Positions 1 to 64,000 of a DNA stretch of 64,000 nt are shown one piece after another. The position numbers were made by a program, and so were the translations under genes. Position 1 is the first letter of the stretch. Every line of letters starts with the position of its first letter. The stretch is taken from positions 49,751 through 113,750 of the forward strand of contig NZ_NHSQ01000070.1 in the NCBI RefSeq assembly GCF_016653465.1, written 5' to 3'. Below the pieces are notes generated by a model. It ran no database searches, was not told where the DNA came from, and saw only the letters and a program-made list of their open reading frames with translations. Source of the DNA: Thiocystis minor (GTDB lineage: Bacteria; Pseudomonadota; Gammaproteobacteria; Chromatiales; Chromatiaceae).

Positions 1-406
1 GGCGACCGCCTTGGGGGTGGCCGCGATCCATGCCGGCAAGCGCGTGCGCTTCTATAACGCGGTCGACTTGGTCAACCAACTGGAACATGAAAAACAGCTC
101 GGCAAAGCCGGTCACCTCGCCAAACAGTTGATCCCCATCGATGCCGTCATCATCGACGAACTCGGTGACCTCCCGTTCCCCGAGTCCGGCGGGGCGCTGC
201 TGTTTCATCTGATCAGCCACCTGGACGAAAAGACCTCGCTGATCCTCACCACCAACCTCAGCTTCGGCGAGTGGGTGCAGGTCTTCGGTGACGCCAAGAT
301 GACCACGGCCCTTCTGGATCGCCTGACGCATCACGGCGACATCCTCGAAACCGGCAATGATTCCTACCGGTTCAAGCAACGCAAAAAGGCCAGTCAGACC
401 CTCTGA
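1..406 (+). CDS. istB: IS21-family helper ATPase IstB (5' truncated by window edge)
   Basis: C-terminal part of the AAA+ helper that assists the IS21 transposase IstA in target capture. The reading frame is open from the first bases, so the start and the Walker A motif lie outside the window. A Walker B stretch is visible ([12 protein letters not shown]), followed by the sensor-like [12 protein letters not shown] and [11 protein letters not shown] motifs typical of IstB. The IS end lies about 60 bp downstream, where the frame of an integrase gene on the other strand is interrupted. The family call is firm; which IS21 member it is cannot be told here. Confidence 0.93.
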
Positions 407-470
407 GTCGCTCGTTCAACTGGAAAAAATTCGATGTTGATGCCTGGTAACTTTTGGATGGTGATTGACA
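407..470 (+). mobile_element. Right terminus of the IS21-type element
   Basis: The non-coding tail after istB ends where integrase coding sequence begins on the minus strand. Read on the minus strand, the integrase frame runs ...ENVLD and then changes abruptly into sequence beginning TGTCAATCACC, which fits an IS21-type terminus starting with TGT. The exact boundary at 470 is inferred from this loss of integrase similarity. The other end of the element is outside the window. Confidence 0.6.
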
Positions 471-968
471 GTCCAAGACATTCTCGATCCGCCCCTGGAC
501 CCGCTTGGCGGTCTCGGTTTTGCTGGTCCAGATGGGTTTGAGGACCAGCAGGATGTCTTCGGTGGCGATGGCATCCACCGGCTTGGCGCCGAGGATAGGG
601 CGGGCGTAGGTCTTGAGGGTGGCCACCCATTGGCAGGCGTGTTTGGGATTGCTCCACCCATGACGATGCGCGCGGATATAGCGGGCGGCGCATTGCGTGA
701 AGGTGGGCACTGTCGCAGGAGCCTTGTGATCGATCGGGTCGATGCCTTGACTGATCAGCTTTCGGTAGTCTGCGGCCTTGTCGCGTGCTTGCGCCAGGGA
801 GATCTCCGAGAGCGACCCAAGCCCCGCCTCCCGTCGCCTGCCGTTGAGCATGAATCGGTACACCCATTTACGGGCGCCGGAGGGCGAGACGTAGAGCCGG
901 AGCCCGTCGCCGTCGTCATGCTTGCCGGGCGGGGCTGTGGCGGCCTTGCGTGCGGTGAGTTTACCCAT
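471..968 (-). pseudogene. Tyrosine-type (P4-like) integrase, C-terminus lost to IS insertion
   Basis: The N-terminal half of a phage or island integrase. It starts MGKLTARKAATAPPG, with the arm-binding DUF4102-like domain at about residues 1-85 (GDGLRLYVSPSGARKWVYRF, then LGSLSEISLAQARDKA). It continues into the SAM-like core-binding domain (about 100-165; TFTQCAARYIRAHRHGW). The catalytic domain with the R-H-R-Y residues is missing because the IS21-type end at about 470 interrupts the gene after ENVLD. The ATG at 968 was chosen because the conserved N-terminus begins there. Non-functional for recombination; it marks a former integrated element to the left of this window. Confidence 0.88.
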
Positions 969-1160
969 GTCTGATGTCCGTCGAAAGCGGGTCGGTCCCC
1001 CAAGTGCCCCCCCCACTCAGACATGGATTATAGCGGACTTTGCTAGACGTTGTTAGACAACAAGCTATTGAATATGAAAGATAGACTGGACGTCGATGGA
1101 CCTCTTAAAACGCCATATCAGCGGATACCCTATCCGCCAATTCCAAACATGCCGTCTTCA

Positions 1161-1595
1161 TCACAGCCCCCGCCGCGCCCAGGCAACGATGCCGTTCGCG
1201 TCCATGGCGCCGGCCTGACGCGCGACCTCGGCGCCGCCGCGGAACAGGGCCAGGGTCGGAATGCTGCGAATCCCCAGCCGCCCCGATAGGCCTTGAGCCT
1301 CTTCGGTGTTGATCTTGATCAGCCGCATCGCCGGCTCCAGTTTGGCGGCGGCGGACTCGAAGGCCGGCGCCATCATCCGGCAGGGGCCGCACCAGGGCGC
1401 CCAGAAATCGACCAGCAACGGGAGATCGCTGCGCGCGAGATGACGGGCAAAACGGGCCTCGTCGAGCGCCAGCGGTTTCCCCATGAACAACGGCCCATGG
1501 CACTTGCCGCATTTGGCGCCCGCGCCCAGACGACGGCTGGCAACCCGGTTGACCGCATCGCAGGCGGGACAGACGACATGCAACTCTTCAGACAT
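1161..1595 (-). CDS. trxC: Thioredoxin 2 (TrxC)
   Basis: Cytoplasmic zinc-binding thioredoxin, a disulfide reductase for oxidised proteins. The 144-residue product has an N-terminal zinc module with two CxxC pairs (C9/C12 and C29/C32), then a thioredoxin fold with the active site WCGPC (C69, C72). The cis-proline lies in the RSIPTLALF stretch. The ATG at 1595 follows a GGGAG ribosome site at good spacing and matches the usual TrxC start. It is divergent from cnoX, a second thioredoxin-fold gene, with about 150 bp between them. Confidence 0.95.
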   Translation of the reverse strand: MSEELHVVCPACDAVNRVASRRLGAGAKCGKCHGPLFMGKPLALDEARFARHLARSDLPLLVDFWAPWCGPCRMMAPAFESAAAKLEPAMRLIKINTEEAQGLSGRLGIRSIPTLALFRGGAEVARQAGAMDANGIVAWARRGL

Positions 1596-1747
1596 CACGG
1601 AAACTCCCTGGCGCCATGCCGACCGATGTCGCGAGCGATCCGCTCGCCGCAATCGCGCGGCACTGGCGAAGAAAAACTTGAATCGACTTGACTCGATGGC
1701 TATTTTCGGTCGATGTATCCGCTTTCCAAGCCTCGACTTTTCTCATC

Positions 1748-2611
1748 ATGACTCAATCCCCCCTTGTTGTGACCGTCACCGCGCAAAATTTTCAGTCCGT
1801 CGTCCTCGACGGCTCGTTCGAACGCCCGGTGCTGGTCGATTTCTGGGCCGACTGGTGCGCGCCCTGCCGCATGCTGATGCCCATGCTCGCCAAGCTGGCG
1901 GAGGAGTATGGCGGCCGGTTCCTCCTGGCGAAGGTCAATACCGAGGAGGAACAGGCGCTCGCGGCCCAATTCGGCATCCGCAGCCTGCCGACGGTGCAGT
2001 TGTTCCAGTCCGGACGCGCGGTGGATCAGTTCATGGGCGCCCTGCCTGAGTCTCAGGTCCGTGAATTTCTCGACCGTCACCTCCCGCAGGCGTCGAATGG
2101 ATTGTTGACGCTGGCACTGGATCGGATGGCCGTCGGCGAATTCGCCGAGGCTCGCTCGCTGATCGAGGAAGCCCGCGCCGAGGATCCCAATAATCTCCGT
2201 CTTCCGCTCGCCGAGTTACAGCTCGCCGTCGCGCAGGGCGAGATTGCGAAGGCACGAACCCTGCTCGCCGGACTTCCGATCGAGTTGGCCAATGACCCGG
2301 AGGCGATCGCGCTGCGTGGACAATTGCGGTTTGTCGACGCCCTCGAAAACGCCCCGCCCGAGGCGGAGCTGACGGCCCGACTCACCACCGATCCCAAAGA
2401 TAGCGAAGCCCGTTATCAGCTCGCCGCCCATCAGGTGCTGCGCGGCGACTATGCGGGCGCGCTCGAACATCTACTGGAATTGATGAAGCGCGACCGCGCC
2501 TTCGAGGATGACGCCGGGCGCCGGGGCATGCTGGCGGTGTTCGATCTGCTTGGCGGCAGCGGCGATCTGGTTGCCCGGTATCGGGCCAGGATGATGAATA
2601 TCCTCTACTAA
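1748..2611 (+). CDS. cnoX: CnoX/YbbN thioredoxin-fold chaperedoxin
   Basis: A 287-residue protein with an N-terminal thioredoxin domain (about 10-110) and a C-terminal TPR-like helical domain (about 120-287), the architecture of YbbN/CnoX. In E. coli this protein protects substrates from oxidative damage and passes them to GroEL and DnaK. The active site here is WCAPC (C37, C40), a full redox pair, whereas the E. coli protein has a redox-poor SxxC motif. This copy may therefore act as an oxidoreductase as well as a holdase. The ATG at 1748 gives the family N-terminus (MTQSPLVVTVT). I see no strong ribosome site. Confidence 0.92.
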   Translation: MTQSPLVVTVTAQNFQSVVLDGSFERPVLVDFWADWCAPCRMLMPMLAKLAEEYGGRFLLAKVNTEEEQALAAQFGIRSLPTVQLFQSGRAVDQFMGALPESQVREFLDRHLPQASNGLLTLALDRMAVGEFAEARSLIEEARAEDPNNLRLPLAELQLAVAQGEIAKARTLLAGLPIELANDPEAIALRGQLRFVDALENAPPEAELTARLTTDPKDSEARYQLAAHQVLRGDYAGALEHLLELMKRDRAFEDDAGRRGMLAVFDLLGGSGDLVARYRARMMNILY

Positions 2612-2656
2612 CCCTGACGTTTTCAGTTCTCCGGAATTTCTAAAAAGCGGTCGGAC

Positions 2657-3094
2657 ATGCCAATTCAATTACACGAATCGGATTTCTATACCTGGACGCG
2701 CCGGCAGGCCGAGTTGCTCCGAGCCGGTCAGTTCGGCGAATTGGATACCGCCAACCTGATTGGAGAACTCGACAGCATGGGGGCAAGGGAACGGCGCGAA
2801 CTCGTCAATCGGCTGGCGGTGCTGTTGGCGCATCTGCTGAAGTGGCGCGATCAACCGGAACGACAGGGAAACAGTTGGCGGCGAACCATCCGAATCCAGC
2901 GCATCGAAGTGGCCGACCTGCTCGGCGATAACCCCGGACTCAAGCCTGAATTGGCGGATTTGTTCGTCAGGGCGTATGCCAAGGCGCGCATTCTGGCCAC
3001 CGACGAGACGCGATTCGATGAGTCGACGTTTCCGTCGGAGGCCCCTTTCACGCTGGAAGAAACCCTGGATCCGGCATTTTTCCCGACAGAGTAA
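2657..3094 (+). CDS. DUF29 family protein
   Basis: A 145-residue protein with the DUF29 pattern: YTWTRRQAELLRAGQFGELD near the start, NLIGELDSMG, the HLLKWRDQP core (LAHLLKW), and a C-terminal FPSEAPFTLEETLDPAFFP tail. DUF29 proteins are small soluble helical proteins of unknown function, common in cyanobacteria and purple sulfur bacteria and often near mobile DNA. Its 3' end overlaps the 3' end of tilS on the opposite strand by 47 bp, so the two transcripts must run into one another. Confidence 0.87.
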   Translation: MPIQLHESDFYTWTRRQAELLRAGQFGELDTANLIGELDSMGARERRELVNRLAVLLAHLLKWRDQPERQGNSWRRTIRIQRIEVADLLGDNPGLKPELADLFVRAYAKARILATDETRFDESTFPSEAPFTLEETLDPAFFPTE

Positions 3095-4475
3095 CCGCGT
3101 CCAGCGACGCGGATTCCTCTCGGAAAGTCCCCCGCCAACGCAGTTCGCCCATCGGCTCGACGCCCGCGTCCCGCTCCCGGCAATGGCAGACATCGGCGAT
3201 GGCGATCAGGGTATCGCCGTCGAACACTAGCGGGATGTAGGGCCGCCACCAGACCGGAATGCCGAGCGTCTGATACAGCTTTTTCAAGGAACGGGTATGA
3301 CTGTCGGCGGGTCTGCGACAGCTCAATCCGGTCAGACCGAAGCGCACCTTCAGCGTCTTCTGCCCGGACTCGGCGACTTTCCCGCCCGAGACACCATCCC
3401 CTTTGATCACTGGATGCCATTCCAGCCGGCCCAGACCGGACGGCAGTTCCAAGCTCGTCGTCTCCTCGCCGACAGACCAGTTGATGACGCTGGCCGGTGA
3501 CGGCGGAACGGGCAACGGCGGCAGGGCGAACAGATCCCGGCGGTAACGTCGGATCTCGCAACCGGACCAGGCGATCAGCGGATTGGCGTCCGCGCGGGCC
3601 GTCAGAACTTCATCCAGGATGCGGCCAAGATGCCGGGTGTCCGGCACGACAAAACCGCGCCGTCGGATCCACAACCGCAGGACCGCCTTCTGAAGCACGC
3701 GGTCGATGCGCGCAAGGCTGGGGATATCGAGAGTGCCGAAATGCGCGCCGCCGAGACCGTCCAGAGTTTGGGCGGCGAGTCGGTCGGTCAGATGGGCGGC
3801 CTCGGCGCAATGGCTGGCGCTGCGCGTGAATGTCGTCGCGAGCGCCGGCCAACGTTCGTGCAGGACGGGCAACACCCGATGCCGGAGATAATTGCGATCC
3901 AGCGACGTGACGCGATTGCTGGGGTCGTCGAGCCAGTCGAGCCCCTGAGTCTCGGCATAGGCAGCCAGCGTCTCCCGCGTCGCATCGAGCAGCGGACGGA
4001 CCAGACGGCCGGGGCCACAGGGCATCTCGAAGGGCATGGCGGCCAGACCCTGAACGCCGCTCCCGCGCAGCAGCGCAAGCAGCAGAGTCTCAGCCTGGTC
4101 GTCGCGGTGGTGGGCGGTCAGCAGCAGATCGTCGGGGCCGAGCAGGCTGGAGAAGGCACGATAGCGCGCCTCGCGGGCGACGGCCTCGATGCTCTCGCCG
4201 GGACGCGGTTGCAGATGCAGGTGCCGGATGGTCAGAGGGATGGCCAGGGCGGCACAGCGGAATTGACAATGAGCAGCCCAGGCGGCCGAGTCCGGATGGA
4301 GTCCGTGATCGAGATGGACGGCCTGCAACGTGCCGGGAAGACGCTCGCGGATGCTCGCGGCAGCGGACAGGAGCACGCTGGAATCCAGGCCGCCGCTGAA
4401 GGCGATCCAGCAGCGGGAGACGTTTCGGAAGGGGGCAAGCAGCGCCGCCAGGTGGCTTGGATCGAAGGGGGGCAT
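3048..4475 (-). CDS. tilS: tRNA(Ile)-lysidine synthase TilS
   Basis: Modifies C34 of the tRNA(Ile) CAU anticodon to lysidine using ATP and lysine, which changes both charging and decoding; it is essential. The PP-loop SGGLDSS is at residues 27-33 and the family-specific TAHHRDDQAETLLLALLRGSG region follows at about 120. A linker and the C-terminal TilS substrate-binding domains complete the 475-residue protein (LSCRRPADSHTRSLKKL). Full length for the family. The last 47 bp overlap the convergent DUF29 gene. A short heptamer repeat lies directly upstream of the start. Confidence 0.96.
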   Translation of the reverse strand: MPPFDPSHLAALLAPFRNVSRCWIAFSGGLDSSVLLSAAASIRERLPGTLQAVHLDHGLHPDSAAWAAHCQFRCAALAIPLTIRHLHLQPRPGESIEAVAREARYRAFSSLLGPDDLLLTAHHRDDQAETLLLALLRGSGVQGLAAMPFEMPCGPGRLVRPLLDATRETLAAYAETQGLDWLDDPSNRVTSLDRNYLRHRVLPVLHERWPALATTFTRSASHCAEAAHLTDRLAAQTLDGLGGAHFGTLDIPSLARIDRVLQKAVLRLWIRRRGFVVPDTRHLGRILDEVLTARADANPLIAWSGCEIRRYRRDLFALPPLPVPPSPASVINWSVGEETTSLELPSGLGRLEWHPVIKGDGVSGGKVAESGQKTLKVRFGLTGLSCRRPADSHTRSLKKLYQTLGIPVWWRPYIPLVFDGDTLIAIADVCHCRERDAGVEPMGELRWRGTFREESASLDAVTLSGKMPDPGFLPA

Positions 4476-4485
4476 ACTGCTTAAA

Positions 4486-4506
4486 GTTGGCAGTTGGCAG
4501 TTGGCA
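4486..4506. repeat. Three copies of heptamer GTTGGCA
   Basis: Three exact tandem copies of a 7-bp unit lie 10 bp upstream of the tilS start. The reverse complement of this unit (TGCCAAC) opens the longer heptamer array at 8287-8328, so the two loci carry the same repeat in opposite orientation. Confidence 0.9.
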
Positions 4507-4570
4507 GCGGTTGGAACGGCGACAGCGGGTTACCAAATCAATGGCGCGGACGCAGGGCAATCCCGAAACC

Positions 4571-5284
4571 TTACCACTCCTTCGGCGTGAAACGGTCGTC
4601 GTTGCGAATAAGAATGGTGTCCCCGCTTTGGGCCAGCACGAAGAGACCTTGGCGGTAGGCGTAGCGCGCGACATCATCGGGCAGCACCATCGCCGCGACC
4701 GCACCCAGCAGCCGATAGCCGGCGTACTGCGGAAACAGACGCTTGAACTTCGCCAACCGCGCCAGATGTTCCTGCACGTCCTCCAGGGTCAGACGGCTTT
4801 TACACTCCACGCCAATGGCGGTTTGCGCGTTGGTGATCAGCAGATCGACCTCGATGCCTTCCTCGCCGTCCAGATTGACCGCAGTGACATCGCGCATCAC
4901 CTGATGCACCTCCAGTCCGCGGCTGCGAAACAGGCGTACCACCGCCGGACGTACCATCTCTTCGACGAATTCGCCCAGCCGGTTGCTCCAGCCACCAAAG
5001 GTCTTGCTCAGTTCCCTGACCAACCGGTCGGTTTCCTGAATCTTGCGGTCGGTTTCCTGAAACTTTCGATCTGTCTCCTGAAACTTTCGATCCGTGTCCT
5101 GAAACTTCCGATCCGTGTCCTGAAACTTCCGGTCGGTTTCCTGAAACTTTCGATCCGTCTCCTGAAACTTCCGCTCGGTTTCCTGAAACATCCGCTTCGT
5201 CTCCTGGGAGATTCGTTGGGTCTCTTTCTGCGCTTCCGCAACCTCCCGAAACAACTCCAGGATCTCTTCGTAACTGATCGCCAT
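4571..5284 (-). CDS. DUF3782-like coiled-coil protein with PD-(D/E)XK-type C-terminus
   Basis: A 237-residue protein. The N-terminal 110 residues are a long coiled coil made of near-identical heptads of the type ETDRKFQ. The C-terminal domain has the pattern of a restriction-endonuclease-like fold: GIEVDLLITNAQTAIGVECKSRLTLEDV, where D-x(n)-ECK could be the catalytic D and ExK. Related DUF3782 proteins are common in cyanobacteria and purple sulfur bacteria and have no assigned role. The start at 5284 follows a GAGGTGAC ribosome site. No toxin or methylase partner is visible nearby. Confidence 0.75.
   Translation of the reverse strand: MAISYEEILELFREVAEAQKETQRISQETKRMFQETERKFQETDRKFQETDRKFQDTDRKFQDTDRKFQETDRKFQETDRKIQETDRLVRELSKTFGGWSNRLGEFVEEMVRPAVVRLFRSRGLEVHQVMRDVTAVNLDGEEGIEVDLLITNAQTAIGVECKSRLTLEDVQEHLARLAKFKRLFPQYAGYRLLGAVAAMVLPDDVARYAYRQGLFVLAQSGDTILIRNDDRFTPKEW
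5028..5200 (-). repeat. 21-bp tandem coding repeats (ETDRKFQ heptads)
   Basis: Seven to eight near-identical 21-bp units inside the coiled-coil gene encode heptads ETDRKFQ, with variants DTDRKFQ, ETERKFQ and ETDRKIQ. Each unit equals one coiled-coil heptad, so copy-number change by slippage would keep the frame and only alter coil length. Confidence 0.88.
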
Positions 5285-5336
5285 GCCGTCACCTCGTGCT
5301 ATTCGGCTAAACCGCGCCTTTGTCGACAACGTCCAG

Positions 5337-6302
5337 TCATGCCTCCTTGAACCGCCCGTACCCCATTAGCCGCTTGTAGCGCGCCGCGATCAGCGTCTCC
5401 GGCGGGATTCCGGTGAGCGCGTCCAGGCGTTCCACCAAGACGGCCTTGAGCGATTTGGCGACCGCGTCCGGGTCGCGGTGGGCACCGCCGAGCGGTTCCT
5501 TGATAACCTGGTCGACCAGCCCCTGTTCCAGCAATTTGTCGGAAGTGATCGCCATCGCCTCGGCGGCGAGTTGGGCCTTGTCGGCGCTTTTCCAGAGGAT
5601 GGAGGCGCAGCCCTCCGGGGAGATCACCGAATAGGTGCTGAACTGCAACATCCCCAGCCAGTCGCCCACGCCGATCGCGAGCGCGCCGCCCGAACCGCCC
5701 TCCCCGACCACGGTGCAGAGGATCGGGGTACGCAACCGCGACATCTCGCGCAGGTTACGGGCGATCGCCTCGCTCTGACCCCGCTCTTCCGCGCCGACAC
5801 CCGGATAGGCGCCGGGGGTGTCGATGAAGGTGAGGATCGGCAGCCCGAACCGCTCGGCCATCTCCATCAGGCGCAACGCCTTGCGATAACCCTCGGGGCG
5901 CGGCATGCCGAAGTTGCGCAGGATCTTTTCCTTGGTATCCCGGCCCTTTTGATGTCCGATGACCATGACCGGCCGACCGTCGATGCGGGCCAACCCGCCG
6001 ACGATGGCGCGGTCGTCGGCAAAGGCCCGATCGCCGTGGAGTTCATGGAAGTCGTCGAACAGCCGTCGCGCGTAGTCAAGCAGATAGGGCCTCTGCGGGT
6101 GGCGCGATAACTGCGAGATTTGCCAGGGGGTCAGCGCGGAGAAGATCGATTCGGTGAGCGCCACGCACTTGGTATGGAGTCGCTCGATCTCTTCCTGGAT
6201 GTTGAGTTCGTTATCGTGACCCACCAGACGCAGCTCTTCGATCTTCGCCTCAAGCTCGGCAATGGGTTGTTCAAAATCGAGAAAATTCAAATTCAGGTCC
6301 AT
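5337..6302 (-). CDS. accA: Acetyl-CoA carboxylase carboxyltransferase subunit alpha
   Basis: Transfers carboxyl from carboxybiotin to acetyl-CoA together with AccD, giving malonyl-CoA for fatty acid synthesis. The 321-residue product is family length. It shows the N-terminal helical region ([20 protein letters not shown]), the crotonase-like core with [44 protein letters not shown], and [15 protein letters not shown]. The AccA-type C-terminal KRLMGYGRF is also present. It stands alone, as accA often does outside the enterics. The coiled-coil gene starts 52 bp downstream on the same strand. Confidence 0.97.
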
Positions 6303-6363
6303 AACACCTACATCGTTGTTGTTTTATGGCTGCAATGAGCCTGAAATCAAGCATCGCCGCGCG

Positions 6364-7242
6364 TTAGCGCGGTTTGTCTCCCTCAAGCAGCGCCATGAGG
6401 CGTGCAAGTTCGGTCTCCGCGCGCTCGGCACGCTCTCTTTCGGTCCTGGCCAAAGCCTGTTGCGCTTGGGCGAAACGGCGTTGTTCCTCGGCCAGTCGCG
6501 TCTGTTCTTGCGCCAGTCGCGTCTGTTCTTGCGCCAGTTGCGTCTGGGTTTCGGCACGCTGGAGCGCGTTCTCGGCGGCATTCCAGGCCGCCTCGGCATG
6601 GGTTGGCAACGGTACGCCATCGGGCATCGCCCAGCGCAGCCAGGTACCCTCGATGCCGAGATAGTCGCCCTGCCACAGAACCAGCGTCAGACCCAGCAGC
6701 GGGCTGTGGAGACGATCCTGCCCATCGCGCTCGATCGGCTGGTAGACGCCATCGGTCAGTTGAAACCCGGCGCGGTCTTCCGGATTGAAAGGATCGAACC
6801 AGAAATACTCGGGCACCCGCATCCGGTCCTGATAGATCTGTTTCTTCTCGCCTTTATCGCTGGCCGCCGTGCTCCGCGAAAGCAATTCGATGACCACGTC
6901 CGGCGCCTTGCCCTGCTCCCACACCACCCAGCTCTTGCGTTCGCCGCGCGGCACGCCGAGGACGACAAAGACATCCGGCCCCCGAAAATGCCGACCCCGC
7001 GTCTGCTCCAGGCTGAAATAGACGAACATGTTGCCGTTCGTGTAGCCCTCGCCCTTTTCCTGCAACCAGAGATCGAGCGCATCGATCAGGAGATCCATCT
7101 GCCACTTGTGCCGTTGCGTCTCCATGGGTTCTCCATCGTCACAAGGGAGTTCATCCTGTGTGGGCGGAACCGGCGGCATCCCCTCCGGCGGATCGCCCAC
7201 CGGCCAGTCGGGATCTGAAAACAGCGGTTGGGCCATCGACAT
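6364..7242 (-). CDS. Uma2-family (DUF820) putative endonuclease with coiled-coil tail
   Basis: A 292-residue protein. The Uma2 domain (about 20-190) has the restriction-endonuclease-like signature: FRGPDVFVVLGV, then VVIELLSRSTAASDKGEKKQIYQ, and EYFWFDPFN. The C-terminus is a heptad-rich coil with repeats of AQEQTRLAQEQ. Uma2 proteins occur in large paralogous sets in cyanobacteria and photosynthetic bacteria and their role is unproven. The start at 7242 follows GAGGAAA at good spacing, and a second ATG lies two codons on. Like the DUF3782-like gene nearby, it joins a nuclease-type fold to a repeat-built coil. Confidence 0.88.
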   Translation of the reverse strand: MSMAQPLFSDPDWPVGDPPEGMPPVPPTQDELPCDDGEPMETQRHKWQMDLLIDALDLWLQEKGEGYTNGNMFVYFSLEQTRGRHFRGPDVFVVLGVPRGERKSWVVWEQGKAPDVVIELLSRSTAASDKGEKKQIYQDRMRVPEYFWFDPFNPEDRAGFQLTDGVYQPIERDGQDRLHSPLLGLTLVLWQGDYLGIEGTWLRWAMPDGVPLPTHAEAAWNAAENALQRAETQTQLAQEQTRLAQEQTRLAEEQRRFAQAQQALARTERERAERAETELARLMALLEGDKPR

Positions 7243-7365
7243 GGGCGCTTTCCTCAAGTGGCTTGCGGTGCGTCGGCGAACGTTGCAATCTAGCGCAGCC
7301 CAGGCTCCGAGTACAGTTCGGCGCAACCCGCCAAGAGCGAGAACCGACTGACATCGAAATCCGCG

Positions 7366-8118
7366 TCAACCCATCAAGCGCATCCACCAGACAGTCGCCT
7401 GGAGGCGGACCTGCTCGACCGCATCCTGGATCATGCCTGGTACCGCGTCCAGATCCACGGGCATTTCCAGACTGATCCGGCCCGACCAGGAATCGGCTGG
7501 CGGCGAGACCCATGCCAGCGCCAGGACCGTTGCCAGCATGGCCAGGCTGCTCCAGGGATTGTTGAGACTGAAAGGCTTGAGCGCCGTCCCGAAGGAGCGT
7601 TTCAGACGGGCGTTAAAGAGATCGACACTGTAGATCTCGTCCAGGCTCAAATGGGTTAGATAGCCGATGCCCACCATCAGACCCGCAAGCCAGGCCGGTT
7701 CGGGCGGCAGTCGCCACAACCAGGAGGCGAGATTGACGGTCGCGAGCGTCACGGCCGCGATCGCGAGCCAGGAATGCCAGATGCCGCGGTGCACCGTGAG
7801 ACGGGAAAAAATCTCGAAGAAGCCATAGCGCACGCACAGATACACGCCACCCCAGATCAAGGTCAGCTCCAGCGGCGGAAAGCGGTCGATCAGGGGCAAT
7901 GTCATGACGAAGGCCAATCCGGCGCCGAGCACGCTAAAGAGTGCATTGACCGGCTTGGATCGAGCCGAGTCGATATCCGGCAGCATGCTGCCGACGACGC
8001 CGAGCACGAAATACGGCAGCGCCTGGTCGTCCTGAATCAGACCGGTCGTGTGCAAGCCAAGGGTGACAGCGGCACTCACGACGATGCCGACATTCAGATG
8101 TGTTTGGAAATTGGCCAT
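7366..8118 (-). CDS. YdjM-like (DUF457) membrane-bound metal-dependent hydrolase
   Basis: A 250-residue integral membrane protein of the LexA-regulated YdjM/DUF457 type. The conserved polar residues sit between hydrophobic helices: GSMLPDIDSARSKP near residue 50, the HRGIWHSWL motif near 110, and GYLTHLSLDEIY near 155. These His and Asp residues probably bind metal. About five membrane segments are visible. The biochemical function is not established for the family. The gene is divergent from the amidase gene, with a heptamer array between them. Confidence 0.85.
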   Translation of the reverse strand: MANFQTHLNVGIVVSAAVTLGLHTTGLIQDDQALPYFVLGVVGSMLPDIDSARSKPVNALFSVLGAGLAFVMTLPLIDRFPPLELTLIWGGVYLCVRYGFFEIFSRLTVHRGIWHSWLAIAAVTLATVNLASWLWRLPPEPAWLAGLMVGIGYLTHLSLDEIYSVDLFNARLKRSFGTALKPFSLNNPWSSLAMLATVLALAWVSPPADSWSGRISLEMPVDLDAVPGMIQDAVEQVRLQATVWWMRLMG

Positions 8119-8286
8119 TGCTGGAAATTCAGTCGTCAGGTATCAGCATTCGTCCGGGCACGGGCATTGAGCAGTTTAACCTGTTCGCGTTTTACGGACG
8201 TGTTTGCAGTCGTGGGATCGCAAACCGTGACTTGCCGCGAAAATCGCCTACAACTGAACCGCGAGGAATGCTGAAGACTCGATATC

Positions 8287-8328
8287 TGCCAACTGCCAAC
8301 TGACAACTGACAACTGACAACTGACAAC
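8287..8328. repeat. Heptamer array TGCCAAC/TGACAAC, six copies
   Basis: Six contiguous 7-bp units (two TGCCAAC and four TGACAAC) lie in the 282-bp divergent gap between the YdjM-like gene and aguB. The unit is the reverse complement of the GTTGGCA repeat upstream of tilS. Apart from this array I see no gene in 8119-8400. Confidence 0.92.
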
Positions 8329-8400
8329 CCCGCTTTCTAGGACGAACGACGAATTGCGCGGATAATGCAACGCCAACTCCTTCCCCTGAGGTTCAGTTTC

Positions 8401-9291
8401 ATGCCACGGCCATCCTTGACCATCGCACTCGTTCAGCAGTCCGACCAGGGCAGCACCGCGGCGAATCTGGACGATTGCGAAACCTCCATCCGCACGGCGG
8501 CGATTCGCGGCTGCGGACTGATTCTGCTCCAGGAACTCCATAACGATCCCTATTTCTGCCAGACCGAGGATCCGGCGGTCTTCGATCTTGCCGAGCCGAT
8601 CCCCGGTCCGACCACCGAGCGTCTGAGCGCGCTGGCGCGCGAGTTGGAACTCGTGATCGTCGGTTCGCTGTTCGAGCGCCGCGCCCCTGGGCTCTATCAC
8701 AACACGGCGGTGGTGCTGGACTCGGACGGTTCGTTGGCGGGCATCTATCGCAAGATGCACATCCCGGACGATCCAGGTTATTACGAAAAGTACTATTTCA
8801 CGCCGGGCGATCTGGGTTTCAATCCGGTCGATACCGCCGTCGGGCGCCTGGGCGTGCTGGTCTGCTGGGATCAATGGTTTCCGGAGGCGGCCCGCGCCAT
8901 GGCGCTGTCGGGCGCGCAACTGCTGCTCTATCCCACCGCGATCGGCTGGGATCCGAACGATCCGCCAGCGGAGCAGGCCCGGCAGCTCGATGCCTGGATG
9001 ACGATCCAGCGTAGCCACGCGATCGCCAACGGCCTCCCGGTCGCGGCCTGTAACCGGGTAGGCTTCGAAGCCGACCCCAGCGGCATCAGCGCCGGCGCTC
9101 GCTTCTGGGGGCATTCGTTCGTCTGCGGACCGCAGGGCGAAATTCTTGCGCAAGCGGACGATCAGGCCCCCAAGCTGCTGATCGTCAAGGTCGATCTGTC
9201 ACGCACAGAACAGGTTCGGCGCGTCTGGCCCTTTCTGCGCGATCGGCGCATCGACGCCTATACCGACCTTAATCTACGTTACCGCGATTGA
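8401..9291 (+). CDS. aguB: N-carbamoylputrescine amidase-type nitrilase
   Basis: Carbon-nitrogen hydrolase that probably converts N-carbamoylputrescine to putrescine, CO2 and ammonia in the arginine decarboxylase route. The catalytic triad is visible as E45 (LLQELHN), K118 (YRKMHIPDDPGYYEKYYF) and C155 (VLVCWDQWFPEAAR). The YYEKYYFTPGD and LLYPTAIGWDP stretches are typical of AguB rather than of other nitrilases. At 296 residues it is family length. The ATG at 8401 is preceded by TGAGG; an upstream in-frame ATG at 8365 would add 12 non-conserved residues. No agmatine deiminase (aguA) lies in the window. Confidence 0.92.
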   Translation: MPRPSLTIALVQQSDQGSTAANLDDCETSIRTAAIRGCGLILLQELHNDPYFCQTEDPAVFDLAEPIPGPTTERLSALARELELVIVGSLFERRAPGLYHNTAVVLDSDGSLAGIYRKMHIPDDPGYYEKYYFTPGDLGFNPVDTAVGRLGVLVCWDQWFPEAARAMALSGAQLLLYPTAIGWDPNDPPAEQARQLDAWMTIQRSHAIANGLPVAACNRVGFEADPSGISAGARFWGHSFVCGPQGEILAQADDQAPKLLIVKVDLSRTEQVRRVWPFLRDRRIDAYTDLNLRYRD

Positions 9292-9326
9292 GCATTCCTC
9301 GGGAATGCTCAATGGGGTTTTTTATT
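9290..9326 (+). terminator. Rho-independent terminator after aguB
   Basis: A perfect 9-bp stem (GAGCATTCC / GGAATGCTC) with a 3-nt loop is followed by AATGGGG and a run of six T. It starts within the aguB stop codon. Confidence 0.88.
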
Positions 9327-9382
9327 GGGGTTCGATCCCATTTTCCACTAGCCATTAAAATTGACCGTCCCGGAGGACAGCC

Positions 9383-10504
9383 ATGAGCAGCACCACGACC
9401 GCCACAGACGAGGCCAGACTTCAGATGCGCTCGATCATTCAGCGCATCGCGACCGGCCCCGAGCTGTCCAAGGACATCTCGATGGAAGAGGCGCGCATTG
9501 GCATGCGCGCGATCCTCGACAACGCGGTCGATCCGGTCCAGGCCGGCATCTTCTTCATCGCGCTGCGTATGAAGCGCGAGACCGACGAGGAGTTCAAGGG
9601 CATCCTGGACGCGATCCGCGAGGTCACCGGCCATGTGGTGGCGGAGGTGGATGACGTGGTCGATATCGCCGACCCTTACGATGGCTACAATCGCTGTCTG
9701 CCCGCCGCGCCTTTCCTGATGCCGCTGCTCGCCGAATATGGCGTGGCGGCGATCAGCCAGGGCGCGCATGCCGTGGGGCCGAAATTCGGCGTCACCCATC
9801 GGCATATCCTGGAGGCCGCCGGCGCGCCGGTGGATCTGAGCCCGGTGGAAGCCGCCGACCGGCTGGCCGATCCGACGCTCGGCTGGAGCTATGTCGATCA
9901 GCGCGCCTTCTGCGCCCCGCTGCACAATCTGGTCGACCTGCGTTCGGCCATCGTCAAACGTCAGGCGGTGACGACGGTGGAAGTCATGGCCCGCCCGATT
10001 CACGGTCGCAAGCATACGCATCTGGTCACGGGCTATGTCCATAAGCCCTATCCGCGCATCTATGCCCTGCTCGCCCGTCATGCCGGATTCGACTCGGCCC
10101 TGCTGGTGCGCGGCGTCGAGGGCGGCGTGATTCCCTCGCTGCGGCAGAAAGGCACCTGCTTCAACTATCAGCATCACTCCGAGGAACAATCCTTCGAGAT
10201 CGACCCCGCCGAACTCGGGATCGCGCAGTCGGTCCGCGCCGTTCCGCTCCCCGAGGATCTGCCCCAGACCACCCGCCCTGGCGACGAGATCGCCGTTGCC
10301 GTGGATGTCCCGGCCACTGCCCGCGCCGCCGCCGAGGCGGGCATGGCGGCGCTCAATGGCGCCCAGGGGCCGACCTACGACAGTCTGGTGTTCTCCGGCG
10401 CGCTAATCCTCTGGCACCTGGGACGCGAGGCATCGCTCGCGGTCGCCGCCGACCGGCTGCGCGACATTCTGGACTCCGGCAAGGCCACGCAACGGGTGCG
10501 TTGA
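9383..10504 (+). CDS. TrpD2-like (anthranilate phosphoribosyltransferase fold) protein
   Basis: A 373-residue member of the glycosyltransferase family 3 / TrpD2 group. The N-terminal helical domain (IIQRIATGPELSKDISMEEARIGMRAILD) and the core match the TrpD fold. The GTGGDG loop that binds phosphoribosyl pyrophosphate in true TrpD is replaced by DPYDGYNRCLPAAPF, and the KHG motif by EYGVAAISQGAHAVG. It is therefore unlikely to serve tryptophan synthesis, and its substrate is unknown. A GGAGGACAGCC ribosome site precedes the ATG. Its stop lies just before the start of a Rieske ferredoxin gene, so the two are almost certainly co-transcribed. Confidence 0.85.
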   Translation: MSSTTTATDEARLQMRSIIQRIATGPELSKDISMEEARIGMRAILDNAVDPVQAGIFFIALRMKRETDEEFKGILDAIREVTGHVVAEVDDVVDIADPYDGYNRCLPAAPFLMPLLAEYGVAAISQGAHAVGPKFGVTHRHILEAAGAPVDLSPVEAADRLADPTLGWSYVDQRAFCAPLHNLVDLRSAIVKRQAVTTVEVMARPIHGRKHTHLVTGYVHKPYPRIYALLARHAGFDSALLVRGVEGGVIPSLRQKGTCFNYQHHSEEQSFEIDPAELGIAQSVRAVPLPEDLPQTTRPGDEIAVAVDVPATARAAAEAGMAALNGAQGPTYDSLVFSGALILWHLGREASLAVAADRLRDILDSGKATQRVR

Positions 10505-10506
10505 TC

Positions 10507-10839
10507 ATGGACCAGCCATTCGTTGCCGTCGCCGCCACGGACGCCATTGCGCCCGGAAAATTCGTCAAGGTCCTGGTCGATGAGCGGCCTTACATCGTCG
10601 CCAATGTGGACGGACACTTTTATGCCGTCGAGGACAATTGCAGCCATGAGGACTATCCGCTGTCCTATGGCTGTCTGGACGGCGACCGCATCAAGTGTTC
10701 GCTCCACGGGAGCCGTTTCAGCCTGGCGACTGGCGCGCCGCTCGACGAGCCTGCGGACGAACCGATCCGCACCTATCGATTGGCGGTCGCCGAGGGTCAG
10801 GTGTGGCTCGATCTATCGAGTCCGGCGGAGATTGGATGA
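10507..10839 (+). CDS. Rieske [2Fe-2S] ferredoxin
   Basis: A 110-residue soluble Rieske protein. The cluster ligands are in NCSHEDYPL (C and H) and KCSLHGSRFSLATG (C and H), spaced as in the NirD and dioxygenase ferredoxin class. There is no signal peptide or membrane anchor, so it is cytoplasmic. It starts 2 bp after the TrpD2-like stop (ATG at 10507, with an in-frame TTG at 10501 that overlaps the stop). A catalytic partner oxygenase is not encoded next to it, so the electron acceptor is unknown. The pairing with a TrpD2-like protein is the notable point. Confidence 0.92.
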   Translation: MDQPFVAVAATDAIAPGKFVKVLVDERPYIVANVDGHFYAVEDNCSHEDYPLSYGCLDGDRIKCSLHGSRFSLATGAPLDEPADEPIRTYRLAVAEGQVWLDLSSPAEIG

Positions 10840-10940
10840 TTGGCGGATCTTGACTACAGTTAAATCAGGAGTTTCCCCTCGAACGGCGGGCGCCGTTCGC
10901 ACGCGGAGACCCTCGTGAGTCGATAGCGGGAGGTTTCCTA

Positions 10941-11375
10941 ATGAAGACCTGGATGCTCGTGGCAAGCGATGCACGCGCGCGCCTGTTCGAGGTTGCCAAC
11001 CGGAACGCAACCCTGAATGAGGTGCTGGATCTGGTGAACCCGGAAAACCGGCTGCAAGGCAAGGATCTCAAGACCGACAAGCCTGGACGGGCGTTCGACT
11101 CGCTGGGCGGACACCGGCATGCCACCCAGACGCCGGTGGATCCGAAGGAGCAGAGTTCCATCCGCTTCGCCAAGCGGGTGGTCGACGAACTGGAGTCCCG
11201 CCTCCACGAGAACCGCTTCGAGGCGCTGAACGTGGTGGCTTCGCCGCATTTTCTCGGTCTGCTGCGCGGGCAGATGAGCGATGCGTTAATGCGCGCGGTG
11301 AAGGAAGAAGTGGCGAAGGATCTCACGCTCGAGGATGCGGCGTCACTGCAGGTGCGTGTCGCGCAACTGTTCTGA
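10941..11375 (+). CDS. Host attachment family protein
   Basis: A 144-residue protein of the Host_attach family (PF10116), named after an Agrobacterium gene but widespread in free-living bacteria. Seen here: the N-terminal TWMLVASDARARLFEVA, the FAKRVVDELES helix, and FEALNVVASPHFLGLLRGQM. The fold resembles eRF1-like or Pelota-type domains, and a role in RNA or ribosome biology has been suggested but not shown. GCGGGAGG precedes the ATG at good distance. It is probably monocistronic, with a hairpin right after the stop. Confidence 0.88.
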   Translation: MKTWMLVASDARARLFEVANRNATLNEVLDLVNPENRLQGKDLKTDKPGRAFDSLGGHRHATQTPVDPKEQSSIRFAKRVVDELESRLHENRFEALNVVASPHFLGLLRGQMSDALMRAVKEEVAKDLTLEDAASLQVRVAQLF

Positions 11376-11381
11376 TCACGG

Positions 11382-11408
11382 GGATTGCCGAGTCGCATTC
11401 GGCAATCC
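11382..11408. terminator. Hairpin between convergent genes
   Basis: A perfect 10-bp stem (GGATTGCCGA / TCGGCAATCC) with a 7-nt loop lies between the host-attachment gene and the convergent FRG gene. There is no long T run on either side, so it is a likely but not certain bidirectional terminator. Confidence 0.6.
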
Positions 11409-11431
11409 TCGGGGCAACACCCTCCGGGCAA

Positions 11432-12217
11432 TCATCCCCGCGGACTGTAGTGGCGCGTGAGCCAGGCGGTCAGTCCTTCCAGACCGGGAAAGAACACCCG
11501 CTCAGTGACGTTCGACTGGTCGAGCTTATCGCGGATTTCCCATTTCAACTCGGCGGGGATGACGATCCGCATCCAGATATCCGGATAGTCGGCCAGCCAG
11601 CGATCGATGGCCAGCGTTGGGTCCGAACTCATCGAGAAAAACGCGAACTGATTGACGATGCGGTCGTCAATGGACGGCGGCTCGAAAAACAGCGTGAAGG
11701 GCTCGTCGCGGAGCTGATCCAGTTCGGCCAGAGTCTTGACGCTCTCGGAGAGCATCTCGACGGTGAAGACGTTGGCCCCCTCGTATTCGAGCCGCGAACG
11801 CAGCAGATCCGGGGCCATGCGATGGGCGGCAATATAGTTGACGCCCCAGATAGCGCCGTCCCGGTCGAACTTCTCGATATTGGACGTGGCGAAGTGCAGC
11901 GCGGCGAAGGGCGAATAGGTCCAGTCCAGCAGCCGGGTCGGCAGACCATAATGCTGGGCGACCGAGAGCCAGTGCCAGACCGAATCGCGCTCCACCACCC
12001 GCCGATGGGCATACTTGCGGAAATTGCGCAGCAGATGTCGTTCCAGTTGCGCATACTCGCCGCCGAGACGCATCAGGGTCGTCTCCAGCGGATAATTCGC
12101 GTCGGACAGGCCACGGAAGGCATAGCGCGAACGATAACGGCCAATCTCCGGCACCCAGGAATCGGCGAAGAGCACATCCTGGATTTCAGCCCAGGACGTG
12201 ACCCGGATCGGATTCAT
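11432..12217 (-). CDS. FRG-domain protein
   Basis: A 261-residue protein carrying the FRG domain, named for its F-R-G residues: RYAFRGLSDANYPLETTLMR at about 32-51. It also shows QHYGLPTRLLDWTYSPFAALHFA at about 88-110, typical of the family, and VNQFAFFSM further on. FRG proteins are of unknown biochemistry and some sit in defence or toxin loci. Here the neighbours are clpA and a host-attachment gene, which do not suggest a partner. It starts 21 bp after the clpA stop on the same strand, so read-through from clpA is possible. Confidence 0.85.
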   Translation of the reverse strand: MNPIRVTSWAEIQDVLFADSWVPEIGRYRSRYAFRGLSDANYPLETTLMRLGGEYAQLERHLLRNFRKYAHRRVVERDSVWHWLSVAQHYGLPTRLLDWTYSPFAALHFATSNIEKFDRDGAIWGVNYIAAHRMAPDLLRSRLEYEGANVFTVEMLSESVKTLAELDQLRDEPFTLFFEPPSIDDRIVNQFAFFSMSSDPTLAIDRWLADYPDIWMRIVIPAELKWEIRDKLDQSNVTERVFFPGLEGLTAWLTRHYSPRG

Positions 12218-12237
12218 GACGACGCTGCCAAACCGGT

Positions 12238-14499
12238 TTACAGCGCCCGTTTTTCCCCATTGAGATCGAATGCAAGTTCGCCATTCTCCACGCGGACGCG
12301 AACCGCGCCGCCGCCAACCAGTTCGCCGAACAGCAATTCGTTGGCGAGCGGTTTCTTGATGTGGTTCTGAATGACGCGGGCCATGGGGCGCGCGCCCATC
12401 TTGGGGTCATAGCCCTTCTCGGCAATCCAGCGACGGGCTTCGGCATCGACGATCAGGCTGACCTTTTTCTCTTCCAGTTGCTGTTCCAGCTCGAAGACGA
12501 ACTTATCGACCACGCTGCGGATGGTTTCTTCGCCCAGCGAGCCGAACTGCACGACGGCGTCGAGTCGGTTGCGGAATTCGGGCGAGAAGTAGCGCTTGAG
12601 GGCCTCCAGACCGTCGGTCGAGTGATCCTGTTCGGTGAAGCCAATGGAGCGGCGCGCGGTCTCCTCGGCACCGGCGTTGGTGGTCATGACAAGCACGACG
12701 CTGCGGAAATCCGCCTTGCGCCCGTTGTTATCGGTGAGCGTACCGTGATCCATCACCTGCAACAGCAAATTGAAGACATCAGGGTGGGCCTTTTCGATCT
12801 CGTCGAGCAAGAGCACCGAATGCGGATGCTTGTTGATCTGCTCGGTCAGCAGCCCGCCCTGATCGAAGCCGACATAGCCGGGCGGCGCGCCGATCAGACG
12901 CGAAACCGTGTGCCGCTCCATGTACTCGGACATATCGAAACGCAGCAGTTCCATCCCGAGAATGCGGGCTAGCTGGCGCGTGACCTCGGTCTTGCCGACG
13001 CCGGTGGGTCCGGTGAAGAGGAATGAACCGATGGGCTTGCCCTCGTTGCCCAGCCCCGAGCGATTCATGCGGATCGCCGAGGTCAGGGCATCGATGGCCG
13101 GATCCTGACCATAGACCACCATCTTGAGATCGCGATCCAGGTTCTTGAGCGATTCGGTATCGGACACCGAGACGCGCTTGGACGGAATCCGCGCCATCTT
13201 GGCGACGATGGCCTCGACATCCGCCACGTCGATGCGTTTCTTGCGCTTAGCCGGGCTTTTCAGTTGCACATGGGCGCCGGCCTCGTCGATCACGTCGATC
13301 GCCTTATCGGGCAGATGCCGATCGTTGATATAGCGGCTGGACAGCTCGGCGGCGGCGCGCAGAGCCGGATTGGTATAGGTGACCTGATGGTGATCCTCGA
13401 AGCGCGACTTGAGCCCCTTGAGAATCTCGAAGGTCTCCTCGATCGAAGGCTCGTCCACATCGATCTTCTGAAAGCGCCGCGCGAGCGCCCGGTCTTTCTC
13501 GAAGATGCCGCGATATTCCTGATAGGTGGTCGAGCCGATGCAACGCAGATCGCCGGAGGCCAGCACCGGTTTGATCAGATTCGAGGCGTCCATGACCCCA
13601 CCCGAGGCCGATCCGGCGCCGATGATGGTGTGGATTTCGTCGATAAAGAGGATGGCGTGCGGCTGGCGCTTGAGTTGCGCAAGCACCGCTTTCAGGCGTT
13701 TCTCGAAGTCGCCGCGATATTTGGTGCCAGCGACCAGACCGCCGAGATCCAGCGCATAGATCACGGCATTGTTCAGGATTTCGGGAACCTCGCCATCGAC
13801 GATCTTCTTGGCCAGACCCTCGGCGATCGCGGTCTTGCCCACGCCGGCCTCGCCCACGAACAAGGGATTGTTCTTGCGCCGACGGCAGAGAATCTGAATG
13901 GTGCGCTCCACCTCTGGGCCGCGGCCGATCAGCGGATCGATCCGACCCTGGCGCGCTAGTTCGTTCAGGTTGGAGGCAAAACTTTCGAGCGGGCTGGAGC
14001 CTTCTTTTTCCTCGCCGCGCACCTCATCCGATTCGCCCGGCGCATCGTCTTCCTGATTCTCGCCCGGCACCTTGGAAATGCCGTGCGAGATGTAATTGAC
14101 GACGTCGAGCCGGGTGACATCCTGCTGATTGAGAAAATACACGGCTTGGGAGTCCTGTTCGCTGAAGAGCGCGACCAGGACATTCGCCCCCGTCACCTCC
14201 TTCTTGCCGGCGGACTGAACATGGAACACGGCGCGCTGGAGCACCCGCTGAAAACCGAGCGTAGGCTGAGTATCGCGCTCTTCCTTCGCGGGGATCAGCG
14301 GCGTGGTCTCCTCGATGAAAGCAGAAATCTCGCGGCGCAGACGATCCGCGTCCAGTCCGCAGGCCCGCAGCACCTTGGCGGCCGTCGGATTGTCCAGCAG
14401 CGACAGCAGCATGTGTTCCACGGTCATGTATTCGTGGTGTTTGGCGCGCGCCTCCTTGAAGGCCCGGTTCAGTGTAAATTCGAGTTCTTTGCTCAGCAT
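12238..14499 (-). CDS. clpA: ATP-dependent Clp protease ATP-binding subunit ClpA
   Basis: Unfoldase of the ClpAP protease, with the N-degron adaptor ClpS encoded just upstream. The 753-residue product has the N-domain ([24 protein letters not shown]), AAA+ domain D1 with [14 protein letters not shown] and [13 protein letters not shown], and domain D2 with [16 protein letters not shown]. It also has the ClpA-type ClpP-binding region. It lacks the long ClpB middle coil. The ATG at 14499 gives the family N-terminus. It follows clpS by 68 bp on the same strand, giving a clpS-clpA operon. Confidence 0.97.
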
Positions 14500-14567
14500 C
14501 GGCCTGTTCCAAGCGGGGGGTTTAGGAAACCATAACACTGTGCCGCACTGCGGTCTTCAAACAGCGC

Positions 14568-14891
14568 CTACGCCTCTTCCATTGTACACATCAGCGGATG
14601 CTGATTGCTGCGCGCGTAATCGTTCACCTGCGCGACCTTGGTCTCGGCGATCTCCTTGGTGAAGACGCCACAGACGCCAACGCCGCGGGTATGCACATGG
14701 AGCATGACCTGGGTCGCTTTCTCGCGGTTCATCCCGAAAAAAATCTCCAGCACGAGCACCACGAACTCCATCGGGGTGTAATCGTCGTTCAGTAGCAGGA
14801 CTTTGAACAAGGGCGGACGCCGTAATTTGGGTTTGGCCTCTTGGACGGTCAGCCCGGATTCGCGTTCGTCTCCTGGTAGTTCGTCACTCAT
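14568..14891 (-). CDS. clpS: ClpS adaptor
   Basis: A 107-residue N-end-rule adaptor that delivers substrates to ClpA. The conserved core is visible: [20 protein letters not shown] (the [10 protein letters not shown] binding-pocket stretch) and [23 protein letters not shown]. The N-terminal tail ([18 protein letters not shown]) is disordered, as needed to engage the ClpA pore. First gene of the clpS-clpA pair and divergent from a cold-shock gene. Confidence 0.97.
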
Positions 14892-15048
14892 GATCTCGAA
14901 TTCTAGTCAAAAAATGATCGTCCGCGATGCGCATCCATCGGTTCGCGTGACGAAAGTCGGGATTGGCGAGAATCCGTGCGCCCACCTGCGCCATTGTTCT
15001 GCACTCCGTTGTGAAACCGCGGAAAGCGGATCCAGCCGCAGAGCCGGT

Positions 15049-15076
15049 TTGACCAGCGAAATCAACTCACTATACT
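15049..15076 (+). promoter_or_regulatory. Sigma-70 promoter for the cold-shock gene
   Basis: A TTGACC -35 box (15049-15054) and a TATACT -10 box (15071-15076) are separated by 16 bp. Transcription would start near 15083, giving an untranslated leader of about 90 nt, typical of cold-shock genes whose leader controls translation. Confidence 0.75.
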
Positions 15077-15174
15077 ACTGAATTGTGGTGCCGATCGCCG
15101 GATTCAAGGTACGGTATCAGACAACAATAATGACCGCCAACCAAAGACCCGCAATCCTTAGGAGGAGTGCACCA

Positions 15175-15381
15175 ATGATTACCGGTGTCGTCAAATGGTT
15201 CAATAACGCCAAAGGCTATGGTTTCGTGCAACCCGAAGGACGCGACGAGGACGTTTTCGTGCACTTTTCGTCTATAGACATGGATGGTTACAAGACCTTG
15301 CGAGAGGGACAACGGGTCGAGTTCGAGTTGAGTCAGGGACCCAAGGGACTCCATGCGGCCAATGTTCATCAGGTCAGTTGA
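15175..15381 (+). CDS. CspA-family cold-shock protein
   Basis: A 68-residue single cold-shock domain. RNP1 is seen as [10 protein letters not shown] and RNP2 as DVFVHFSSI, after the usual GVVKWFNNA start. It binds single-stranded RNA and DNA and acts as an RNA chaperone. The ATG at 15175 is preceded by a very strong AGGAGGAG site. A sigma-70 promoter and a leader of about 90 nt lie upstream. The longer in-frame start at 15085 would add 30 non-conserved residues and is rejected. Confidence 0.96.
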
Positions 15382-15430
15382 TGGTTTTCAATAACCTTTA
15401 AAAACATGATCTTCACTGTTTCGTAAACTG

Positions 15431-15463
15431 ACTTGCGTCCAAGCCAATGGCATGGACGCAAGT
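15431..15463. terminator. Bidirectional hairpin between csp and icd
   Basis: A perfect 10-bp stem (ACTTGCGTCC / GGACGCAAGT) with a 13-nt loop lies between the two convergent genes. No long T run follows. Confidence 0.6.
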
Positions 15464-15506
15464 TGTCATTGCCGCTTCCCGGCACGCGCTTCGCGTTGGA
15501 ATCCGC

Positions 15507-16763
<1,257 letters not shown>

Positions 16764-17190
16764 GGATGCTGTTCTCTTGGATCTTTAGGGGGATCGCCAC
16801 AAAAACGTCATCCTACCACCGAGCCCAAGCGTTGCGCAGACCGAAGACGCCGTGTTTCGCGCGTCTTCAGACGTTTTTGAAGAAGATGCAGATGCACAAT
16901 CTCGCCGATCTCACGCTCGCTCGGGCGACGATTCAGGACTGGCTCTCGCAATCGGCGGGTTGAGTTGCGCTCGGTGGATCGATGCATCGTATACTGTTTT
17001 CAATCACGGTCGTGCCGGAGCGAAACGCTGTCAGCCGGAGCGGCGTTGCGATGAGGCCTTCGTCAGCGACGGTCGGTTTTTAACGTGGCGTATCGGCGGA
17101 TCCCCGATGCCTGGAGGTTGCTTCATGAATCCCCTGTCCCGTATCGATCCCGATGCCTGAGCCAATCACGATCCGATATTGCACATTGTC
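16764..17190. other. Intergenic region icd-rapA with hairpin and possible leader
   Basis: About 430 bp between divergent icd and rapA. It holds a stem-loop followed by T5 (16843-16878; stem GAAGACGC / GCGTCTTC). A weak -10-like TATACT at 16990 has TTGCGC 19 bp upstream. An 11-codon reading frame (17125-17160, MNPLSRIDPDA) sits behind a strong GGAGG. No larger gene is convincing. Confidence 0.5.
16843..16878 (+). terminator. Stem-loop with T5 tract upstream of rapA
   Basis: The 8-bp stem GAAGACGC / GCGTCTTC with a 10-nt loop is followed by AGACGTTTTT. An outer pairing AAAAACGTC (16800-16808) with GACGTTTTT (16870-16878) is also possible. It could be an attenuator for rapA or a terminator for leftward or rightward read-through; which of these it is cannot be decided by eye. 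Confidence 0.45.
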
Positions 17191-19980
17191 ATGTTGACAG
17201 TGTGTGAATTTCTCCCCGGCCAACGCTGGCTGAGCGAAACCCAAGGCGAACTGGGCCTTGGCCTGGTCGAGGCGGTCGATGGTCGCCACGTTCGGATGGC
17301 CTATCCGGCGACGGGCGAAACTCGTCTGTACGCGATGCGCGAGGCCCCGCTGGCGCGGGTCGAACTGGCCCCCGGCGAGCGGATCCGCGATCGCGCCGGA
17401 CAGGCGCTCCGGGTGTTGGAGACCCGGTTGCGCGACGGTCTGCTCATCTATCGCTGCGAGACGCCGGACGGAAGCGTCCGCGTACTCCCGGAGTCCGAGC
17501 TGGATGATCGTCTGCATCTCAACCGGCCCCGGCAGCGTCTGCTGTCCGCCCGGTTCGACGGCGATCAATGGTTCACGCTGCGCTACCGGACTTGGTTGCA
17601 GGGGATGCGGGAGGCCGATTCGCCGATCCTGGGTCTGCTCGGCGCGCGGGTCGCCCTGATTCCGCATCAGCTCGCGCTCGCGGCGGAGGTGGCCGGGCGC
17701 GATGCGCCGCGTGTGCTGCTGGCTGACGAGGTGGGACTCGGCAAGACCATCGAAGCCGGGCTGATCCTGCACCGGATGCTGCTCACCGGACGGGCGCGGC
17801 GGGTTTTGATCGTCACGCCCGAGCCGCTGCTGCATCAGTGGCTGGTGGAGATGCGGCGGCGGTTCAATCTGCGTTTCGCGCTGTTCGACCGCGCGCGTTT
17901 CGAGGCCATCGCCGAATCCAATCCCTTTCAGGCCGAGCAACAGGTGCTCTGTAGTCTGGATCTGCTGGTCTCGCGGCCGGACGCGGGGCGCGCCGTGCTG
18001 GACGGGCAGTGGGATCTGCTGGTGGTCGACGAGGCCCATCATCTGACCTGGTCCGAGTCGGGCGCCAGCCCGGAATACGCGCTGGTCGCCTCCCTGGCCG
18101 CGCGCACGCCCGGCGTGCTGCTGTTGACCGCCACCCCCGAGCAGTTGGGGCGGGCCGGTCATTTCGGGCGTCTGCGTCTGCTCGATCCGGCGCGCTTTCA
18201 CGATGATGCGGCGTTCCTGGACGAGGAAGCGCGCTATGCGCCGGTCGCCGATCTGGCCGCGCGGCTGCTGGATGGCGCGGACCTGAGCGAAGCCGACCGG
18301 ATGCTGTTGCGCGCGTTGCCAGGCGATCTCGACGGACTGAGCCGGGAGGCGCTCATCGAACAGTTGGTGGACCGGCACGGCACCGGTCGGGTGCTGTTCC
18401 GCAACACCCGCGCCGCCATCCGTGGTTTTCCGGAACGCCGGCTGTTGTCGTATTCCCTGCCCGAGCCGGACGCCTATCGCGCGCTGACGGCGGATGCCGT
18501 GACGCGACTCACGCCCGAGCACGCGCGCGGCGCCGACTGGGTCGAGTTCGATCCGCGCATCGACTGGCTGGTCGCCACCCTGCGCGCGCGGCGTCCGGCC
18601 AAGATGCTGCTCATCTGCGCCCACGCCCGGACCGTGCTGGAGCTGCGCGAGGCGCTGCTGCGACGCGCCGGCATCCACGCGGCGATCTTCCACGAAGGCA
18701 TGGAGATCGTCGAGCGCGATCGGGCCGCGGCCTATTTCGCCGCCGCCGAGGATGGCACCCAAATTCTGCTGTGCTCCGAGATCGGCAGCGAGGGGCGGAA
18801 TTTTCAGTTCGTGCATCATCTGGTGCTGTTCGATCTGCCCCTGGAACCGGATCTACTGGAACAGCGCATCGGTCGACTCGACCGCATCGGTCAGACCGAG
18901 ACCATCCGTATCCATGTCCCGGTGCTGACCGGCGGCCCCGGCGAGGTGCTGTTTCGCTGGTACGCCGAGGGATTGGGTGCCTTCGACACCATCTGCCCGG
19001 CCGCGCCGGCCGTCTTCGCCCAACGGCGCGCGTCGCTCCTGGCCGCGCTGGAGGAGCCGGCGGGGACCGATGCGCTGCTCGAAGAGGCCCGTCGTCTCAC
19101 CGCCCGGATCAACGCGGATCTATCCGCCGGGCGGGATCGTCTGCTGGAACTGCATTCGCATCGCCCCGCCCTCTCCGCCGCGCTGGTGGAAGCCATCGAG
19201 TCGGTGGACGCAAGCGGGGATGCCGCCGAGTATCTGCGGCGCTTCTGGGACGCCTTCGGAGTCGAGCATGAGCCCGGCCCCGGCGGTTCTGCGGTGGTGC
19301 GTCCCGGTCTTCACATGCTGCACGAAACCTATCCCTGTCTGCCGGAAGAGGGGCTCACGGCGACCTTCGCGCGCGCCGATGCCCTCGCCCACGAGGATCG
19401 CGAATTCCTGACCTGGGAACACCCCATGGCGCGCGCGACCATGGAATTGCTGACCGCCTCGGATCTGGGCGCCGCCGCCATGACCCTGGTGCGCGACGGG
19501 CATGGCAAGTCGCCGACGCTCCTGCTGGAGATGCTCTACGTGGCCGAGTGTCCGGCGCCGCCCGACTTGCAGGTCGGGCGTTTTCTGCCGCCGACGGTGG
19601 TGCGTTTGCTGCTGGACGCGGAGGGCAGGGATCGGGCCGGTGAGATCGCGCACGATGCCTTGCAGGGCGAGTGTCTGACCCAGAATCTCAAGCTCGCCCG
19701 GTCGGTGGTCCAGTCTCAGGCGTCCCGTCTCGCCACCCTGCTCAAGCGTGGCGAGGAGTTGGCGCACGAGGCGCTCGGGGCGCTGGAGACGGATGCGCTG
19801 GCGCGCATGCAGGTCTTGCTCGGCGCGGAACTGGAACGCCTGACCGCCCTGGCGCGGGTCAATCCAACGGTACGCGCGGACGAGATCGAGCGTTTGCGCA
19901 CACGGCGCGACCGGCTTGGACAGGCACTGACCCGGACGGATCTGCGCCTGGATGCGGTACGGCTGGTAGTGATGGCGTAG
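17191..19980 (+). CDS. rapA: RNA polymerase-associated SNF2-type ATPase RapA
   Basis: Recycles RNA polymerase from stalled post-termination complexes. The roughly 930-residue product starts with the RapA Tudor-like N-domain (PGQRWLSETQGELGLG). The Swi2/Snf2 ATPase follows: HQLALAAEV, the Walker A DEVGLGKTIEAGLILHRML, DEAH as VVDEAHHLTWSE, and LLTATPEQLGRAGHFGRLRLLDP. The helicase C half has SEIGSEGRNFQF and QRIGRLDRIGQ. The C-terminal RapA domain is intact. The ATG at 17191 fits the family N-terminus; the TTG at 17179 is an alternative. This is the complete RapA, distinct from the partial SNF2 helicase at the right edge. Confidence 0.96.
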   Translation: MLTVCEFLPGQRWLSETQGELGLGLVEAVDGRHVRMAYPATGETRLYAMREAPLARVELAPGERIRDRAGQALRVLETRLRDGLLIYRCETPDGSVRVLPESELDDRLHLNRPRQRLLSARFDGDQWFTLRYRTWLQGMREADSPILGLLGARVALIPHQLALAAEVAGRDAPRVLLADEVGLGKTIEAGLILHRMLLTGRARRVLIVTPEPLLHQWLVEMRRRFNLRFALFDRARFEAIAESNPFQAEQQVLCSLDLLVSRPDAGRAVLDGQWDLLVVDEAHHLTWSESGASPEYALVASLAARTPGVLLLTATPEQLGRAGHFGRLRLLDPARFHDDAAFLDEEARYAPVADLAARLLDGADLSEADRMLLRALPGDLDGLSREALIEQLVDRHGTGRVLFRNTRAAIRGFPERRLLSYSLPEPDAYRALTADAVTRLTPEHARGADWVEFDPRIDWLVATLRARRPAKMLLICAHARTVLELREALLRRAGIHAAIFHEGMEIVERDRAAAYFAAAEDGTQILLCSEIGSEGRNFQFVHHLVLFDLPLEPDLLEQRIGRLDRIGQTETIRIHVPVLTGGPGEVLFRWYAEGLGAFDTICPAAPAVFAQRRASLLAALEEPAGTDALLEEARRLTARINADLSAGRDRLLELHSHRPALSAALVEAIESVDASGDAAEYLRRFWDAFGVEHEPGPGGSAVVRPGLHMLHETYPCLPEEGLTATFARADALAHEDREFLTWEHPMARATMELLTASDLGAAAMTLVRDGHGKSPTLLLEMLYVAECPAPPDLQVGRFLPPTVVRLLLDAEGRDRAGEIAHDALQGECLTQNLKLARSVVQSQASRLATLLKRGEELAHEALGALETDALARMQVLLGAELERLTALARVNPTVRADEIERLRTRRDRLGQALTRTDLRLDAVRLVVMA

Positions 19981-20004
19981 AGACAAGGCGTTGCCTTGCC
20001 TCTA
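19978..20004. terminator. Palindromic hairpin at the rapA stop
   Basis: A 12-bp stem with one mismatch (TAGAGACAAGGC / GCCTTGCCTCTA) and a 3-nt loop begins inside the rapA stop codon. It resembles palindromes dispersed in many copies in some genomes, so it may be a repeat family member as well as a terminator. Confidence 0.55.
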
Positions 20005-20099
20005 CAACGCGGCCATGAACGCCATCGCCGCCGGTCGGATGGTGGCGGACGGGTTGGGCGGATGGCGACACCACCATGGGTAGGCAATCAACGCAACCA

Positions 20100-20666
20100 T
20101 CAGCAGCCAGATTCTTCCGATAACATGTCGATCGTGTTCTTGATGAATGCGCCGGCGCGATAAAGTCCGATCAGGGTTTTGCTGTCGGTGATGGTGCCAT
20201 CGTGACACCAGTCCAGCGCCTGACCCAGCGGCAGCCAATGGATCTCGATCACCTCGCCAGGCTCGTGGGCCGGCGGTTGAGTGGTGAGCCCGCGCGCGAG
20301 CCAGAGATGAATCACCTCGGTGAAGATGCCAGGAGAACTGTGCATCAAACCGAGCTTTGTCCAGTCCGCGGCCAGCAGTCCCGCCTCCTCCAGGAGTTCG
20401 CGGCTGACCGTGTCAAAGGGCGATTCCCCCGGATCGATCCGTCCCGCCGGAAGCTCCCACAGCCAACCCTGACTGGCGTGACGGAACTGACGCAGCAGAC
20501 AGACCCGGTCCTGGTCATCCAATGCCACGGCGGCGGCCCCTCCCGGATGATGTACGATCTCCAGTTCAACCTGATCGCCGTTGGGGAGTTCCACGGTCTC
20601 AAGGGCAATCTCGATCACTCGACCTTGATAGATTGGTTCGCGTTTCAGGACTTGGCCTTCGCTCAT
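20100..20666 (-). CDS. Nudix hydrolase, ADP-ribose pyrophosphatase type
   Basis: A 188-residue Nudix protein of the NudF type, hydrolysing ADP-ribose or similar nucleotide sugars. The Nudix box is visible as AGRIDPGESPFDTVSRELLEEAG, with all the G, E, R-E-x-x-E-E positions present. It is preceded by LWELPAGR and followed by HSSPGIFTEVIHLWLA, as in ADP-ribose pyrophosphatases. The ATG at 20666 has an AGGAA site upstream. It is convergent with rapA. The exact substrate cannot be told from sequence alone. Confidence 0.92.
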   Translation of the reverse strand: MSEGQVLKREPIYQGRVIEIALETVELPNGDQVELEIVHHPGGAAAVALDDQDRVCLLRQFRHASQGWLWELPAGRIDPGESPFDTVSRELLEEAGLLAADWTKLGLMHSSPGIFTEVIHLWLARGLTTQPPAHEPGEVIEIHWLPLGQALDWCHDGTITDSKTLIGLYRAGAFIKNTIDMLSEESGC

Positions 20667-21029
20667 CGACAGTTCCTCATGATGTTTGGCCCGATAGTAA
20701 ACCGCGTTTGGCCGGCGATGCGGAGTTTGTGCAACGACGCGAACTCGCATGAACCGATAAAGGTCGTCATGGACGCGGTTTCAGGGATCATCATCGCCGA
20801 CCACCGCCTCCAGGTCGAGGTTTGAAGCGCCGGTCGGCGATCCCTTGGCGGCCCGCGGATCGCGTCCGATGCTGGCGGCGGTCGACACGGTCATCCGACC
20901 GTAACCAGACGTCAATAAACTAGCTCCGGATCGGTTTGTGACGGGCGGCTTCGATTGACGCTGCCACGGCGCGGATGACGGTTCTCTCTCGGCGCCCCGA
21001 ACGCGGCGCTCAGTCTCCCTTCAGGACCC
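20667..21029. other. Divergent intergenic region nudix-phoB
   Basis: About 360 bp without a convincing gene. I looked for Pho-box-like direct repeats of CTGTCAT upstream of phoB and saw none. Promoter positions are not clear by eye. Confidence 0.4.
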
Positions 21030-21722
21030 ATGGCTATGGCAACCATTCTTGTCGTCGACGATGAACCGGATATCCGCGAGGTGATCCGTTTCGCACTGGA
21101 AAACGCACAGTTCCGAGTCATTGAGGCTGGTCATGCGGACGATGCCCGTAAACTGCTCTCCAACGAAAGCCCGGATCTGATCCTGCTCGACTGGATGCTG
21201 CCCGGACGCTCCGGTCTGGAACTCGCTCAGCAGCTTAAACAAAACCCCAAAACGCGGAGCCTGCCGATCATCATGATCAGCGCCCGCGGCGAGGAGGAGG
21301 ATCGTGTCAAGGGGCTGGATACGGGCGCCGACGACTATATCGCCAAGCCGTTCTCGCCGCGCGAAATGGTCGCCCGCGTCAAGGCAGTGCTACGCCGGAC
21401 CCGGCCCGGCGAACTGGCCGACGAGATCGAGATCGGCGGTCTGTGCATCGATCATATCAGTCACCGGGTCAGCGTGGACGGACGCGCGGTCGAGGTTGCG
21501 CCAACCGAATATCGCCTGCTGCATTTTTTCATGACCCATGCCGATCGTGCCTTCAGCCGCTCGCAGTTGCTCGATCAGGTCTGGGGCGATCAAGTCTACG
21601 TGGAGGAGCGCACTGTGGATGTGCATGTTCGCCGCCTACGCAAGGCGCTGGAGATCTCTGGCCATGATCGTCTGCTGCAAACGGTGCGCGGCGTCGGCTA
21701 CCGGTTTTCGGATAAATCTTGA
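21030..21722 (+). CDS. phoB: Phosphate regulon response regulator PhoB
   Basis: A 230-residue OmpR-family regulator. Its receiver domain holds the acidic pair in VVDDEPDIREV and the phosphoacceptor D54 in LILLDWMLPG. The Lys switch lies in YIAKPFSPREMVARVKAVLRR. The C-terminal winged helix carries EVAPTEYRLLHFFMTHADRAFSRSQLLDQVWG and the recognition region VDVHVRRLRKAL. PhoB binds Pho boxes when phosphate is scarce. The stop overlaps the phoR start by 4 bp (TTGA), so the two are translationally coupled. Confidence 0.95.
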   Translation: MAMATILVVDDEPDIREVIRFALENAQFRVIEAGHADDARKLLSNESPDLILLDWMLPGRSGLELAQQLKQNPKTRSLPIIMISARGEEEDRVKGLDTGADDYIAKPFSPREMVARVKAVLRRTRPGELADEIEIGGLCIDHISHRVSVDGRAVEVAPTEYRLLHFFMTHADRAFSRSQLLDQVWGDQVYVEERTVDVHVRRLRKALEISGHDRLLQTVRGVGYRFSDKS

Positions 21723-23092
21723 GCGGTTTGAGCGCCTTGTTGGTCGAGCGGGGGGCGTCCGCGCACCGCACCCTGCTCTTCGAGCTGGGTCTCCTGCTGG
21801 TGCCGGTCGGCATTGGCGGCGGGCTTTGGCTGTTCGGTGCGAGTCTTGCGTGGGTCTGGCCGCTTGTCCTCCTTCCGTATGTTCTGCGCCATTTCTACCA
21901 CCTGACCCGGCTTGCGATTCTGATCCGCCGTCATCATCGGCTGGTTCCCCCCTTTCCGCGCGGGCTATGGGGCGATCTCTATCGCAGCATCGCCCGTTAT
22001 CAACAGCGTGGGCGCAAGAGCCGCAAGCGGCAAATTCGTTTCTCAAGGCGTTTTCGCGAGGCTGCCAACGCCGTGCCCGATGCGCTGGTCATCCTCGATA
22101 AACAACTTCGCGTCGACTGGGCGAATCCGGCGGCGGCCAAGCTCATGAATATCCATTGGCCCGAGGATGACGAGCGTCGCTTCACGGAACTCCTGACGAA
22201 CCCGGATCTTGAGCAGTTTATCGAGGCGGGCGACTACATGCGCCCTCTGGACATTGCGCCGGCGCACAATCGCGCCATCATGCTCTCGCTGCGAATCACG
22301 CCCTTCGGCGAGCGTAAGAAGCAGCGTTTGGTGGTTGGGCGCGACATCACCAAGATCTACCATCTGAACATGATCCGCCGCGATTTCGTGGCCAATGCTT
22401 CGCATGAGTTGCGCACGCCCCTGACCGTCATCGCCGGTTTCCTGGAGCCGTTGATCGAGGCGCCGATCACGCCCAACAACCATCGCCGGCCGCTCTCGCT
22501 GATGTTCAATCAGACCGAGCGCATGCGCTCGATCATTGAGGATCTGCTCACCCTCTCGCGGCTGGAGATGCACGACAGCCCCGAAGCGCAGACGGTTGTC
22601 GATGTGCCGGACGAACTGCATCTGATCCTGCAGGAGGCGCAGGCACTCAGTAATGGCCAGCACCAGTTCGAGACCCGGATCGAGGATGATTTATTCCTGA
22701 TCGGTCATCGGCCGGAGTTGCGCAGCGCCTTCTCGAATCTCATCTTCAACGCCGTCAGGCATACGCCGCCAGGCAGCCGGATTTCGATTTGCTGGCGTCA
22801 TGACGTCGAGGGGGCGCTATTTGCGGTCGAGGACGATGGACCTGGGATTGCCCAGGAACATCTGCCGCGTCTCACCGAGCGGTTTTATCGCGTCGATTGC
22901 GCCCGCTCGCGCGATTCCGGCGGAACCGGGCTGGGTCTTGCGATTGTCAAGCATGTTCTGAATCGGCACGATGCGCGTCTGTGGATCGCCAGCGAGGTCG
23001 GGAAGGGGAGCATTTTTTCCTGTCGCTTTCCGATACATTTATGCGGCCAATCGTTAGCGATCAGCAACACATGCACACCCGTTTCCGAGTGA
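21719..23092 (+). CDS. phoR: Phosphate regulon sensor kinase PhoR
   Basis: A 457-residue membrane histidine kinase and partner of PhoB. Two hydrophobic segments at about 20-60 anchor it (LLVPVGIGGGLWLFGASLAW and the next helix). A PAS domain follows at about 110-215. The HisKA motif is NASHELRTPLTVIAGFLEPL, and the ATPase boxes are FSNLIFNAVRHTPPG and DDGPGIAQEHLPRLTERFYRVD. There is no large periplasmic loop, as is usual for PhoR, which senses through the Pst transporter. Translation starts at a TTG overlapping the phoB stop. Transposase debris follows directly, and pst or phoU genes are not in the window. Confidence 0.94.
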   Translation: MSGLSALLVERGASAHRTLLFELGLLLVPVGIGGGLWLFGASLAWVWPLVLLPYVLRHFYHLTRLAILIRRHHRLVPPFPRGLWGDLYRSIARYQQRGRKSRKRQIRFSRRFREAANAVPDALVILDKQLRVDWANPAAAKLMNIHWPEDDERRFTELLTNPDLEQFIEAGDYMRPLDIAPAHNRAIMLSLRITPFGERKKQRLVVGRDITKIYHLNMIRRDFVANASHELRTPLTVIAGFLEPLIEAPITPNNHRRPLSLMFNQTERMRSIIEDLLTLSRLEMHDSPEAQTVVDVPDELHLILQEAQALSNGQHQFETRIEDDLFLIGHRPELRSAFSNLIFNAVRHTPPGSRISICWRHDVEGALFAVEDDGPGIAQEHLPRLTERFYRVDCARSRDSGGTGLGLAIVKHVLNRHDARLWIASEVGKGSIFSCRFPIHLCGQSLAISNTCTPVSE

Positions 23093-23099
23093 GAGGAGA

Positions 23100-23255
23100 C
23101 GTTCGAGTGGATGGACATCCTGGAGAGCCGCATCGCCAGTGCGCGCGCGCACGCCTGGCGGCCCGGCCGGTGGTGCTGTGCGCGCGGGACACCACCGAGC
23201 TGAACTTCCACGGACAGGCCATCGACGCTCTGGAGCGGATCAAGAACCTCCTGCC
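23100..23255 (+). pseudogene. IS4/Tn5-like transposase fragment
   Basis: A short piece of an IS4-type transposase with the DDE-region start VVLCARDTTELNFHGQAIDAL, followed by a few residues (GRPGYVG). It has no start, no remaining catalytic residues and no inverted repeats that I can see. It runs in frame into IS5-like sequence, so two different elements are joined here. Confidence 0.7.
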
Positions 23256-23555
23256 GGGGCGTCCGGGTTACGTTGGGGCGACCGCACGCGATGATCGGCT
23301 GTTTGTTGAAGCCGTGTTGTATCGCGACCGTGCCGGCATGCCTTGAGCGGCTGGCAGGCCTCTGACCTGGTCGGCGCCGATCGCTTGCTGCCCGGCTTGG
23401 ACGCCGAGGCGTGACTGGCCGACAAGGCGTATGACGCTCAAGCCATTCAGAGCGATTGCCACCCGCGATGACAAGCTGGCCCGCAATTTCCTGGCGGGAG
23501 TCCATGTGGCCACGGTCAGCATCCTGCTCACAGGATGGAAGAAGGGCACTACTTG
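23256..23555 (+). pseudogene. Internally deleted IS5-family transposase
   Basis: Remains of an IS5-type transposase. The N-terminal piece reads RLFVEAVLYRDRAGMP, then breaks at a stop. A central piece follows (ASDLVGADRLLPGLDAEA, then a stop, then LADKAYDAQAI). The C-terminal piece is IATRDDKLARNFLAGVHVATVSILL. Most of the catalytic core is missing and the frame changes at least twice. It ends at the 3' end of the cobalamin gene on the other strand. Confidence 0.75.
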
Positions 23556-23974
23556 ATCTTTCTTCTGGGGCTCATGCGCGCGATGGCCACTGTCACGCCC
23601 AGGCCATCGGCACCGCGATGGATTTGCTTAGCCACCAGCAGTTCCCGACCGCCGGCTGCGAGCAGAGCGGCGGCCTCGGCGACGCCGGGCGTACCGACCG
23701 CGTTCGCCGTGCGGGACGAGGGGTTCGGAACCTGGACTGCGGCCAGGGTCTCGGCCGGAAAGAGCCGCAGCGGCCAGCCGCGTATGCGGGCCAGCGCCAG
23801 GAGCGCCACCTCCTCGGCCTTGCCGGCATGACTGGCGATGCAACACACCTCGACCTCGCCGAGTGGCCGCAAGGCATCGGCGATCGCGGACTCCAGAGCC
23901 GTCAGCGAAATCCCGCGCCGACAGCCCAGACCGATGGCAATCTTCAGTCTTTCAACAATCTCTTGATCAGCCAT
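23549..23974 (-). CDS. CobE/CbiG C-terminal-like cobalamin biosynthesis protein
   Basis: A protein of about 141 residues matching the CobE / C-terminal CbiG domain, which takes part in corrin ring contraction and lactone opening. Seen: LKIAIGLGCRRGISLTALESAI at the start, VCCIASHAGKAEEVALLALA, LRLFPAETLAAVQVPNPS, and VGTPGVAEAAALLAAGGRELLVAKQ. Starts at 23974, 23986 and 23992 are all possible; 23974 gives the tightest family N-terminus (MADQEIVERLKIAIGLG). It is divergent from cbiA with only about 10-17 bp between the two starts, so their promoters or leaders must overlap the neighbouring gene. Confidence 0.85.
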   Translation of the reverse strand: MADQEIVERLKIAIGLGCRRGISLTALESAIADALRPLGEVEVCCIASHAGKAEEVALLALARIRGWPLRLFPAETLAAVQVPNPSSRTANAVGTPGVAEAAALLAAGGRELLVAKQIHRGADGLGVTVAIARMSPRRKIK

Positions 23975-23984
23975 TCGTCGACCC

Positions 23985-25409
23985 ATGCCCATGTCAGAGC
24001 TACAACCGCCCCTGTCCGATCCCGCCCCGCGCCAGTGTCCGGCACTCTTCCTGACCGCCTCCGCGTCGGGACAGGGCAAGACGACCCTGGTCGCCGGTCT
24101 GGCGCGCCATCACCACCGCCTCGGGCGACGGGTGCGGGTGTTCAAAACCGGACCGGACTTCCTCGACCCCATGATCCTGAGCCGGGCCAGCGCGGCGACG
24201 GTCGGGCCGCTCGATCTCTGGATGGTCGGTGAATCCGACTGCCGCCGCAAGCTCTGGGAGGCTGCCGGCGAGGCGGATCTGATCCTGGTCGAGGGCGCGA
24301 TGGGGTTGTTCGACGGCCTGCCGAGCGGGGCGGATCTGGCCGAGACCTTCGGGATTCCGGTCGCGGCCCTGATCGACGCGCGCGGCATGGGCCAGACCTT
24401 CGGCGCGCTCGCGCTTGGCCTGGCAACCTATCGTCCGGCCCTGAGCTTCGCCGGCATCCTGGCGAATCGGGTCGCGAGTCCGCGTCACGAAGCGATGATC
24501 CGGGGCGGATTGCCGCCGGGGCTGCGCTACCTGGGGGCTATGCCGCGACTGGCCGAGGCCGAGCTGCCGAGCCGGCATCTGGGGTTGGTTCAGGCGTCGG
24601 AGATCGTCGACCTGGAGTCGCGTCTCGACCTGATCGCGGATCGGATCGGCGACACCGCCCTGGCAGAGCTGCCCGCGCCGGTCCGGTTCGCGCCGCCCGC
24701 CGAGTGGCCGGTCCTGTCCAGGCCGCTCGCCGGACGACGCATCGCGATCGCGCGCGACGCCGCCTTCTCCTTTCTTTACGAAGACAACCTGCGTCTTCTG
24801 GAGGCATTGGGCGCCGAGCTGAGCTTCTTCTCGCCGCTCGCCGACCCCGATGTCAGCGCCGACGCCATCTATCTCCCCGGCGGTTATCCCGAACTCCATC
24901 TGCACGCCCTGGCGGCCAACGCCGAGATCAAGAACGCGCTCGCCCGGCATCTCGCCGCGGGCCGTCCGCTCTATGCCGAGTGCGGCGGCATGCTCTATCT
25001 GCTCGACCGGCTCACCGACAAAGCGGGACACACGGCGGAGATGGCGGGCCTGCTCCCTGGCCACGGCCAGATGCGTCAGCGTCTGGCCGGTCTCGGCATG
25101 CAGTCGTTCGACCTGCCGCCGGGTTGTCTGCGAGGGCATAGCTTTCACCACTCGACCATGGAGACCCCTGTCGAGCCGGTCGCATCCGGTCAACGCCAGA
25201 GCGACGGGCGGGCGGGCGAGCCCTTCTACCGCCACGGCACGCTGCGCGCGAGCTATCTGCACCTCTATTTTCCCTCGGCGCCCGCGGCGGCGGCCGCCTT
25301 GTTTCTTCCAGACCGCGAGATGCTCGCGCAGGCGCCCGAGACGACACTCGCCCGGCAGGCGAGAGCAATCCGAACGCCCGATAATGCTCGCCGCCAACCG
25401 ACACCATGA
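23985..25409 (+). CDS. cbiA: Cobyrinate a,c-diamide synthase
   Basis: Amidates the a and c carboxylates of cobyrinate (anaerobic route) or hydrogenobyrinate (aerobic route, CobB) using glutamine and ATP. The N-terminal ATPase domain has ALFLTASASGQGKTTLVAGL, FKTGPDFLDPMIL and LVEGAMGLFDG. The C-terminal class-I glutaminase domain has LPGGYPELHLHALA, the nucleophile Cys in YAECGGMLYL, and HSFHHS. At about 474 residues it is full length. ATG codons at 23985 and 23991 are both possible. It may be named cobB if the pathway is aerobic. Confidence 0.94.
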   Translation: MPMSELQPPLSDPAPRQCPALFLTASASGQGKTTLVAGLARHHHRLGRRVRVFKTGPDFLDPMILSRASAATVGPLDLWMVGESDCRRKLWEAAGEADLILVEGAMGLFDGLPSGADLAETFGIPVAALIDARGMGQTFGALALGLATYRPALSFAGILANRVASPRHEAMIRGGLPPGLRYLGAMPRLAEAELPSRHLGLVQASEIVDLESRLDLIADRIGDTALAELPAPVRFAPPAEWPVLSRPLAGRRIAIARDAAFSFLYEDNLRLLEALGAELSFFSPLADPDVSADAIYLPGGYPELHLHALAANAEIKNALARHLAAGRPLYAECGGMLYLLDRLTDKAGHTAEMAGLLPGHGQMRQRLAGLGMQSFDLPPGCLRGHSFHHSTMETPVEPVASGQRQSDGRAGEPFYRHGTLRASYLHLYFPSAPAAAAALFLPDREMLAQAPETTLARQARAIRTPDNARRQPTP

Positions 25410-25680
25410 CTCACCGACCTCCACTGATCTAGTCGATCATCCGCTCGCGCTGCCTGATCGAGTGATCAGTGGCCCGCAAACCGGACTGCTGCACTGGCGG
25501 CGGCCCAACCGCGTCACGCTGAGCAACCTGCTGCACTATCCCACCGCCAGACGGCGGATGCGGTCAACACTGATGGCATGCCATCGGCGTGCCGGTGGAT
25601 CCGCCGCTGGGGGCGCCCCAAACGGTCATGTCGATCCGGCATAATCGCACCCAGCGGGGCGATCCCGCGGCAGCACTTGG
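25410..25680. other. Gap with an unidentified short open frame
   Basis: About 270 bp between cbiA and the TIM-barrel gene. A plus-strand frame reads ISGPQTGLLHWRRPNRVTL and onward to a stop near 25644, without a convincing start or ribosome site. I recognise no family. It may be the tail of a lost gene. Confidence 0.4.
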
Positions 25681-25686
25681 GTGACC

Positions 25687-26526
25687 ATGAAGACCTTCGG
25701 ATTCAAGATCGTCGAGCGCGATCGCGGGGAGATCGAGCCGGTGGTGAGGCAGGCGCTGGCTCTGGACTGTCCCCTGGAGGTGGGGCTCTATTTCGGCGAG
25801 GCGCAGGCCCTCTCGCTGCTGCGGGAGTGCCTGCCTGGGTCCAGTCTGCCGATCATGGCCCATCTGGACCACCGGCGTCTGAGCCTGTATGGCCTGGAGG
25901 CGAACGGCGAGGCGCTGTGCGCTCAGCTCGAGCTGGCGGCGGGCCTTGGAGCACGCTATGTGATTACCCATGTCTCGTCGTACCCCATGACGCCCAGGCC
26001 GGAGCGCCAGGGCGAGGTTCTGGAGCGGCTCATGACCGGGCTCGCGTTCGCCACCGAGCGATGCCGGGGCATCGGTCTCGCGCTGCACATCGAGAATACC
26101 TACCACGGCCTCGACTTCTACCGACGCTTCTTCCAGGAGACGGCTGCCGTGGGGCTCGGGGCGACCCACTTCTGCTTCGATCTCGGCCACGCGAAGATTT
26201 GGTCGACCGAGGGGCTGCAGGACTGGCTCGGGTTTCTCACGGAGTTGGACCTGGAGGGGCGGCGTATCCACTGCCATCTGCACGCCAATGCCGGACTGAA
26301 CGACGATCACCTCTCCTTTCTCGCCGCCGAGCGCAAGGGACTGACCGGAGCCGACGGCTTCACCGGCGCCTGGGACGATTACCAGGCGTTGAACGCCCTG
26401 GCGATGGCCCTGCCAGCGGCCTTCAAAGTCTTCGAGGTTCCACCGGCGGAGGCCGTGGAAAACCGCGCTCATGTGCTGGCGCGCCTGGCTGCGGCCCGAT
26501 CCGCCGGGGCACCACCAGGCGCCTGA
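25687..26526 (+). CDS. Xylose isomerase-like TIM-barrel protein
   Basis: A 279-residue TIM barrel of the sugar phosphate isomerase/epimerase (AP endonuclease 2) superfamily. Metal-binding type residues appear in order: LPIMAHLDHRRL, ARYVITHVSSYP, GLALHIENTYHG (the E), HFCFDLGHAKIW (D and H), and RRIHCHLHANAGLNDDH (H and D). The spacing suits a metal-dependent enzyme, but the substrate is unknown. The ATG at 25687 is preferred over the GTG at 25681. It follows cbiA but there is no firm reason to link it to cobalamin. Confidence 0.8.
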   Translation: MKTFGFKIVERDRGEIEPVVRQALALDCPLEVGLYFGEAQALSLLRECLPGSSLPIMAHLDHRRLSLYGLEANGEALCAQLELAAGLGARYVITHVSSYPMTPRPERQGEVLERLMTGLAFATERCRGIGLALHIENTYHGLDFYRRFFQETAAVGLGATHFCFDLGHAKIWSTEGLQDWLGFLTELDLEGRRIHCHLHANAGLNDDHLSFLAAERKGLTGADGFTGAWDDYQALNALAMALPAAFKVFEVPPAEAVENRAHVLARLAAARSAGAPPGA

Positions 26527-26547
26527 GGGGCACGCGTCGGCGGATTC

Positions 26548-27400
26548 TCATTTTCCCTGAGCGATCTCGGTCAGCATCTGCGCGGCGCGTAACCGATTGG
26601 TGCTTGGGCAGGAAACCACGGCGGAGACATCCCATGAGATCGCGGCGATCCCCCAAGCGCTTCGCGAAAGGGCGTCGAGGATTTCTTCACGACCACCGTC
26701 GCTGGTCCGTTCGCGCATCTCCGATGCAGACACCGGGGAAACCGATCCGGACCATGGGCGCCTTGAGATCCGGTGTTCCTGGACCTCGGCCTTCAGTGGT
26801 GCGTCGAGATCGTCGGCGTGCCCAGACGGCACCACGCGAGGGCTTGACGGAGCGCCGCCACGACCTATGCTTCCTGGATCCCGGAGAGTTGCTCGTTGAG
26901 CGAGAGGATGGCGTCCCGATCCGCCTTGGCGAGGGCGCGACCCGGTTCCAGCAGCCAATCGCACCGTTCGAGCAGCGCGCCCGGACTGCCCTTGACGGCG
27001 ACCAGTCGTTGCTCGTCGGCCCCATGATGAAGCGTGCTGAGCAATGGGCGCCCCTCGGCCCGCTGATGCATCTCCAGGAACGGGTGGGCGCGGCGAACCT
27101 CGTCCGGATCCAGGCCGCAGCGACGCACGAGATCGAACAACGCCTGCTCGGTGGGCGAGCCGGTAAGCTGACCCTCGCCCTCGACACCGGCTTCGTTGCA
27201 GAGGGCGAGGATCTGGAGCAAGGACCGGAGCCCCTCGCCGTGCGGGGCGCTCCAGTCGTGGCCTATGAGAAGAGTCGCGAGGCCGCCGTCGATCTGGGCG
27301 AAATGATGGACGATCTGGTCGCCGAAGTACAAGACGAACTCGTGGAAGAGCGGTTGCGCGCGGCGGCCAGTCAGGCTGAAGAGGTGGTCGAGGCCGGCTC
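26548..27400 (-). pseudogene. Decayed cation P-type ATPase (N-domain remnant)
   Basis: On the minus strand a frame (stop at 26865) keeps a recognisable P-type ATPase nucleotide-binding domain. It has ILALCNEAGV, GSPTEQALFDLVRRCGLDPDE, LVAVKGSPGALLERCDWLL and DRDAILSLNEQLSG. The upstream DKTGT phosphorylation site and the downstream TGD and GDGxND motifs are absent. After the stop at 26865, short pieces of possible further ATPase sequence appear in other frames down to about 26548. The gene is truncated at both ends and frameshifted. Its 5' end runs into plus-strand DUF5132-type coding sequence. Confidence 0.75.
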
Positions 27401-27422
27401 GAGGTCCGGATCGGTGACATGA
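27246..27422 (+). pseudogene. DUF5132-like C-terminal fragment
   Basis: A plus-strand frame reads VAYEKSREAAVDLGEMMDDL, then LVAEVQDELVEERLRAAA, and stops at 27420-27422. This matches the charged helix that ends DUF5132 proteins, which usually sit next to HMA-domain metal ATPase genes. The N-terminal glycine-rich membrane part is missing, replaced by antisense P-type ATPase sequence. The stop overlaps the next ATG in an ATGA. Confidence 0.55.
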
Positions 27423-27595
27423 CCCCAAAGGTTCGGCGCGTCCACAAGGCCTCTGGGCGCCTGCGTCTGCGCGTGGCGGAGCGACGCGGGGATCGTCCTT
27501 GGCTCAACGCGATTGCCGAGCGCATCGCCGCGATTCCCGGTGGTTTGCAAGCGGCGGCATCGAAGACCATTGCATCAACGACATCGCCGATCTGA
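27419..27595 (+). pseudogene. HMA_2-like small metal-binding protein, truncated
   Basis: Starts ATG within the DUF5132 stop (ATGA overlap) and reads MTPKVRRVHKASGRLRLRV, then LNAIAERIAAIPGGLQAA, the pattern of the HMA-like domain before metal P-type ATPases. It then reaches an early stop (SPI*), before the usual VNPxTGSVLI segment. A following frame (LKTELFRIAEQLLLNSP) may be its displaced C-terminus. Probably a frameshifted remnant of the same metal-ATPase locus. Confidence 0.5.
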
Positions 27596-27829
27596 AAACT
27601 GAGCTGTTCAGGATCGCCGAGCAGCTTCTCCTCAACTCGCCCGTTACCCATCGCCATCCAACCCCAAGGGGAGAGCGCACTCCCCACGAGAACGGTGCGT
27701 CTCCCCATCTTTCCACGGAGACCGCACCATGAAACGCCAGCCTCGCGCACGGCGGCTGGAATCTGAAGCCCTTCGACGGAACACTCTACCCGACAGCAAT
27801 CAGGCGTTGGTCGCCGAAATGACGCCCAT
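27596..27829. other. Non-coding or decayed sequence before smc
   Basis: About 230 bp with short open frames only. One plus-strand frame starts at 27729 behind a GGAG-like site (MKRQPRARRLESEALR) but soon becomes the antisense of smc. I see no identifiable gene. Confidence 0.4.
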
Positions 27830-30800
27830 TCAGGAAACCGCCGCCAGACGGACCGCCTCGTCCACGTCCACCGAGACCAGCCGCGAGACGCCCGGCTCGT
27901 GCATGGTGACCCCCAGCAAATGGTCGGCAATCTCCATCGTCACCTTGTTATGGCTGATGAAGATGAACTGAACTTGCTCCGACATGGCACGGACCAGCTC
28001 GCAAAAGCGCACCACGTTAGCATCGTCCAGCGGCGCGTCCACCTCGTCGAGCATGCAGAAGGGCGCCGGATTGAGCTGGAAAATGGCGAACACCAGGGCG
28101 ACCGCGGTCAGCGCCTTTTCGCCGCCGGAAAGCAGATGAATGGTCGAATTGCGCTTGCCCGGCGGCCGCGCCATGACACTGACCCCGGTCTCTAAAAGAT
28201 CCTCATCGGTGAGTGTCAGATAGGCTTGTCCGCCGCCAAAGAGACGCGGGAAAATCTCCCTGAATCCCTGATCGACCCGGTCATAGGTTTCCTTGAAACG
28301 GTGGCGCGTCTCCCGGTCGATCTTGCGAATCGCCTGCTCCAGCGTCTCCAGCGAGCGCGTAATATCTTCATGCTGAGCATCCAGATACGCCTTGCGCTGC
28401 GACTGCTCCTTGAATTCGTCGATCGCGGCCAGATTGATGGCGCCCAGGCGCTGGATGCGCGCGCCGACCTTGGACAGTTCCTCCTGCCACACCGCCTCGC
28501 CGTCCTCGGCCGCGCTCGCGGCGCGCGCCGCGTCGTCCATGGACTCCAGCACCGCCGCCGGGACGGCGTCCGACTCGGCAAGCTGTTCCTCCAGGGTCCG
28601 CCGCCGCACCAGTCGCTCCTGACGTTCGAGCCGCAGGGCATCCAGGCCGCGCTGATTCGCGTGAACCCCCTGCTCCACCCGCAGACGTTCCTGCTCCAGC
28701 CCGCGCACCTCGGCATCGAGCGACTCGCGCCGGTTGCGGGCATCGCCGAGCGCCTGTTCGACCTCGACCCGCAACGCCAGATGTTCGTCGAGCCGTTCGC
28801 GTTGTTCGAGCAGCGGTTCGACATCTTCCTCCAGCGCATCCTGCAACTCGTCGCGCCGCTCGCGCAGTTGGGTCTGCTGCTCGTCGGCGCGTGTCAGACT
28901 CTGCTGGGTCGCCGCCCGCGCGGCCCGGTTGGATTCGACGCTGACCCGCAGCCCCTGGCTCCGATCGCGGCAGGCGCGCTCGCGCTCGCGCCCCTGGGCG
29001 ACCGCCGAGCGCAAACGGTCGCGCTCTTGCACCATGGAGTCGCGCCGCTCGGCCAGCGCATCCATCTCGGTCAGGTGTTCGTGAAGACGCTCGCGCGTCT
29101 CTTCCATCTCGGCGATGGCGTCGGCGGTCTGCCGATCGAGTTCCAGCCGTTCGTCGGCCAGCGCCCGCAGACGTTCCTGCTGATGCTCGCGACGGGTGCG
29201 CGCGCTGCTGAGTTCGGCCCGCAGACTGGATAATTCACGTTCCAGCGCCGTGCGTTGCTGATCCATGGCAAGACGCGACTGCTCCGCCTCGGCCCGCGCC
29301 GCGCGCAACTGCTCCGCGTCCGCCAACAGGGCCGACTCCCCCGCCAGCAGGTCGGCAATCTCGCTCCGCAGCGATTTGACGGCATCCGCCCGCGCCAGCA
29401 CGCCGCCGCCGTCCTCGGTCGCCGGCGCGCCCAACCAGTTGCGACCGACCTGTACGCCCTCACGGGTGATCAGACGCTCGCCCGGCCCCAGAGTCTCGCG
29501 CGCATCGAGCGCGTCCGCGAGTCCCTCGGCAACCCGCACGCCCCCCAGCAGACTGGCGAGCGACCAGGGCGCGCGGACCCTGGACGCCAGCGTATCGACC
29601 GGATCGCCCGACCGCGCGGCTGCGGCTTCCTCTAAGCCGGGCTCCCTTATCCCTTCCTCCTTGTCCCTTGCCACTTGCCCCTTGCCCCTTTCCTCCATGA
29701 CCGGCGTGGTATCCAACAGCACCAACCCCGGCAGCAGCGGCTCGTCCGCCGCGCCATGCCGATCCAGTCCGGTCGTTCCCACCGCCCGCAGCGCGTCGCC
29801 AAGCACGGTCTCCAACGCGGTTTCCCAGCCGGCGTCGACCTCCAGATGATCGACCAGACGGGGCGCCTCCGCGAGCCCCTGACGCGCGAGCCACGCGGCG
29901 CGCTCGCCATCCCGGTCGGCGAGCGCCGCCTCCTGCAAGGCGCTCAGCGAGGCCAGGCGTCCCCGCGACTCCTGAAGCCCCGTGCGCAGCCGGTCGAGTT
30001 CGTCGGCCAGTTGACGCAGCGCCGACTCCCGACTTTCCAGATCCTCGGCGCACCCCTGTTGATGCGACTCGATCTCGCCGATCCGCTCCTCAAGCCCCAA
30101 TTCCCGCTCGGTCAGATCTTCGATCCGCGTCGCGACATCGCCCGCCTCCAGACGCGCGGCCTCCTCCTCAATGCGGCGCAGACGCTCCCGATCACGCCCG
30201 ACGCGCTGCTCCAGCGCATTGATACTCGCCCGCTCGACCTGCGCCTGCTGGGCCGGGCGGGCCGCCGCCTGATTGAACGCGTCCCACTCGGACTCCCAAA
30301 CCTTGAGTTGATCCTCGGCGGTCATCAAGACCCCAACAGCCTCGCCCAGCGCCTGTTCGGCCGCCTGCCATTCGGGCTCGTCGCGCGCCAGCTCGCCCGC
30401 GATCTCGGTCAGGCGCGTCTGGTCGCGCTCCAGATGACGTTCGGCCTCGTACAATTCCTGTTCCAGCCGGACCAATTCGGCCTCCCGTCGACCGCGCGCC
30501 TCGTTAGCGAACTGGATCGCCTGCTCGGCCCGCGCGATCTCCGCGCCCACGGCATAGAAACGCCCCTGAACCTCGTTGAAGCTGTCCGAAGCGGCGTTCT
30601 GATCCTCACGCAGCGCCTCGATATCCGCCTCCAGGCGACGCTGTCGCGCGATCCCGGACTCGGTGGCGTTTTCCGCCTCGGCCAGCAGACGCTCCTGGCG
30701 CGCAATCTCCGCGTCCAGCGCGCGCCAGCGCAGCGCCTTCAACTCCAGCTCCAGACGCCGCTCGTCAGCCCGAAGCTGGGTGTATTTCTCGGCGGTGGCG

Positions 30801-31435
30801 GCCTGACGTTCCAGATGCTGAAGTTGCTTGCCCACCTCCTCGCGCAGATCGTCGAGTCGGTCCAGATTCTCGCGGGTGTGACGGATACGGGTCTCGGTCT
30901 CGCGCCGCCGCTCCTTGTACTTGGAAATCCCCGCCGCCTCCTCCAGAAAGAGCCGCAGATCCTCCGGGCGCGACTCGATGATCCGCGTGATCATCCCCTG
31001 CTCGATGATGGCGTAGGAGCGCGGCCCCAGACCGGTGCCGAGAAACAGATCCTGAATATCGCGCCGCCGGCAGCGCGAGCCGTTCAGAAAATAGCCGGAC
31101 TGACCGTCGCGCGAGACCTGGCGCTTGACGGCGATCTGATTGAAGGCCGCGTACTCGCCGCCGACGCCGCCATCGCTGTTGTCGAACACCAATTCGATGC
31201 TGGCCACGCCCACCGGCTTGCGCCCGGTACTGCCGTTGAAGATGACATCGGCCATCGACTCGCCGCGCAGCATCTTGGCCGAGCTTTCGCCCATCACCCA
31301 GCGCACGGCATCGATCACGTTGGACTTGCCGCAGCCGTTCGGCCCCACGACGCCCACCAGATTGCTTGGGAACGAGACCGTCGTGGGATCGACGAATGAC
31401 TTGAATCCGGCCAGCCTGATCTTTTCGAGTCTCAT
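27830..31435 (-). CDS. smc: Chromosome segregation protein SMC
   Basis: Structural maintenance of chromosomes ATPase that organises DNA, usually with ScpA and ScpB. It is unusual here because many gammaproteobacteria use MukB instead. The 1201-residue product has the N-terminal Walker A VVGPNGCGKSNVIDAVRWVM, and Q-loop region ELVFDNSDGG. Long coils from about 170 to 500 and 680 to 1010 flank the hinge (about 520-660). The C-terminal signature is LLSGGEKALTAVALVFAIF with Walker B CMLDEVDAPLDDANV. The hinge contains a heptanucleotide-repeat insertion at about residues 581-597 (GKGQVARDKEEGIREPG). Confidence 0.96.
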   Translation of the reverse strand: MRLEKIRLAGFKSFVDPTTVSFPSNLVGVVGPNGCGKSNVIDAVRWVMGESSAKMLRGESMADVIFNGSTGRKPVGVASIELVFDNSDGGVGGEYAAFNQIAVKRQVSRDGQSGYFLNGSRCRRRDIQDLFLGTGLGPRSYAIIEQGMITRIIESRPEDLRLFLEEAAGISKYKERRRETETRIRHTRENLDRLDDLREEVGKQLQHLERQAATAEKYTQLRADERRLELELKALRWRALDAEIARQERLLAEAENATESGIARQRRLEADIEALREDQNAASDSFNEVQGRFYAVGAEIARAEQAIQFANEARGRREAELVRLEQELYEAERHLERDQTRLTEIAGELARDEPEWQAAEQALGEAVGVLMTAEDQLKVWESEWDAFNQAAARPAQQAQVERASINALEQRVGRDRERLRRIEEEAARLEAGDVATRIEDLTERELGLEERIGEIESHQQGCAEDLESRESALRQLADELDRLRTGLQESRGRLASLSALQEAALADRDGERAAWLARQGLAEAPRLVDHLEVDAGWETALETVLGDALRAVGTTGLDRHGAADEPLLPGLVLLDTTPVMEERGKGQVARDKEEGIREPGLEEAAAARSGDPVDTLASRVRAPWSLASLLGGVRVAEGLADALDARETLGPGERLITREGVQVGRNWLGAPATEDGGGVLARADAVKSLRSEIADLLAGESALLADAEQLRAARAEAEQSRLAMDQQRTALERELSSLRAELSSARTRREHQQERLRALADERLELDRQTADAIAEMEETRERLHEHLTEMDALAERRDSMVQERDRLRSAVAQGRERERACRDRSQGLRVSVESNRAARAATQQSLTRADEQQTQLRERRDELQDALEEDVEPLLEQRERLDEHLALRVEVEQALGDARNRRESLDAEVRGLEQERLRVEQGVHANQRGLDALRLERQERLVRRRTLEEQLAESDAVPAAVLESMDDAARAASAAEDGEAVWQEELSKVGARIQRLGAINLAAIDEFKEQSQRKAYLDAQHEDITRSLETLEQAIRKIDRETRHRFKETYDRVDQGFREIFPRLFGGGQAYLTLTDEDLLETGVSVMARPPGKRNSTIHLLSGGEKALTAVALVFAIFQLNPAPFCMLDEVDAPLDDANVVRFCELVRAMSEQVQFIFISHNKVTMEIADHLLGVTMHEPGVSRLVSVDVDEAVRLAAVS
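29644..29692. repeat. Heptamer repeat inside the smc hinge (consensus CCCTTGC)
   Basis: Seven contiguous 7-bp units (CCCTTAT, CCCTTCC, TCCTTGT, CCCTTGC, CACTTGC, CCCTTGC, CCCTTTC) lie within the smc frame. They encode the low-complexity GKGQVARDKEEGIREPG segment, which does not look like SMC hinge sequence. Confidence 0.8.
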
Positions 31436-31649
31436 GTCTCACTACTGCCAGGCGGTTTCATACGGGAAGGAAGATCTCGCCCTAAAAGAAGAGGGGTTTG
31501 TGGTGGTGGTCATGATCCGAAAGCATCATCGATGGGTGCCGGATGTGACGGCCTCCTCTACAATGGATCGACTGTTTCGACGAGTATCGAACCAACGCTC
31601 GGGCATGGCCACATACACCGAAGGATAACAAGGTAGAATCGACCGCCTT

Positions 31650-32417
31650 ATGCTAGCGATCTTCAAGGAAAAGCGCACGCACCGCGCAGCGCTTCCGACA
31701 CTTCCGCGCACGCCAGAAGGTGTACGGGTCTACGCGATCGGCGACATCCATGGACGACATGACCTACTGCTTACCTTGCAGGACAGGATTCTGGCGGATG
31801 CGGCGGGCTATCCCCAACCGGAAAAGGTTGTCGTCTATCTCGGCGACTACGTTGATCGCGGACCCAACAGCCGTGAGGTCTTGGAACAACTGAGCACGCG
31901 CCCACTCCCGGGCTTCACCTCCATTCATCTCCGAGGGAATCACGAATACTCCTTGTTGGGGTTCATGCGAGAACCGGAAGTCTATTCCAACTGGCTCGAT
32001 TATGGCGGCCTGGCAACACTAAGCTCCTATGGCGTTGCTTCCGGTCACGCCGACACACGACAAGCCTTGCGACAGATGGCGCATGAATTGACTGTCAGCA
32101 TGCCGGACCATCATCTCGCTTTTCTCGATCGACTGGAGACGTATCGACTGCTGGGGGATTACCTTTTCGTTCATGCCGGCATTCGACCCGGCATCCCGAT
32201 CCAGGATCAATCCGCACAGGACTTGCTTTGGATCCGGAAGGATTTTCTGACATTCACGAAACCCCACCCGTATTTCGTCGTCCATGGTCATCAGATCTGC
32301 GATGAGCCTGATGTCAGAAACAACAGAATCGGCATCGATACCGGGGCTTTTGCCACCGGACGGCTGTGCTGTCTGGTGCTCGATGGCGAGGAGCGGGAGT
32401 TCATCGACACGCGGTGA
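31650..32417 (+). CDS. Ser/Thr-type protein phosphatase (metallophosphoesterase)
   Basis: A 255-residue PPP-family phosphatase. Metal and catalytic motifs are in order: YAIGDIHGRHDLL, YLGDYVDRGPNSREV, HLRGNHEYSLLGF, then LFVHAGIRPG and VVHGHQICDEP. It resembles bacterial PrpA/PrpB and lambda phosphatase, with a short basic N-terminus before the core. It probably dephosphorylates proteins or small phospho-compounds. It stands beside a two-component cluster on the opposite strand, but no partner kinase of the Hanks type is visible. Confidence 0.92.
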   Translation: MLAIFKEKRTHRAALPTLPRTPEGVRVYAIGDIHGRHDLLLTLQDRILADAAGYPQPEKVVVYLGDYVDRGPNSREVLEQLSTRPLPGFTSIHLRGNHEYSLLGFMREPEVYSNWLDYGGLATLSSYGVASGHADTRQALRQMAHELTVSMPDHHLAFLDRLETYRLLGDYLFVHAGIRPGIPIQDQSAQDLLWIRKDFLTFTKPHPYFVVHGHQICDEPDVRNNRIGIDTGAFATGRLCCLVLDGEEREFIDTR

Positions 32418-32832
32418 AATACTGGAAAGGAATTTCATCGAATGATGCTGGACGAGGACGGCGCGCGGCTTCCGGCGGATATACCAACGTCCTGATCGTC
32501 AACGACGCAGTGCTGCTCCCGGTCGATGACGACATGAAATCTTCGTCTGATGAGCCCATTGCAAAATTGCCGGTAGCGGTGGAGCCCAAGCCGGGCGAGG
32601 GGCAAGAACGGCTGTTGCTTGCCCCTTTCCGTGTGCTACGTCATATTCCGCTCTGGCGGCATGGAGTGATCCGGTTTTCCGGCCATCGGGTAACTTCGCC
32701 GGCTGGCGTCTACCACTGAAAAGCCTTTCGCTGGCGACACCCGCTCTTCCCTCCGCTGTTGCGATCCCTGCGGGACGCATCATCCCTGCACTGCGCGATT
32801 TTGCAATTGGCTTTTCATGGCAGTACGGTCGC
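32418..32832. other. Convergent gap without a recognised gene
   Basis: About 415 bp between the phosphatase and the receiver gene. A plus-strand open frame runs to 32719 (...TNVLIVNDAVLLPVDDDMKSS...) but has no clear start or ribosome site and matches no family I know. I see no strong terminator. Confidence 0.4.
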
Positions 32833-33249
32833 TCATGGGGCTTCGGTTCGCCCCTGGCGGCGACCCGCGTCATAGCGGCGCAGCACCGCACGAATTCGCC
32901 CGATCAGTTCCTCGGGATGAAAAGGCTTGGTCAGGTAGTCATCCACGCCATGTTCGAGCGCGGCGAGCTTGTCGGCCTGAAGCGTGCGAGCGGTGAGAAA
33001 GATAAAGGGAATCTCGGCGGTGAGCGGATCCTTGGCAAGTAAGGCCTTCAACATAAAGCCATTTTGACCGGGCATCATAATATCGCAGACGATGATATCC
33101 GGCCGCTCGGTCCTCGCCAGTTCAAGCCCCGACGCGCCGTCGCCGGCCGTCACCACCTCAAACCCGAAGCGTTTGACGATCAGGCTCGCGGCGAACAACT
33201 GATGCGGATCATCGTCGATCAACAATACTTTTTTATCGGTTTCCAACAT
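32833..33249 (-). CDS. Single-domain response regulator (CheY-like)
   Basis: A 138-residue stand-alone receiver. The acidic residues are in LLIDDDPHQL, the phosphoacceptor is D56 in IIVCDIMMPG, and T/K switch residues lie in IFLTART and DDYLTKPFHPEELIGRIRAVLRR. It has no output domain, so it probably passes phosphate or acts by protein contact. It is a close paralogue of the receiver at 36252-36695 (same length core, same DDDPHQL start and YxxGRRQG tail). It is the last gene after the hybrid kinase on the same strand. Confidence 0.93.
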   Translation of the reverse strand: MLETDKKVLLIDDDPHQLFAASLIVKRFGFEVVTAGDGASGLELARTERPDIIVCDIMMPGQNGFMLKALLAKDPLTAEIPFIFLTARTLQADKLAALEHGVDDYLTKPFHPEELIGRIRAVLRRYDAGRRQGRTEAP

Positions 33250-33309
33250 GATGCCTGTTCCTGCCTGAATCGGTGATCGAGACGCTCGGGGGCGATTGCC
33301 GGACGCGGT

Positions 33310-36251
<2,942 letters not shown>

Positions 36252-36255
<4 letters not shown>

Positions 36256-36695
36256 CGCGTGCCCGCTGGTTCGGTCTTTTCAGCCGCCTCGATCGAACCC
36301 TGACGGCGGCCGGCTTCATGGCGGCGCAACACCGCCCGCACCCGCTCGTTGAGATCCTGCGGATGATACGGCTTGGTAATGTCATCGTCCGCGCCCTTGG
36401 ACAGGCCGGCGAGTTTGTCGATCTCATAGGTGCGGGCGGTCACGAAGATGAAGGGAATATCGGCGGTCCGCGGATTGTCGGCCAAGAGCGCGCGTAACTG
36501 CATGCCGTTCATGTGTGGCATCTGCATATCGCAGATGATGAGATCCGGCCGGTCTTGCTTCGCCCGCTCCAGCCCCGAGGTGCCATCGGCGGCGGTCATC
36601 ACCTCGAAACCGAAGCGCTGCATGATGATGCGCGTGGCCAGCAACTGGTGCGGATCGTCGTCGACGATTAACAATGAGTTTACGATTTTTGCCAT
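36252..36695 (-). CDS. Single-domain response regulator, paralogue of the 32833 receiver
   Basis: A 147-residue CheY-like protein. Acidic pocket in LLIVDDDPHQL, phosphoacceptor D56 in LIICDMQMPHMNG, switch Thr in IFVTART, Lys in DDDITKPYHPQDLNERVRAVLRR. One oddity is the DDDITKP stretch, where most receivers have a hydrophobic residue before the Lys region (DYLTKP in the paralogue). Its stop overlaps the start of the hybrid kinase, so the two are co-translated. With the receiver at 32833 it frames the kinase, a receiver-kinase-receiver order that suggests gene duplication. Confidence 0.92.
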
Positions 36696-36763
36696 CGTTT
36701 ATTCTTCTAAATTCCAACTTCGCCGCACACGGTATGCTCTGCATTTCATTGGTTTAACGGATC

Positions 36764-39700
36764 TCAGGCGGCATCCCGCGCGGCGGCGGAATGATCGCGA
36801 AACACCTCGCCGATCACGCGCATGAGCCGGTCGGGATCCAGTGGTTTTGGCAGGATCAGCGGCCGTCGTTCATCGGTGTCCAGACGATGGGGCTTGAGAT
36901 CCTGGCCAGTCATCAAAATGACCGGCAAGTCAGGGCGTTCGCGCGCGAGGGTTCGGAACAGGTCGATCCCATCGAGCACCGGCATGGCGATATCCGACAG
37001 CACCAGGTCGAAGTCCGGCTCTTGCCGCAAACGCTCCAGACCGGCGGCGCCATGTTCGGCGGCGGCAAAACGGATGCCGTTCGCGGTCAGCAGGCGACCG
37101 ACCGCTTCGCGTACCCGTGGATCATCCTCGACCAGCAGGATCCGCGGCATGGCGCCGACGCTGATCATGGGCGGCCTGTGGTTTAACTCCAGAGGCGCGG
37201 CGGGCGCGCTGGCGTCGATGGGCAACCACAAGCGGAATTCGCTCCCCTCGCCCAAGCGCGAAGCGACCGCGAGCGCGGCGCCGGTACGGGTGACGAATTC
37301 CTGCACCATGAACAACCCGAGTCCGTGACCGCGCTGCTTGGCCTTGGTCGAAAACAGCGGCTCGAAGATGCGTTCCAGGGTCTCGGGGCGCATGCCGTGG
37401 CCGGTATCGCTGACGCGGATTTCGAGATGCGCGCCGCTCAGCGCCTCGCCTAGACGCTGAGGCAAGGCTGGCGCCGCGTTCACCCGGCAGGCTTCCAGCG
37501 ACAATTGGCCGCCATCGGGCATGGCGTCGCGGGCGTTGAGCACCAAATTGAGCAGGGCCGCCTGCAGGAAGGCGCCATTGCTGGACGCGAACAGCCCATC
37601 CTCGGTCCAAATCCGCACATCGAGGATACTCGGCAGCAACTGCCTCAGGATCGCGGTCAGTTCTTCGAAGACCTGACTCAGCGCGACCCGTTCTCGGGGA
37701 ATCCCGCCGGCCCGGCTCAAGGAGAGCATTCCCGCCGTGATGATCTTGGCATGACCGAGCGCGCTCTGGGTCTCGCCCAGGATTTCGGCGATCTCCGGGT
37801 CGGCGCCCTCCCCGCTCAGCGAATCGCTCAGATAGTAGAGATTGGCGTCGATGACCCCGAGCAGGTTATTGAAATCGTGCGCGATTCCGCTGGCGAGATG
37901 GCCGATGGTCTCGCGCTCCCGAGCGCTCTCCAGTTCGCGCTGAAGCCGCTGGTTGTCCGCCTGGACCGCCATCCGCTCGGTGATGTCCTCGACCATGCCG
38001 ACCGGCAGCGGCGGCTCGCCCTCCGCCACCGGCATTAGCATGACCCGCAGATCGCCCCAGACGATCTCGCCATTGGGACGGCGATAGCGCCGATTCATGC
38101 GATAGCTGTCGCGTTGGCCCGACATGAGTTCGGTAAACAGCCGATCGGTCTCGGCGCGATCGTCCTCATGAATCATAGGATCGATCGGCTGACCGATCAG
38201 CTCGGCACGATCACGGCCCAGCAGGCGTGCATAGGCATAATTGACATAGACGAAGCGGCGTTCCCGATCCGGAATGGCGATCCCAATCGGGGCATGGTCG
38301 AAGACGGTGCGCAGACGCTGCTCGCTGGCGGCGAGCCGGGCGAGCGTCTCTTGGCGTTCGGTGATGTCCTGATCGGAGCCGCGATAGCCCAACAGTGCGC
38401 CATCCGCGTCGAAAAACGGCTGGCCGTGGGTAACCAGCCAGATCCGGCGACCATCGCGATGCTCGGCGACATTGACGAAATCCGACAACAGCGCGTGCCG
38501 AGCGAAGGCATCGAGCCCCTGACGTTTGAGCGTCGCGCGTTCGGCGGCGGGCGCCAGATCGTAAAAATGACGTGTTCCGACCAGTTCGCCCGGCCGCCAT
38601 CCGAGTACCGGCTCGGCCAGCGGGCTGACATAGGTATAGAGCCCTTGCGCGTCGACCTCCCAGGCGAAGGAACGGGTCTGTTCCGCGAGCCGATCATAAT
38701 GCGCGAGACTCTCGCACAATGCCCTGTCGTTGCGCTCGCGCAGGAGCGCGCCGACCAGCAGATTGGAATACAGCCGCAGAAACTCGCGCTTGTTGCTGCT
38801 CCAGCGATGCGGCAGGCGCACCGCTTCGAGACCGACGAATCCAAGCAATCGATTGGCGTGGATCATGGGCATCAGCAACAGCGAGCACGTTTCCGGAGAC
38901 GCCAGCCGGGCGCATTCGTCGGCCCAGTCCACGGACAACTCGGACACGTTCTGCAGGCTCACTGGCTCATTGGCGCGCAGTTGCTGGAGCATGATCGGGA
39001 AACCCGCCAGCGGCGCGCGCTGGCCGTGCGCGCGCCGGGGCGAGACGCCGGCGGCCGTCCACTCATGGGTCTTGCTCAGGGTGTCGGTCCGTTCGTCGAT
39101 GAGACAGCAAAAGGCGCGGTCGAGATGACGGCCAAGGCGCCCCAATGAACGCTCGATGAAGGCATCGAGTCCAGATGGCGGCAGGTTGACCAACTCGCCG
39201 GCCAGATCGACCAGCAGATGATCCAGCGACACGCGCCGTTTCAGTTGGATCTCGGCGTCTTTGCGTTCGTTCTGGTCGAACAGATAACCGCGAATCTCGA
39301 CGATCTCCCCCTGCTCGTCGCGCACCAGCTTGGTGAAATCGTAGAACCAGCGGTACTCGCCGGCGCGAAGCTTGAGCCGATAGGATTGTTCGAAGACATC
39401 GCCTTGCGCGTCGATGTGCCCCACGATCTCCGCGACAACCTGCTCCAGATCGTCCGGATGGATCAACGCCGCGTACTGGAAAGCGGCGTCCATCATCTCG
39501 GCGGGCGTGTAGCCGAGAATATCGGCCACGTTGCTGGAGACCTGGCGCACCGGCCAACTTTCCGATGCACCCCAAACGATGGTGAACACCGGCCCGACGG
39601 AGAACAGATCGCGCTCGGCGCGCAACTCATCGCGCACCGCCATTTCGTCGGTGAGATCCTTGCCGATGCCGAACAGACAGTCCTGGCCATTCCATTGCCC

Positions 39701-41227
39701 GTGCCAGGCTCGCGTGGAGACCGGAATCCGAGCGCCCTCCCGGGTCAACAAGGGTAGGGAGCAGGTGCCGCGATTGCCCGCTCGCAGCACGGCCAGATGC
39801 CCCTCGCACTCCTGACGCTGCTCTGCCGGGTGGAGCGCCATGATCGACAACCCCGCCAGTTCCTCGGCGCGGTACCCGAGCGTGCGTTCGACGGCCGGGT
39901 TGACATCGAGAATCCGGCCCTCGGACGTCATCACGAAGATCAGATCGTCCATGCTGTCGAAAAAGGCGTGGAAATTGACTTGCTCGCGTTCGAGCGCGCG
40001 GAAGCTGGCGTCCAGCGAGTCGGCGATCGCGGTCAGCGTGGTCGCCAATTGTTCCGTTTCGACGAAGAGGCTGGACGGCGGCGCGGTCCAGGACGCGCGG
40101 TCGCGGAGCGCCGCCGGCAGGGCGCCTGCGCTGGCGTTCAGACGCCCCAGCAGACGCGACAGATGACGGCTGCCGATCCCGGCGACGAGCAGGGCGATCA
40201 GCGTCAGGAGCGTCAGCGTCTGCATCGCCTCCATCACTGCTCGCTGGGAGCGCTCGATCAGCGAGGCCGCGCTGACCGAGACGATCAAGGCACCGCCGGC
40301 ATGGGGCAAGGCGAGTTCGTAATGCGCCTCGCGATAGCGTTTCATGCGCGAACCCTGTCCCGTCAGATGGTCGGGCAGGTGCAGACGCGTCACGCCATCG
40401 GTTGGCGTGACGTCGCTGGCTGGCGCCAGGCGGACTTGCGGCTCTTCATACTCCAGCAGATCCGCGCCGAACAGCCGACGTAAGGCATTCAGCTCGGGGG
40501 ATGTCGGAGTGGTGGCGAACTCGGCGGGCGGCATCGCGTCGAGTTCGCGTGCCACCAGGTGGGCGAAGAGATGAAGCCGCTGGCCGAACCGCGTCTCCAG
40601 CTCGGCGGTAAACAGCCGGTTGTCGGCGAAGGCGACCAGGAGCCCCGGCAGTAGGATGCCAGCCAGCAGGGTGGCAAAGTGAAAATCGGCGATCGGCACC
40701 CCGCCTCGCGGTTGGCGGACCAGCGCGACCAGCAGCAGAATCAAGCTCGCCAGGGCCGCGTTGAAAATGCCGTTGAGCGGTTGTTTTAAGGCGATCAGCA
40801 GGGTTTGCGACCCGTTCAAGCCGAGTCCGAGACGATAGAACCACAGCACCAGCGGCACGCCGACAAGCAGCCAGAACGCCGCGCTGGCGACGGCCAGCGG
40901 CGGCGCTGGCCGGCCGCGCCGCCGGGCCAGCGTGCGCAGCCCGCCGATGATCGCGATCTCGGCGACGAAGATGATCAGCGCATAGGGATGACCCCACAGC
41001 AACAGGGTGTAGGCTCCGCCTGCGGCGGCGACCAGCAGGGCGGGGATAAACCCGAGCCAGACCAGCGCCAGCAGCGCGGCCACGGAGCCAAACAGCAGAT
41101 CGACTCCGAAGAAGAACGAGAGCGGAAAGGCATTCACGACGGCCGCGACGGCCGCGAGCAGTGCCGTGAAGAGTGCGCGCCGCGCGGCGCTGACCGAGAC
41201 GTCAGGTCCAGGATGGTGGGCGGTCAT
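36764..41227 (-). CDS. Large membrane multi-PAS/GAF hybrid histidine kinase
   Basis: A roughly 1487-residue sensor kinase. Residues 15-240 hold about six membrane helices of a MASE-like sensor, then an extracytoplasmic loop and a further helix near 335-360. PAS domains follow (about 415-540 and 545-670), a GAF domain (about 675-830; DRAFCCLIDERTDTL), and two more PAS (about 845-1085). The dimerisation motif is HLASGIAHDFNNLLGVI, the NtrB-like class. HATPase boxes are NLVLNARDAMPDGG and DTGHGMRPETLERIFEPLF. A C-terminal REC carries LVLSDIAMPVLDGI. The ATG at 41227 follows GGAGGATCTTG. A palindromic repeat element lies just upstream. Confidence 0.93.
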   Translation of the reverse strand: MTAHHPGPDVSVSAARRALFTALLAAVAAVVNAFPLSFFFGVDLLFGSVAALLALVWLGFIPALLVAAAGGAYTLLLWGHPYALIIFVAEIAIIGGLRTLARRRGRPAPPLAVASAAFWLLVGVPLVLWFYRLGLGLNGSQTLLIALKQPLNGIFNAALASLILLLVALVRQPRGGVPIADFHFATLLAGILLPGLLVAFADNRLFTAELETRFGQRLHLFAHLVARELDAMPPAEFATTPTSPELNALRRLFGADLLEYEEPQVRLAPASDVTPTDGVTRLHLPDHLTGQGSRMKRYREAHYELALPHAGGALIVSVSAASLIERSQRAVMEAMQTLTLLTLIALLVAGIGSRHLSRLLGRLNASAGALPAALRDRASWTAPPSSLFVETEQLATTLTAIADSLDASFRALEREQVNFHAFFDSMDDLIFVMTSEGRILDVNPAVERTLGYRAEELAGLSIMALHPAEQRQECEGHLAVLRAGNRGTCSLPLLTREGARIPVSTRAWHGQWNGQDCLFGIGKDLTDEMAVRDELRAERDLFSVGPVFTIVWGASESWPVRQVSSNVADILGYTPAEMMDAAFQYAALIHPDDLEQVVAEIVGHIDAQGDVFEQSYRLKLRAGEYRWFYDFTKLVRDEQGEIVEIRGYLFDQNERKDAEIQLKRRVSLDHLLVDLAGELVNLPPSGLDAFIERSLGRLGRHLDRAFCCLIDERTDTLSKTHEWTAAGVSPRRAHGQRAPLAGFPIMLQQLRANEPVSLQNVSELSVDWADECARLASPETCSLLLMPMIHANRLLGFVGLEAVRLPHRWSSNKREFLRLYSNLLVGALLRERNDRALCESLAHYDRLAEQTRSFAWEVDAQGLYTYVSPLAEPVLGWRPGELVGTRHFYDLAPAAERATLKRQGLDAFARHALLSDFVNVAEHRDGRRIWLVTHGQPFFDADGALLGYRGSDQDITERQETLARLAASEQRLRTVFDHAPIGIAIPDRERRFVYVNYAYARLLGRDRAELIGQPIDPMIHEDDRAETDRLFTELMSGQRDSYRMNRRYRRPNGEIVWGDLRVMLMPVAEGEPPLPVGMVEDITERMAVQADNQRLQRELESARERETIGHLASGIAHDFNNLLGVIDANLYYLSDSLSGEGADPEIAEILGETQSALGHAKIITAGMLSLSRAGGIPRERVALSQVFEELTAILRQLLPSILDVRIWTEDGLFASSNGAFLQAALLNLVLNARDAMPDGGQLSLEACRVNAAPALPQRLGEALSGAHLEIRVSDTGHGMRPETLERIFEPLFSTKAKQRGHGLGLFMVQEFVTRTGAALAVASRLGEGSEFRLWLPIDASAPAAPLELNHRPPMISVGAMPRILLVEDDPRVREAVGRLLTANGIRFAAAEHGAAGLERLRQEPDFDLVLSDIAMPVLDGIDLFRTLARERPDLPVILMTGQDLKPHRLDTDERRPLILPKPLDPDRLMRVIGEVFRDHSAAARDAA

Positions 41228-41270
41228 CAAGATCCTCCGTGAGAAAACCTAAACCGTGTCCGGCACGGAA

Positions 41271-41510
<240 letters not shown>

Positions 41511-41658
41511 TTTATCCGCCGCCCCATGTGCCCGCCGCGCCCGGAAAACCTTCCGACTCTCCGCGTGAAACATGGAACGTATCCATCAACTGTTTCCCGA
41601 CTTGAGCGGTACTGTCCGGTCGACATCGGGACGTAGAAAATGGACAGTTGCTAAGCGC

Positions 41659-42885
41659 TCAAGCCTCAAGAGCGCACGCGTCGAAGGGATCGGTGGCATC
41701 AGCGCTCAAGCGCGACGCCGCGACCATCCGCTCGATCGCCGCCAACTCGCCGGGCCGCCCGAACAGATAACCTTGGGCGAATTCCAGCCCGGCGCTGAAC
41801 AGCAAGTCGCGCTGGGCCTCGGTCTCGACGCCCTCGGCGATCATCTTCAGGCCAAGACGCTGACCGAGCCCAATGATCGCCAGCAGGACGGTCATGGCCT
41901 TCATGGAGTCGAACATCTCCGACACGAAGCTGGTATCGATTTTCAGGGTATGGACGGGAAACTCCGCGAGGTCGCGCAGGGAAGCGTAACCGGTGCCAAA
42001 ATCGTCGATCGCCAGCGACGCGCCCAGCAGTTGAATCTGGGCGCCGGCGGTCTGTAACAAGCGCCGGTCGTGACAGACCTCGGTTTCAGTCACCTCCACG
42101 ATGACGCGACAGCAGTCCTTCAGTTCGGTCACGAGCGGTTGCAGCAGGTCGTTGACCTCATTCCGTTCAAGGGTGACCCGCGACAGGTTCACCGCGAGAA
42201 AGTTGAGATCCAACGGCCGCAGCCGCTCCTTGAGGGCGATCACCCGACGCAAGAGCGCCTTCGTCATCGGCGTCATCAGACCGGTTGCTTCGGCCAGCGG
42301 GATGAAGTCGACGGCGTTCATCAGGGAACCGTCCGCCAGGCGCAGCCGCGCCAGCACCTCAACCCCGCAGGGACGCCCATCCAGTAAGGAGACGATGGGT
42401 TGAAAGGCCGGCTCCACGCCGCCGGCATCGATGCGCTCGGCCAGCATGGCGGCATCCAGCCGGATGCGCGAGGCGTCGGCCGCACCTGGGCTGGCGCTCG
42501 GAAGTCTGTGCGGCGGACCGACTGGCGGCGGATCGAGCAATGGCATCAGATCGCTCGCCAGCAACGCTTTGGAGACCAGGCCGCGGATTTCAACGCCGCG
42601 CGACTTCGCGATCCGCTGCGCGGTGTCGAGCAGATCGTCGCCGTATCCCGACAGGAACACGACCGGCAGCGGGATCTGTTCATCGGCCAGCCAGTCGATC
42701 ACATCGAGACCGCTCTCCTGTCCCAATCCGAGATCGAGCAACAAGAGGTCCGGCGCATTGGCGGCCACGGCGGTCTTGCACGCCTTGATCGATGCGCAGA
42801 ACTCGAAGCCATGTCCCTGGCGCTGAACCAACCGTCGCAACGTAGATTCCATGCGAGGCTCGTCATCGAGATACAGAATATTCAT
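41659..42885 (-). CDS. Receiver-EAL c-di-GMP phosphodiesterase
   Basis: A 408-residue response regulator with an EAL output. The receiver has LYLDDEP at the start and phosphoacceptor D51 in LLLLDLGLGQESG. The EAL domain (about 160-400) keeps the catalytic residues: GVEVLARLR (the EAL position, here EVL), AVNLSRVTL, VTETEVC, AIDDFGTGYASL, LKIDTSFV, and MIAEGVETEAQ. It is therefore probably an active phosphodiesterase controlled by phosphorylation, like VieA or RocR. The start at 42885 gives the receiver N-terminus behind GGAG; the longer upstream frame has no family match. Confidence 0.93.
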   Translation of the reverse strand: MNILYLDDEPRMESTLRRLVQRQGHGFEFCASIKACKTAVAANAPDLLLLDLGLGQESGLDVIDWLADEQIPLPVVFLSGYGDDLLDTAQRIAKSRGVEIRGLVSKALLASDLMPLLDPPPVGPPHRLPSASPGAADASRIRLDAAMLAERIDAGGVEPAFQPIVSLLDGRPCGVEVLARLRLADGSLMNAVDFIPLAEATGLMTPMTKALLRRVIALKERLRPLDLNFLAVNLSRVTLERNEVNDLLQPLVTELKDCCRVIVEVTETEVCHDRRLLQTAGAQIQLLGASLAIDDFGTGYASLRDLAEFPVHTLKIDTSFVSEMFDSMKAMTVLLAIIGLGQRLGLKMIAEGVETEAQRDLLFSAGLEFAQGYLFGRPGELAAIERMVAASRLSADATDPFDACALEA

Positions 42886-43149
42886 GCAGATCCATCTCCG
42901 AAAAAATCGTTGGCAAGTGTAAAGATCAAACGAAATCGGGGCACCGGCGCGGTCGATCCGCATCAAGACCCGCTTGAATCGCGAACTCAATGACTCCGAC
43001 CGGCGGGGGGCAGCCTTCTCGGAGCGTATTAAGTCTGTCTGATGGCGACAAAGGCAAGTAAAGGTTTGTAAAGGGTCTTGAAAGCGTGAAATCGGTTCCG
43101 GATACGCGCCTTCACGTCGCCTCCCGGGAGCGGGCAACCCGGGGGCGCG
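42886..43149. other. Intergenic region between OmpR-type regulator and EAL gene
   Basis: 264 bp with no gene. It contains the 10-bp-phased AAAGG tract described separately. Confidence 0.6.
43048..43085. promoter_or_regulatory. Phased AAAGG direct repeats, candidate operator
   Basis: AAAGG occurs at 43050, 43060 and 43070, exactly 10 bp apart, with a fourth AAAG at 43081. The core is GTAAAGGTTTGTAAAGGG. Direct half-sites one helical turn apart are the normal target form for OmpR/PhoB-family dimers. It lies about 165 bp upstream of the receiver-EAL start and just after the gene for an OmpR-type regulator. Confidence 0.55.
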
Positions 43150-43851
43150 TCACGAAATCGAGGGTTGGGGCTCGACGGTCAGCCGGTAACCGTGACCCCG
43201 AATCGGCAGGATGATCAGCTCCTGATAGTTCGCCTCCCGCAACTTGCGCCGGATGCGCCCGATATGGACATCGACCGAACGATCGTCGGGGCTCCAATCG
43301 GCTCCCCGCCGGAGATTGGCGCGGCTGATCGAGCACCCCGTATGGCGGATCAACTCGGCCAGGATGAGGGTCTCGGTTTCGGTTAGAACGACGTCTTCGC
43401 CGCCCTCGCGGCAGAGCCGGCGTGTCCGTGAATCCAGTGTCGCCGATCCGGCCCGCAAACGGCCATCGGACTTCACGGCCTGACCGCGACGGCGCAGCAC
43501 CGCCCGAACGCGCGCGCGCAGCTCGGCGAGCGCCACGGGCTTGATGAGATAGTCGTCGGCACCCGCATCGAGTCCCTCGACGCGATCCCGCAGATCGGCG
43601 CGTCCGCTGACGATGATCAGCCCAACCGCGGTCGTCGCGGCCAGTTCGCGGGCGAGATCCATCCCGTCCTCGGCGCCCAGATTGAGATCGAGCAGCACCA
43701 GATCCGCGCCTTCCGAGCGATACTGGAGACGCAAGTCGGCCCCACAGATGGCGACGGCGACCTGGTAACCATCGGCTTCCAGACAGCGCCGCATGATGCT
43801 GGCCGGGAGCGGATCGTCTTCGACGATAATGATTTTGATTGATGACGGCAC
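43150..43851 (-). CDS. OmpR/PhoB-family response regulator
   Basis: A 233-residue regulator with receiver (IIIVEDDPLPASIM; phosphoacceptor D55 in LVLLDLNLGAEDG; Lys in DDYLIKPVALAELRARV) and C-terminal winged-helix domain (LTETETLILAELIRHTGCSISRANL, then RSVDVHIGRIRRKLREANY). Translation seems to begin at GTG 43851; no ATG is placed correctly. No cognate orthodox kinase is adjacent, so it may be fed by one of the hybrid kinases. It is divergent from rpoH across a 440-bp gap, and lies upstream of the EAL gene on the same strand. Confidence 0.92.
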   Translation of the reverse strand: MPSSIKIIIVEDDPLPASIMRRCLEADGYQVAVAICGADLRLQYRSEGADLVLLDLNLGAEDGMDLARELAATTAVGLIIVSGRADLRDRVEGLDAGADDYLIKPVALAELRARVRAVLRRRGQAVKSDGRLRAGSATLDSRTRRLCREGGEDVVLTETETLILAELIRHTGCSISRANLRRGADWSPDDRSVDVHIGRIRRKLREANYQELIILPIRGHGYRLTVEPQPSIS

Positions 43852-44295
43852 AGTTTAGTCGCATTAAGGCGTCAACGACGCTTCATCATTATCCTGATCC
43901 ACATTCCTTCATCGTATCGAATGTTTGCTGAGCCAGTTTCGCGGAGCCGTGGCGCAGGCAATGCGCCGTTCGGCCTTCCTCGGTTTGTCTATCCAGGGGC
44001 AGCCTGCCGGATCGATGATCGAAGCCGACACGCCTTCGGCGAGTTCGCGCGCACGCCGGGCGATACCCCGTAAAAGACAAAAAAACAAATTTATATTCAT
44101 AACCGGTACCTATGATGACCATCGGAACATACGATGCTCGCTGTCCTGCGGCTGTATTGTGCAAAGTCGCTGTTTTAACCTAGAGTCGATGAAACTTTTG
44201 TCGCGATTCAATCTCGAAAACCACGTCGGAAGTGCTGGCTTAAACCTGACTTTATTGGTAGGCTTAATTTAAAGAGACAACTCAGGTATTGGAAC
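43852..44295. other. Long intergenic region upstream of rpoH
   Basis: About 440 bp. A minus-strand frame 43909-44100 could encode 63 residues (MNINLFFCLLRGIARRAREL and onward), but it has only a weak ribosome site and no family match. The part near rpoH is AT-rich (TTTATTGGTAGGCTTAATTTAAAG) and probably holds its promoters and leader. I cannot place sigma-factor boxes with confidence. Confidence 0.4.
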
Positions 44296-45135
44296 ATGGC
44301 TAAAGATTTCTCACTGATGCCGACAGGCACGATCGAGTCCTATATCAGCAGCGCGTATCAGATTCCGGTCCTGACCCCGGAAGAGGAAAAGTCTCTGGCG
44401 ATTCAGTTGCGCGACCATGGCGATCTGGCGGCTGCACGCCGGCTGGTGACCTCCCACTTGAGATTCGTGATCCGCATTGCACGCGGCTATCTTGGCTATG
44501 GTCTCCCGCTGCCGGATCTCATTCAGGAAGGAACTGTGGGACTGATCAAGGCTGTGCGTCGCTTCGAGCCGGACATGGGCGTTCGCCTGGTTTCATTTGC
44601 CGTGCACTGGATTCGCGCCGAGATTCATGAGTACATATTGCGTAACTGGCGCATCGTGAAGGTCGCCACCACCAAGGCCCAGCGGAAGCTGTTTTTCAAT
44701 CTGCGCAGCTCCAAAAAACGTCTTGGATGGTTTACCAAACAGGAAGTCGAAGACGTAGCGGCGGATCTCGGCGTCAAACCGGAGACCGTTCTCCAAATGG
44801 AATCGCGTCTGTCCAATCAGGATCTGTCGTTCGACGGATTAGAGGACGACGACGATGACTCCCCCACCGCGCCGTCGACCTACCTGCCCGATACGCGCAT
44901 GGAACCGGCGAAAATGCTGGAGATTGAAGATACCGATCGCAATCAGCGTGAGCGACTCTATGCCGCGCTTCAGGGTCTTGACGAGCGCAGCAAAATCATT
45001 CTTCACGAACGCTGGTTGTCGGAAAAGAAGCAGACGCTTCACGAACTGGCCGAACAGTTCGGCGTCTCCGCCGAACGGATTCGACAGATCGAGAAAAACG
45101 CAATGAAAAAGATGCGCCTGCAACTCGAGGTTTAG
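44296..45135 (+). CDS. rpoH: Heat-shock sigma factor RpoH (sigma-32)
   Basis: A 279-residue group 3 sigma factor that directs transcription of heat-shock genes. Region 1.2/2 shows [27 protein letters not shown] and [20 protein letters not shown]. The RpoH box is present as [11 protein letters not shown], which distinguishes it from RpoS and RpoD. Region 4 has [27 protein letters not shown]. The gene is full length and monocistronic. An AT-rich leader lies upstream; a thermosensor fold there would be normal for the gene but I cannot show one by eye. Confidence 0.97.
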
Positions 45136-45241
45136 AGCGATAGCGTTCGCCAGAGAGGCCATTTTTACCTGATCATCGATTCGACCGACAGCATCGTTGA
45201 GATTGCTTCGGCACATTTGCACGGATAGAAGCAGACACGAG

Positions 45242-46471
45242 ATGAGCGAAATCGTCCTGATCAATGTCACGGGCGAGGATCGGCCGGGCATTACCGCGGC
45301 TTTGACCGAGATCCTCGCCCGTTATTCTGTTCCCATCCTCGATATCGGCCAGTCGACCATCCACAATGCCCTCACGCTGGGATTACTCATTGAGCTTCCG
45401 CGTGATGGTGCCGCCTGTCCGGTCTTCAAGGATCTGCTCTTTCGTGCCCATGGCATGGGGCTCGATATTCGTTTTACCCCTATCGATGCCGATGACTATG
45501 AAGGATGGGTGCATGAACAGGGCCGGCCACGGCACATTCTCACACTGCTCGGTCGTGAAATCGACGCCGAACACATTGCGCAAGTTTCGGCGGTCGTCGC
45601 CGAACGGGGCCTGAATGTCGACCGAATCGTGAGACTCACCGGACGCATCTCGCGACGCGATCGGCACCCGCATCCGCTGGCGTCGGTCGAACTCTCGGTG
45701 CGGGGCGCCGTCGATGATCTCTCCGATCTGCATCGTGCCCTTCTGGCACTGGGCCAGGTGATGGATGTCGACGTGTCGGTTCAGGAAGACGACATCTTCC
45801 GACGGAATCGTCGTCTCGTCTGTTTCGATATGGATTCGACTCTGATCCAGACCGAGGTGATCGACGAACTGGCCGCCGTGGCCGGCGTTGGCTCCGAGGT
45901 GGCGGCCATCACCGAGGCAGCCATGCGCGGCGAACTGGACTTTCAGGAGAGCTTCCGCCGTCGCATGGCCCTGCTCAAGGGGCTGGACGAATCCGTGCTG
46001 GCCGGGATCGCCGATCGGCTTCCGATCACCGATGGCGCGGATCGTCTGATCGCGACCCTCAAGCGCCTGGGTTATAAAATCGCCATTCTGTCCGGTGGCT
46101 TTACCTATTTCGCCGAGCATCTGCAACGCCGCTTCGGGATCGACGATGTCTTCGCCAATCGTTTGGAATTTCGCGACGGCAAGTTGACTGGCGAGGTTTC
46201 GGGCGAGATTATCGATGGCGCGCGCAAGGCTGACCTGTTGCGCGAGATCGCCGCCCGCGAGGGAATTCGCCTGGAGCAGGTCATCGCCGTCGGCGATGGC
46301 GCGAACGACTTGCCGATGCTTTCCATCGCCGGACTCGGCATCGCCTTCCATGCCAAACCCGTCGTCACTCGACAGGCCAGGCACTCCATCGCCACGGTCG
46401 GGCTCGATGGCATCCTCTATCTGCTCGGCATGCGCGATCGGGATGTGGCGATGCTGGTTGAAACCCGATAG
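45242..46471 (+). CDS. serB: Phosphoserine phosphatase SerB
   Basis: Last step of serine synthesis. The 409-residue protein has two N-terminal ACT-like regulatory domains (VLINVTGEDRPGITAALTEIL, then ILTLLGREIDAEHIAQVSAVV) and a C-terminal HAD phosphatase. HAD motifs: VCFDMDSTLIQTEVIDELA (nucleophile Asp), AILSGGFTYFAEHL, and AVGDGANDLPMLSIAGLGIAFHAKP. Start chosen at ATG 45242 because the ACT domain begins there; the upstream extension to 45197 is not conserved. Followed by a cytochrome peroxidase remnant. Confidence 0.96.
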   Translation: MSEIVLINVTGEDRPGITAALTEILARYSVPILDIGQSTIHNALTLGLLIELPRDGAACPVFKDLLFRAHGMGLDIRFTPIDADDYEGWVHEQGRPRHILTLLGREIDAEHIAQVSAVVAERGLNVDRIVRLTGRISRRDRHPHPLASVELSVRGAVDDLSDLHRALLALGQVMDVDVSVQEDDIFRRNRRLVCFDMDSTLIQTEVIDELAAVAGVGSEVAAITEAAMRGELDFQESFRRRMALLKGLDESVLAGIADRLPITDGADRLIATLKRLGYKIAILSGGFTYFAEHLQRRFGIDDVFANRLEFRDGKLTGEVSGEIIDGARKADLLREIAAREGIRLEQVIAVGDGANDLPMLSIAGLGIAFHAKPVVTRQARHSIATVGLDGILYLLGMRDRDVAMLVETR

Positions 46472-46532
46472 GGACTGATCGGCTCTCAACTCCTCGCAGG
46501 CGTTCCTAAGGGACGCTTGCGGGTCACCAATT

Positions 46533-46709
46533 CGGCCTCTGACGAAGACGTTTTCCGTGCTGCGCAACATCGCGCCGGCCGCGCCCTATTTCCATTCCGG
46601 GCAGATTTGGGATATCAAGCTGTCGACCTTTGTCATGCACCGATCATCGGACAGGATCGCCGGGAATCGGTATAGTCCGTCCCTCGCCACTCCCCCTATC
46701 GACCGATGA
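46533..46709 (+). pseudogene. Di-haem cytochrome c peroxidase C-terminal remnant
   Basis: A plus-strand frame reads LTKTFSVLRNIAPAAPYFHS, then GQIWDIKLSTFVM, and stops at 46709. It matches the conserved FKxPxLRNxAxTAPYFHSG segment near the C-terminus of MauG/CcpA-type peroxidases. The two CxxCH haem sites and the rest of the gene are gone, and there is no start. The rest of the 46472-46715 gap holds nothing I recognise except an imperfect hairpin after serB. Confidence 0.7.
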
Positions 46710-46715
46710 TTTCCA

Positions 46716-49700
46716 ATGTCAAGCTCCATCATACGATCTCGTCGTTTTGGTCTTCAGTGGCGATTGATGCTCGTGTTTGTTGCAATCGCGCTATTCGTCT
46801 CCGCGCTGACTTCACTGGTTCTCTTTCAGACCGTGCGCGATCAAGCGATGTCGGATCTGCGCCAACGCTTGGGCGATATCGTCGGTGTCGCCGCCGCGAG
46901 TCTGGATGCGGATCTGCATGTCCGCGTCACCCCGGAGGCGGGAATGGATTCCGATGACTTTCGGCGCATGAAGCGCGCCCTGCAAGCGATCCGCGATGGG
47001 GCTTCGGATCTCCAATACGTCTACTCGCTGAGGCATGACCCGGACAGCGCTATCCGTTTCGTGGTCGATGCCGAGGACGATCCGGCCGACATGGTGGATT
47101 TGGGAACCCTCTATGACGATGCCAGCGAGTTGCTGCGCCGCAACATCGCGACCCTGGAAGATACGCTGGTCGAAAGCGAGGTCTATACGGATCGGTGGGG
47201 AACCTGGCTGTCCGGTTACGCCCCCATCCGCACCGCGGATGGGAGCCGGGTTGGGGTATTGGGCGCCGACATCTCCGTGGCTACCCTGAAGTCTTACGAA
47301 CGCCGCGTACTCGGAATCGCCTTGGCCGTGTTCGCCGGCACGCTTCCCCTGATTCTTCTCGGGGGTTGGTGGATGGGACGCATGATCGCCCGGCCCATCG
47401 TCGCCCTGAACCGGGGGGCGCTGCGGATTGCCGAGGGTGACTTGGACGTCCGTCTCAACATCCAGCGCGGCGACGAGATCGGCATCCTGGGACAGTCCTT
47501 TGACCGCATGGCCTCCGAACTGGCCGCGGCGCGGCGACGCCTTGAGGAAGTCGTGGCCAAGTACCGAGCTATCTTTGACAATGCCGCCGAAGGGATCTTT
47601 CAGAACACCCCGGATGGACAGTTCGTCACCGCCAATCGCGCCATGCTGGATATGCTGGGCTACGCAGATCTGGAGCAACTCCGCGCCAGGGTTCAGGATC
47701 TCGGTTGGCAGGTCTATGTCAATCCGGCGGATCGTCAGACCATGCTCGCACTGGTGCGCGAGAACGGGTCGGTCGATGCGTTCGAGGCGGAATTCCGGCG
47801 CGCCAACGGCTCTACCTTCTGGGCCGAAATCTCGCTGCGACGGGTCCGGCAGGGTGCCGGTCCAGACCTGCTGGAGGGCATGATGCTGGATCTCACGGAG
47901 CGCCGCCGCCGCCAGCAGGCCGAGCGCGAACGCGAGAGCGCCCGCGCCGCCAACGAGGCCAAGAGCGGCTTCCTGGCCAATATGAGCCATGAGATCCGCA
48001 CCCCCTTGAATGCCGTCATGGGCCTGACCGATTTGCTGCTGCGCACCCAACTCGACGAGCGTCAGCGCGACTATCTGTCCAAAGTCAAGGTCTCTGCCCG
48101 GTCGCTACTGGCGGTCATCAACGACATTCTGGATTTTTCCAAGATCGAGGCCGGGCGGCTGGAACTGGAGCGCACCGCCTTTTCGCTCGATGAAGTGCTG
48201 GCGAATTTGACTGAGATGTTCGCCTATCGCGCCCACGAGCGCGACATCGAATTGATCGTGTCGGCCGCCGAGTCGGTGCCGCGCGCGCTGGTTGGCGATC
48301 CCACCCGCCTGGGCCAGATCCTGATGAACCTGACCGGCAACGCGATCAAGTTCACCGAGCGGGGCGAGGTAGCGGTGACCGTCACGCGGATCGAGCCGCC
48401 GCCGACCGCCCTGAACCCCGATCAGGTCATGCTATGTTTCAGTGTGCGGGATACGGGGGCCGGCATTCCCGAGGACCGTCTGGCGGCTATTTTCCAGTCG
48501 TTCTCCCAGGCCGACGGTTCGATCACGCGACTCCATGGCGGAACAGGGTTGGGGCTGGCCATCGCCCGCCAACTTGCCGAATTGATGGGCGGCGACATCC
48601 GAGTCGAGAGCCAAGTCGGGAAGGGGAGTTGCTTCAGGGCCACCGTCGCGCTGAGTCGTCAGCTCGAAACGGACGAGCAGCGTCCAGTCACGCCCATCGA
48701 TCTACGCGGTCTCCGGGTGCTGGTCGTGGAAGACAACGCGACCTCGCGCGACATTCTGGTCAGTCAGATCCAATCCTTCCAGATGGCGGCGACGGGCGTG
48801 GCCTCGGGCGAGGAAGCGCTGGAGCGCCTGTCCGCTCCGGACCAGATCTTCGATCTGGTGCTGATGGATTGGAAGATGCCCGGCCTGAACGGGCTGGAGA
48901 CGACCCGGCGGATCCGCGCCGACCTTAAGCTCGACAAGACCCCGGTGATCTGCATGATCTCTGGCTATGCACGGGAAGACCTGATGCAGCCCATGGAACG
49001 CGCCGCGCTGGATGCCTTTCTGCATAAGCCGGTCAATCAGTCTTTCCTGTTCGATACCATCATGGGCCTGTTCGGGCATCAGGATGCCGCCATTGCCGGC
49101 AACCTGATGCGCCCGACCGCCGACACCCTCGACACGCCGCCGGATTTCACCGGACAACGGGTGCTGCTGGTCGAGGATATCGAGATCAATCGACTGGTCG
49201 CGATGGAATGGCTGGCGTCGGTCGGGCTGGAGGTCGACATCGCCGAGAATGGCGCGGAGGCGATCGAACGGCTCGACCCCGCCCATCACGCGGCCGTGCT
49301 GATGGATCTTCAGATGCCGGTCATGGACGGTCTGGAGGCGACCCGGCGCATCCGTGCCCGACCCGAGCAGGCGGCGGTGCCCATCATCGCCATGACCGCC
49401 CACGCGCTCAAGGGCGATCTGGAGCGCTGTCTGGCGGCGGGCATGAACGATTACGTTGCCAAGCCCGTGGACCCGGCGCGTTTGTTTGCCGCTCTGGCCC
49501 GCTGGATCGAACCGGCGTCTGGTGCCCCTGCCCAGGGTTCAGCCGAACCGGACGCCCCGGAGGCGACAGCGGAGCCGCTGGCCGGACTGTCGCTGCCCGG
49601 CATCGATCTCGCCGACGGTCTGGCGCGCGCGAATCGCAACGCCGCGCTCTATCAGAAAATGCTACGCGGGTTCAACCGATCCTGGGCCGATGCCACGCGC

Positions 49701-50192
49701 CGGGCCGAGGTCGACCTTGCCGCCGGACGCCTGGAGGATGCGCGGCGGACGGTCCATTCGGTCAAGGGCGTGGCGGGGAACCTGGGCGCTAAAACCCTGT
49801 ACGAGCGAGGTCAGGCGGCCGAACGCATGATCGCCGAGGGCACGTTCGATCCCGCGTCGGCCATCTGGCGCGACTTCTCTGCCGCCTTGGACGAGGTGGC
49901 CGAAGGGCTGGAGACTCTGCCGCTGGAGAGCGGGGTTGCCGTGCCCGTCAGCGGTGGCGATGCTGGCATGGAGCCCGGCGCGCTGCGCCAGGGGCTCGCC
50001 GAACTGGTGGCATTGCTGGACGACGATCTGGGGCGGGCGCAGGCGCAGCTTGAGCGCCTGGGTCCCACGCTGGCACAGCGTCTGGGCGCGGCGCGGGTGG
50101 ACGCGGTGCGCGCGTGTATCGACGATTTCGACATCGATGCCGCCATCGCGAGCGTGAAGCAGATGCAAGGGGAATTGGAACGTGATGACTGA
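46716..50192 (+). CDS. Membrane hybrid histidine kinase with HAMP-PAS-HisKA-HATPase-REC-REC-HPt
   Basis: A 1158-residue phosphorelay kinase. A membrane helix at about 18-38, a periplasmic sensor to about 205 and a second helix ([20 protein letters not shown]) are followed by HAMP and PAS (about 290-400). HisKA has [19 protein letters not shown] and HATPase has [10 protein letters not shown] and [21 protein letters not shown]1 carries [13 protein letters not shown] and REC2 [13 protein letters not shown]. The HPt domain has its phospho-His in [14 protein letters not shown]. The complete relay is in one protein (BarA/EvgS type). Its last codons overlap the start of a receiver-GGDEF gene, the likely output. 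Confidence 0.95.
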
Positions 50193-51102
50193 ACGTGACG
50201 ATCGACCGAAAATTCTCATCGTCGATGACACCAAGGAGAACATCGACCTGTTGCTGGAGGTGTTCCGCGACGATTTCCGGGTCAGCGCGGCCACCAATGC
50301 CGAACGCGCGTTGAAATTGGCCCGCGCCGACCATCCGCCGGACATCATTTTGCTCGACATTCTGATGCCGGAGATGGATGGCTACCAACTCTGCGCCGCG
50401 CTCAAGAACGACGAGACCACCAAGGGCATTCCGGTGGTCTTCGTGACCGCCGTCTCCGAGGTCATGGACGCCACGCGCGGCTTCGCCGCCGGCGCCGTGG
50501 ACTACATCACCAAGCCCTTCCATCCGCCGATGGTCAAGGCGCGCGTGCGGCTGCACCTGGATCTCAAGAGCAAGTACGACCTGCTCGAATCCTATGCCTT
50601 CATCGACGCCCTGACCGAGGTCAACAACCGCCGCCGCTTCGATCTGGTGCTGGAGGAGGAATGGAATCGGGCGCGCCGCTCCAAGCGTCCGCTGTCGCTC
50701 ATCTATCTGGACGTGGATCACTTCAAGGCATTCAACGACACCTACGGTCATGGCGCGGGCGACGATTGTCTGCGCCGTCTGGCGGCGGCCATGGCGGGCG
50801 CGCTGCACCGTTCGGGCGACTTCATCGCGCGCCATGGCGGCGAGGAATTCATGATCCTGCTGCCCTATACCGACCCGGACGAGGCGCTGAGCATCGCGCA
50901 ACGCCTGAACCAGATCGTCGACGGGTTGGCCATTCCTCATGTCTCCTCGCCGGTGGCCGCGCAGGTGACCGTCAGCATGGGCGTGGTCTCCGTGGATCCG
51001 GATGCCAGACTGACCACGCGCGAGATCGTCGACGCCGCCGACCGGGCGCTCTATGACGCCAAGCATGCCGGCCGCCATCGGATCGAGCAAATCGCGATTT
51101 GA
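50185..51102 (+). CDS. Receiver-GGDEF diguanylate cyclase
   Basis: A 305-residue response regulator with diguanylate cyclase output. The receiver carries ILIVDDTKENIDLL and the phosphoacceptor in IILLDILMPEMDG. The GGDEF domain has the active site RHGGEEFMILLP and the metal region LIYLDVDHFKAFNDTYGHGAGD. An allosteric I-site RxxD (RSGD) sits exactly five residues before GGEEF, so product inhibition is likely. Start at ATG 50185 overlaps the upstream hybrid kinase stop by 8 bp, which makes that kinase the probable input. It opposes the receiver-EAL protein at 41.7 kb. Confidence 0.95.
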   Translation: MTERDDRPKILIVDDTKENIDLLLEVFRDDFRVSAATNAERALKLARADHPPDIILLDILMPEMDGYQLCAALKNDETTKGIPVVFVTAVSEVMDATRGFAAGAVDYITKPFHPPMVKARVRLHLDLKSKYDLLESYAFIDALTEVNNRRRFDLVLEEEWNRARRSKRPLSLIYLDVDHFKAFNDTYGHGAGDDCLRRLAAAMAGALHRSGDFIARHGGEEFMILLPYTDPDEALSIAQRLNQIVDGLAIPHVSSPVAAQVTVSMGVVSVDPDARLTTREIVDAADRALYDAKHAGRHRIEQIAI

Positions 51103-51173
51103 ACGCCCGCTGGTCTGGAACGCGGTCTCCTCTGCAATGACCGCGCCGCATCCTAAATCAGGAACCCAACGCC

Positions 51174-52814
51174 ATGTTAATCCGGCTGGAACCCGTAATT
51201 TTGACCCTTCTGATCGGCTTCGCCACGGCGGTCCCTGCCGAGGAGACGGCCAAGCGATTGGCGATCCTGGGCGACTCGGAGCGGGGCATCGAACCCTGCG
51301 CGCTCTGCCACCAAGCCAATGGCGGCGGCAGCGAGGCGATCGGCGCGTCGCGCCTCGCGGGGATGGATGCGCGCTACCTGACTCGGCAGATCGAGAATTT
51401 CAAGAACGGTCACCGTCCGCACTCCGTCATGCAGCCCTGGGCGGAACGGCTCACCGACGCCGAGATCGTGGCGCTGAGCGAGTATTTCGCGGCACTGCCG
51501 CCCGCCACCAATGCCAAGGTGCCCGACGGGATGGATCTCAAGGCTGGCGAGTGGCTGGCGCTTGACGGCGACTGGTCCGGGCGCCGGTTGCCGGCCTGCG
51601 GTCAGTGCCATGGCCCGGGGGGGATCGGAGTTGGTCAACATTTTCCCGCGTTGGCCGGCCAGCCTTACAACTACTTGGTCAGACAGTTGGCCGCCTGGAC
51701 CACCGGAGAGCGTACCGGCGATCCGCTCGGCATGATGGGCGCGGTCAATGCCAAACTGTCGGTGGCGGAGACGCAGGCCGTCGCGGCCTTCTACGCATCC
51801 TTGCCGGTCGTCAAGGCGTTGGACGTCACCGTCGAGCGCCAGCACGGCGCGGTTCCGCCTGACGCGGACGACAGGCATCCGCTGAAGTCGAGTATCGTGC
51901 CAGCCCCGATGGCGCACACGGAACCGCTTGTGCATCAAGGCAAGGTACCCGCTGGTCGCGCACCAGGGACCGCCGGACATTTCGAGCCCCCGGCACGCGG
52001 CGACAAGCCTGACGGTGAGTTTGGCGCGGTGGTCGCACTCGGCGAAGCCATCTTTAGGCAAACCGACCGTCATGCCATCTCCGGCAAGTATGTCGGCAAT
52101 GATCAGGTGTGCGAGGGTTGCCACCTGGACGCCGGCCGGCTCGCCGACGCCTCGCCGATGTGGGCCGCCTGGGTCGCCTATCCGGCCTATCGCGATAAGG
52201 ATCGGCAGGTCAGCACCATTGTCGAGCGCATCCAGGGTTGTTTCAAATACTCGATGAACGCCCAGGCATCGGAAGCCGGTCATCCGCCGGCCGCCGAGAG
52301 CCGTACCATCCATGCGTTGGCGAGCTACCTGTATTGGCTCGCCACTGGTGCGCCTACCGGCGACAAGACGATGCCGGGCCGCGGCTATCCGACCCTGGCC
52401 GAAACCGAACAGGGCTTCGATCCGACGCGCGGCGCGGAGGTTTACGCGGACAACTGCGCGATTTGCCACGGCACCGATGGCGAGGGTGGCGATGCCGGAG
52501 ACGCGATGGTCTTTCCGCCACTGTGGGGCGCGCGCAGTTATAACTGGGGCGCCGGGATGCACATGATCGACACGGCGGCCGCGTTCATCAAGACGAATAT
52601 GCCGCTTGGCAATTTCCTCGAACTGACCGACCAGGAGGCATGGGACGTGGCCGCCTTCATGAACGCTCATGAGCGCCCGCAGGATCCCAGATTCACCGGC
52701 GATGTCGCCGGGACCGCCGAGCAGTTCCATGGAAGCAAATTCGACTACTACGGCAAGCGCGCGGGAGCGGATGGAAAAATGCTCGGCACATTATCGCCGG
52801 GGTCTGCTCAATAG
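51174..52814 (+). CDS. tsdBA: TsdB-TsdA fusion, thiosulfate dehydrogenase / tetrathionate reductase
   Basis: A 546-residue periplasmic four-haem cytochrome. A signal peptide (cleavage near AVPA-EE at about 22) leads to a cytochrome c4-like TsdB half with haem sites CALCH (42-46) and CGQCH (142-146). The TsdA half follows: CEGCH (313-317) and CAICH (428-432), with the family stretch PMWAAWVAYPAYRDKDRQVST and RIQGCFKYSMN. C356 there is the probable unusual cysteine ligand of the catalytic haem, and M476 (TNMPLG) a likely ligand of the other. It oxidises thiosulfate to tetrathionate, or the reverse. In most bacteria TsdA and TsdB are separate; fusions are known in Marichromatium. Confidence 0.88.
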   Translation: MLIRLEPVILTLLIGFATAVPAEETAKRLAILGDSERGIEPCALCHQANGGGSEAIGASRLAGMDARYLTRQIENFKNGHRPHSVMQPWAERLTDAEIVALSEYFAALPPATNAKVPDGMDLKAGEWLALDGDWSGRRLPACGQCHGPGGIGVGQHFPALAGQPYNYLVRQLAAWTTGERTGDPLGMMGAVNAKLSVAETQAVAAFYASLPVVKALDVTVERQHGAVPPDADDRHPLKSSIVPAPMAHTEPLVHQGKVPAGRAPGTAGHFEPPARGDKPDGEFGAVVALGEAIFRQTDRHAISGKYVGNDQVCEGCHLDAGRLADASPMWAAWVAYPAYRDKDRQVSTIVERIQGCFKYSMNAQASEAGHPPAAESRTIHALASYLYWLATGAPTGDKTMPGRGYPTLAETEQGFDPTRGAEVYADNCAICHGTDGEGGDAGDAMVFPPLWGARSYNWGAGMHMIDTAAAFIKTNMPLGNFLELTDQEAWDVAAFMNAHERPQDPRFTGDVAGTAEQFHGSKFDYYGKRAGADGKMLGTLSPGSAQ

Positions 52815-52874
52815 CGCGGTGTTCAAATCTGGCGCCCGCCGACCAGGTTGCCGGCGGGAGCCCCCTTCACTGGC

Positions 52875-53540
52875 TTATCCCGCCATCGCCGCCTTCATCT
52901 CCGCCGCGTACTGATCAGCATTGAGTCCGACCAGCAGATGCAGGACGTTGTCCGGCAGCCGCAGGATGCCCTGGACACCCGCCGCCTCCAGCGCCGGCTC
53001 ATCGAGCTTCGCGCCGTCGCTGACCGTGACCCGCATCCGAGTCTCGGCGCAGGACTCGGCCAACTGGACGTTGTCGGTTCCGCCCAGGCCGGCCAGGATG
53101 GCGCGGGCGTTCTGCGGCGCCAGCGGATCGCGATGACGCGGCTTCAGATCATCGCTCTTGTAGCGCACCTGGGGCGCGGCGGCGCCCTCCGGCAACTCGG
53201 CTTCGGGTCCGGCGGTGCTCAGATATTCCTCCATGTCGGTCTTCAGATTGTCCGATTTGGGTCCGAAGATGGCCTGAAGGTTGTTCCCGACCGTGACCAC
53301 GCCGGCGGCTCCTAACGCCTTGAGCTTGCCCGGATTGGCCTTGCCCATGTCGGCGACCTCGACCCGCAGTCGCGTGATACAGGCGTCGAGTCCCAGGATA
53401 TTGCGCTTGCCGCCGAAGCCAAGCATCAGTTCCCTGGTGAAGTCGTCCGCGATGACGGACTTGATGTCGGCCATCTCCGGAGTCTCCGCCTCGCGTCCCG
53501 GCGTCTTGAGATCGAACCGCAGGATCAGCACGGAGGCCCC
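52875..53540 (-). pseudogene. Orphan tandem EIIB fragment of a glucose/GlcNAc-type PTS transporter
   Basis: The frame begins within the linker that follows the EIIC domain ([13 protein letters not shown]) and continues through two EIIB domains. EIIB1 has its phosphocysteine in [14 protein letters not shown], then [20 protein letters not shown]2 has [15 protein letters not shown] and ends [15 protein letters not shown]. The transmembrane EIIC part (about 400 residues) is missing, so the protein cannot transport sugar. It resembles NagE-type EIICBB proteins. The break is near 53540, next to the ptuB stop. An Enzyme I scrap lies on the other side of Septu. Confidence 0.85.
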
Positions 53541-53560
53541 ACTTCCTCGCTTGCCCAACA

Positions 53561-54274
53561 TTAAAGCAGTTCCGGGGCTTCATCTCGAAGAACTTGGTCG
53601 GCGACGCGGCCGAAAAACTGCCGGGTCGCGGTGAAGAATGGACTCAGGCGCCTATTTGTCGGCAGCAAGTCGACCGCTGCAAGGTGATAGACACTTTGAT
53701 CTTCGTCGATGTGCTGTTGCAGCAACTTGTCGAGTTCGTCCCACCACCGCCGGCGACGGTTGACGAGGAACGGGCAGTTCAGGTTCAGCAGATCCCTGGT
53801 ATAAAGCGCCCGGTCGCGATCCGCCGAATCGAGTCCGAGAGCAGGCTCCACGCGCCCGTCGGAGAGATAGGCGAACAAGCGCGGGCAGTTGGGATCAAGA
53901 CACGACACGAACAACGTGCTGTCGTATGTGCTGCGCTTGGCATGTCCACCAAAGACCTCGGCGGCAGGGAGTGCCTTGAGGTCGCTATCGGCCAAGGCGC
54001 TGGCCACAAGATTACCGTAGAGAAAGGTCTCCGCGGGGAACTGGCTCTTTGGCCTGAGGTGCTCGATGTGATAGCCGAATCCCTCCGGCTCGGCTTGGAT
54101 CTCCGAATAGGCGCACAGCCCGTATTGCTCGCGCAGGAGTTGTTCCATGAGAGCGGGCTTATGCCGTCGAAAGCTCCTCCAGCGTGTTTCCGCATCCTGT
54201 CCCGTTGCCGGCGGGCTTTCGTGCGCCTGTTGCAGGGCGTAGGTTCCATTTCCAGTCTTACGGATGGCCCTCAT
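53561..54274 (-). CDS. ptuB: Septu HNH endonuclease PtuB
   Basis: A 237-residue HNH protein of the type found next to ATPases in Septu and some retron systems (TIGR02646-like). The nuclease centre is seen in [16 protein letters not shown], then [13 protein letters not shown] (the H and PKS of the HNH motif), with [14 protein letters not shown] and [19 protein letters not shown] further on. It probably cuts DNA or RNA on activation by PtuA. Its ATG overlaps the ptuA stop (ATGA), so the two are co-translated. The PTS fragment follows directly. Confidence 0.9.
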
Positions 54275-55662
54275 CGCTTGAGGGCCTCCTGGCGCCTGAT
54301 GCTGCGCTCGATTCGTTGCAGTTGCGGATGGCTTCCACGCAGTCGATCCTGCAAACCCCGCAGCAATTGCTGTGCTTCATCGGTTGCGTACCGACCCTGG
54401 TCCACCAACTCGACCAAGCGCCTTAAGTCTGGCCTTTCCTTGATCGGGGGCTGAGGGTCGACCAGCATGATGCTTTCCAGCACGTCGCTGCTGATCTCGC
54501 CGTAAGAGGCGGCGAGCGGCTCGCTGGCGACATACTTCCCCTCGGCCGTTCGTCCCAGGGTGCGAATCTGTTCCTTGTGGATGGATGTCAGCACTTGCGG
54601 ACTGTGCGTCGTCACAATGAATTGGATCTTCGGAAATGCCTCCCGCAAACTGGCGATGACAAGCTGTTGCCATTGCGGATGAAGATGCATGTCGATCTCG
54701 TCGATCAACACGATTCCGTCGGTTTCCAGCGGTGCGCGGGTGCCCAGAGCGGGATTTAATTTGACGCAGCGATAAGCGATATCGCCGGCCATGGCGATCA
54801 TGTTGCGCTGACCGTCGCTAAGCTGATCCACTTTCAATTCGCCAAATTCCGGATGGGACATGACCAGGGTTTGGTTGCTTGGGCTATATCGCAGCCCCGT
54901 CCAACCCGAGCCGCTCATCATCCGGTCAACCGATGCGGAAACCGCTTTCAGGATTTCCCCATGATTCGTTGAATCGAATACGCCATGAAAACCCTGGCGT
55001 TCGAGCGTCTTGGTCTTATGTTCGAAATCGGCGGCGAAATTGAAAAAGAACCAGTCCAGGAAAGAGCTGTAGTCCGACGCGGATTCCAGGCAGCCATGAT
55101 AGGCATAGGTGCGCGAGAACAGGGCGTTTTTCTGCTTGCGCTGGAGCGTAAGTTTGCGCGACTTCCAAAGCCGGCCGGTCCCGTAGTATGCAATGACTGG
55201 CAGCTTCAAATCGGAGTGGTCGTCCTCGCTGTCCTGCTCATCCTGGTGCCTGATCCGGGCCTGATAAGCCGACCCGATTTCAGCCAGGGGTTTGGCGTCT
55301 CTGACTGTCGTCTTCGACCCGCGACTGACCTTGTCGCGCGACCGCGACCAAACGACTTCCCGTCCGTCGATCACGGCCGTGGCGGAGATCACCGATGGCA
55401 GCCGAGGTTCCATATCCACGGGAGTCGTCGCACCGACTGGACGCATCGTTACATCGTCGATCTCGATCCCGGTCCCAGACTGCGTCCCGCTCACCACATC
55501 GAAGGCGCTGACGTAAGGCCACAAGGCAATGCGGATCGCGTCGAGAATCGCGCTTTTCCCTTGACCGTTCGGCGCGACCAGGACTGTCAGAGACTCATCC
55601 AGCGCAATGGTGAGTGTGTCGAAACAACGATAATTCGTCAGCGACAACCGAGTCAGTTTCAT
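54271..55662 (-). CDS. ptuA: Septu ATPase PtuA
   Basis: A 463-residue ABC/AAA-type ATPase of the Septu anti-phage system. The N-terminal MKLTRLSLTNYRCFDTLTI and Walker A APNGQGKSAILDAI are followed by the signature VDQLSDGQRNMIAMAGDIA. Walker B is GIVLIDEIDMHLHPQWQQ and the switch region QFIVTTHSPQVLT. There is no TOPRIM domain, which separates it from OLD and GajA. With PtuB it forms a two-gene Septu module. It is on the minus strand, 34 bp downstream of the PTS Enzyme I scrap. Confidence 0.92.
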   Translation of the reverse strand: MKLTRLSLTNYRCFDTLTIALDESLTVLVAPNGQGKSAILDAIRIALWPYVSAFDVVSGTQSGTGIEIDDVTMRPVGATTPVDMEPRLPSVISATAVIDGREVVWSRSRDKVSRGSKTTVRDAKPLAEIGSAYQARIRHQDEQDSEDDHSDLKLPVIAYYGTGRLWKSRKLTLQRKQKNALFSRTYAYHGCLESASDYSSFLDWFFFNFAADFEHKTKTLERQGFHGVFDSTNHGEILKAVSASVDRMMSGSGWTGLRYSPSNQTLVMSHPEFGELKVDQLSDGQRNMIAMAGDIAYRCVKLNPALGTRAPLETDGIVLIDEIDMHLHPQWQQLVIASLREAFPKIQFIVTTHSPQVLTSIHKEQIRTLGRTAEGKYVASEPLAASYGEISSDVLESIMLVDPQPPIKERPDLRRLVELVDQGRYATDEAQQLLRGLQDRLRGSHPQLQRIERSIRRQEALKR

Positions 55663-55695
55663 ACGAGCGATCTCTGGCTGTCTGCACAGGCAACA

Positions 55696-55905
55696 TCAGA
55701 ATGGTTCGTCATATTTCGTGGTGCGCTCCCGGTTTTTCTTCTTCAACGTCATCACGGAATCCTCATCGGGAAAGGTTTGGTTCAGCGGTTGGCCGTTCAG
55801 GGCTGCCGAAATGTCGCTATAGATCTGGGTCTGCTCATCATCCGTCGGCGCGGTAGAGCGGTCGAGATAGAGGAACTCCGAGCGCAGGAGCCCGACCTTC
55901 CTCAC
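55696..55905 (-). pseudogene. PTS Enzyme I fragment
   Basis: The first 40 codons read KVGLLRSEFLYLDRSTAPTD, then DEQTQIYSDISAALNGQP, which matches the conserved VGLxRTEFLFMDR..PTEEEQ region of PTS Enzyme I (about 55785-55903). Then the match stops and unrelated sequence runs to 55696 (MTLKKKNRERTTKYDEPF). The rest of Enzyme I, including the phospho-His, is missing. The fragment starts right at the end of the upstream nuclease-like gene. The ORF has a GTG start, but it is more likely a scrap than a gene. Confidence 0.75.
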
Positions 55906-55908
55906 TCT

Positions 55909-56475
55909 CTATCCGACTGTTGCCGTCTCGTCGGCGTTGCCGGGAGCGCTGATCAGGCCCCATTTCCTCGCGTGCTCGTCGTTGATGACAGCGACCGCAG
56001 TGGGGGAGAGTCCCATCGTCCTGACGAGGGGTAAGAGTGCCTTATGCAAGGCATCCTGCAATGGCGCGCACCAGTCTGGCTGGTGTCCTTTGACCACCAG
56101 TATCAATCGGAAGCTAACCTTCGCCAGGTCGAGCGTGATGAAATTTCTGGGCAAGAGATCCCGAGTCGCACCGTGGCGTCCCAAGCAGCTCGCGAGCGTG
56201 ATCTTGAGCGCGTTGTCCAGCTTCTCGCTCACCTCGTTGATAAAGCGATCTAAACGTCCGGCATCATCGGTACCGGCTGGCCTCGGCGAACTCGACTTCG
56301 CCTCGATGATCCAGACCGTCAGCCCGCCTTGCGCCTGCCTGAGCACGGCCATTTCAGCGATCTTCACGCCCTGTCGCATCCGCTGGTAGAGCGGGCTCTG
56401 CTCGATCGCGAAGCAGTCGTCCACATCGAAGGGGCCAAAACACATGCCGGATTCTTCGAGCAGGATCTCCGTCAC
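55909..56475 (-). CDS. Probable PD-(D/E)XK-type partner of the upstream ATPase
   Basis: A 188-residue protein I cannot name. Starting at GTG 56475 it reads MTEILLEESGMCFGPFDVDD, then IEQSPLYQRMRQGVKIAEMAV, and VWIIEAKSSSP. The E-x(n)-IxEAKSS pattern at about 40-60 fits a PD-(D/E)XK nuclease core, though a catalytic role is inference. The rest is helical, with FRLILVVKGHQPDWC further on. GTG overlaps the ATPase stop in a GTGA, so the two are translationally coupled and probably form one system. Confidence 0.7.
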   Translation of the reverse strand: MTEILLEESGMCFGPFDVDDCFAIEQSPLYQRMRQGVKIAEMAVLRQAQGGLTVWIIEAKSSSPRPAGTDDAGRLDRFINEVSEKLDNALKITLASCLGRHGATRDLLPRNFITLDLAKVSFRLILVVKGHQPDWCAPLQDALHKALLPLVRTMGLSPTAVAVINDEHARKWGLISAPGNADETATVG

Positions 56476-57542
56476 TTGAGCGCCAGCTCCACTTCCTGCT
56501 CGTAGAGTCGGATCGACTCGTCGATGATGGGATTCGCTGGCATGCCGTCTCGAAGGTCCGTGGTCTCCCATTGCTCTCCATCGGCCATCGCCATCGGAAT
56601 GGATAGCCCCTTCTGCTGAGCGATCAGATAGAGCTTCTTGACCACGAAGTAGGAATGGCTCGCGATGAAGAACTGAAGCTTGCCCTGGAAGACCTCGATC
56701 AGTGCGACGATCAGGTCGACGAATGCCGAGATCGCTTCGGGATGCAGACCGCTTTCCGGCTCGTCGATGAAGATGATCGAGTTGTAGCCCAGTTGTCGAT
56801 TGAGGAAGAGCGCATAGAGAGCGGAGATCTTGCGTGCCCCCTCCGCAGCCATGCCGACTGGGTAGTCTTCACCATTTCTCTTGAGTCGCCAGGTTTGACG
56901 CGGAATCGGTGCTCCATCAGGGAGTTGCTTGAATTCAGACTGCATGCGACCACCGACTTTGCTTTCGAGATCGGTCATCGCGCTTTCCGCAGGCTCCGCC
57001 AAGCCGGCCATGTCGCGTTGCCAAGACAGCGCCTTCGCGAGATCGACATAGGTATCGTCGAAACCGAACAGCCGGTCGCTCTCGCGGGAGCGCAGTATCA
57101 CGCCCTGGAGCGACAAGACTTCTTTGGCGGGCAGAAAGATCGACCGAGCGTCTCGTGCCCCCGCCGTACTGTGAAAACGGACATCGGCGCGATCAGCGGT
57201 ATGGTCGAACGCGAACTGAACTTGCTCAGGCGGAGCATTCACGCACTGCTCACCGCGCAGCATCAAGGAGACCGAAGACTCGGAGCCGCTTCCGCGACGC
57301 ACCAGATCGCCAATCCGATCCGGCTGGAAGGTCCAGTAGAGCTTGTCGCCCAGAATCTCTTTATAGCTGCGGGGCTCGTCGCCACGCCGCTCCTCCAGGG
57401 TCCGGATTGCGCAATAGAGCGCCTTCAACAGAAAGGTCTTGCCGGTCCCGTGTCGGCCGATCACGAGATTGATCGGGGCTAGGCCGCTCCAGGCGAAATC
57501 AGCCAGTGGGCCGAAGTTCTTGATCTCGATGGATTCGATCAT
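56472..57542 (-). CDS. ABC-type (AAA_15/AAA_21) ATPase of an unassigned two-gene system
   Basis: A 356-residue OLD-like ATPase without TOPRIM. The N-terminus is IESIEIKNFGPLADFAW, Walker A INLVIGRHGTGKTFLLKAL, Walker B NSIIFIDEPESGLHPEAISAF, and switch FFIASHSYFVVKKL. A signature-like AAEGARKISALYALF replaces the SxGQ motif, a divergence shared by some defence ATPases. The C-terminus is followed by a coupled gene with a likely PD-(D/E)XK core. A small ORF ends 15 bp upstream. This is not Septu (no HNH), Gabija (no TOPRIM or UvrD) or PARIS (no DUF4435). Confidence 0.85.
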   Translation of the reverse strand: MIESIEIKNFGPLADFAWSGLAPINLVIGRHGTGKTFLLKALYCAIRTLEERRGDEPRSYKEILGDKLYWTFQPDRIGDLVRRGSGSESSVSLMLRGEQCVNAPPEQVQFAFDHTADRADVRFHSTAGARDARSIFLPAKEVLSLQGVILRSRESDRLFGFDDTYVDLAKALSWQRDMAGLAEPAESAMTDLESKVGGRMQSEFKQLPDGAPIPRQTWRLKRNGEDYPVGMAAEGARKISALYALFLNRQLGYNSIIFIDEPESGLHPEAISAFVDLIVALIEVFQGKLQFFIASHSYFVVKKLYLIAQQKGLSIPMAMADGEQWETTDLRDGMPANPIIDESIRLYEQEVELALK

Positions 57543-57557
57543 GTCAGCGGATACTCT

Positions 57558-57851
57558 CTAGGCGGCATCGCGATCTTCCCGCAGGTTGACGACGAAAGCA
57601 CCGGTTTCAAATCCAAAAGAACCGAGCAACCGTCGGATGTTGTCGCGGATCTGATTGGCCGAGAGTTTGGTTTCTGCCAACATCCCCCGCTCGTAGTCGC
57701 GCGATCCCCGAAGATCCGTAACCGCCCCGCTGTCATTGTGGTCGATTGTGAATCGTCCGATGTCCGACACGGTCACGGCATTCTTGTCTCGCTTCTTGAC
57801 CCAACCTGGATGCAATTTCTTACGGAACAACCAGGCAACGCATCTGGAAAC
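57558..57851 (-). CDS. Small ORF at the head of the ATPase operon, possibly truncated
   Basis: The frame is open from 57851 without an ATG. It contains MLAETKLSANQIRDNIRRLL, then GSFGFETGAFVVNLREDRDAA, and stops 15 bp before the ATPase start. An ATG at 57683 behind GAGCGGGGG would give a 41-residue protein; a TTG at 57830 would give 90. I recognise no family. It may be a real small third component or the tail of a gene cut at the 57.85 kb junction. Confidence 0.4.
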   Translation of the reverse strand, partial: VSRCVAWLFRKKLHPGWVKKRDKNAVTVSDIGRFTIDHNDSGAVTDLRGSRDYERGMLAETKLSANQIRDNIRRLLGSFGFETGAFVVNLREDRDAA

Positions 57852-57880
57852 CTAATCGGCGATTTTTTCTGGGTTGCGCC

Positions 57881-58108
57881 ATGGTGCCAATGGACGCGGA
57901 AGTGTTTTCGCTGGCCACGGACTTGCGTGTTGATGATGCGATCAAGACCCCTGACGCCCTGCATCTTGCCGCTGCGCTACTCGGTGAAGCCACCGAACTC
58001 TGGACCAACGATAAGCGCTTGGCCGCCGCCGCGAGAGACCGTATTCACATCCTGACATGGGGTGACTTCGACGGATCGAGAGCCGACACGACAACATCGC
58101 GCACCTGA
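57881..58108 (+). pseudogene. PIN-domain (VapC-like) toxin C-terminal fragment
   Basis: A 75-codon frame with VPMDAEVFSLATDLRVDDAI, then KTPDALHLAAALL and ELWTNDKRLAAAA, the C-terminal half of a PIN-domain RNase toxin. The KTPDALHLAAA and TNDKRL motifs are typical of VapC. The N-terminal part with the first acidic catalytic residues (MxxLDTN) is missing, and there is no antitoxin gene upstream. Therefore decayed. Confidence 0.8.
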
Positions 58109-58278
58109 TGTCCATGTAAACGCCACAAACGCTGGTTTACCAGGCTGGTTAGCGCGCGGCGTGTGCCAAACCGCGCGGAGCATGACACCTTGGGTGGAGA
58201 CGGCGAACCTCAACGTACTCGATCAGGGCGCTTATCGCCGACGCCAGGGGGCTCTTGGCCAGTGGATCGCCCTTGTCG

Positions 58279-61200
58279 TCAATCATCCTCACTGTCCGAA
58301 TCATCCATCTTGATCAGCGCATTGAGATCGATGATATGAGTTCGCGTGAAATAGATGGTCGCGTCCTCTTCCGCAAGCATGACATCCATCTCGTTGGCTT
58401 CGATTGCAAGGAAGAAGTCCCGCATCTTTTCCGTAGTGCCATTTGCGTATTTGTACATCGCCGCATGGTTTGGGCAGAGGGAAAGATAATTCTGATAGTG
58501 ACGCTTCTTGAGCCCTGGTAGAAACTCAACGGCCTCGAAGTAATGGCTGCCATCGGAAAGCTTGAAAGGAAGAGCCGTTTTGCACACCTGGCAAATCATT
58601 TCGCCGTCGCTGTTCGTATACTGGGCTCGCAGATAGGGATCTGTTTCTTTCTTGACCGCTTCTCTTGCAATGGAGACGGATCTGGTTCGTTGTTCAGTCA
58701 GGCGCTCCGGCGCCTCGGATGCTTGCTCTTGAACGCGCGTTACACGTCGCTCAGAATTATCAGGTGTGCGTTCAGGCAACTCGATTTGGCGCCTGTTTTT
58801 ATATTCCTGTTTTAATCTTGATCGCTCGCCTGAATCGAGTTCCGCGAACCACTTGGCATCTTTCAGTGATTCATCGTCATCGAAGCCTAACTGCTTCGCT
58901 ATCTCACGTCTTCTACGGCTATCCGCGGATACTTTTGAAATCTCTTCACCGAAATGAATTGCTTCAAGCCAGGACCAGCCAGAATCAAAGGCAAACCCGT
59001 CAGGGAGAAGGTCACGGTCTGCATCTCTGGGACGGACAAAGCCCCCCTCTTTTTGTGGTATCCACTTGCTTTTAGTCAGCAAAACGGCGAGCTGAGAAGG
59101 TGCTTCGCGTAGCGGGTAACTTGAGTTATTTCGATATATCGCTTTAGTCCAATCCTGGTTTTTAGGATTTGCACAAGCTTTCCAAACAAGTCGCGAGAGA
59201 CATTCACACTGGTTTTTCAAAATGCCACCTAATCCAGGGATCGTGAAGTCTCTATCAATTTTATAGGATGTTATATTTCCTGGTGCTTTCCAAACAAGGT
59301 TTTTCACGTCAGGGTTTTCATTGCAGGAAACCTCGTGTATATACAAATCGTCAACCACCCCCAATTTCCTTGAAAAAGCAACAAGCCTACGAATCGATAT
59401 TTTTTGCTCTTTATAATCTCCAGACAAAGCGAATCGACGCTCAATTTTTTTAATAGCCAGATAATAGGCGCCTAACCCTGAATCCGAATATGGAACATCA
59501 AGATACATATGGCCTGGGCGACACCAGTTGCCATCTTCATTTTTGAAAATCCAGTAGTCCTTGAAAAGGATTGAACATTCTGGCCGATTCTCCACCAGTG
59601 CCATGAAACGTTTGATATCACTAATCCTTGGATCAAATTCATCATCGATAACATAACGTTGCTGGAGCAACGCCTCAACCTGTTCAGGCTCTCCAACCTC
59701 TCGAACGCCTATTTTTTCCAAGAGTTTTTTTGCAGTCTCCTGTTCAGTTTTATTATTTCCAGATGTATAAATCTCCACGGCAACCCTGGGAAGCAATTCA
59801 TCATGCACTTCCTCGGCATCTGGAAAAAAGCACTGATTACCGACACTGTAATCACCGTTGCTTAGCTTAATGATTCGGAGTTCTTTCAATCGTCCAAGGC
59901 TGTACTGAGAATCCAACTCATGGTAAATGAGCGCATAGAGGTTTTGATGCCACTCGTCCGACTTCGTAGCCATCCAGTCCAAAAACTCGGTTTCTGGATT
60001 AGACCAATCATTATCCGTCACACGCCTCTCAAGCACTTTCAGGAAGCTATCGATATCCCATTCACGGATCTCCAAACCAGAAAGAAAGCGATCTGCATCG
60101 CTATTCTTTTGTGTTATGCCAACCGCCCACTCCCATCGGTGGTCACCGAAGTCTACCAGAAATAAAATGTCATCCATGGATAGCAAGCTTTTAAGTGATG
60201 CTTTCGCCTGTAACAGATGACTGGCAGGCGCATGAGATTTGGCAAAGGTCGGGGTTAATGGCTTGGTTATCATCTCATCCCTAATCGCTGTGCGTATGGT
60301 GTTATATCTTTGGGGAATGCGGTCTTGAAGATTTGGCAGTACCCCGAGGAAATCGCCAGTCAATAAGTTGAGGTCTCGGATGACGTGAAGTGAATCTGCT
60401 ACCAATCTCGCCAGGTTGTTAAAAAGTGGAGCATTCGCAGGCGTTTCCTTGATGCTCGCACGACTGAGTTCCGGTACGAATGGACCGTGCAAGTGAAATC
60501 GTAGTCCAGATGTCTCTTTTTGAGCGGGAAAGAAAACGGCAACATGACCCAGACTGGCTGGCACGATCCTGAATTGATCCGCGAGGTTCTTGCGAGCTTT
60601 TTTGTCGCCGATCATCGGCAGCTTCTCCAACTCGAACGCAACAGCAACACGCTGTTTTTTAAATCCTTTGACTGCACGCATAAAGCGTAAATAATGTGAA
60701 CTCGCTGTGGTTTCTCCTACGATGCGCTTTTGTATTTCAATATGATGCTTGGAGTGCGTAATTCGCACCACTTCTCCCTTGAAACCGCCAGGTGATTCCC
60801 AAGCGATAGAACTGATACGAGATAGAAAAAGCAGCGTGGTTTCAGACAATTCATTCAATCCTTCCTCAATCTCGGCATAAGCATTGCTTGCCGGCTTCTT
60901 TGGATTATTGAATGGAAAAACGAAACGGGTAACGCCGTCTAGCTCCGAATCCAACGGCAACTCAGAAGGCAAGACAAGCTCCGAAATTTCAAAGGCAAAG
61001 GTCGGAGACCAGATACGCGGCGTTTCCGTGTAAGCAAAAACCGCTTTGAACCCGATCCCAAAGCGTCCGATTTTGTCCTCGTCCTTAACCTTTGTCCCTT
61101 CGCCTATATCCGTGATGGCATAGATATCCTGGGGCTCAAACGGACGCCCATTGTGTTCAAAGGTGAGACTCGTTCTGGTCAGGATGAACTTCGCTTCGGT

Positions 61201-61353
61201 CGCACCGGTATCCTCGGCATTCTGTAACAGCTCGTAAATGAAATGAGCTCTGTCTGGATACAGATCCTCGACGATCTTGCGGATTCCCGTATGTTTTTTC
61301 AGCACTCGGGCCAGATCTTCCCGATCGAGTCGAATATCTTCAATGATGCTCAT
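58279..61353 (-). CDS. Sacsin-like GHKL ATPase with C-terminal degenerate HNH/zinc module
   Basis: A 1024-residue protein. The N-terminus is a GHKL (Hsp90-like) ATPase as in sacsin: the N-box AHFIYELLQNAEDTGATEAKF, then DIGEGTKVKDEDKIGRFGIGFKAVFAY (G-box). A long middle with no domain I can name follows. Near the end a module has CQVC (921-924), H937 in GSHYFEAVEFLP, and LCPNHAAMY (C960, H963). It resembles an HNH domain, but the catalytic His pair is replaced (EAVEFL instead of EAHHI). It starts 8 bp after the SNF2 helicase stop with an AGGAAGG site. Base composition falls clearly below that of its neighbours, especially at 59-60.3 kb, which suggests transfer. Confidence 0.85.
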   Translation of the reverse strand: MSIIEDIRLDREDLARVLKKHTGIRKIVEDLYPDRAHFIYELLQNAEDTGATEAKFILTRTSLTFEHNGRPFEPQDIYAITDIGEGTKVKDEDKIGRFGIGFKAVFAYTETPRIWSPTFAFEISELVLPSELPLDSELDGVTRFVFPFNNPKKPASNAYAEIEEGLNELSETTLLFLSRISSIAWESPGGFKGEVVRITHSKHHIEIQKRIVGETTASSHYLRFMRAVKGFKKQRVAVAFELEKLPMIGDKKARKNLADQFRIVPASLGHVAVFFPAQKETSGLRFHLHGPFVPELSRASIKETPANAPLFNNLARLVADSLHVIRDLNLLTGDFLGVLPNLQDRIPQRYNTIRTAIRDEMITKPLTPTFAKSHAPASHLLQAKASLKSLLSMDDILFLVDFGDHRWEWAVGITQKNSDADRFLSGLEIREWDIDSFLKVLERRVTDNDWSNPETEFLDWMATKSDEWHQNLYALIYHELDSQYSLGRLKELRIIKLSNGDYSVGNQCFFPDAEEVHDELLPRVAVEIYTSGNNKTEQETAKKLLEKIGVREVGEPEQVEALLQQRYVIDDEFDPRISDIKRFMALVENRPECSILFKDYWIFKNEDGNWCRPGHMYLDVPYSDSGLGAYYLAIKKIERRFALSGDYKEQKISIRRLVAFSRKLGVVDDLYIHEVSCNENPDVKNLVWKAPGNITSYKIDRDFTIPGLGGILKNQCECLSRLVWKACANPKNQDWTKAIYRNNSSYPLREAPSQLAVLLTKSKWIPQKEGGFVRPRDADRDLLPDGFAFDSGWSWLEAIHFGEEISKVSADSRRRREIAKQLGFDDDESLKDAKWFAELDSGERSRLKQEYKNRRQIELPERTPDNSERRVTRVQEQASEAPERLTEQRTRSVSIAREAVKKETDPYLRAQYTNSDGEMICQVCKTALPFKLSDGSHYFEAVEFLPGLKKRHYQNYLSLCPNHAAMYKYANGTTEKMRDFFLAIEANEMDVMLAEEDATIYFTRTHIIDLNALIKMDDSDSEDD

Positions 61354-61361
61354 GGCCCTTC

Positions 61362-64000
61362 CTAATTCGTGATGGTCAACACGCCCAAAACCACCGGCGT
61401 CGCATGAATATCCCCACTCTCAGCCGCCCGACGCAAATCAGCCAGACGCCGCTCGAAATCCTCCCGCGCTCGGGTCAGCTCGCCTTGCCGCATCAGCCGG
61501 ATCTTGTCATTGGTCGCCGCCGCGAGTTGGTCCTCAAGGAGCGTGCAGCGTGCGCGGTGACTGACGGTGAGACTCTGAATCCGATGTTCGACCAGCTCGC
61601 GGTTTCCAGCGATATGGTTCGCTTGAGCCAAACTCCACTGACTGTGATGCCGAGTATCCAGTGCGTCAAACTGCGCCACATTTGGGACTGCACCCTCTGG
61701 CGTATCCGTCGCTATCGGTAACAACCTCATGAGCGCATCCTCGATGACCGCCTCCGTTGACACGGCGATCAGTGTCTCATCCACCTTCACGCCCCACTTC
61801 TGCCAGCGGTAGAGCGCAAAGGGATAGTCACCGGCGGCAACTGCCTCGCTGTACACGGCGAGAGACGCCTGGACCGCCTCGGGTTGTTCCAGTTGCCGCG
61901 CGGCCTGCCGCACCAGGGGGTGCAAGACATTCAGATGGACGGTGTTTGGATGGTCCGCGGCCGTCTTCTGATCGAAGGTGACAGAGAGCGTGAGTTGCCC
62001 GCCCTTGAGCCATTTTTCCCACTCGCGGGCCACCGGATCATTGGCGCGCGGCAAACCTTTGAAGTCGTTGAGCAGCCGGGCGCGGGCTTCCTGATTCAGG
62101 CGCAGTGTCTTCAGCGGTTTCTCACCCTTCAGGTACTCGGTGTCAGGCTCCAGGCGATTTGCCAAATAGGTCGTCACGCAGCGTTGCAGTGCCGCCGGGG
62201 ACAGCCAGAAGGTTTCCGCCGCCTCGATCTCCTGGCGCCAGGTCTGGTTCGGCACGTCGAGTCCAAATAATTCGCTTTGCGTCGACTCCAGCCGCTCCTC
62301 CTCCTGAATCTCCCGAATCCCGTTGTCCGCGAGCTGCTGCAAGCGTTGCGCACGTTGCGCCGGGGTCAGCGTGAAGTTATCCGCGATGTCATGCAGTTCC
62401 TTGGTGATCTCGCCGAGAATCTCCTCGCTACCACCGACGGCATGCTGGAAGACACCAATGCGCCACAAACAGCGTTCGTAGATGTCGGCATCGACGGTCC
62501 CCGGCGTGATGAGGTTGACGATCGCCACCATCTCGCTTTTTTGGCCGTAGCGGTCGATACGGCCGATGCGTTGCTCGATCCGCATAGGGTTCCATGGCAG
62601 GTCGTAGTTGACGAGCAGATCGCAGAACTGGAAGTCGAGTCCCTCGCAACCCACCTCGGACGACAGCAGCACGTCCAACGCCTCGGGGAGATCCTTCGGG
62701 AGTGCGAAACGGCGGCGCAGATCAGCCCGTTCCTCATCGGGCACATCGCCATGGATCAATCCATAACGCATCCCGGCGCGCTGCGTGTGATCGGCCAGAT
62801 ATGCCAGCGTATGACGGTAGGTGCTGAAGACCAGGGCCTTGTTGTTGGACATCTGGCCTTTGTCGCGCAGAACCTTGACGAAGGCGTCAACCTTCGGATC
62901 CTGCGGATCGAGATCCGCTGCCTGCTCCAGCAAGGCTTCAATGTCCGCCCGTACCTGATCGACAAAGCTGAAATCGACCTCGATGTCGCTATCGCCAGAT
63001 TCCATCGCTTCGAGCTGATCCAGCTTGCCGCCGAGGATGTTCCGCAACAGAGGTGCAAGACCATAGATGCAGCTTGCCGCCTGACGGCGGATGGTCGTCA
63101 TCATGAATTTCACATTCTGCTGGCCGTGGCAGAACGTCAGGATGCGCGCCACGAGATCCAGCAGATCGTCATGCAGACGCTGCTGCGCGGGCGTGAAGGC
63201 GAGGGTCAGTGTCTCCGGCTTGCGAGTGGTGAACTCGCCGATGTCGCGGCGACGGGTGCGGTTGATCAGCGGACTGAAGGTGTAGAGTTCTTCCAGGGCG
63301 CGCGTCAGACCCACCCGCGCGGCAATGTCGATGGGCTCATCCGTCAGCCGGTCATAGATGGCCTGGAATGCCGGCGATTCACGCAGGAACAACCGGCCCC
63401 ATTCGGTCTGCGCAACCTCATCTAGGCAGGTCCGCGCCTCGGCCTGCCAACCGTCCTCGGCTGACCGGCAATGCTTGATGGCCTGATTGATGGGTCGATT
63501 CGGCGCGGCCATCTGCGCGAAGCTGGCGTGGTCGATGACCAGATCCGGCCGCAAGACATTGAGCAGGGTAAAAAGATCCTCGCTGCCCAACTGCACCGGC
63601 GTGGCGGTGAGAAACACCGCAGCTTGAGCGTTGTCGCAGAAATAGCGCACACCCTGATGGAGATAGGTCGCCGGGTTGCGGATATGGTGCGCCTCATCGA
63701 CGATCACCAGATCGAACTTGGGCGGCGGATCCAGCGCCAGCAATCCCCGTTTCTTCTGCTTGCCTTTGCCGCTGTCGCCGAAGACTAGATCCTCGTTGAA
63801 GAGGGAGAACGGCAGAATGGCCTTGGCGTACTGTTCGGGCCATTCGCCGTCGAGATGCGTTTCCTGCAAGCAATGCCGCAACAGTGAACCATCCAGCGCC
63901 GTGAACTGCTCATCGAAGCGCCGCATCTCGACATACCATTTGCGTTCGGAGACGAGCGCCTTGGGGCAGATGATGAGCACGGATCGAATGTCCATGCGCG
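61362..64000 (-). CDS. SNF2-family helicase, 5' part beyond the window
   Basis: At least 877 residues of a SNF2/RapA-like helicase. Visible are the DEAH box (LVIVDEAHHIRNPATYL), motif III (VFLTATPVQLGSEDLF), motif V (VGCEGLDFQFCDLLVNYDLP) and motif VI (MRIEQRIGRIDRYGQKSE). Walker A lies upstream, outside the window, so the start is unknown. A long C-terminal region of about 350 residues (helical, with TFWLSPAALQRCVT and a coil near the end) is not shared with RapA. It is the first visible gene of an operon with the GHKL ATPase. SNF2 helicases of this shape occur in several defence systems, such as DISARM, but no methylase or DrmA/B is visible here. Confidence 0.88.
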   Translation of the reverse strand, partial: RMDIRSVLIICPKALVSERKWYVEMRRFDEQFTALDGSLLRHCLQETHLDGEWPEQYAKAILPFSLFNEDLVFGDSGKGKQKKRGLLALDPPPKFDLVIVDEAHHIRNPATYLHQGVRYFCDNAQAAVFLTATPVQLGSEDLFTLLNVLRPDLVIDHASFAQMAAPNRPINQAIKHCRSAEDGWQAEARTCLDEVAQTEWGRLFLRESPAFQAIYDRLTDEPIDIAARVGLTRALEELYTFSPLINRTRRRDIGEFTTRKPETLTLAFTPAQQRLHDDLLDLVARILTFCHGQQNVKFMMTTIRRQAASCIYGLAPLLRNILGGKLDQLEAMESGDSDIEVDFSFVDQVRADIEALLEQAADLDPQDPKVDAFVKVLRDKGQMSNNKALVFSTYRHTLAYLADHTQRAGMRYGLIHGDVPDEERADLRRRFALPKDLPEALDVLLSSEVGCEGLDFQFCDLLVNYDLPWNPMRIEQRIGRIDRYGQKSEMVAIVNLITPGTVDADIYERCLWRIGVFQHAVGGSEEILGEITKELHDIADNFTLTPAQRAQRLQQLADNGIREIQEEERLESTQSELFGLDVPNQTWRQEIEAAETFWLSPAALQRCVTTYLANRLEPDTEYLKGEKPLKTLRLNQEARARLLNDFKGLPRANDPVAREWEKWLKGGQLTLSVTFDQKTAADHPNTVHLNVLHPLVRQAARQLEQPEAVQASLAVYSEAVAAGDYPFALYRWQKWGVKVDETLIAVSTEAVIEDALMRLLPIATDTPEGAVPNVAQFDALDTRHHSQWSLAQANHIAGNRELVEHRIQSLTVSHRARCTLLEDQLAAATNDKIRLMRQGELTRAREDFERRLADLRRAAESGDIHATPVVLGVLTITN

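Follow-up and report, generated by a model that had tools for sequence, protein, structure and literature searches.

We analysed a window of 64,000 nucleotides from Thiocystis minor (contig NZ_NHSQ01000070.1, positions 49751-113750), the right end of which carries a RapA-like SNF2 helicase gene followed closely by a gene for a sacsin-type GHKL ATPase (Table 1). The helicase gene crosses the window edge and was read to its start in the sequence beyond. An earlier note, made from the letters of the window, had described two large ATPase genes 8 bp apart on one strand of a defence island, with a GHKL protein joining an Hsp90-like ATPase N-terminus to a zinc/HNH-like C-terminus that had lost its histidines, and this description holds in each respect, as the reading frames, profile matches and structural comparisons below indicate. 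The genes next door were identified with PADLOC profiles as Septu (PtuA, 3.9e-159; PtuB, 1.4e-100) and HEC-02A/B (1.8e-125 and 1.4e-58), whereas a PTS IIBC gene and a PTS EI fusion gene lie upstream of the pair.

Table 1. Coordinates of the features at the locus (window positions unless another numbering is given)
Feature	Position	Strand	Remarks
Sacsin-type GHKL ATPase gene	58279..61353	minus	1024 aa ORF
GHKL protein regions	GHKL domain, residues ~16-197; transducer/S5-like, to ~330-432; long middle; McrA-type zinc domain, ~895-1010		zinc domain C-terminal
Spacer between the two genes	61354..61361	minus	8 bp
RapA-like SNF2 helicase gene, part in the window	61362..64000	minus	last 877 codons; stop at 61362
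Whole helicase gene	to virtual window position 64904 (L003:6113-9655)		1180 aa; read beyond the window end
HEPN_Swt1 domain	helicase residues 5-122, encoded beyond the window edge 64000	minus	RNase motif RNKWSH at residues 92-97
Septu and HEC-02A/B genes	53561-57542	same orientation as the pair	downstream of the pair; PADLOC profiles
Direct repeat, PTS IIBC 3' end	52831-53532 and L003:10010-10710 (virtual 65259-65959)		702 bp

The GHKL protein

The N-terminus of the GHKL protein matched the Pfam profile SACS (PF25794, E=2.9e-20) and the NCBIfam profile P_loop_sacsin (1.1e-26). The SR1 domain of sacsin superposed on residues 16-197 with a Z-score of 15.8, an r.m.s.d. of 2.7 and 26% identity, and GyrB and Hsp90, including the transducer domain, matched the first ~430 residues of the model (pLDDT 87.9) with Z-scores of 14-16. 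GHKL proteins that have a transducer domain form dimers upon ATP binding, as clamps around DNA or client proteins. The N-box residues E41, N45 and D48, the glycine motifs (G96, G99 and G101) and K103 are invariant among 73 pairs; residues 37-44 were partly selected by the search, one of the scan patterns having required HFI[YF]ELLQ, and N45, D48 and the glycine motif fall outside the patterns used.

The C-terminal domain could be traced to the HNH domain of the type IV restriction enzyme EcoKMcrA (PDB 6ghc, E=3.1e-6), with which it has the fold and the zinc site in common, while the remainder of McrA gave no match. The zinc ligands C921, C924, C960 and C/H963 are retained in the family, the last as H963 in the Thiocystis minor protein. 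The catalytic histidines of the McrA type are lost: in 68 sequences, columns 942, 943, 964 and 968 hold mostly V/I, E/Q, A/S and K/Q/R, respectively. Because the zinc ligands are kept but the catalytic histidines are replaced, we regard the C-terminus as a dead nuclease fold, which probably functions as a DNA-contact module. The same McrA-type domain ends an 850-aa protein (36% identity) on the Proteus mirabilis plasmid pHFK418-NDM (L111:3219-5771), which adjoins a helicase, a GIY-YIG protein and a restriction endonuclease.

The helicase and its HEPN domain

The helicase consists of an N-terminal HEPN_Swt1 domain, a small beta domain, an SNF2 core and a RapA-like C-terminus. The HEPN_Swt1 profile PF18731 matched the N-terminus with E=1.5e-16, and the RX4-6H motif of this domain is present as RNKWSH. 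The earlier note does not mention this domain, which is encoded outside the window. HEPN_Swt1 domains are RNases; SNF2 proteins of the RapA type move along double-stranded DNA and work on stalled polymerase. As a structural model we used the closest relative, a protein of 1183 aa with 81% identity (pLDDT 80.7), on which E. coli RapA superposed over residues 220-1179 with a Z-score of 19.6 for 724 aligned residues. Since the superposition spans this entire region, the C-terminal part of the helicase is not foreign to RapA, contrary to what had been supposed in the earlier note. All SNF2 motifs are invariant in the 73 pairs.

A HEPN domain is fused to the helicase in 51 of the 73 pairs (~70%), and one more (L068) carries it out of frame. 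In the remaining 21 pairs it is missing from the helicase and from the flanks examined. We looked in these loci for a separate or frameshifted HEPN and found only the out-of-frame piece of L068, so the other loci are truly without HEPN within those flanks. The domain therefore cannot be the sole effector of the family. On the helicase tree (FastTree, with several weak forks), gain or loss of HEPN amounts to ~12 changes. Where the domain is fused, the RX4H motif is retained in 54 of 55 copies, as would be expected for a working RNase, and such near invariance of the active site suggests that the fused domain is under selection.

The rhizobial pairs without HEPN include one on the Rhizobium plasmid pRspBT03e. 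In the HEPN-less rhizobial pairs, a gene for ~180 amino acids overlaps the start of the helicase gene (L008:8173-8703, L009:8235-8765 and L010:8160-8714). It was considered as a split HEPN and rejected, having no Pfam match; it might take the place of HEPN or control the expression of the pair. The Thiocystis minor genome encodes a second RapA-like SNF2 helicase (L121:5287-8403, on G000:C124) of 1038 aa with 32% identity, in which no HEPN match was found and around which no GHKL relative was detected within 14 kb. A HEPN_Swt1-SWI2/SNF2 fusion, WQE_15321, was tabulated as active by Anantharaman et al. 2013 (PMC3710099). By its listed architecture it is the same domain fusion as in our helicase, but that paper names neither a GHKL partner nor a system for it.

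Conservation of the pair

We scanned 84,980 species genomes for GHKL relatives and kept the best 80 of the 442 found. In 77 of the 79 loci among these with a readable upstream side, the helicase gene lies upstream on the same strand, abutting the GHKL gene in all but a few cases, and 41 of the 75 relatives with substantial helicase sequence have a 4-nt ATGA overlap between the two genes. The two exceptions are L055, from which the helicase is absent, and L088, in which the GHKL protein is fused to an SF1 helicase. The pairing suspected in the earlier note thus extends to relatives, whose conserved arrangement contradicts the alternative outcome named there, namely a pair not kept as neighbours. 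Searching from the helicase side gave the same picture: among 398 Pseudomonadota genomes, that of the window included, all four with a full-length family helicase have an adjacent GHKL gene, and among plasmids a full family helicase and a full GHKL relative occur in the same three records. Pairwise distances of the helicases and of the GHKL proteins correlate with r=0.76, compared with 0.23 for the best of 1000 permutations, a value that still includes shared species history. No third gene is conserved, the commonest neighbour family occurring in six loci only. The helicase and GHKL genes are conserved as a single unit, and the ATPase motifs of both are intact.

The distribution of this unit is patchy, with the pair found in ~1% of the sampled genomes, and ~18 named phyla, clearly intermixed, are represented on the helicase tree. 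Three rhizobial plasmids (Rhizobium and Ensifer) and two contigs of a viral collection carry the pair, and a diverged archaeal form with a helicase of 27% identity occurs on a methanogen plasmid. Phage records gave one distant partial match, and a distant blastn search with a Vibrio helicase as query found no E. coli copy.

The island and its neighbourhood

The GC content of the GHKL gene (46.8%) is below that of the helicase gene (60.9%). This drop, which the earlier note took as a sign of recent acquisition, is real, but as evidence of acquisition it is weak because GHKL genes share the trend family-wide: in 81 pairs they average 4.5 GC points below their helicase partners, the Thiocystis minor pair being the extreme, and the two genes move as one. 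A stronger sign of acquisition is the repeat that flanks the island. On either side of the segment ~53533-65258 stands a copy of the 3' end of a PTS glucose IIBC gene, with 90.3% identity over 702 bp, the right copy lying within an intact gene and the left one being truncated, which suggests that the island was inserted by recombination. No integrase was recognised between the two copies. Between the HEC-02 and Septu genes we also noticed a 116-nt fragment of the PTS EI fusion gene (55782-55897; 91% to L003:12870-12985), as if two defence cassettes had been joined via homology to the PTS operon. On the plus strand at 57876-58106, a remnant (DALHLAAALLGEATELWTNDKRLAAAARDRIHILTW) resembles, by eye only, the C-terminal portion of a toxin of the PIN/VapC type. 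Farther off, an ORF of simple repeats (NESKNESKN..., DNDNDN...) at 41202-41573 is probably spurious, being read from a short tract of tandem repeats.

The neighbourhoods of the relatives are likewise rich in matches to defence profiles, as a count proposed in the earlier note brought out. At E<=1e-10, 243 PADLOC families were matched by the 147 genes within 3 kb of the pairs and 102 by the 94 genes lying beyond 6.5 kb, compared with five families for 45 ordinary genes of the Thiocystis minor chromosome, in a crude count of families rather than genes with one genome as its baseline. Among the genes within 3 kb are two helicase fragments from broken pairs (L036 and L082), which probably account for the DrmD, DrmA and BrxH matches there; these matches were not counted as evidence. 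Among the named neighbours are BREX PglZ and BrxL, an ABC-three-component system and a GmrSD-type protein.

Relation to known systems

We searched the open-licence literature and found no published name for a pair of sacsin-type GHKL ATPase and SNF2 helicase. The PADLOC profiles match each protein singly, TmtA the GHKL protein and DrmD the helicase, and none of the named systems combines the two, in agreement with the earlier note, whose author knew of no named system made of the two. DrmD of DISARM, BrxHII of BREX, HmaA of Hma and RapA share with our helicase an SNF2 architecture of the RapA type that extends through the C-terminus; our helicase differs in its N-terminal HEPN domain, its GHKL partner and the lack of a methylase and of DrmA/B/C. 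Membership in DISARM, BREX or Hma was rejected, as the similarity to their helicases is that of SNF2 proteins in general.

Operons of MORC/paraMORC GHKL ATPases and superfamily II helicases, sometimes of the SWI2/SNF2 type, were proposed to have a role in restriction by Iyer et al. 2008 (PMC2292703). According to the parts of that article considered here, these operons usually carry methylases and endonucleases, and a sacsin-type protein with a McrA-type tail does not feature in those parts; in the loci of our relatives, no conserved methylase or nuclease gene accompanies the pair. The combination of GHKL and SNF2 proteins is present in our pair and the sacsin family fits its GHKL protein best, the families having been compared by description. 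The pair is rated as belonging among the GHKL-helicase immune modules, which have already been predicted as a kind.

Discussion

From the strict pairing, the occurrence in many phyla and the neighbourhoods of defence genes, we infer that the pair very probably serves as a so far unnamed defence against viruses. How it might work is a more tentative matter. With a probability of roughly 0.45, we favour a two-gene system against invaders, most likely phages, in which a GHKL clamp would cooperate in DNA surveillance with an SNF2 motor that carries the effector. On binding ATP, the GHKL protein would dimerise into a clamp resembling those of Hsp90 and MutL and grip foreign DNA or a structure of phage replication or transcription, with the nuclease-dead zinc domain serving as its contact to DNA. 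The RapA-like subunit might be both the translocating motor and the carrier of the effector. In most members, this effector would be the N-terminal HEPN RNase, unleashed once the complex engages its target, and the cutting of RNA would halt infection by an abortive or growth-arrest response. A methylase that could set a mark of self and non-self is not part of the two-gene unit.

The leading alternative is a defence that acts on the DNA itself, comparable to exclusion of the DISARM or BREX kind, in which the SNF2 motor and the GHKL clamp would block, strip or process the invader, leaving HEPN as an optional back-up toxin. We consider it rather unlikely, even though it accommodates the 21 HEPN-less pairs, in which no substitute was recognised, as well as the repeated switching of HEPN on the helicase tree and the resemblance of the helicase to the motors DrmD, BrxH and RapA above all. 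HEPN has indeed been proposed as a back-up effector in BREX-related systems (PMC12839542). However, we recognised a nuclease active site in neither protein, the HNH-like domain being dead, and the selection that the nearly invariant HEPN active site implies is at odds with a dispensable role.

A role outside defence is improbable. The architecture of the helicase, which is that of RapA through the C-terminus, and the chaperone nature of sacsin and Hsp90 would suit a RapA paralogue working with a chaperone-like ATPase in stress or in the recycling of RNA polymerase. Such a function would hardly account for the patchy spread, for the copies on plasmids and viral-collection contigs, for the position of the pair between defence genes, or for an RNase-toxin domain fused to the helicase.

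It is decidedly improbable that the GHKL protein acts alone as a short variant of Tiamat, a single-gene GHKL system, with the helicase as a passenger. The PADLOC TmtA profile does match residues 4-681 at 1.2e-54, reflecting a homologous sacsin-type N-terminal two-thirds, but only positions 7-691 of the model's 1302 aa are covered, and the other GHKL proteins of the sacsin type that we tested match it about equally or better, so that membership in Tiamat was rejected on this superfamily-wide resemblance. The TmtA models have 1063-1782 aa, whereas our protein has 1024 aa, a McrA-type end and, nearly always, a helicase at its side; retention of the helicase in 77 of 79 relatives over ~18 phyla is unlike a passenger and does not fit a single-gene system.

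A remnant of DISARM or of another large system whose other genes were lost is very improbable: although DrmD is the best PADLOC profile of the helicase (1e-110), the score of 312.9 bits is well below the equivalog cut-off of 610 of NCBIfam NF038317, the flanks at the locus hold PTS genes, HEC-02 and Septu and none of drmA, drmB, drmC or a methylase gene, and the unit of helicase and GHKL genes recurs across relatives.

The reading as a clamp with an effector-carrying motor also touches a sister family of the GHKL protein. Sacsin-type GHKL genes of this family are directly paired with a UvrD helicase that carries a PD-(D/E)XK nuclease (L118:5188-11193, L126:5268-11138 and L129:5038-11150), a candidate for a second GHKL-helicase system, and this partner fits the idea of an effector carried by the helicase partner. 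In L088 (positions 9914-14839), a GHKL protein of the clade of the SNF2 pairs is fused to an SF1 (AAA_11/AAA_12) helicase in one protein of 1641 aa, which is a single-gene version of the link between GHKL protein and helicase. We give slightly less than an even chance to a broader reading, in which sacsin-type GHKL proteins might constitute a broad, so far unrecognised class of two-component immune machines. Each would combine a GHKL clamp with an exchangeable motor/killer helicase, be it SNF2 with a HEPN RNase, UvrD with a PD-(D/E)XK nuclease or a fused SF1 helicase, and the GHKL proteins of the SNF2 clade would end in a dead-nuclease tail for contacting DNA.

In summary, a widespread candidate immune system of two genes emerges, tying an ATPase that resembles Hsp90 and sacsin to a chromatin-remodeller-like motor bearing an RNase. 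The pair predicts clean point mutants, namely E41/N45 in the GHKL protein, the DEAH motif (with D403/E404) in the helicase and R92/H97 in HEPN. It would offer a simple model for the immune role of sacsin-type ATPases, a group that includes the human ataxia protein sacsin.
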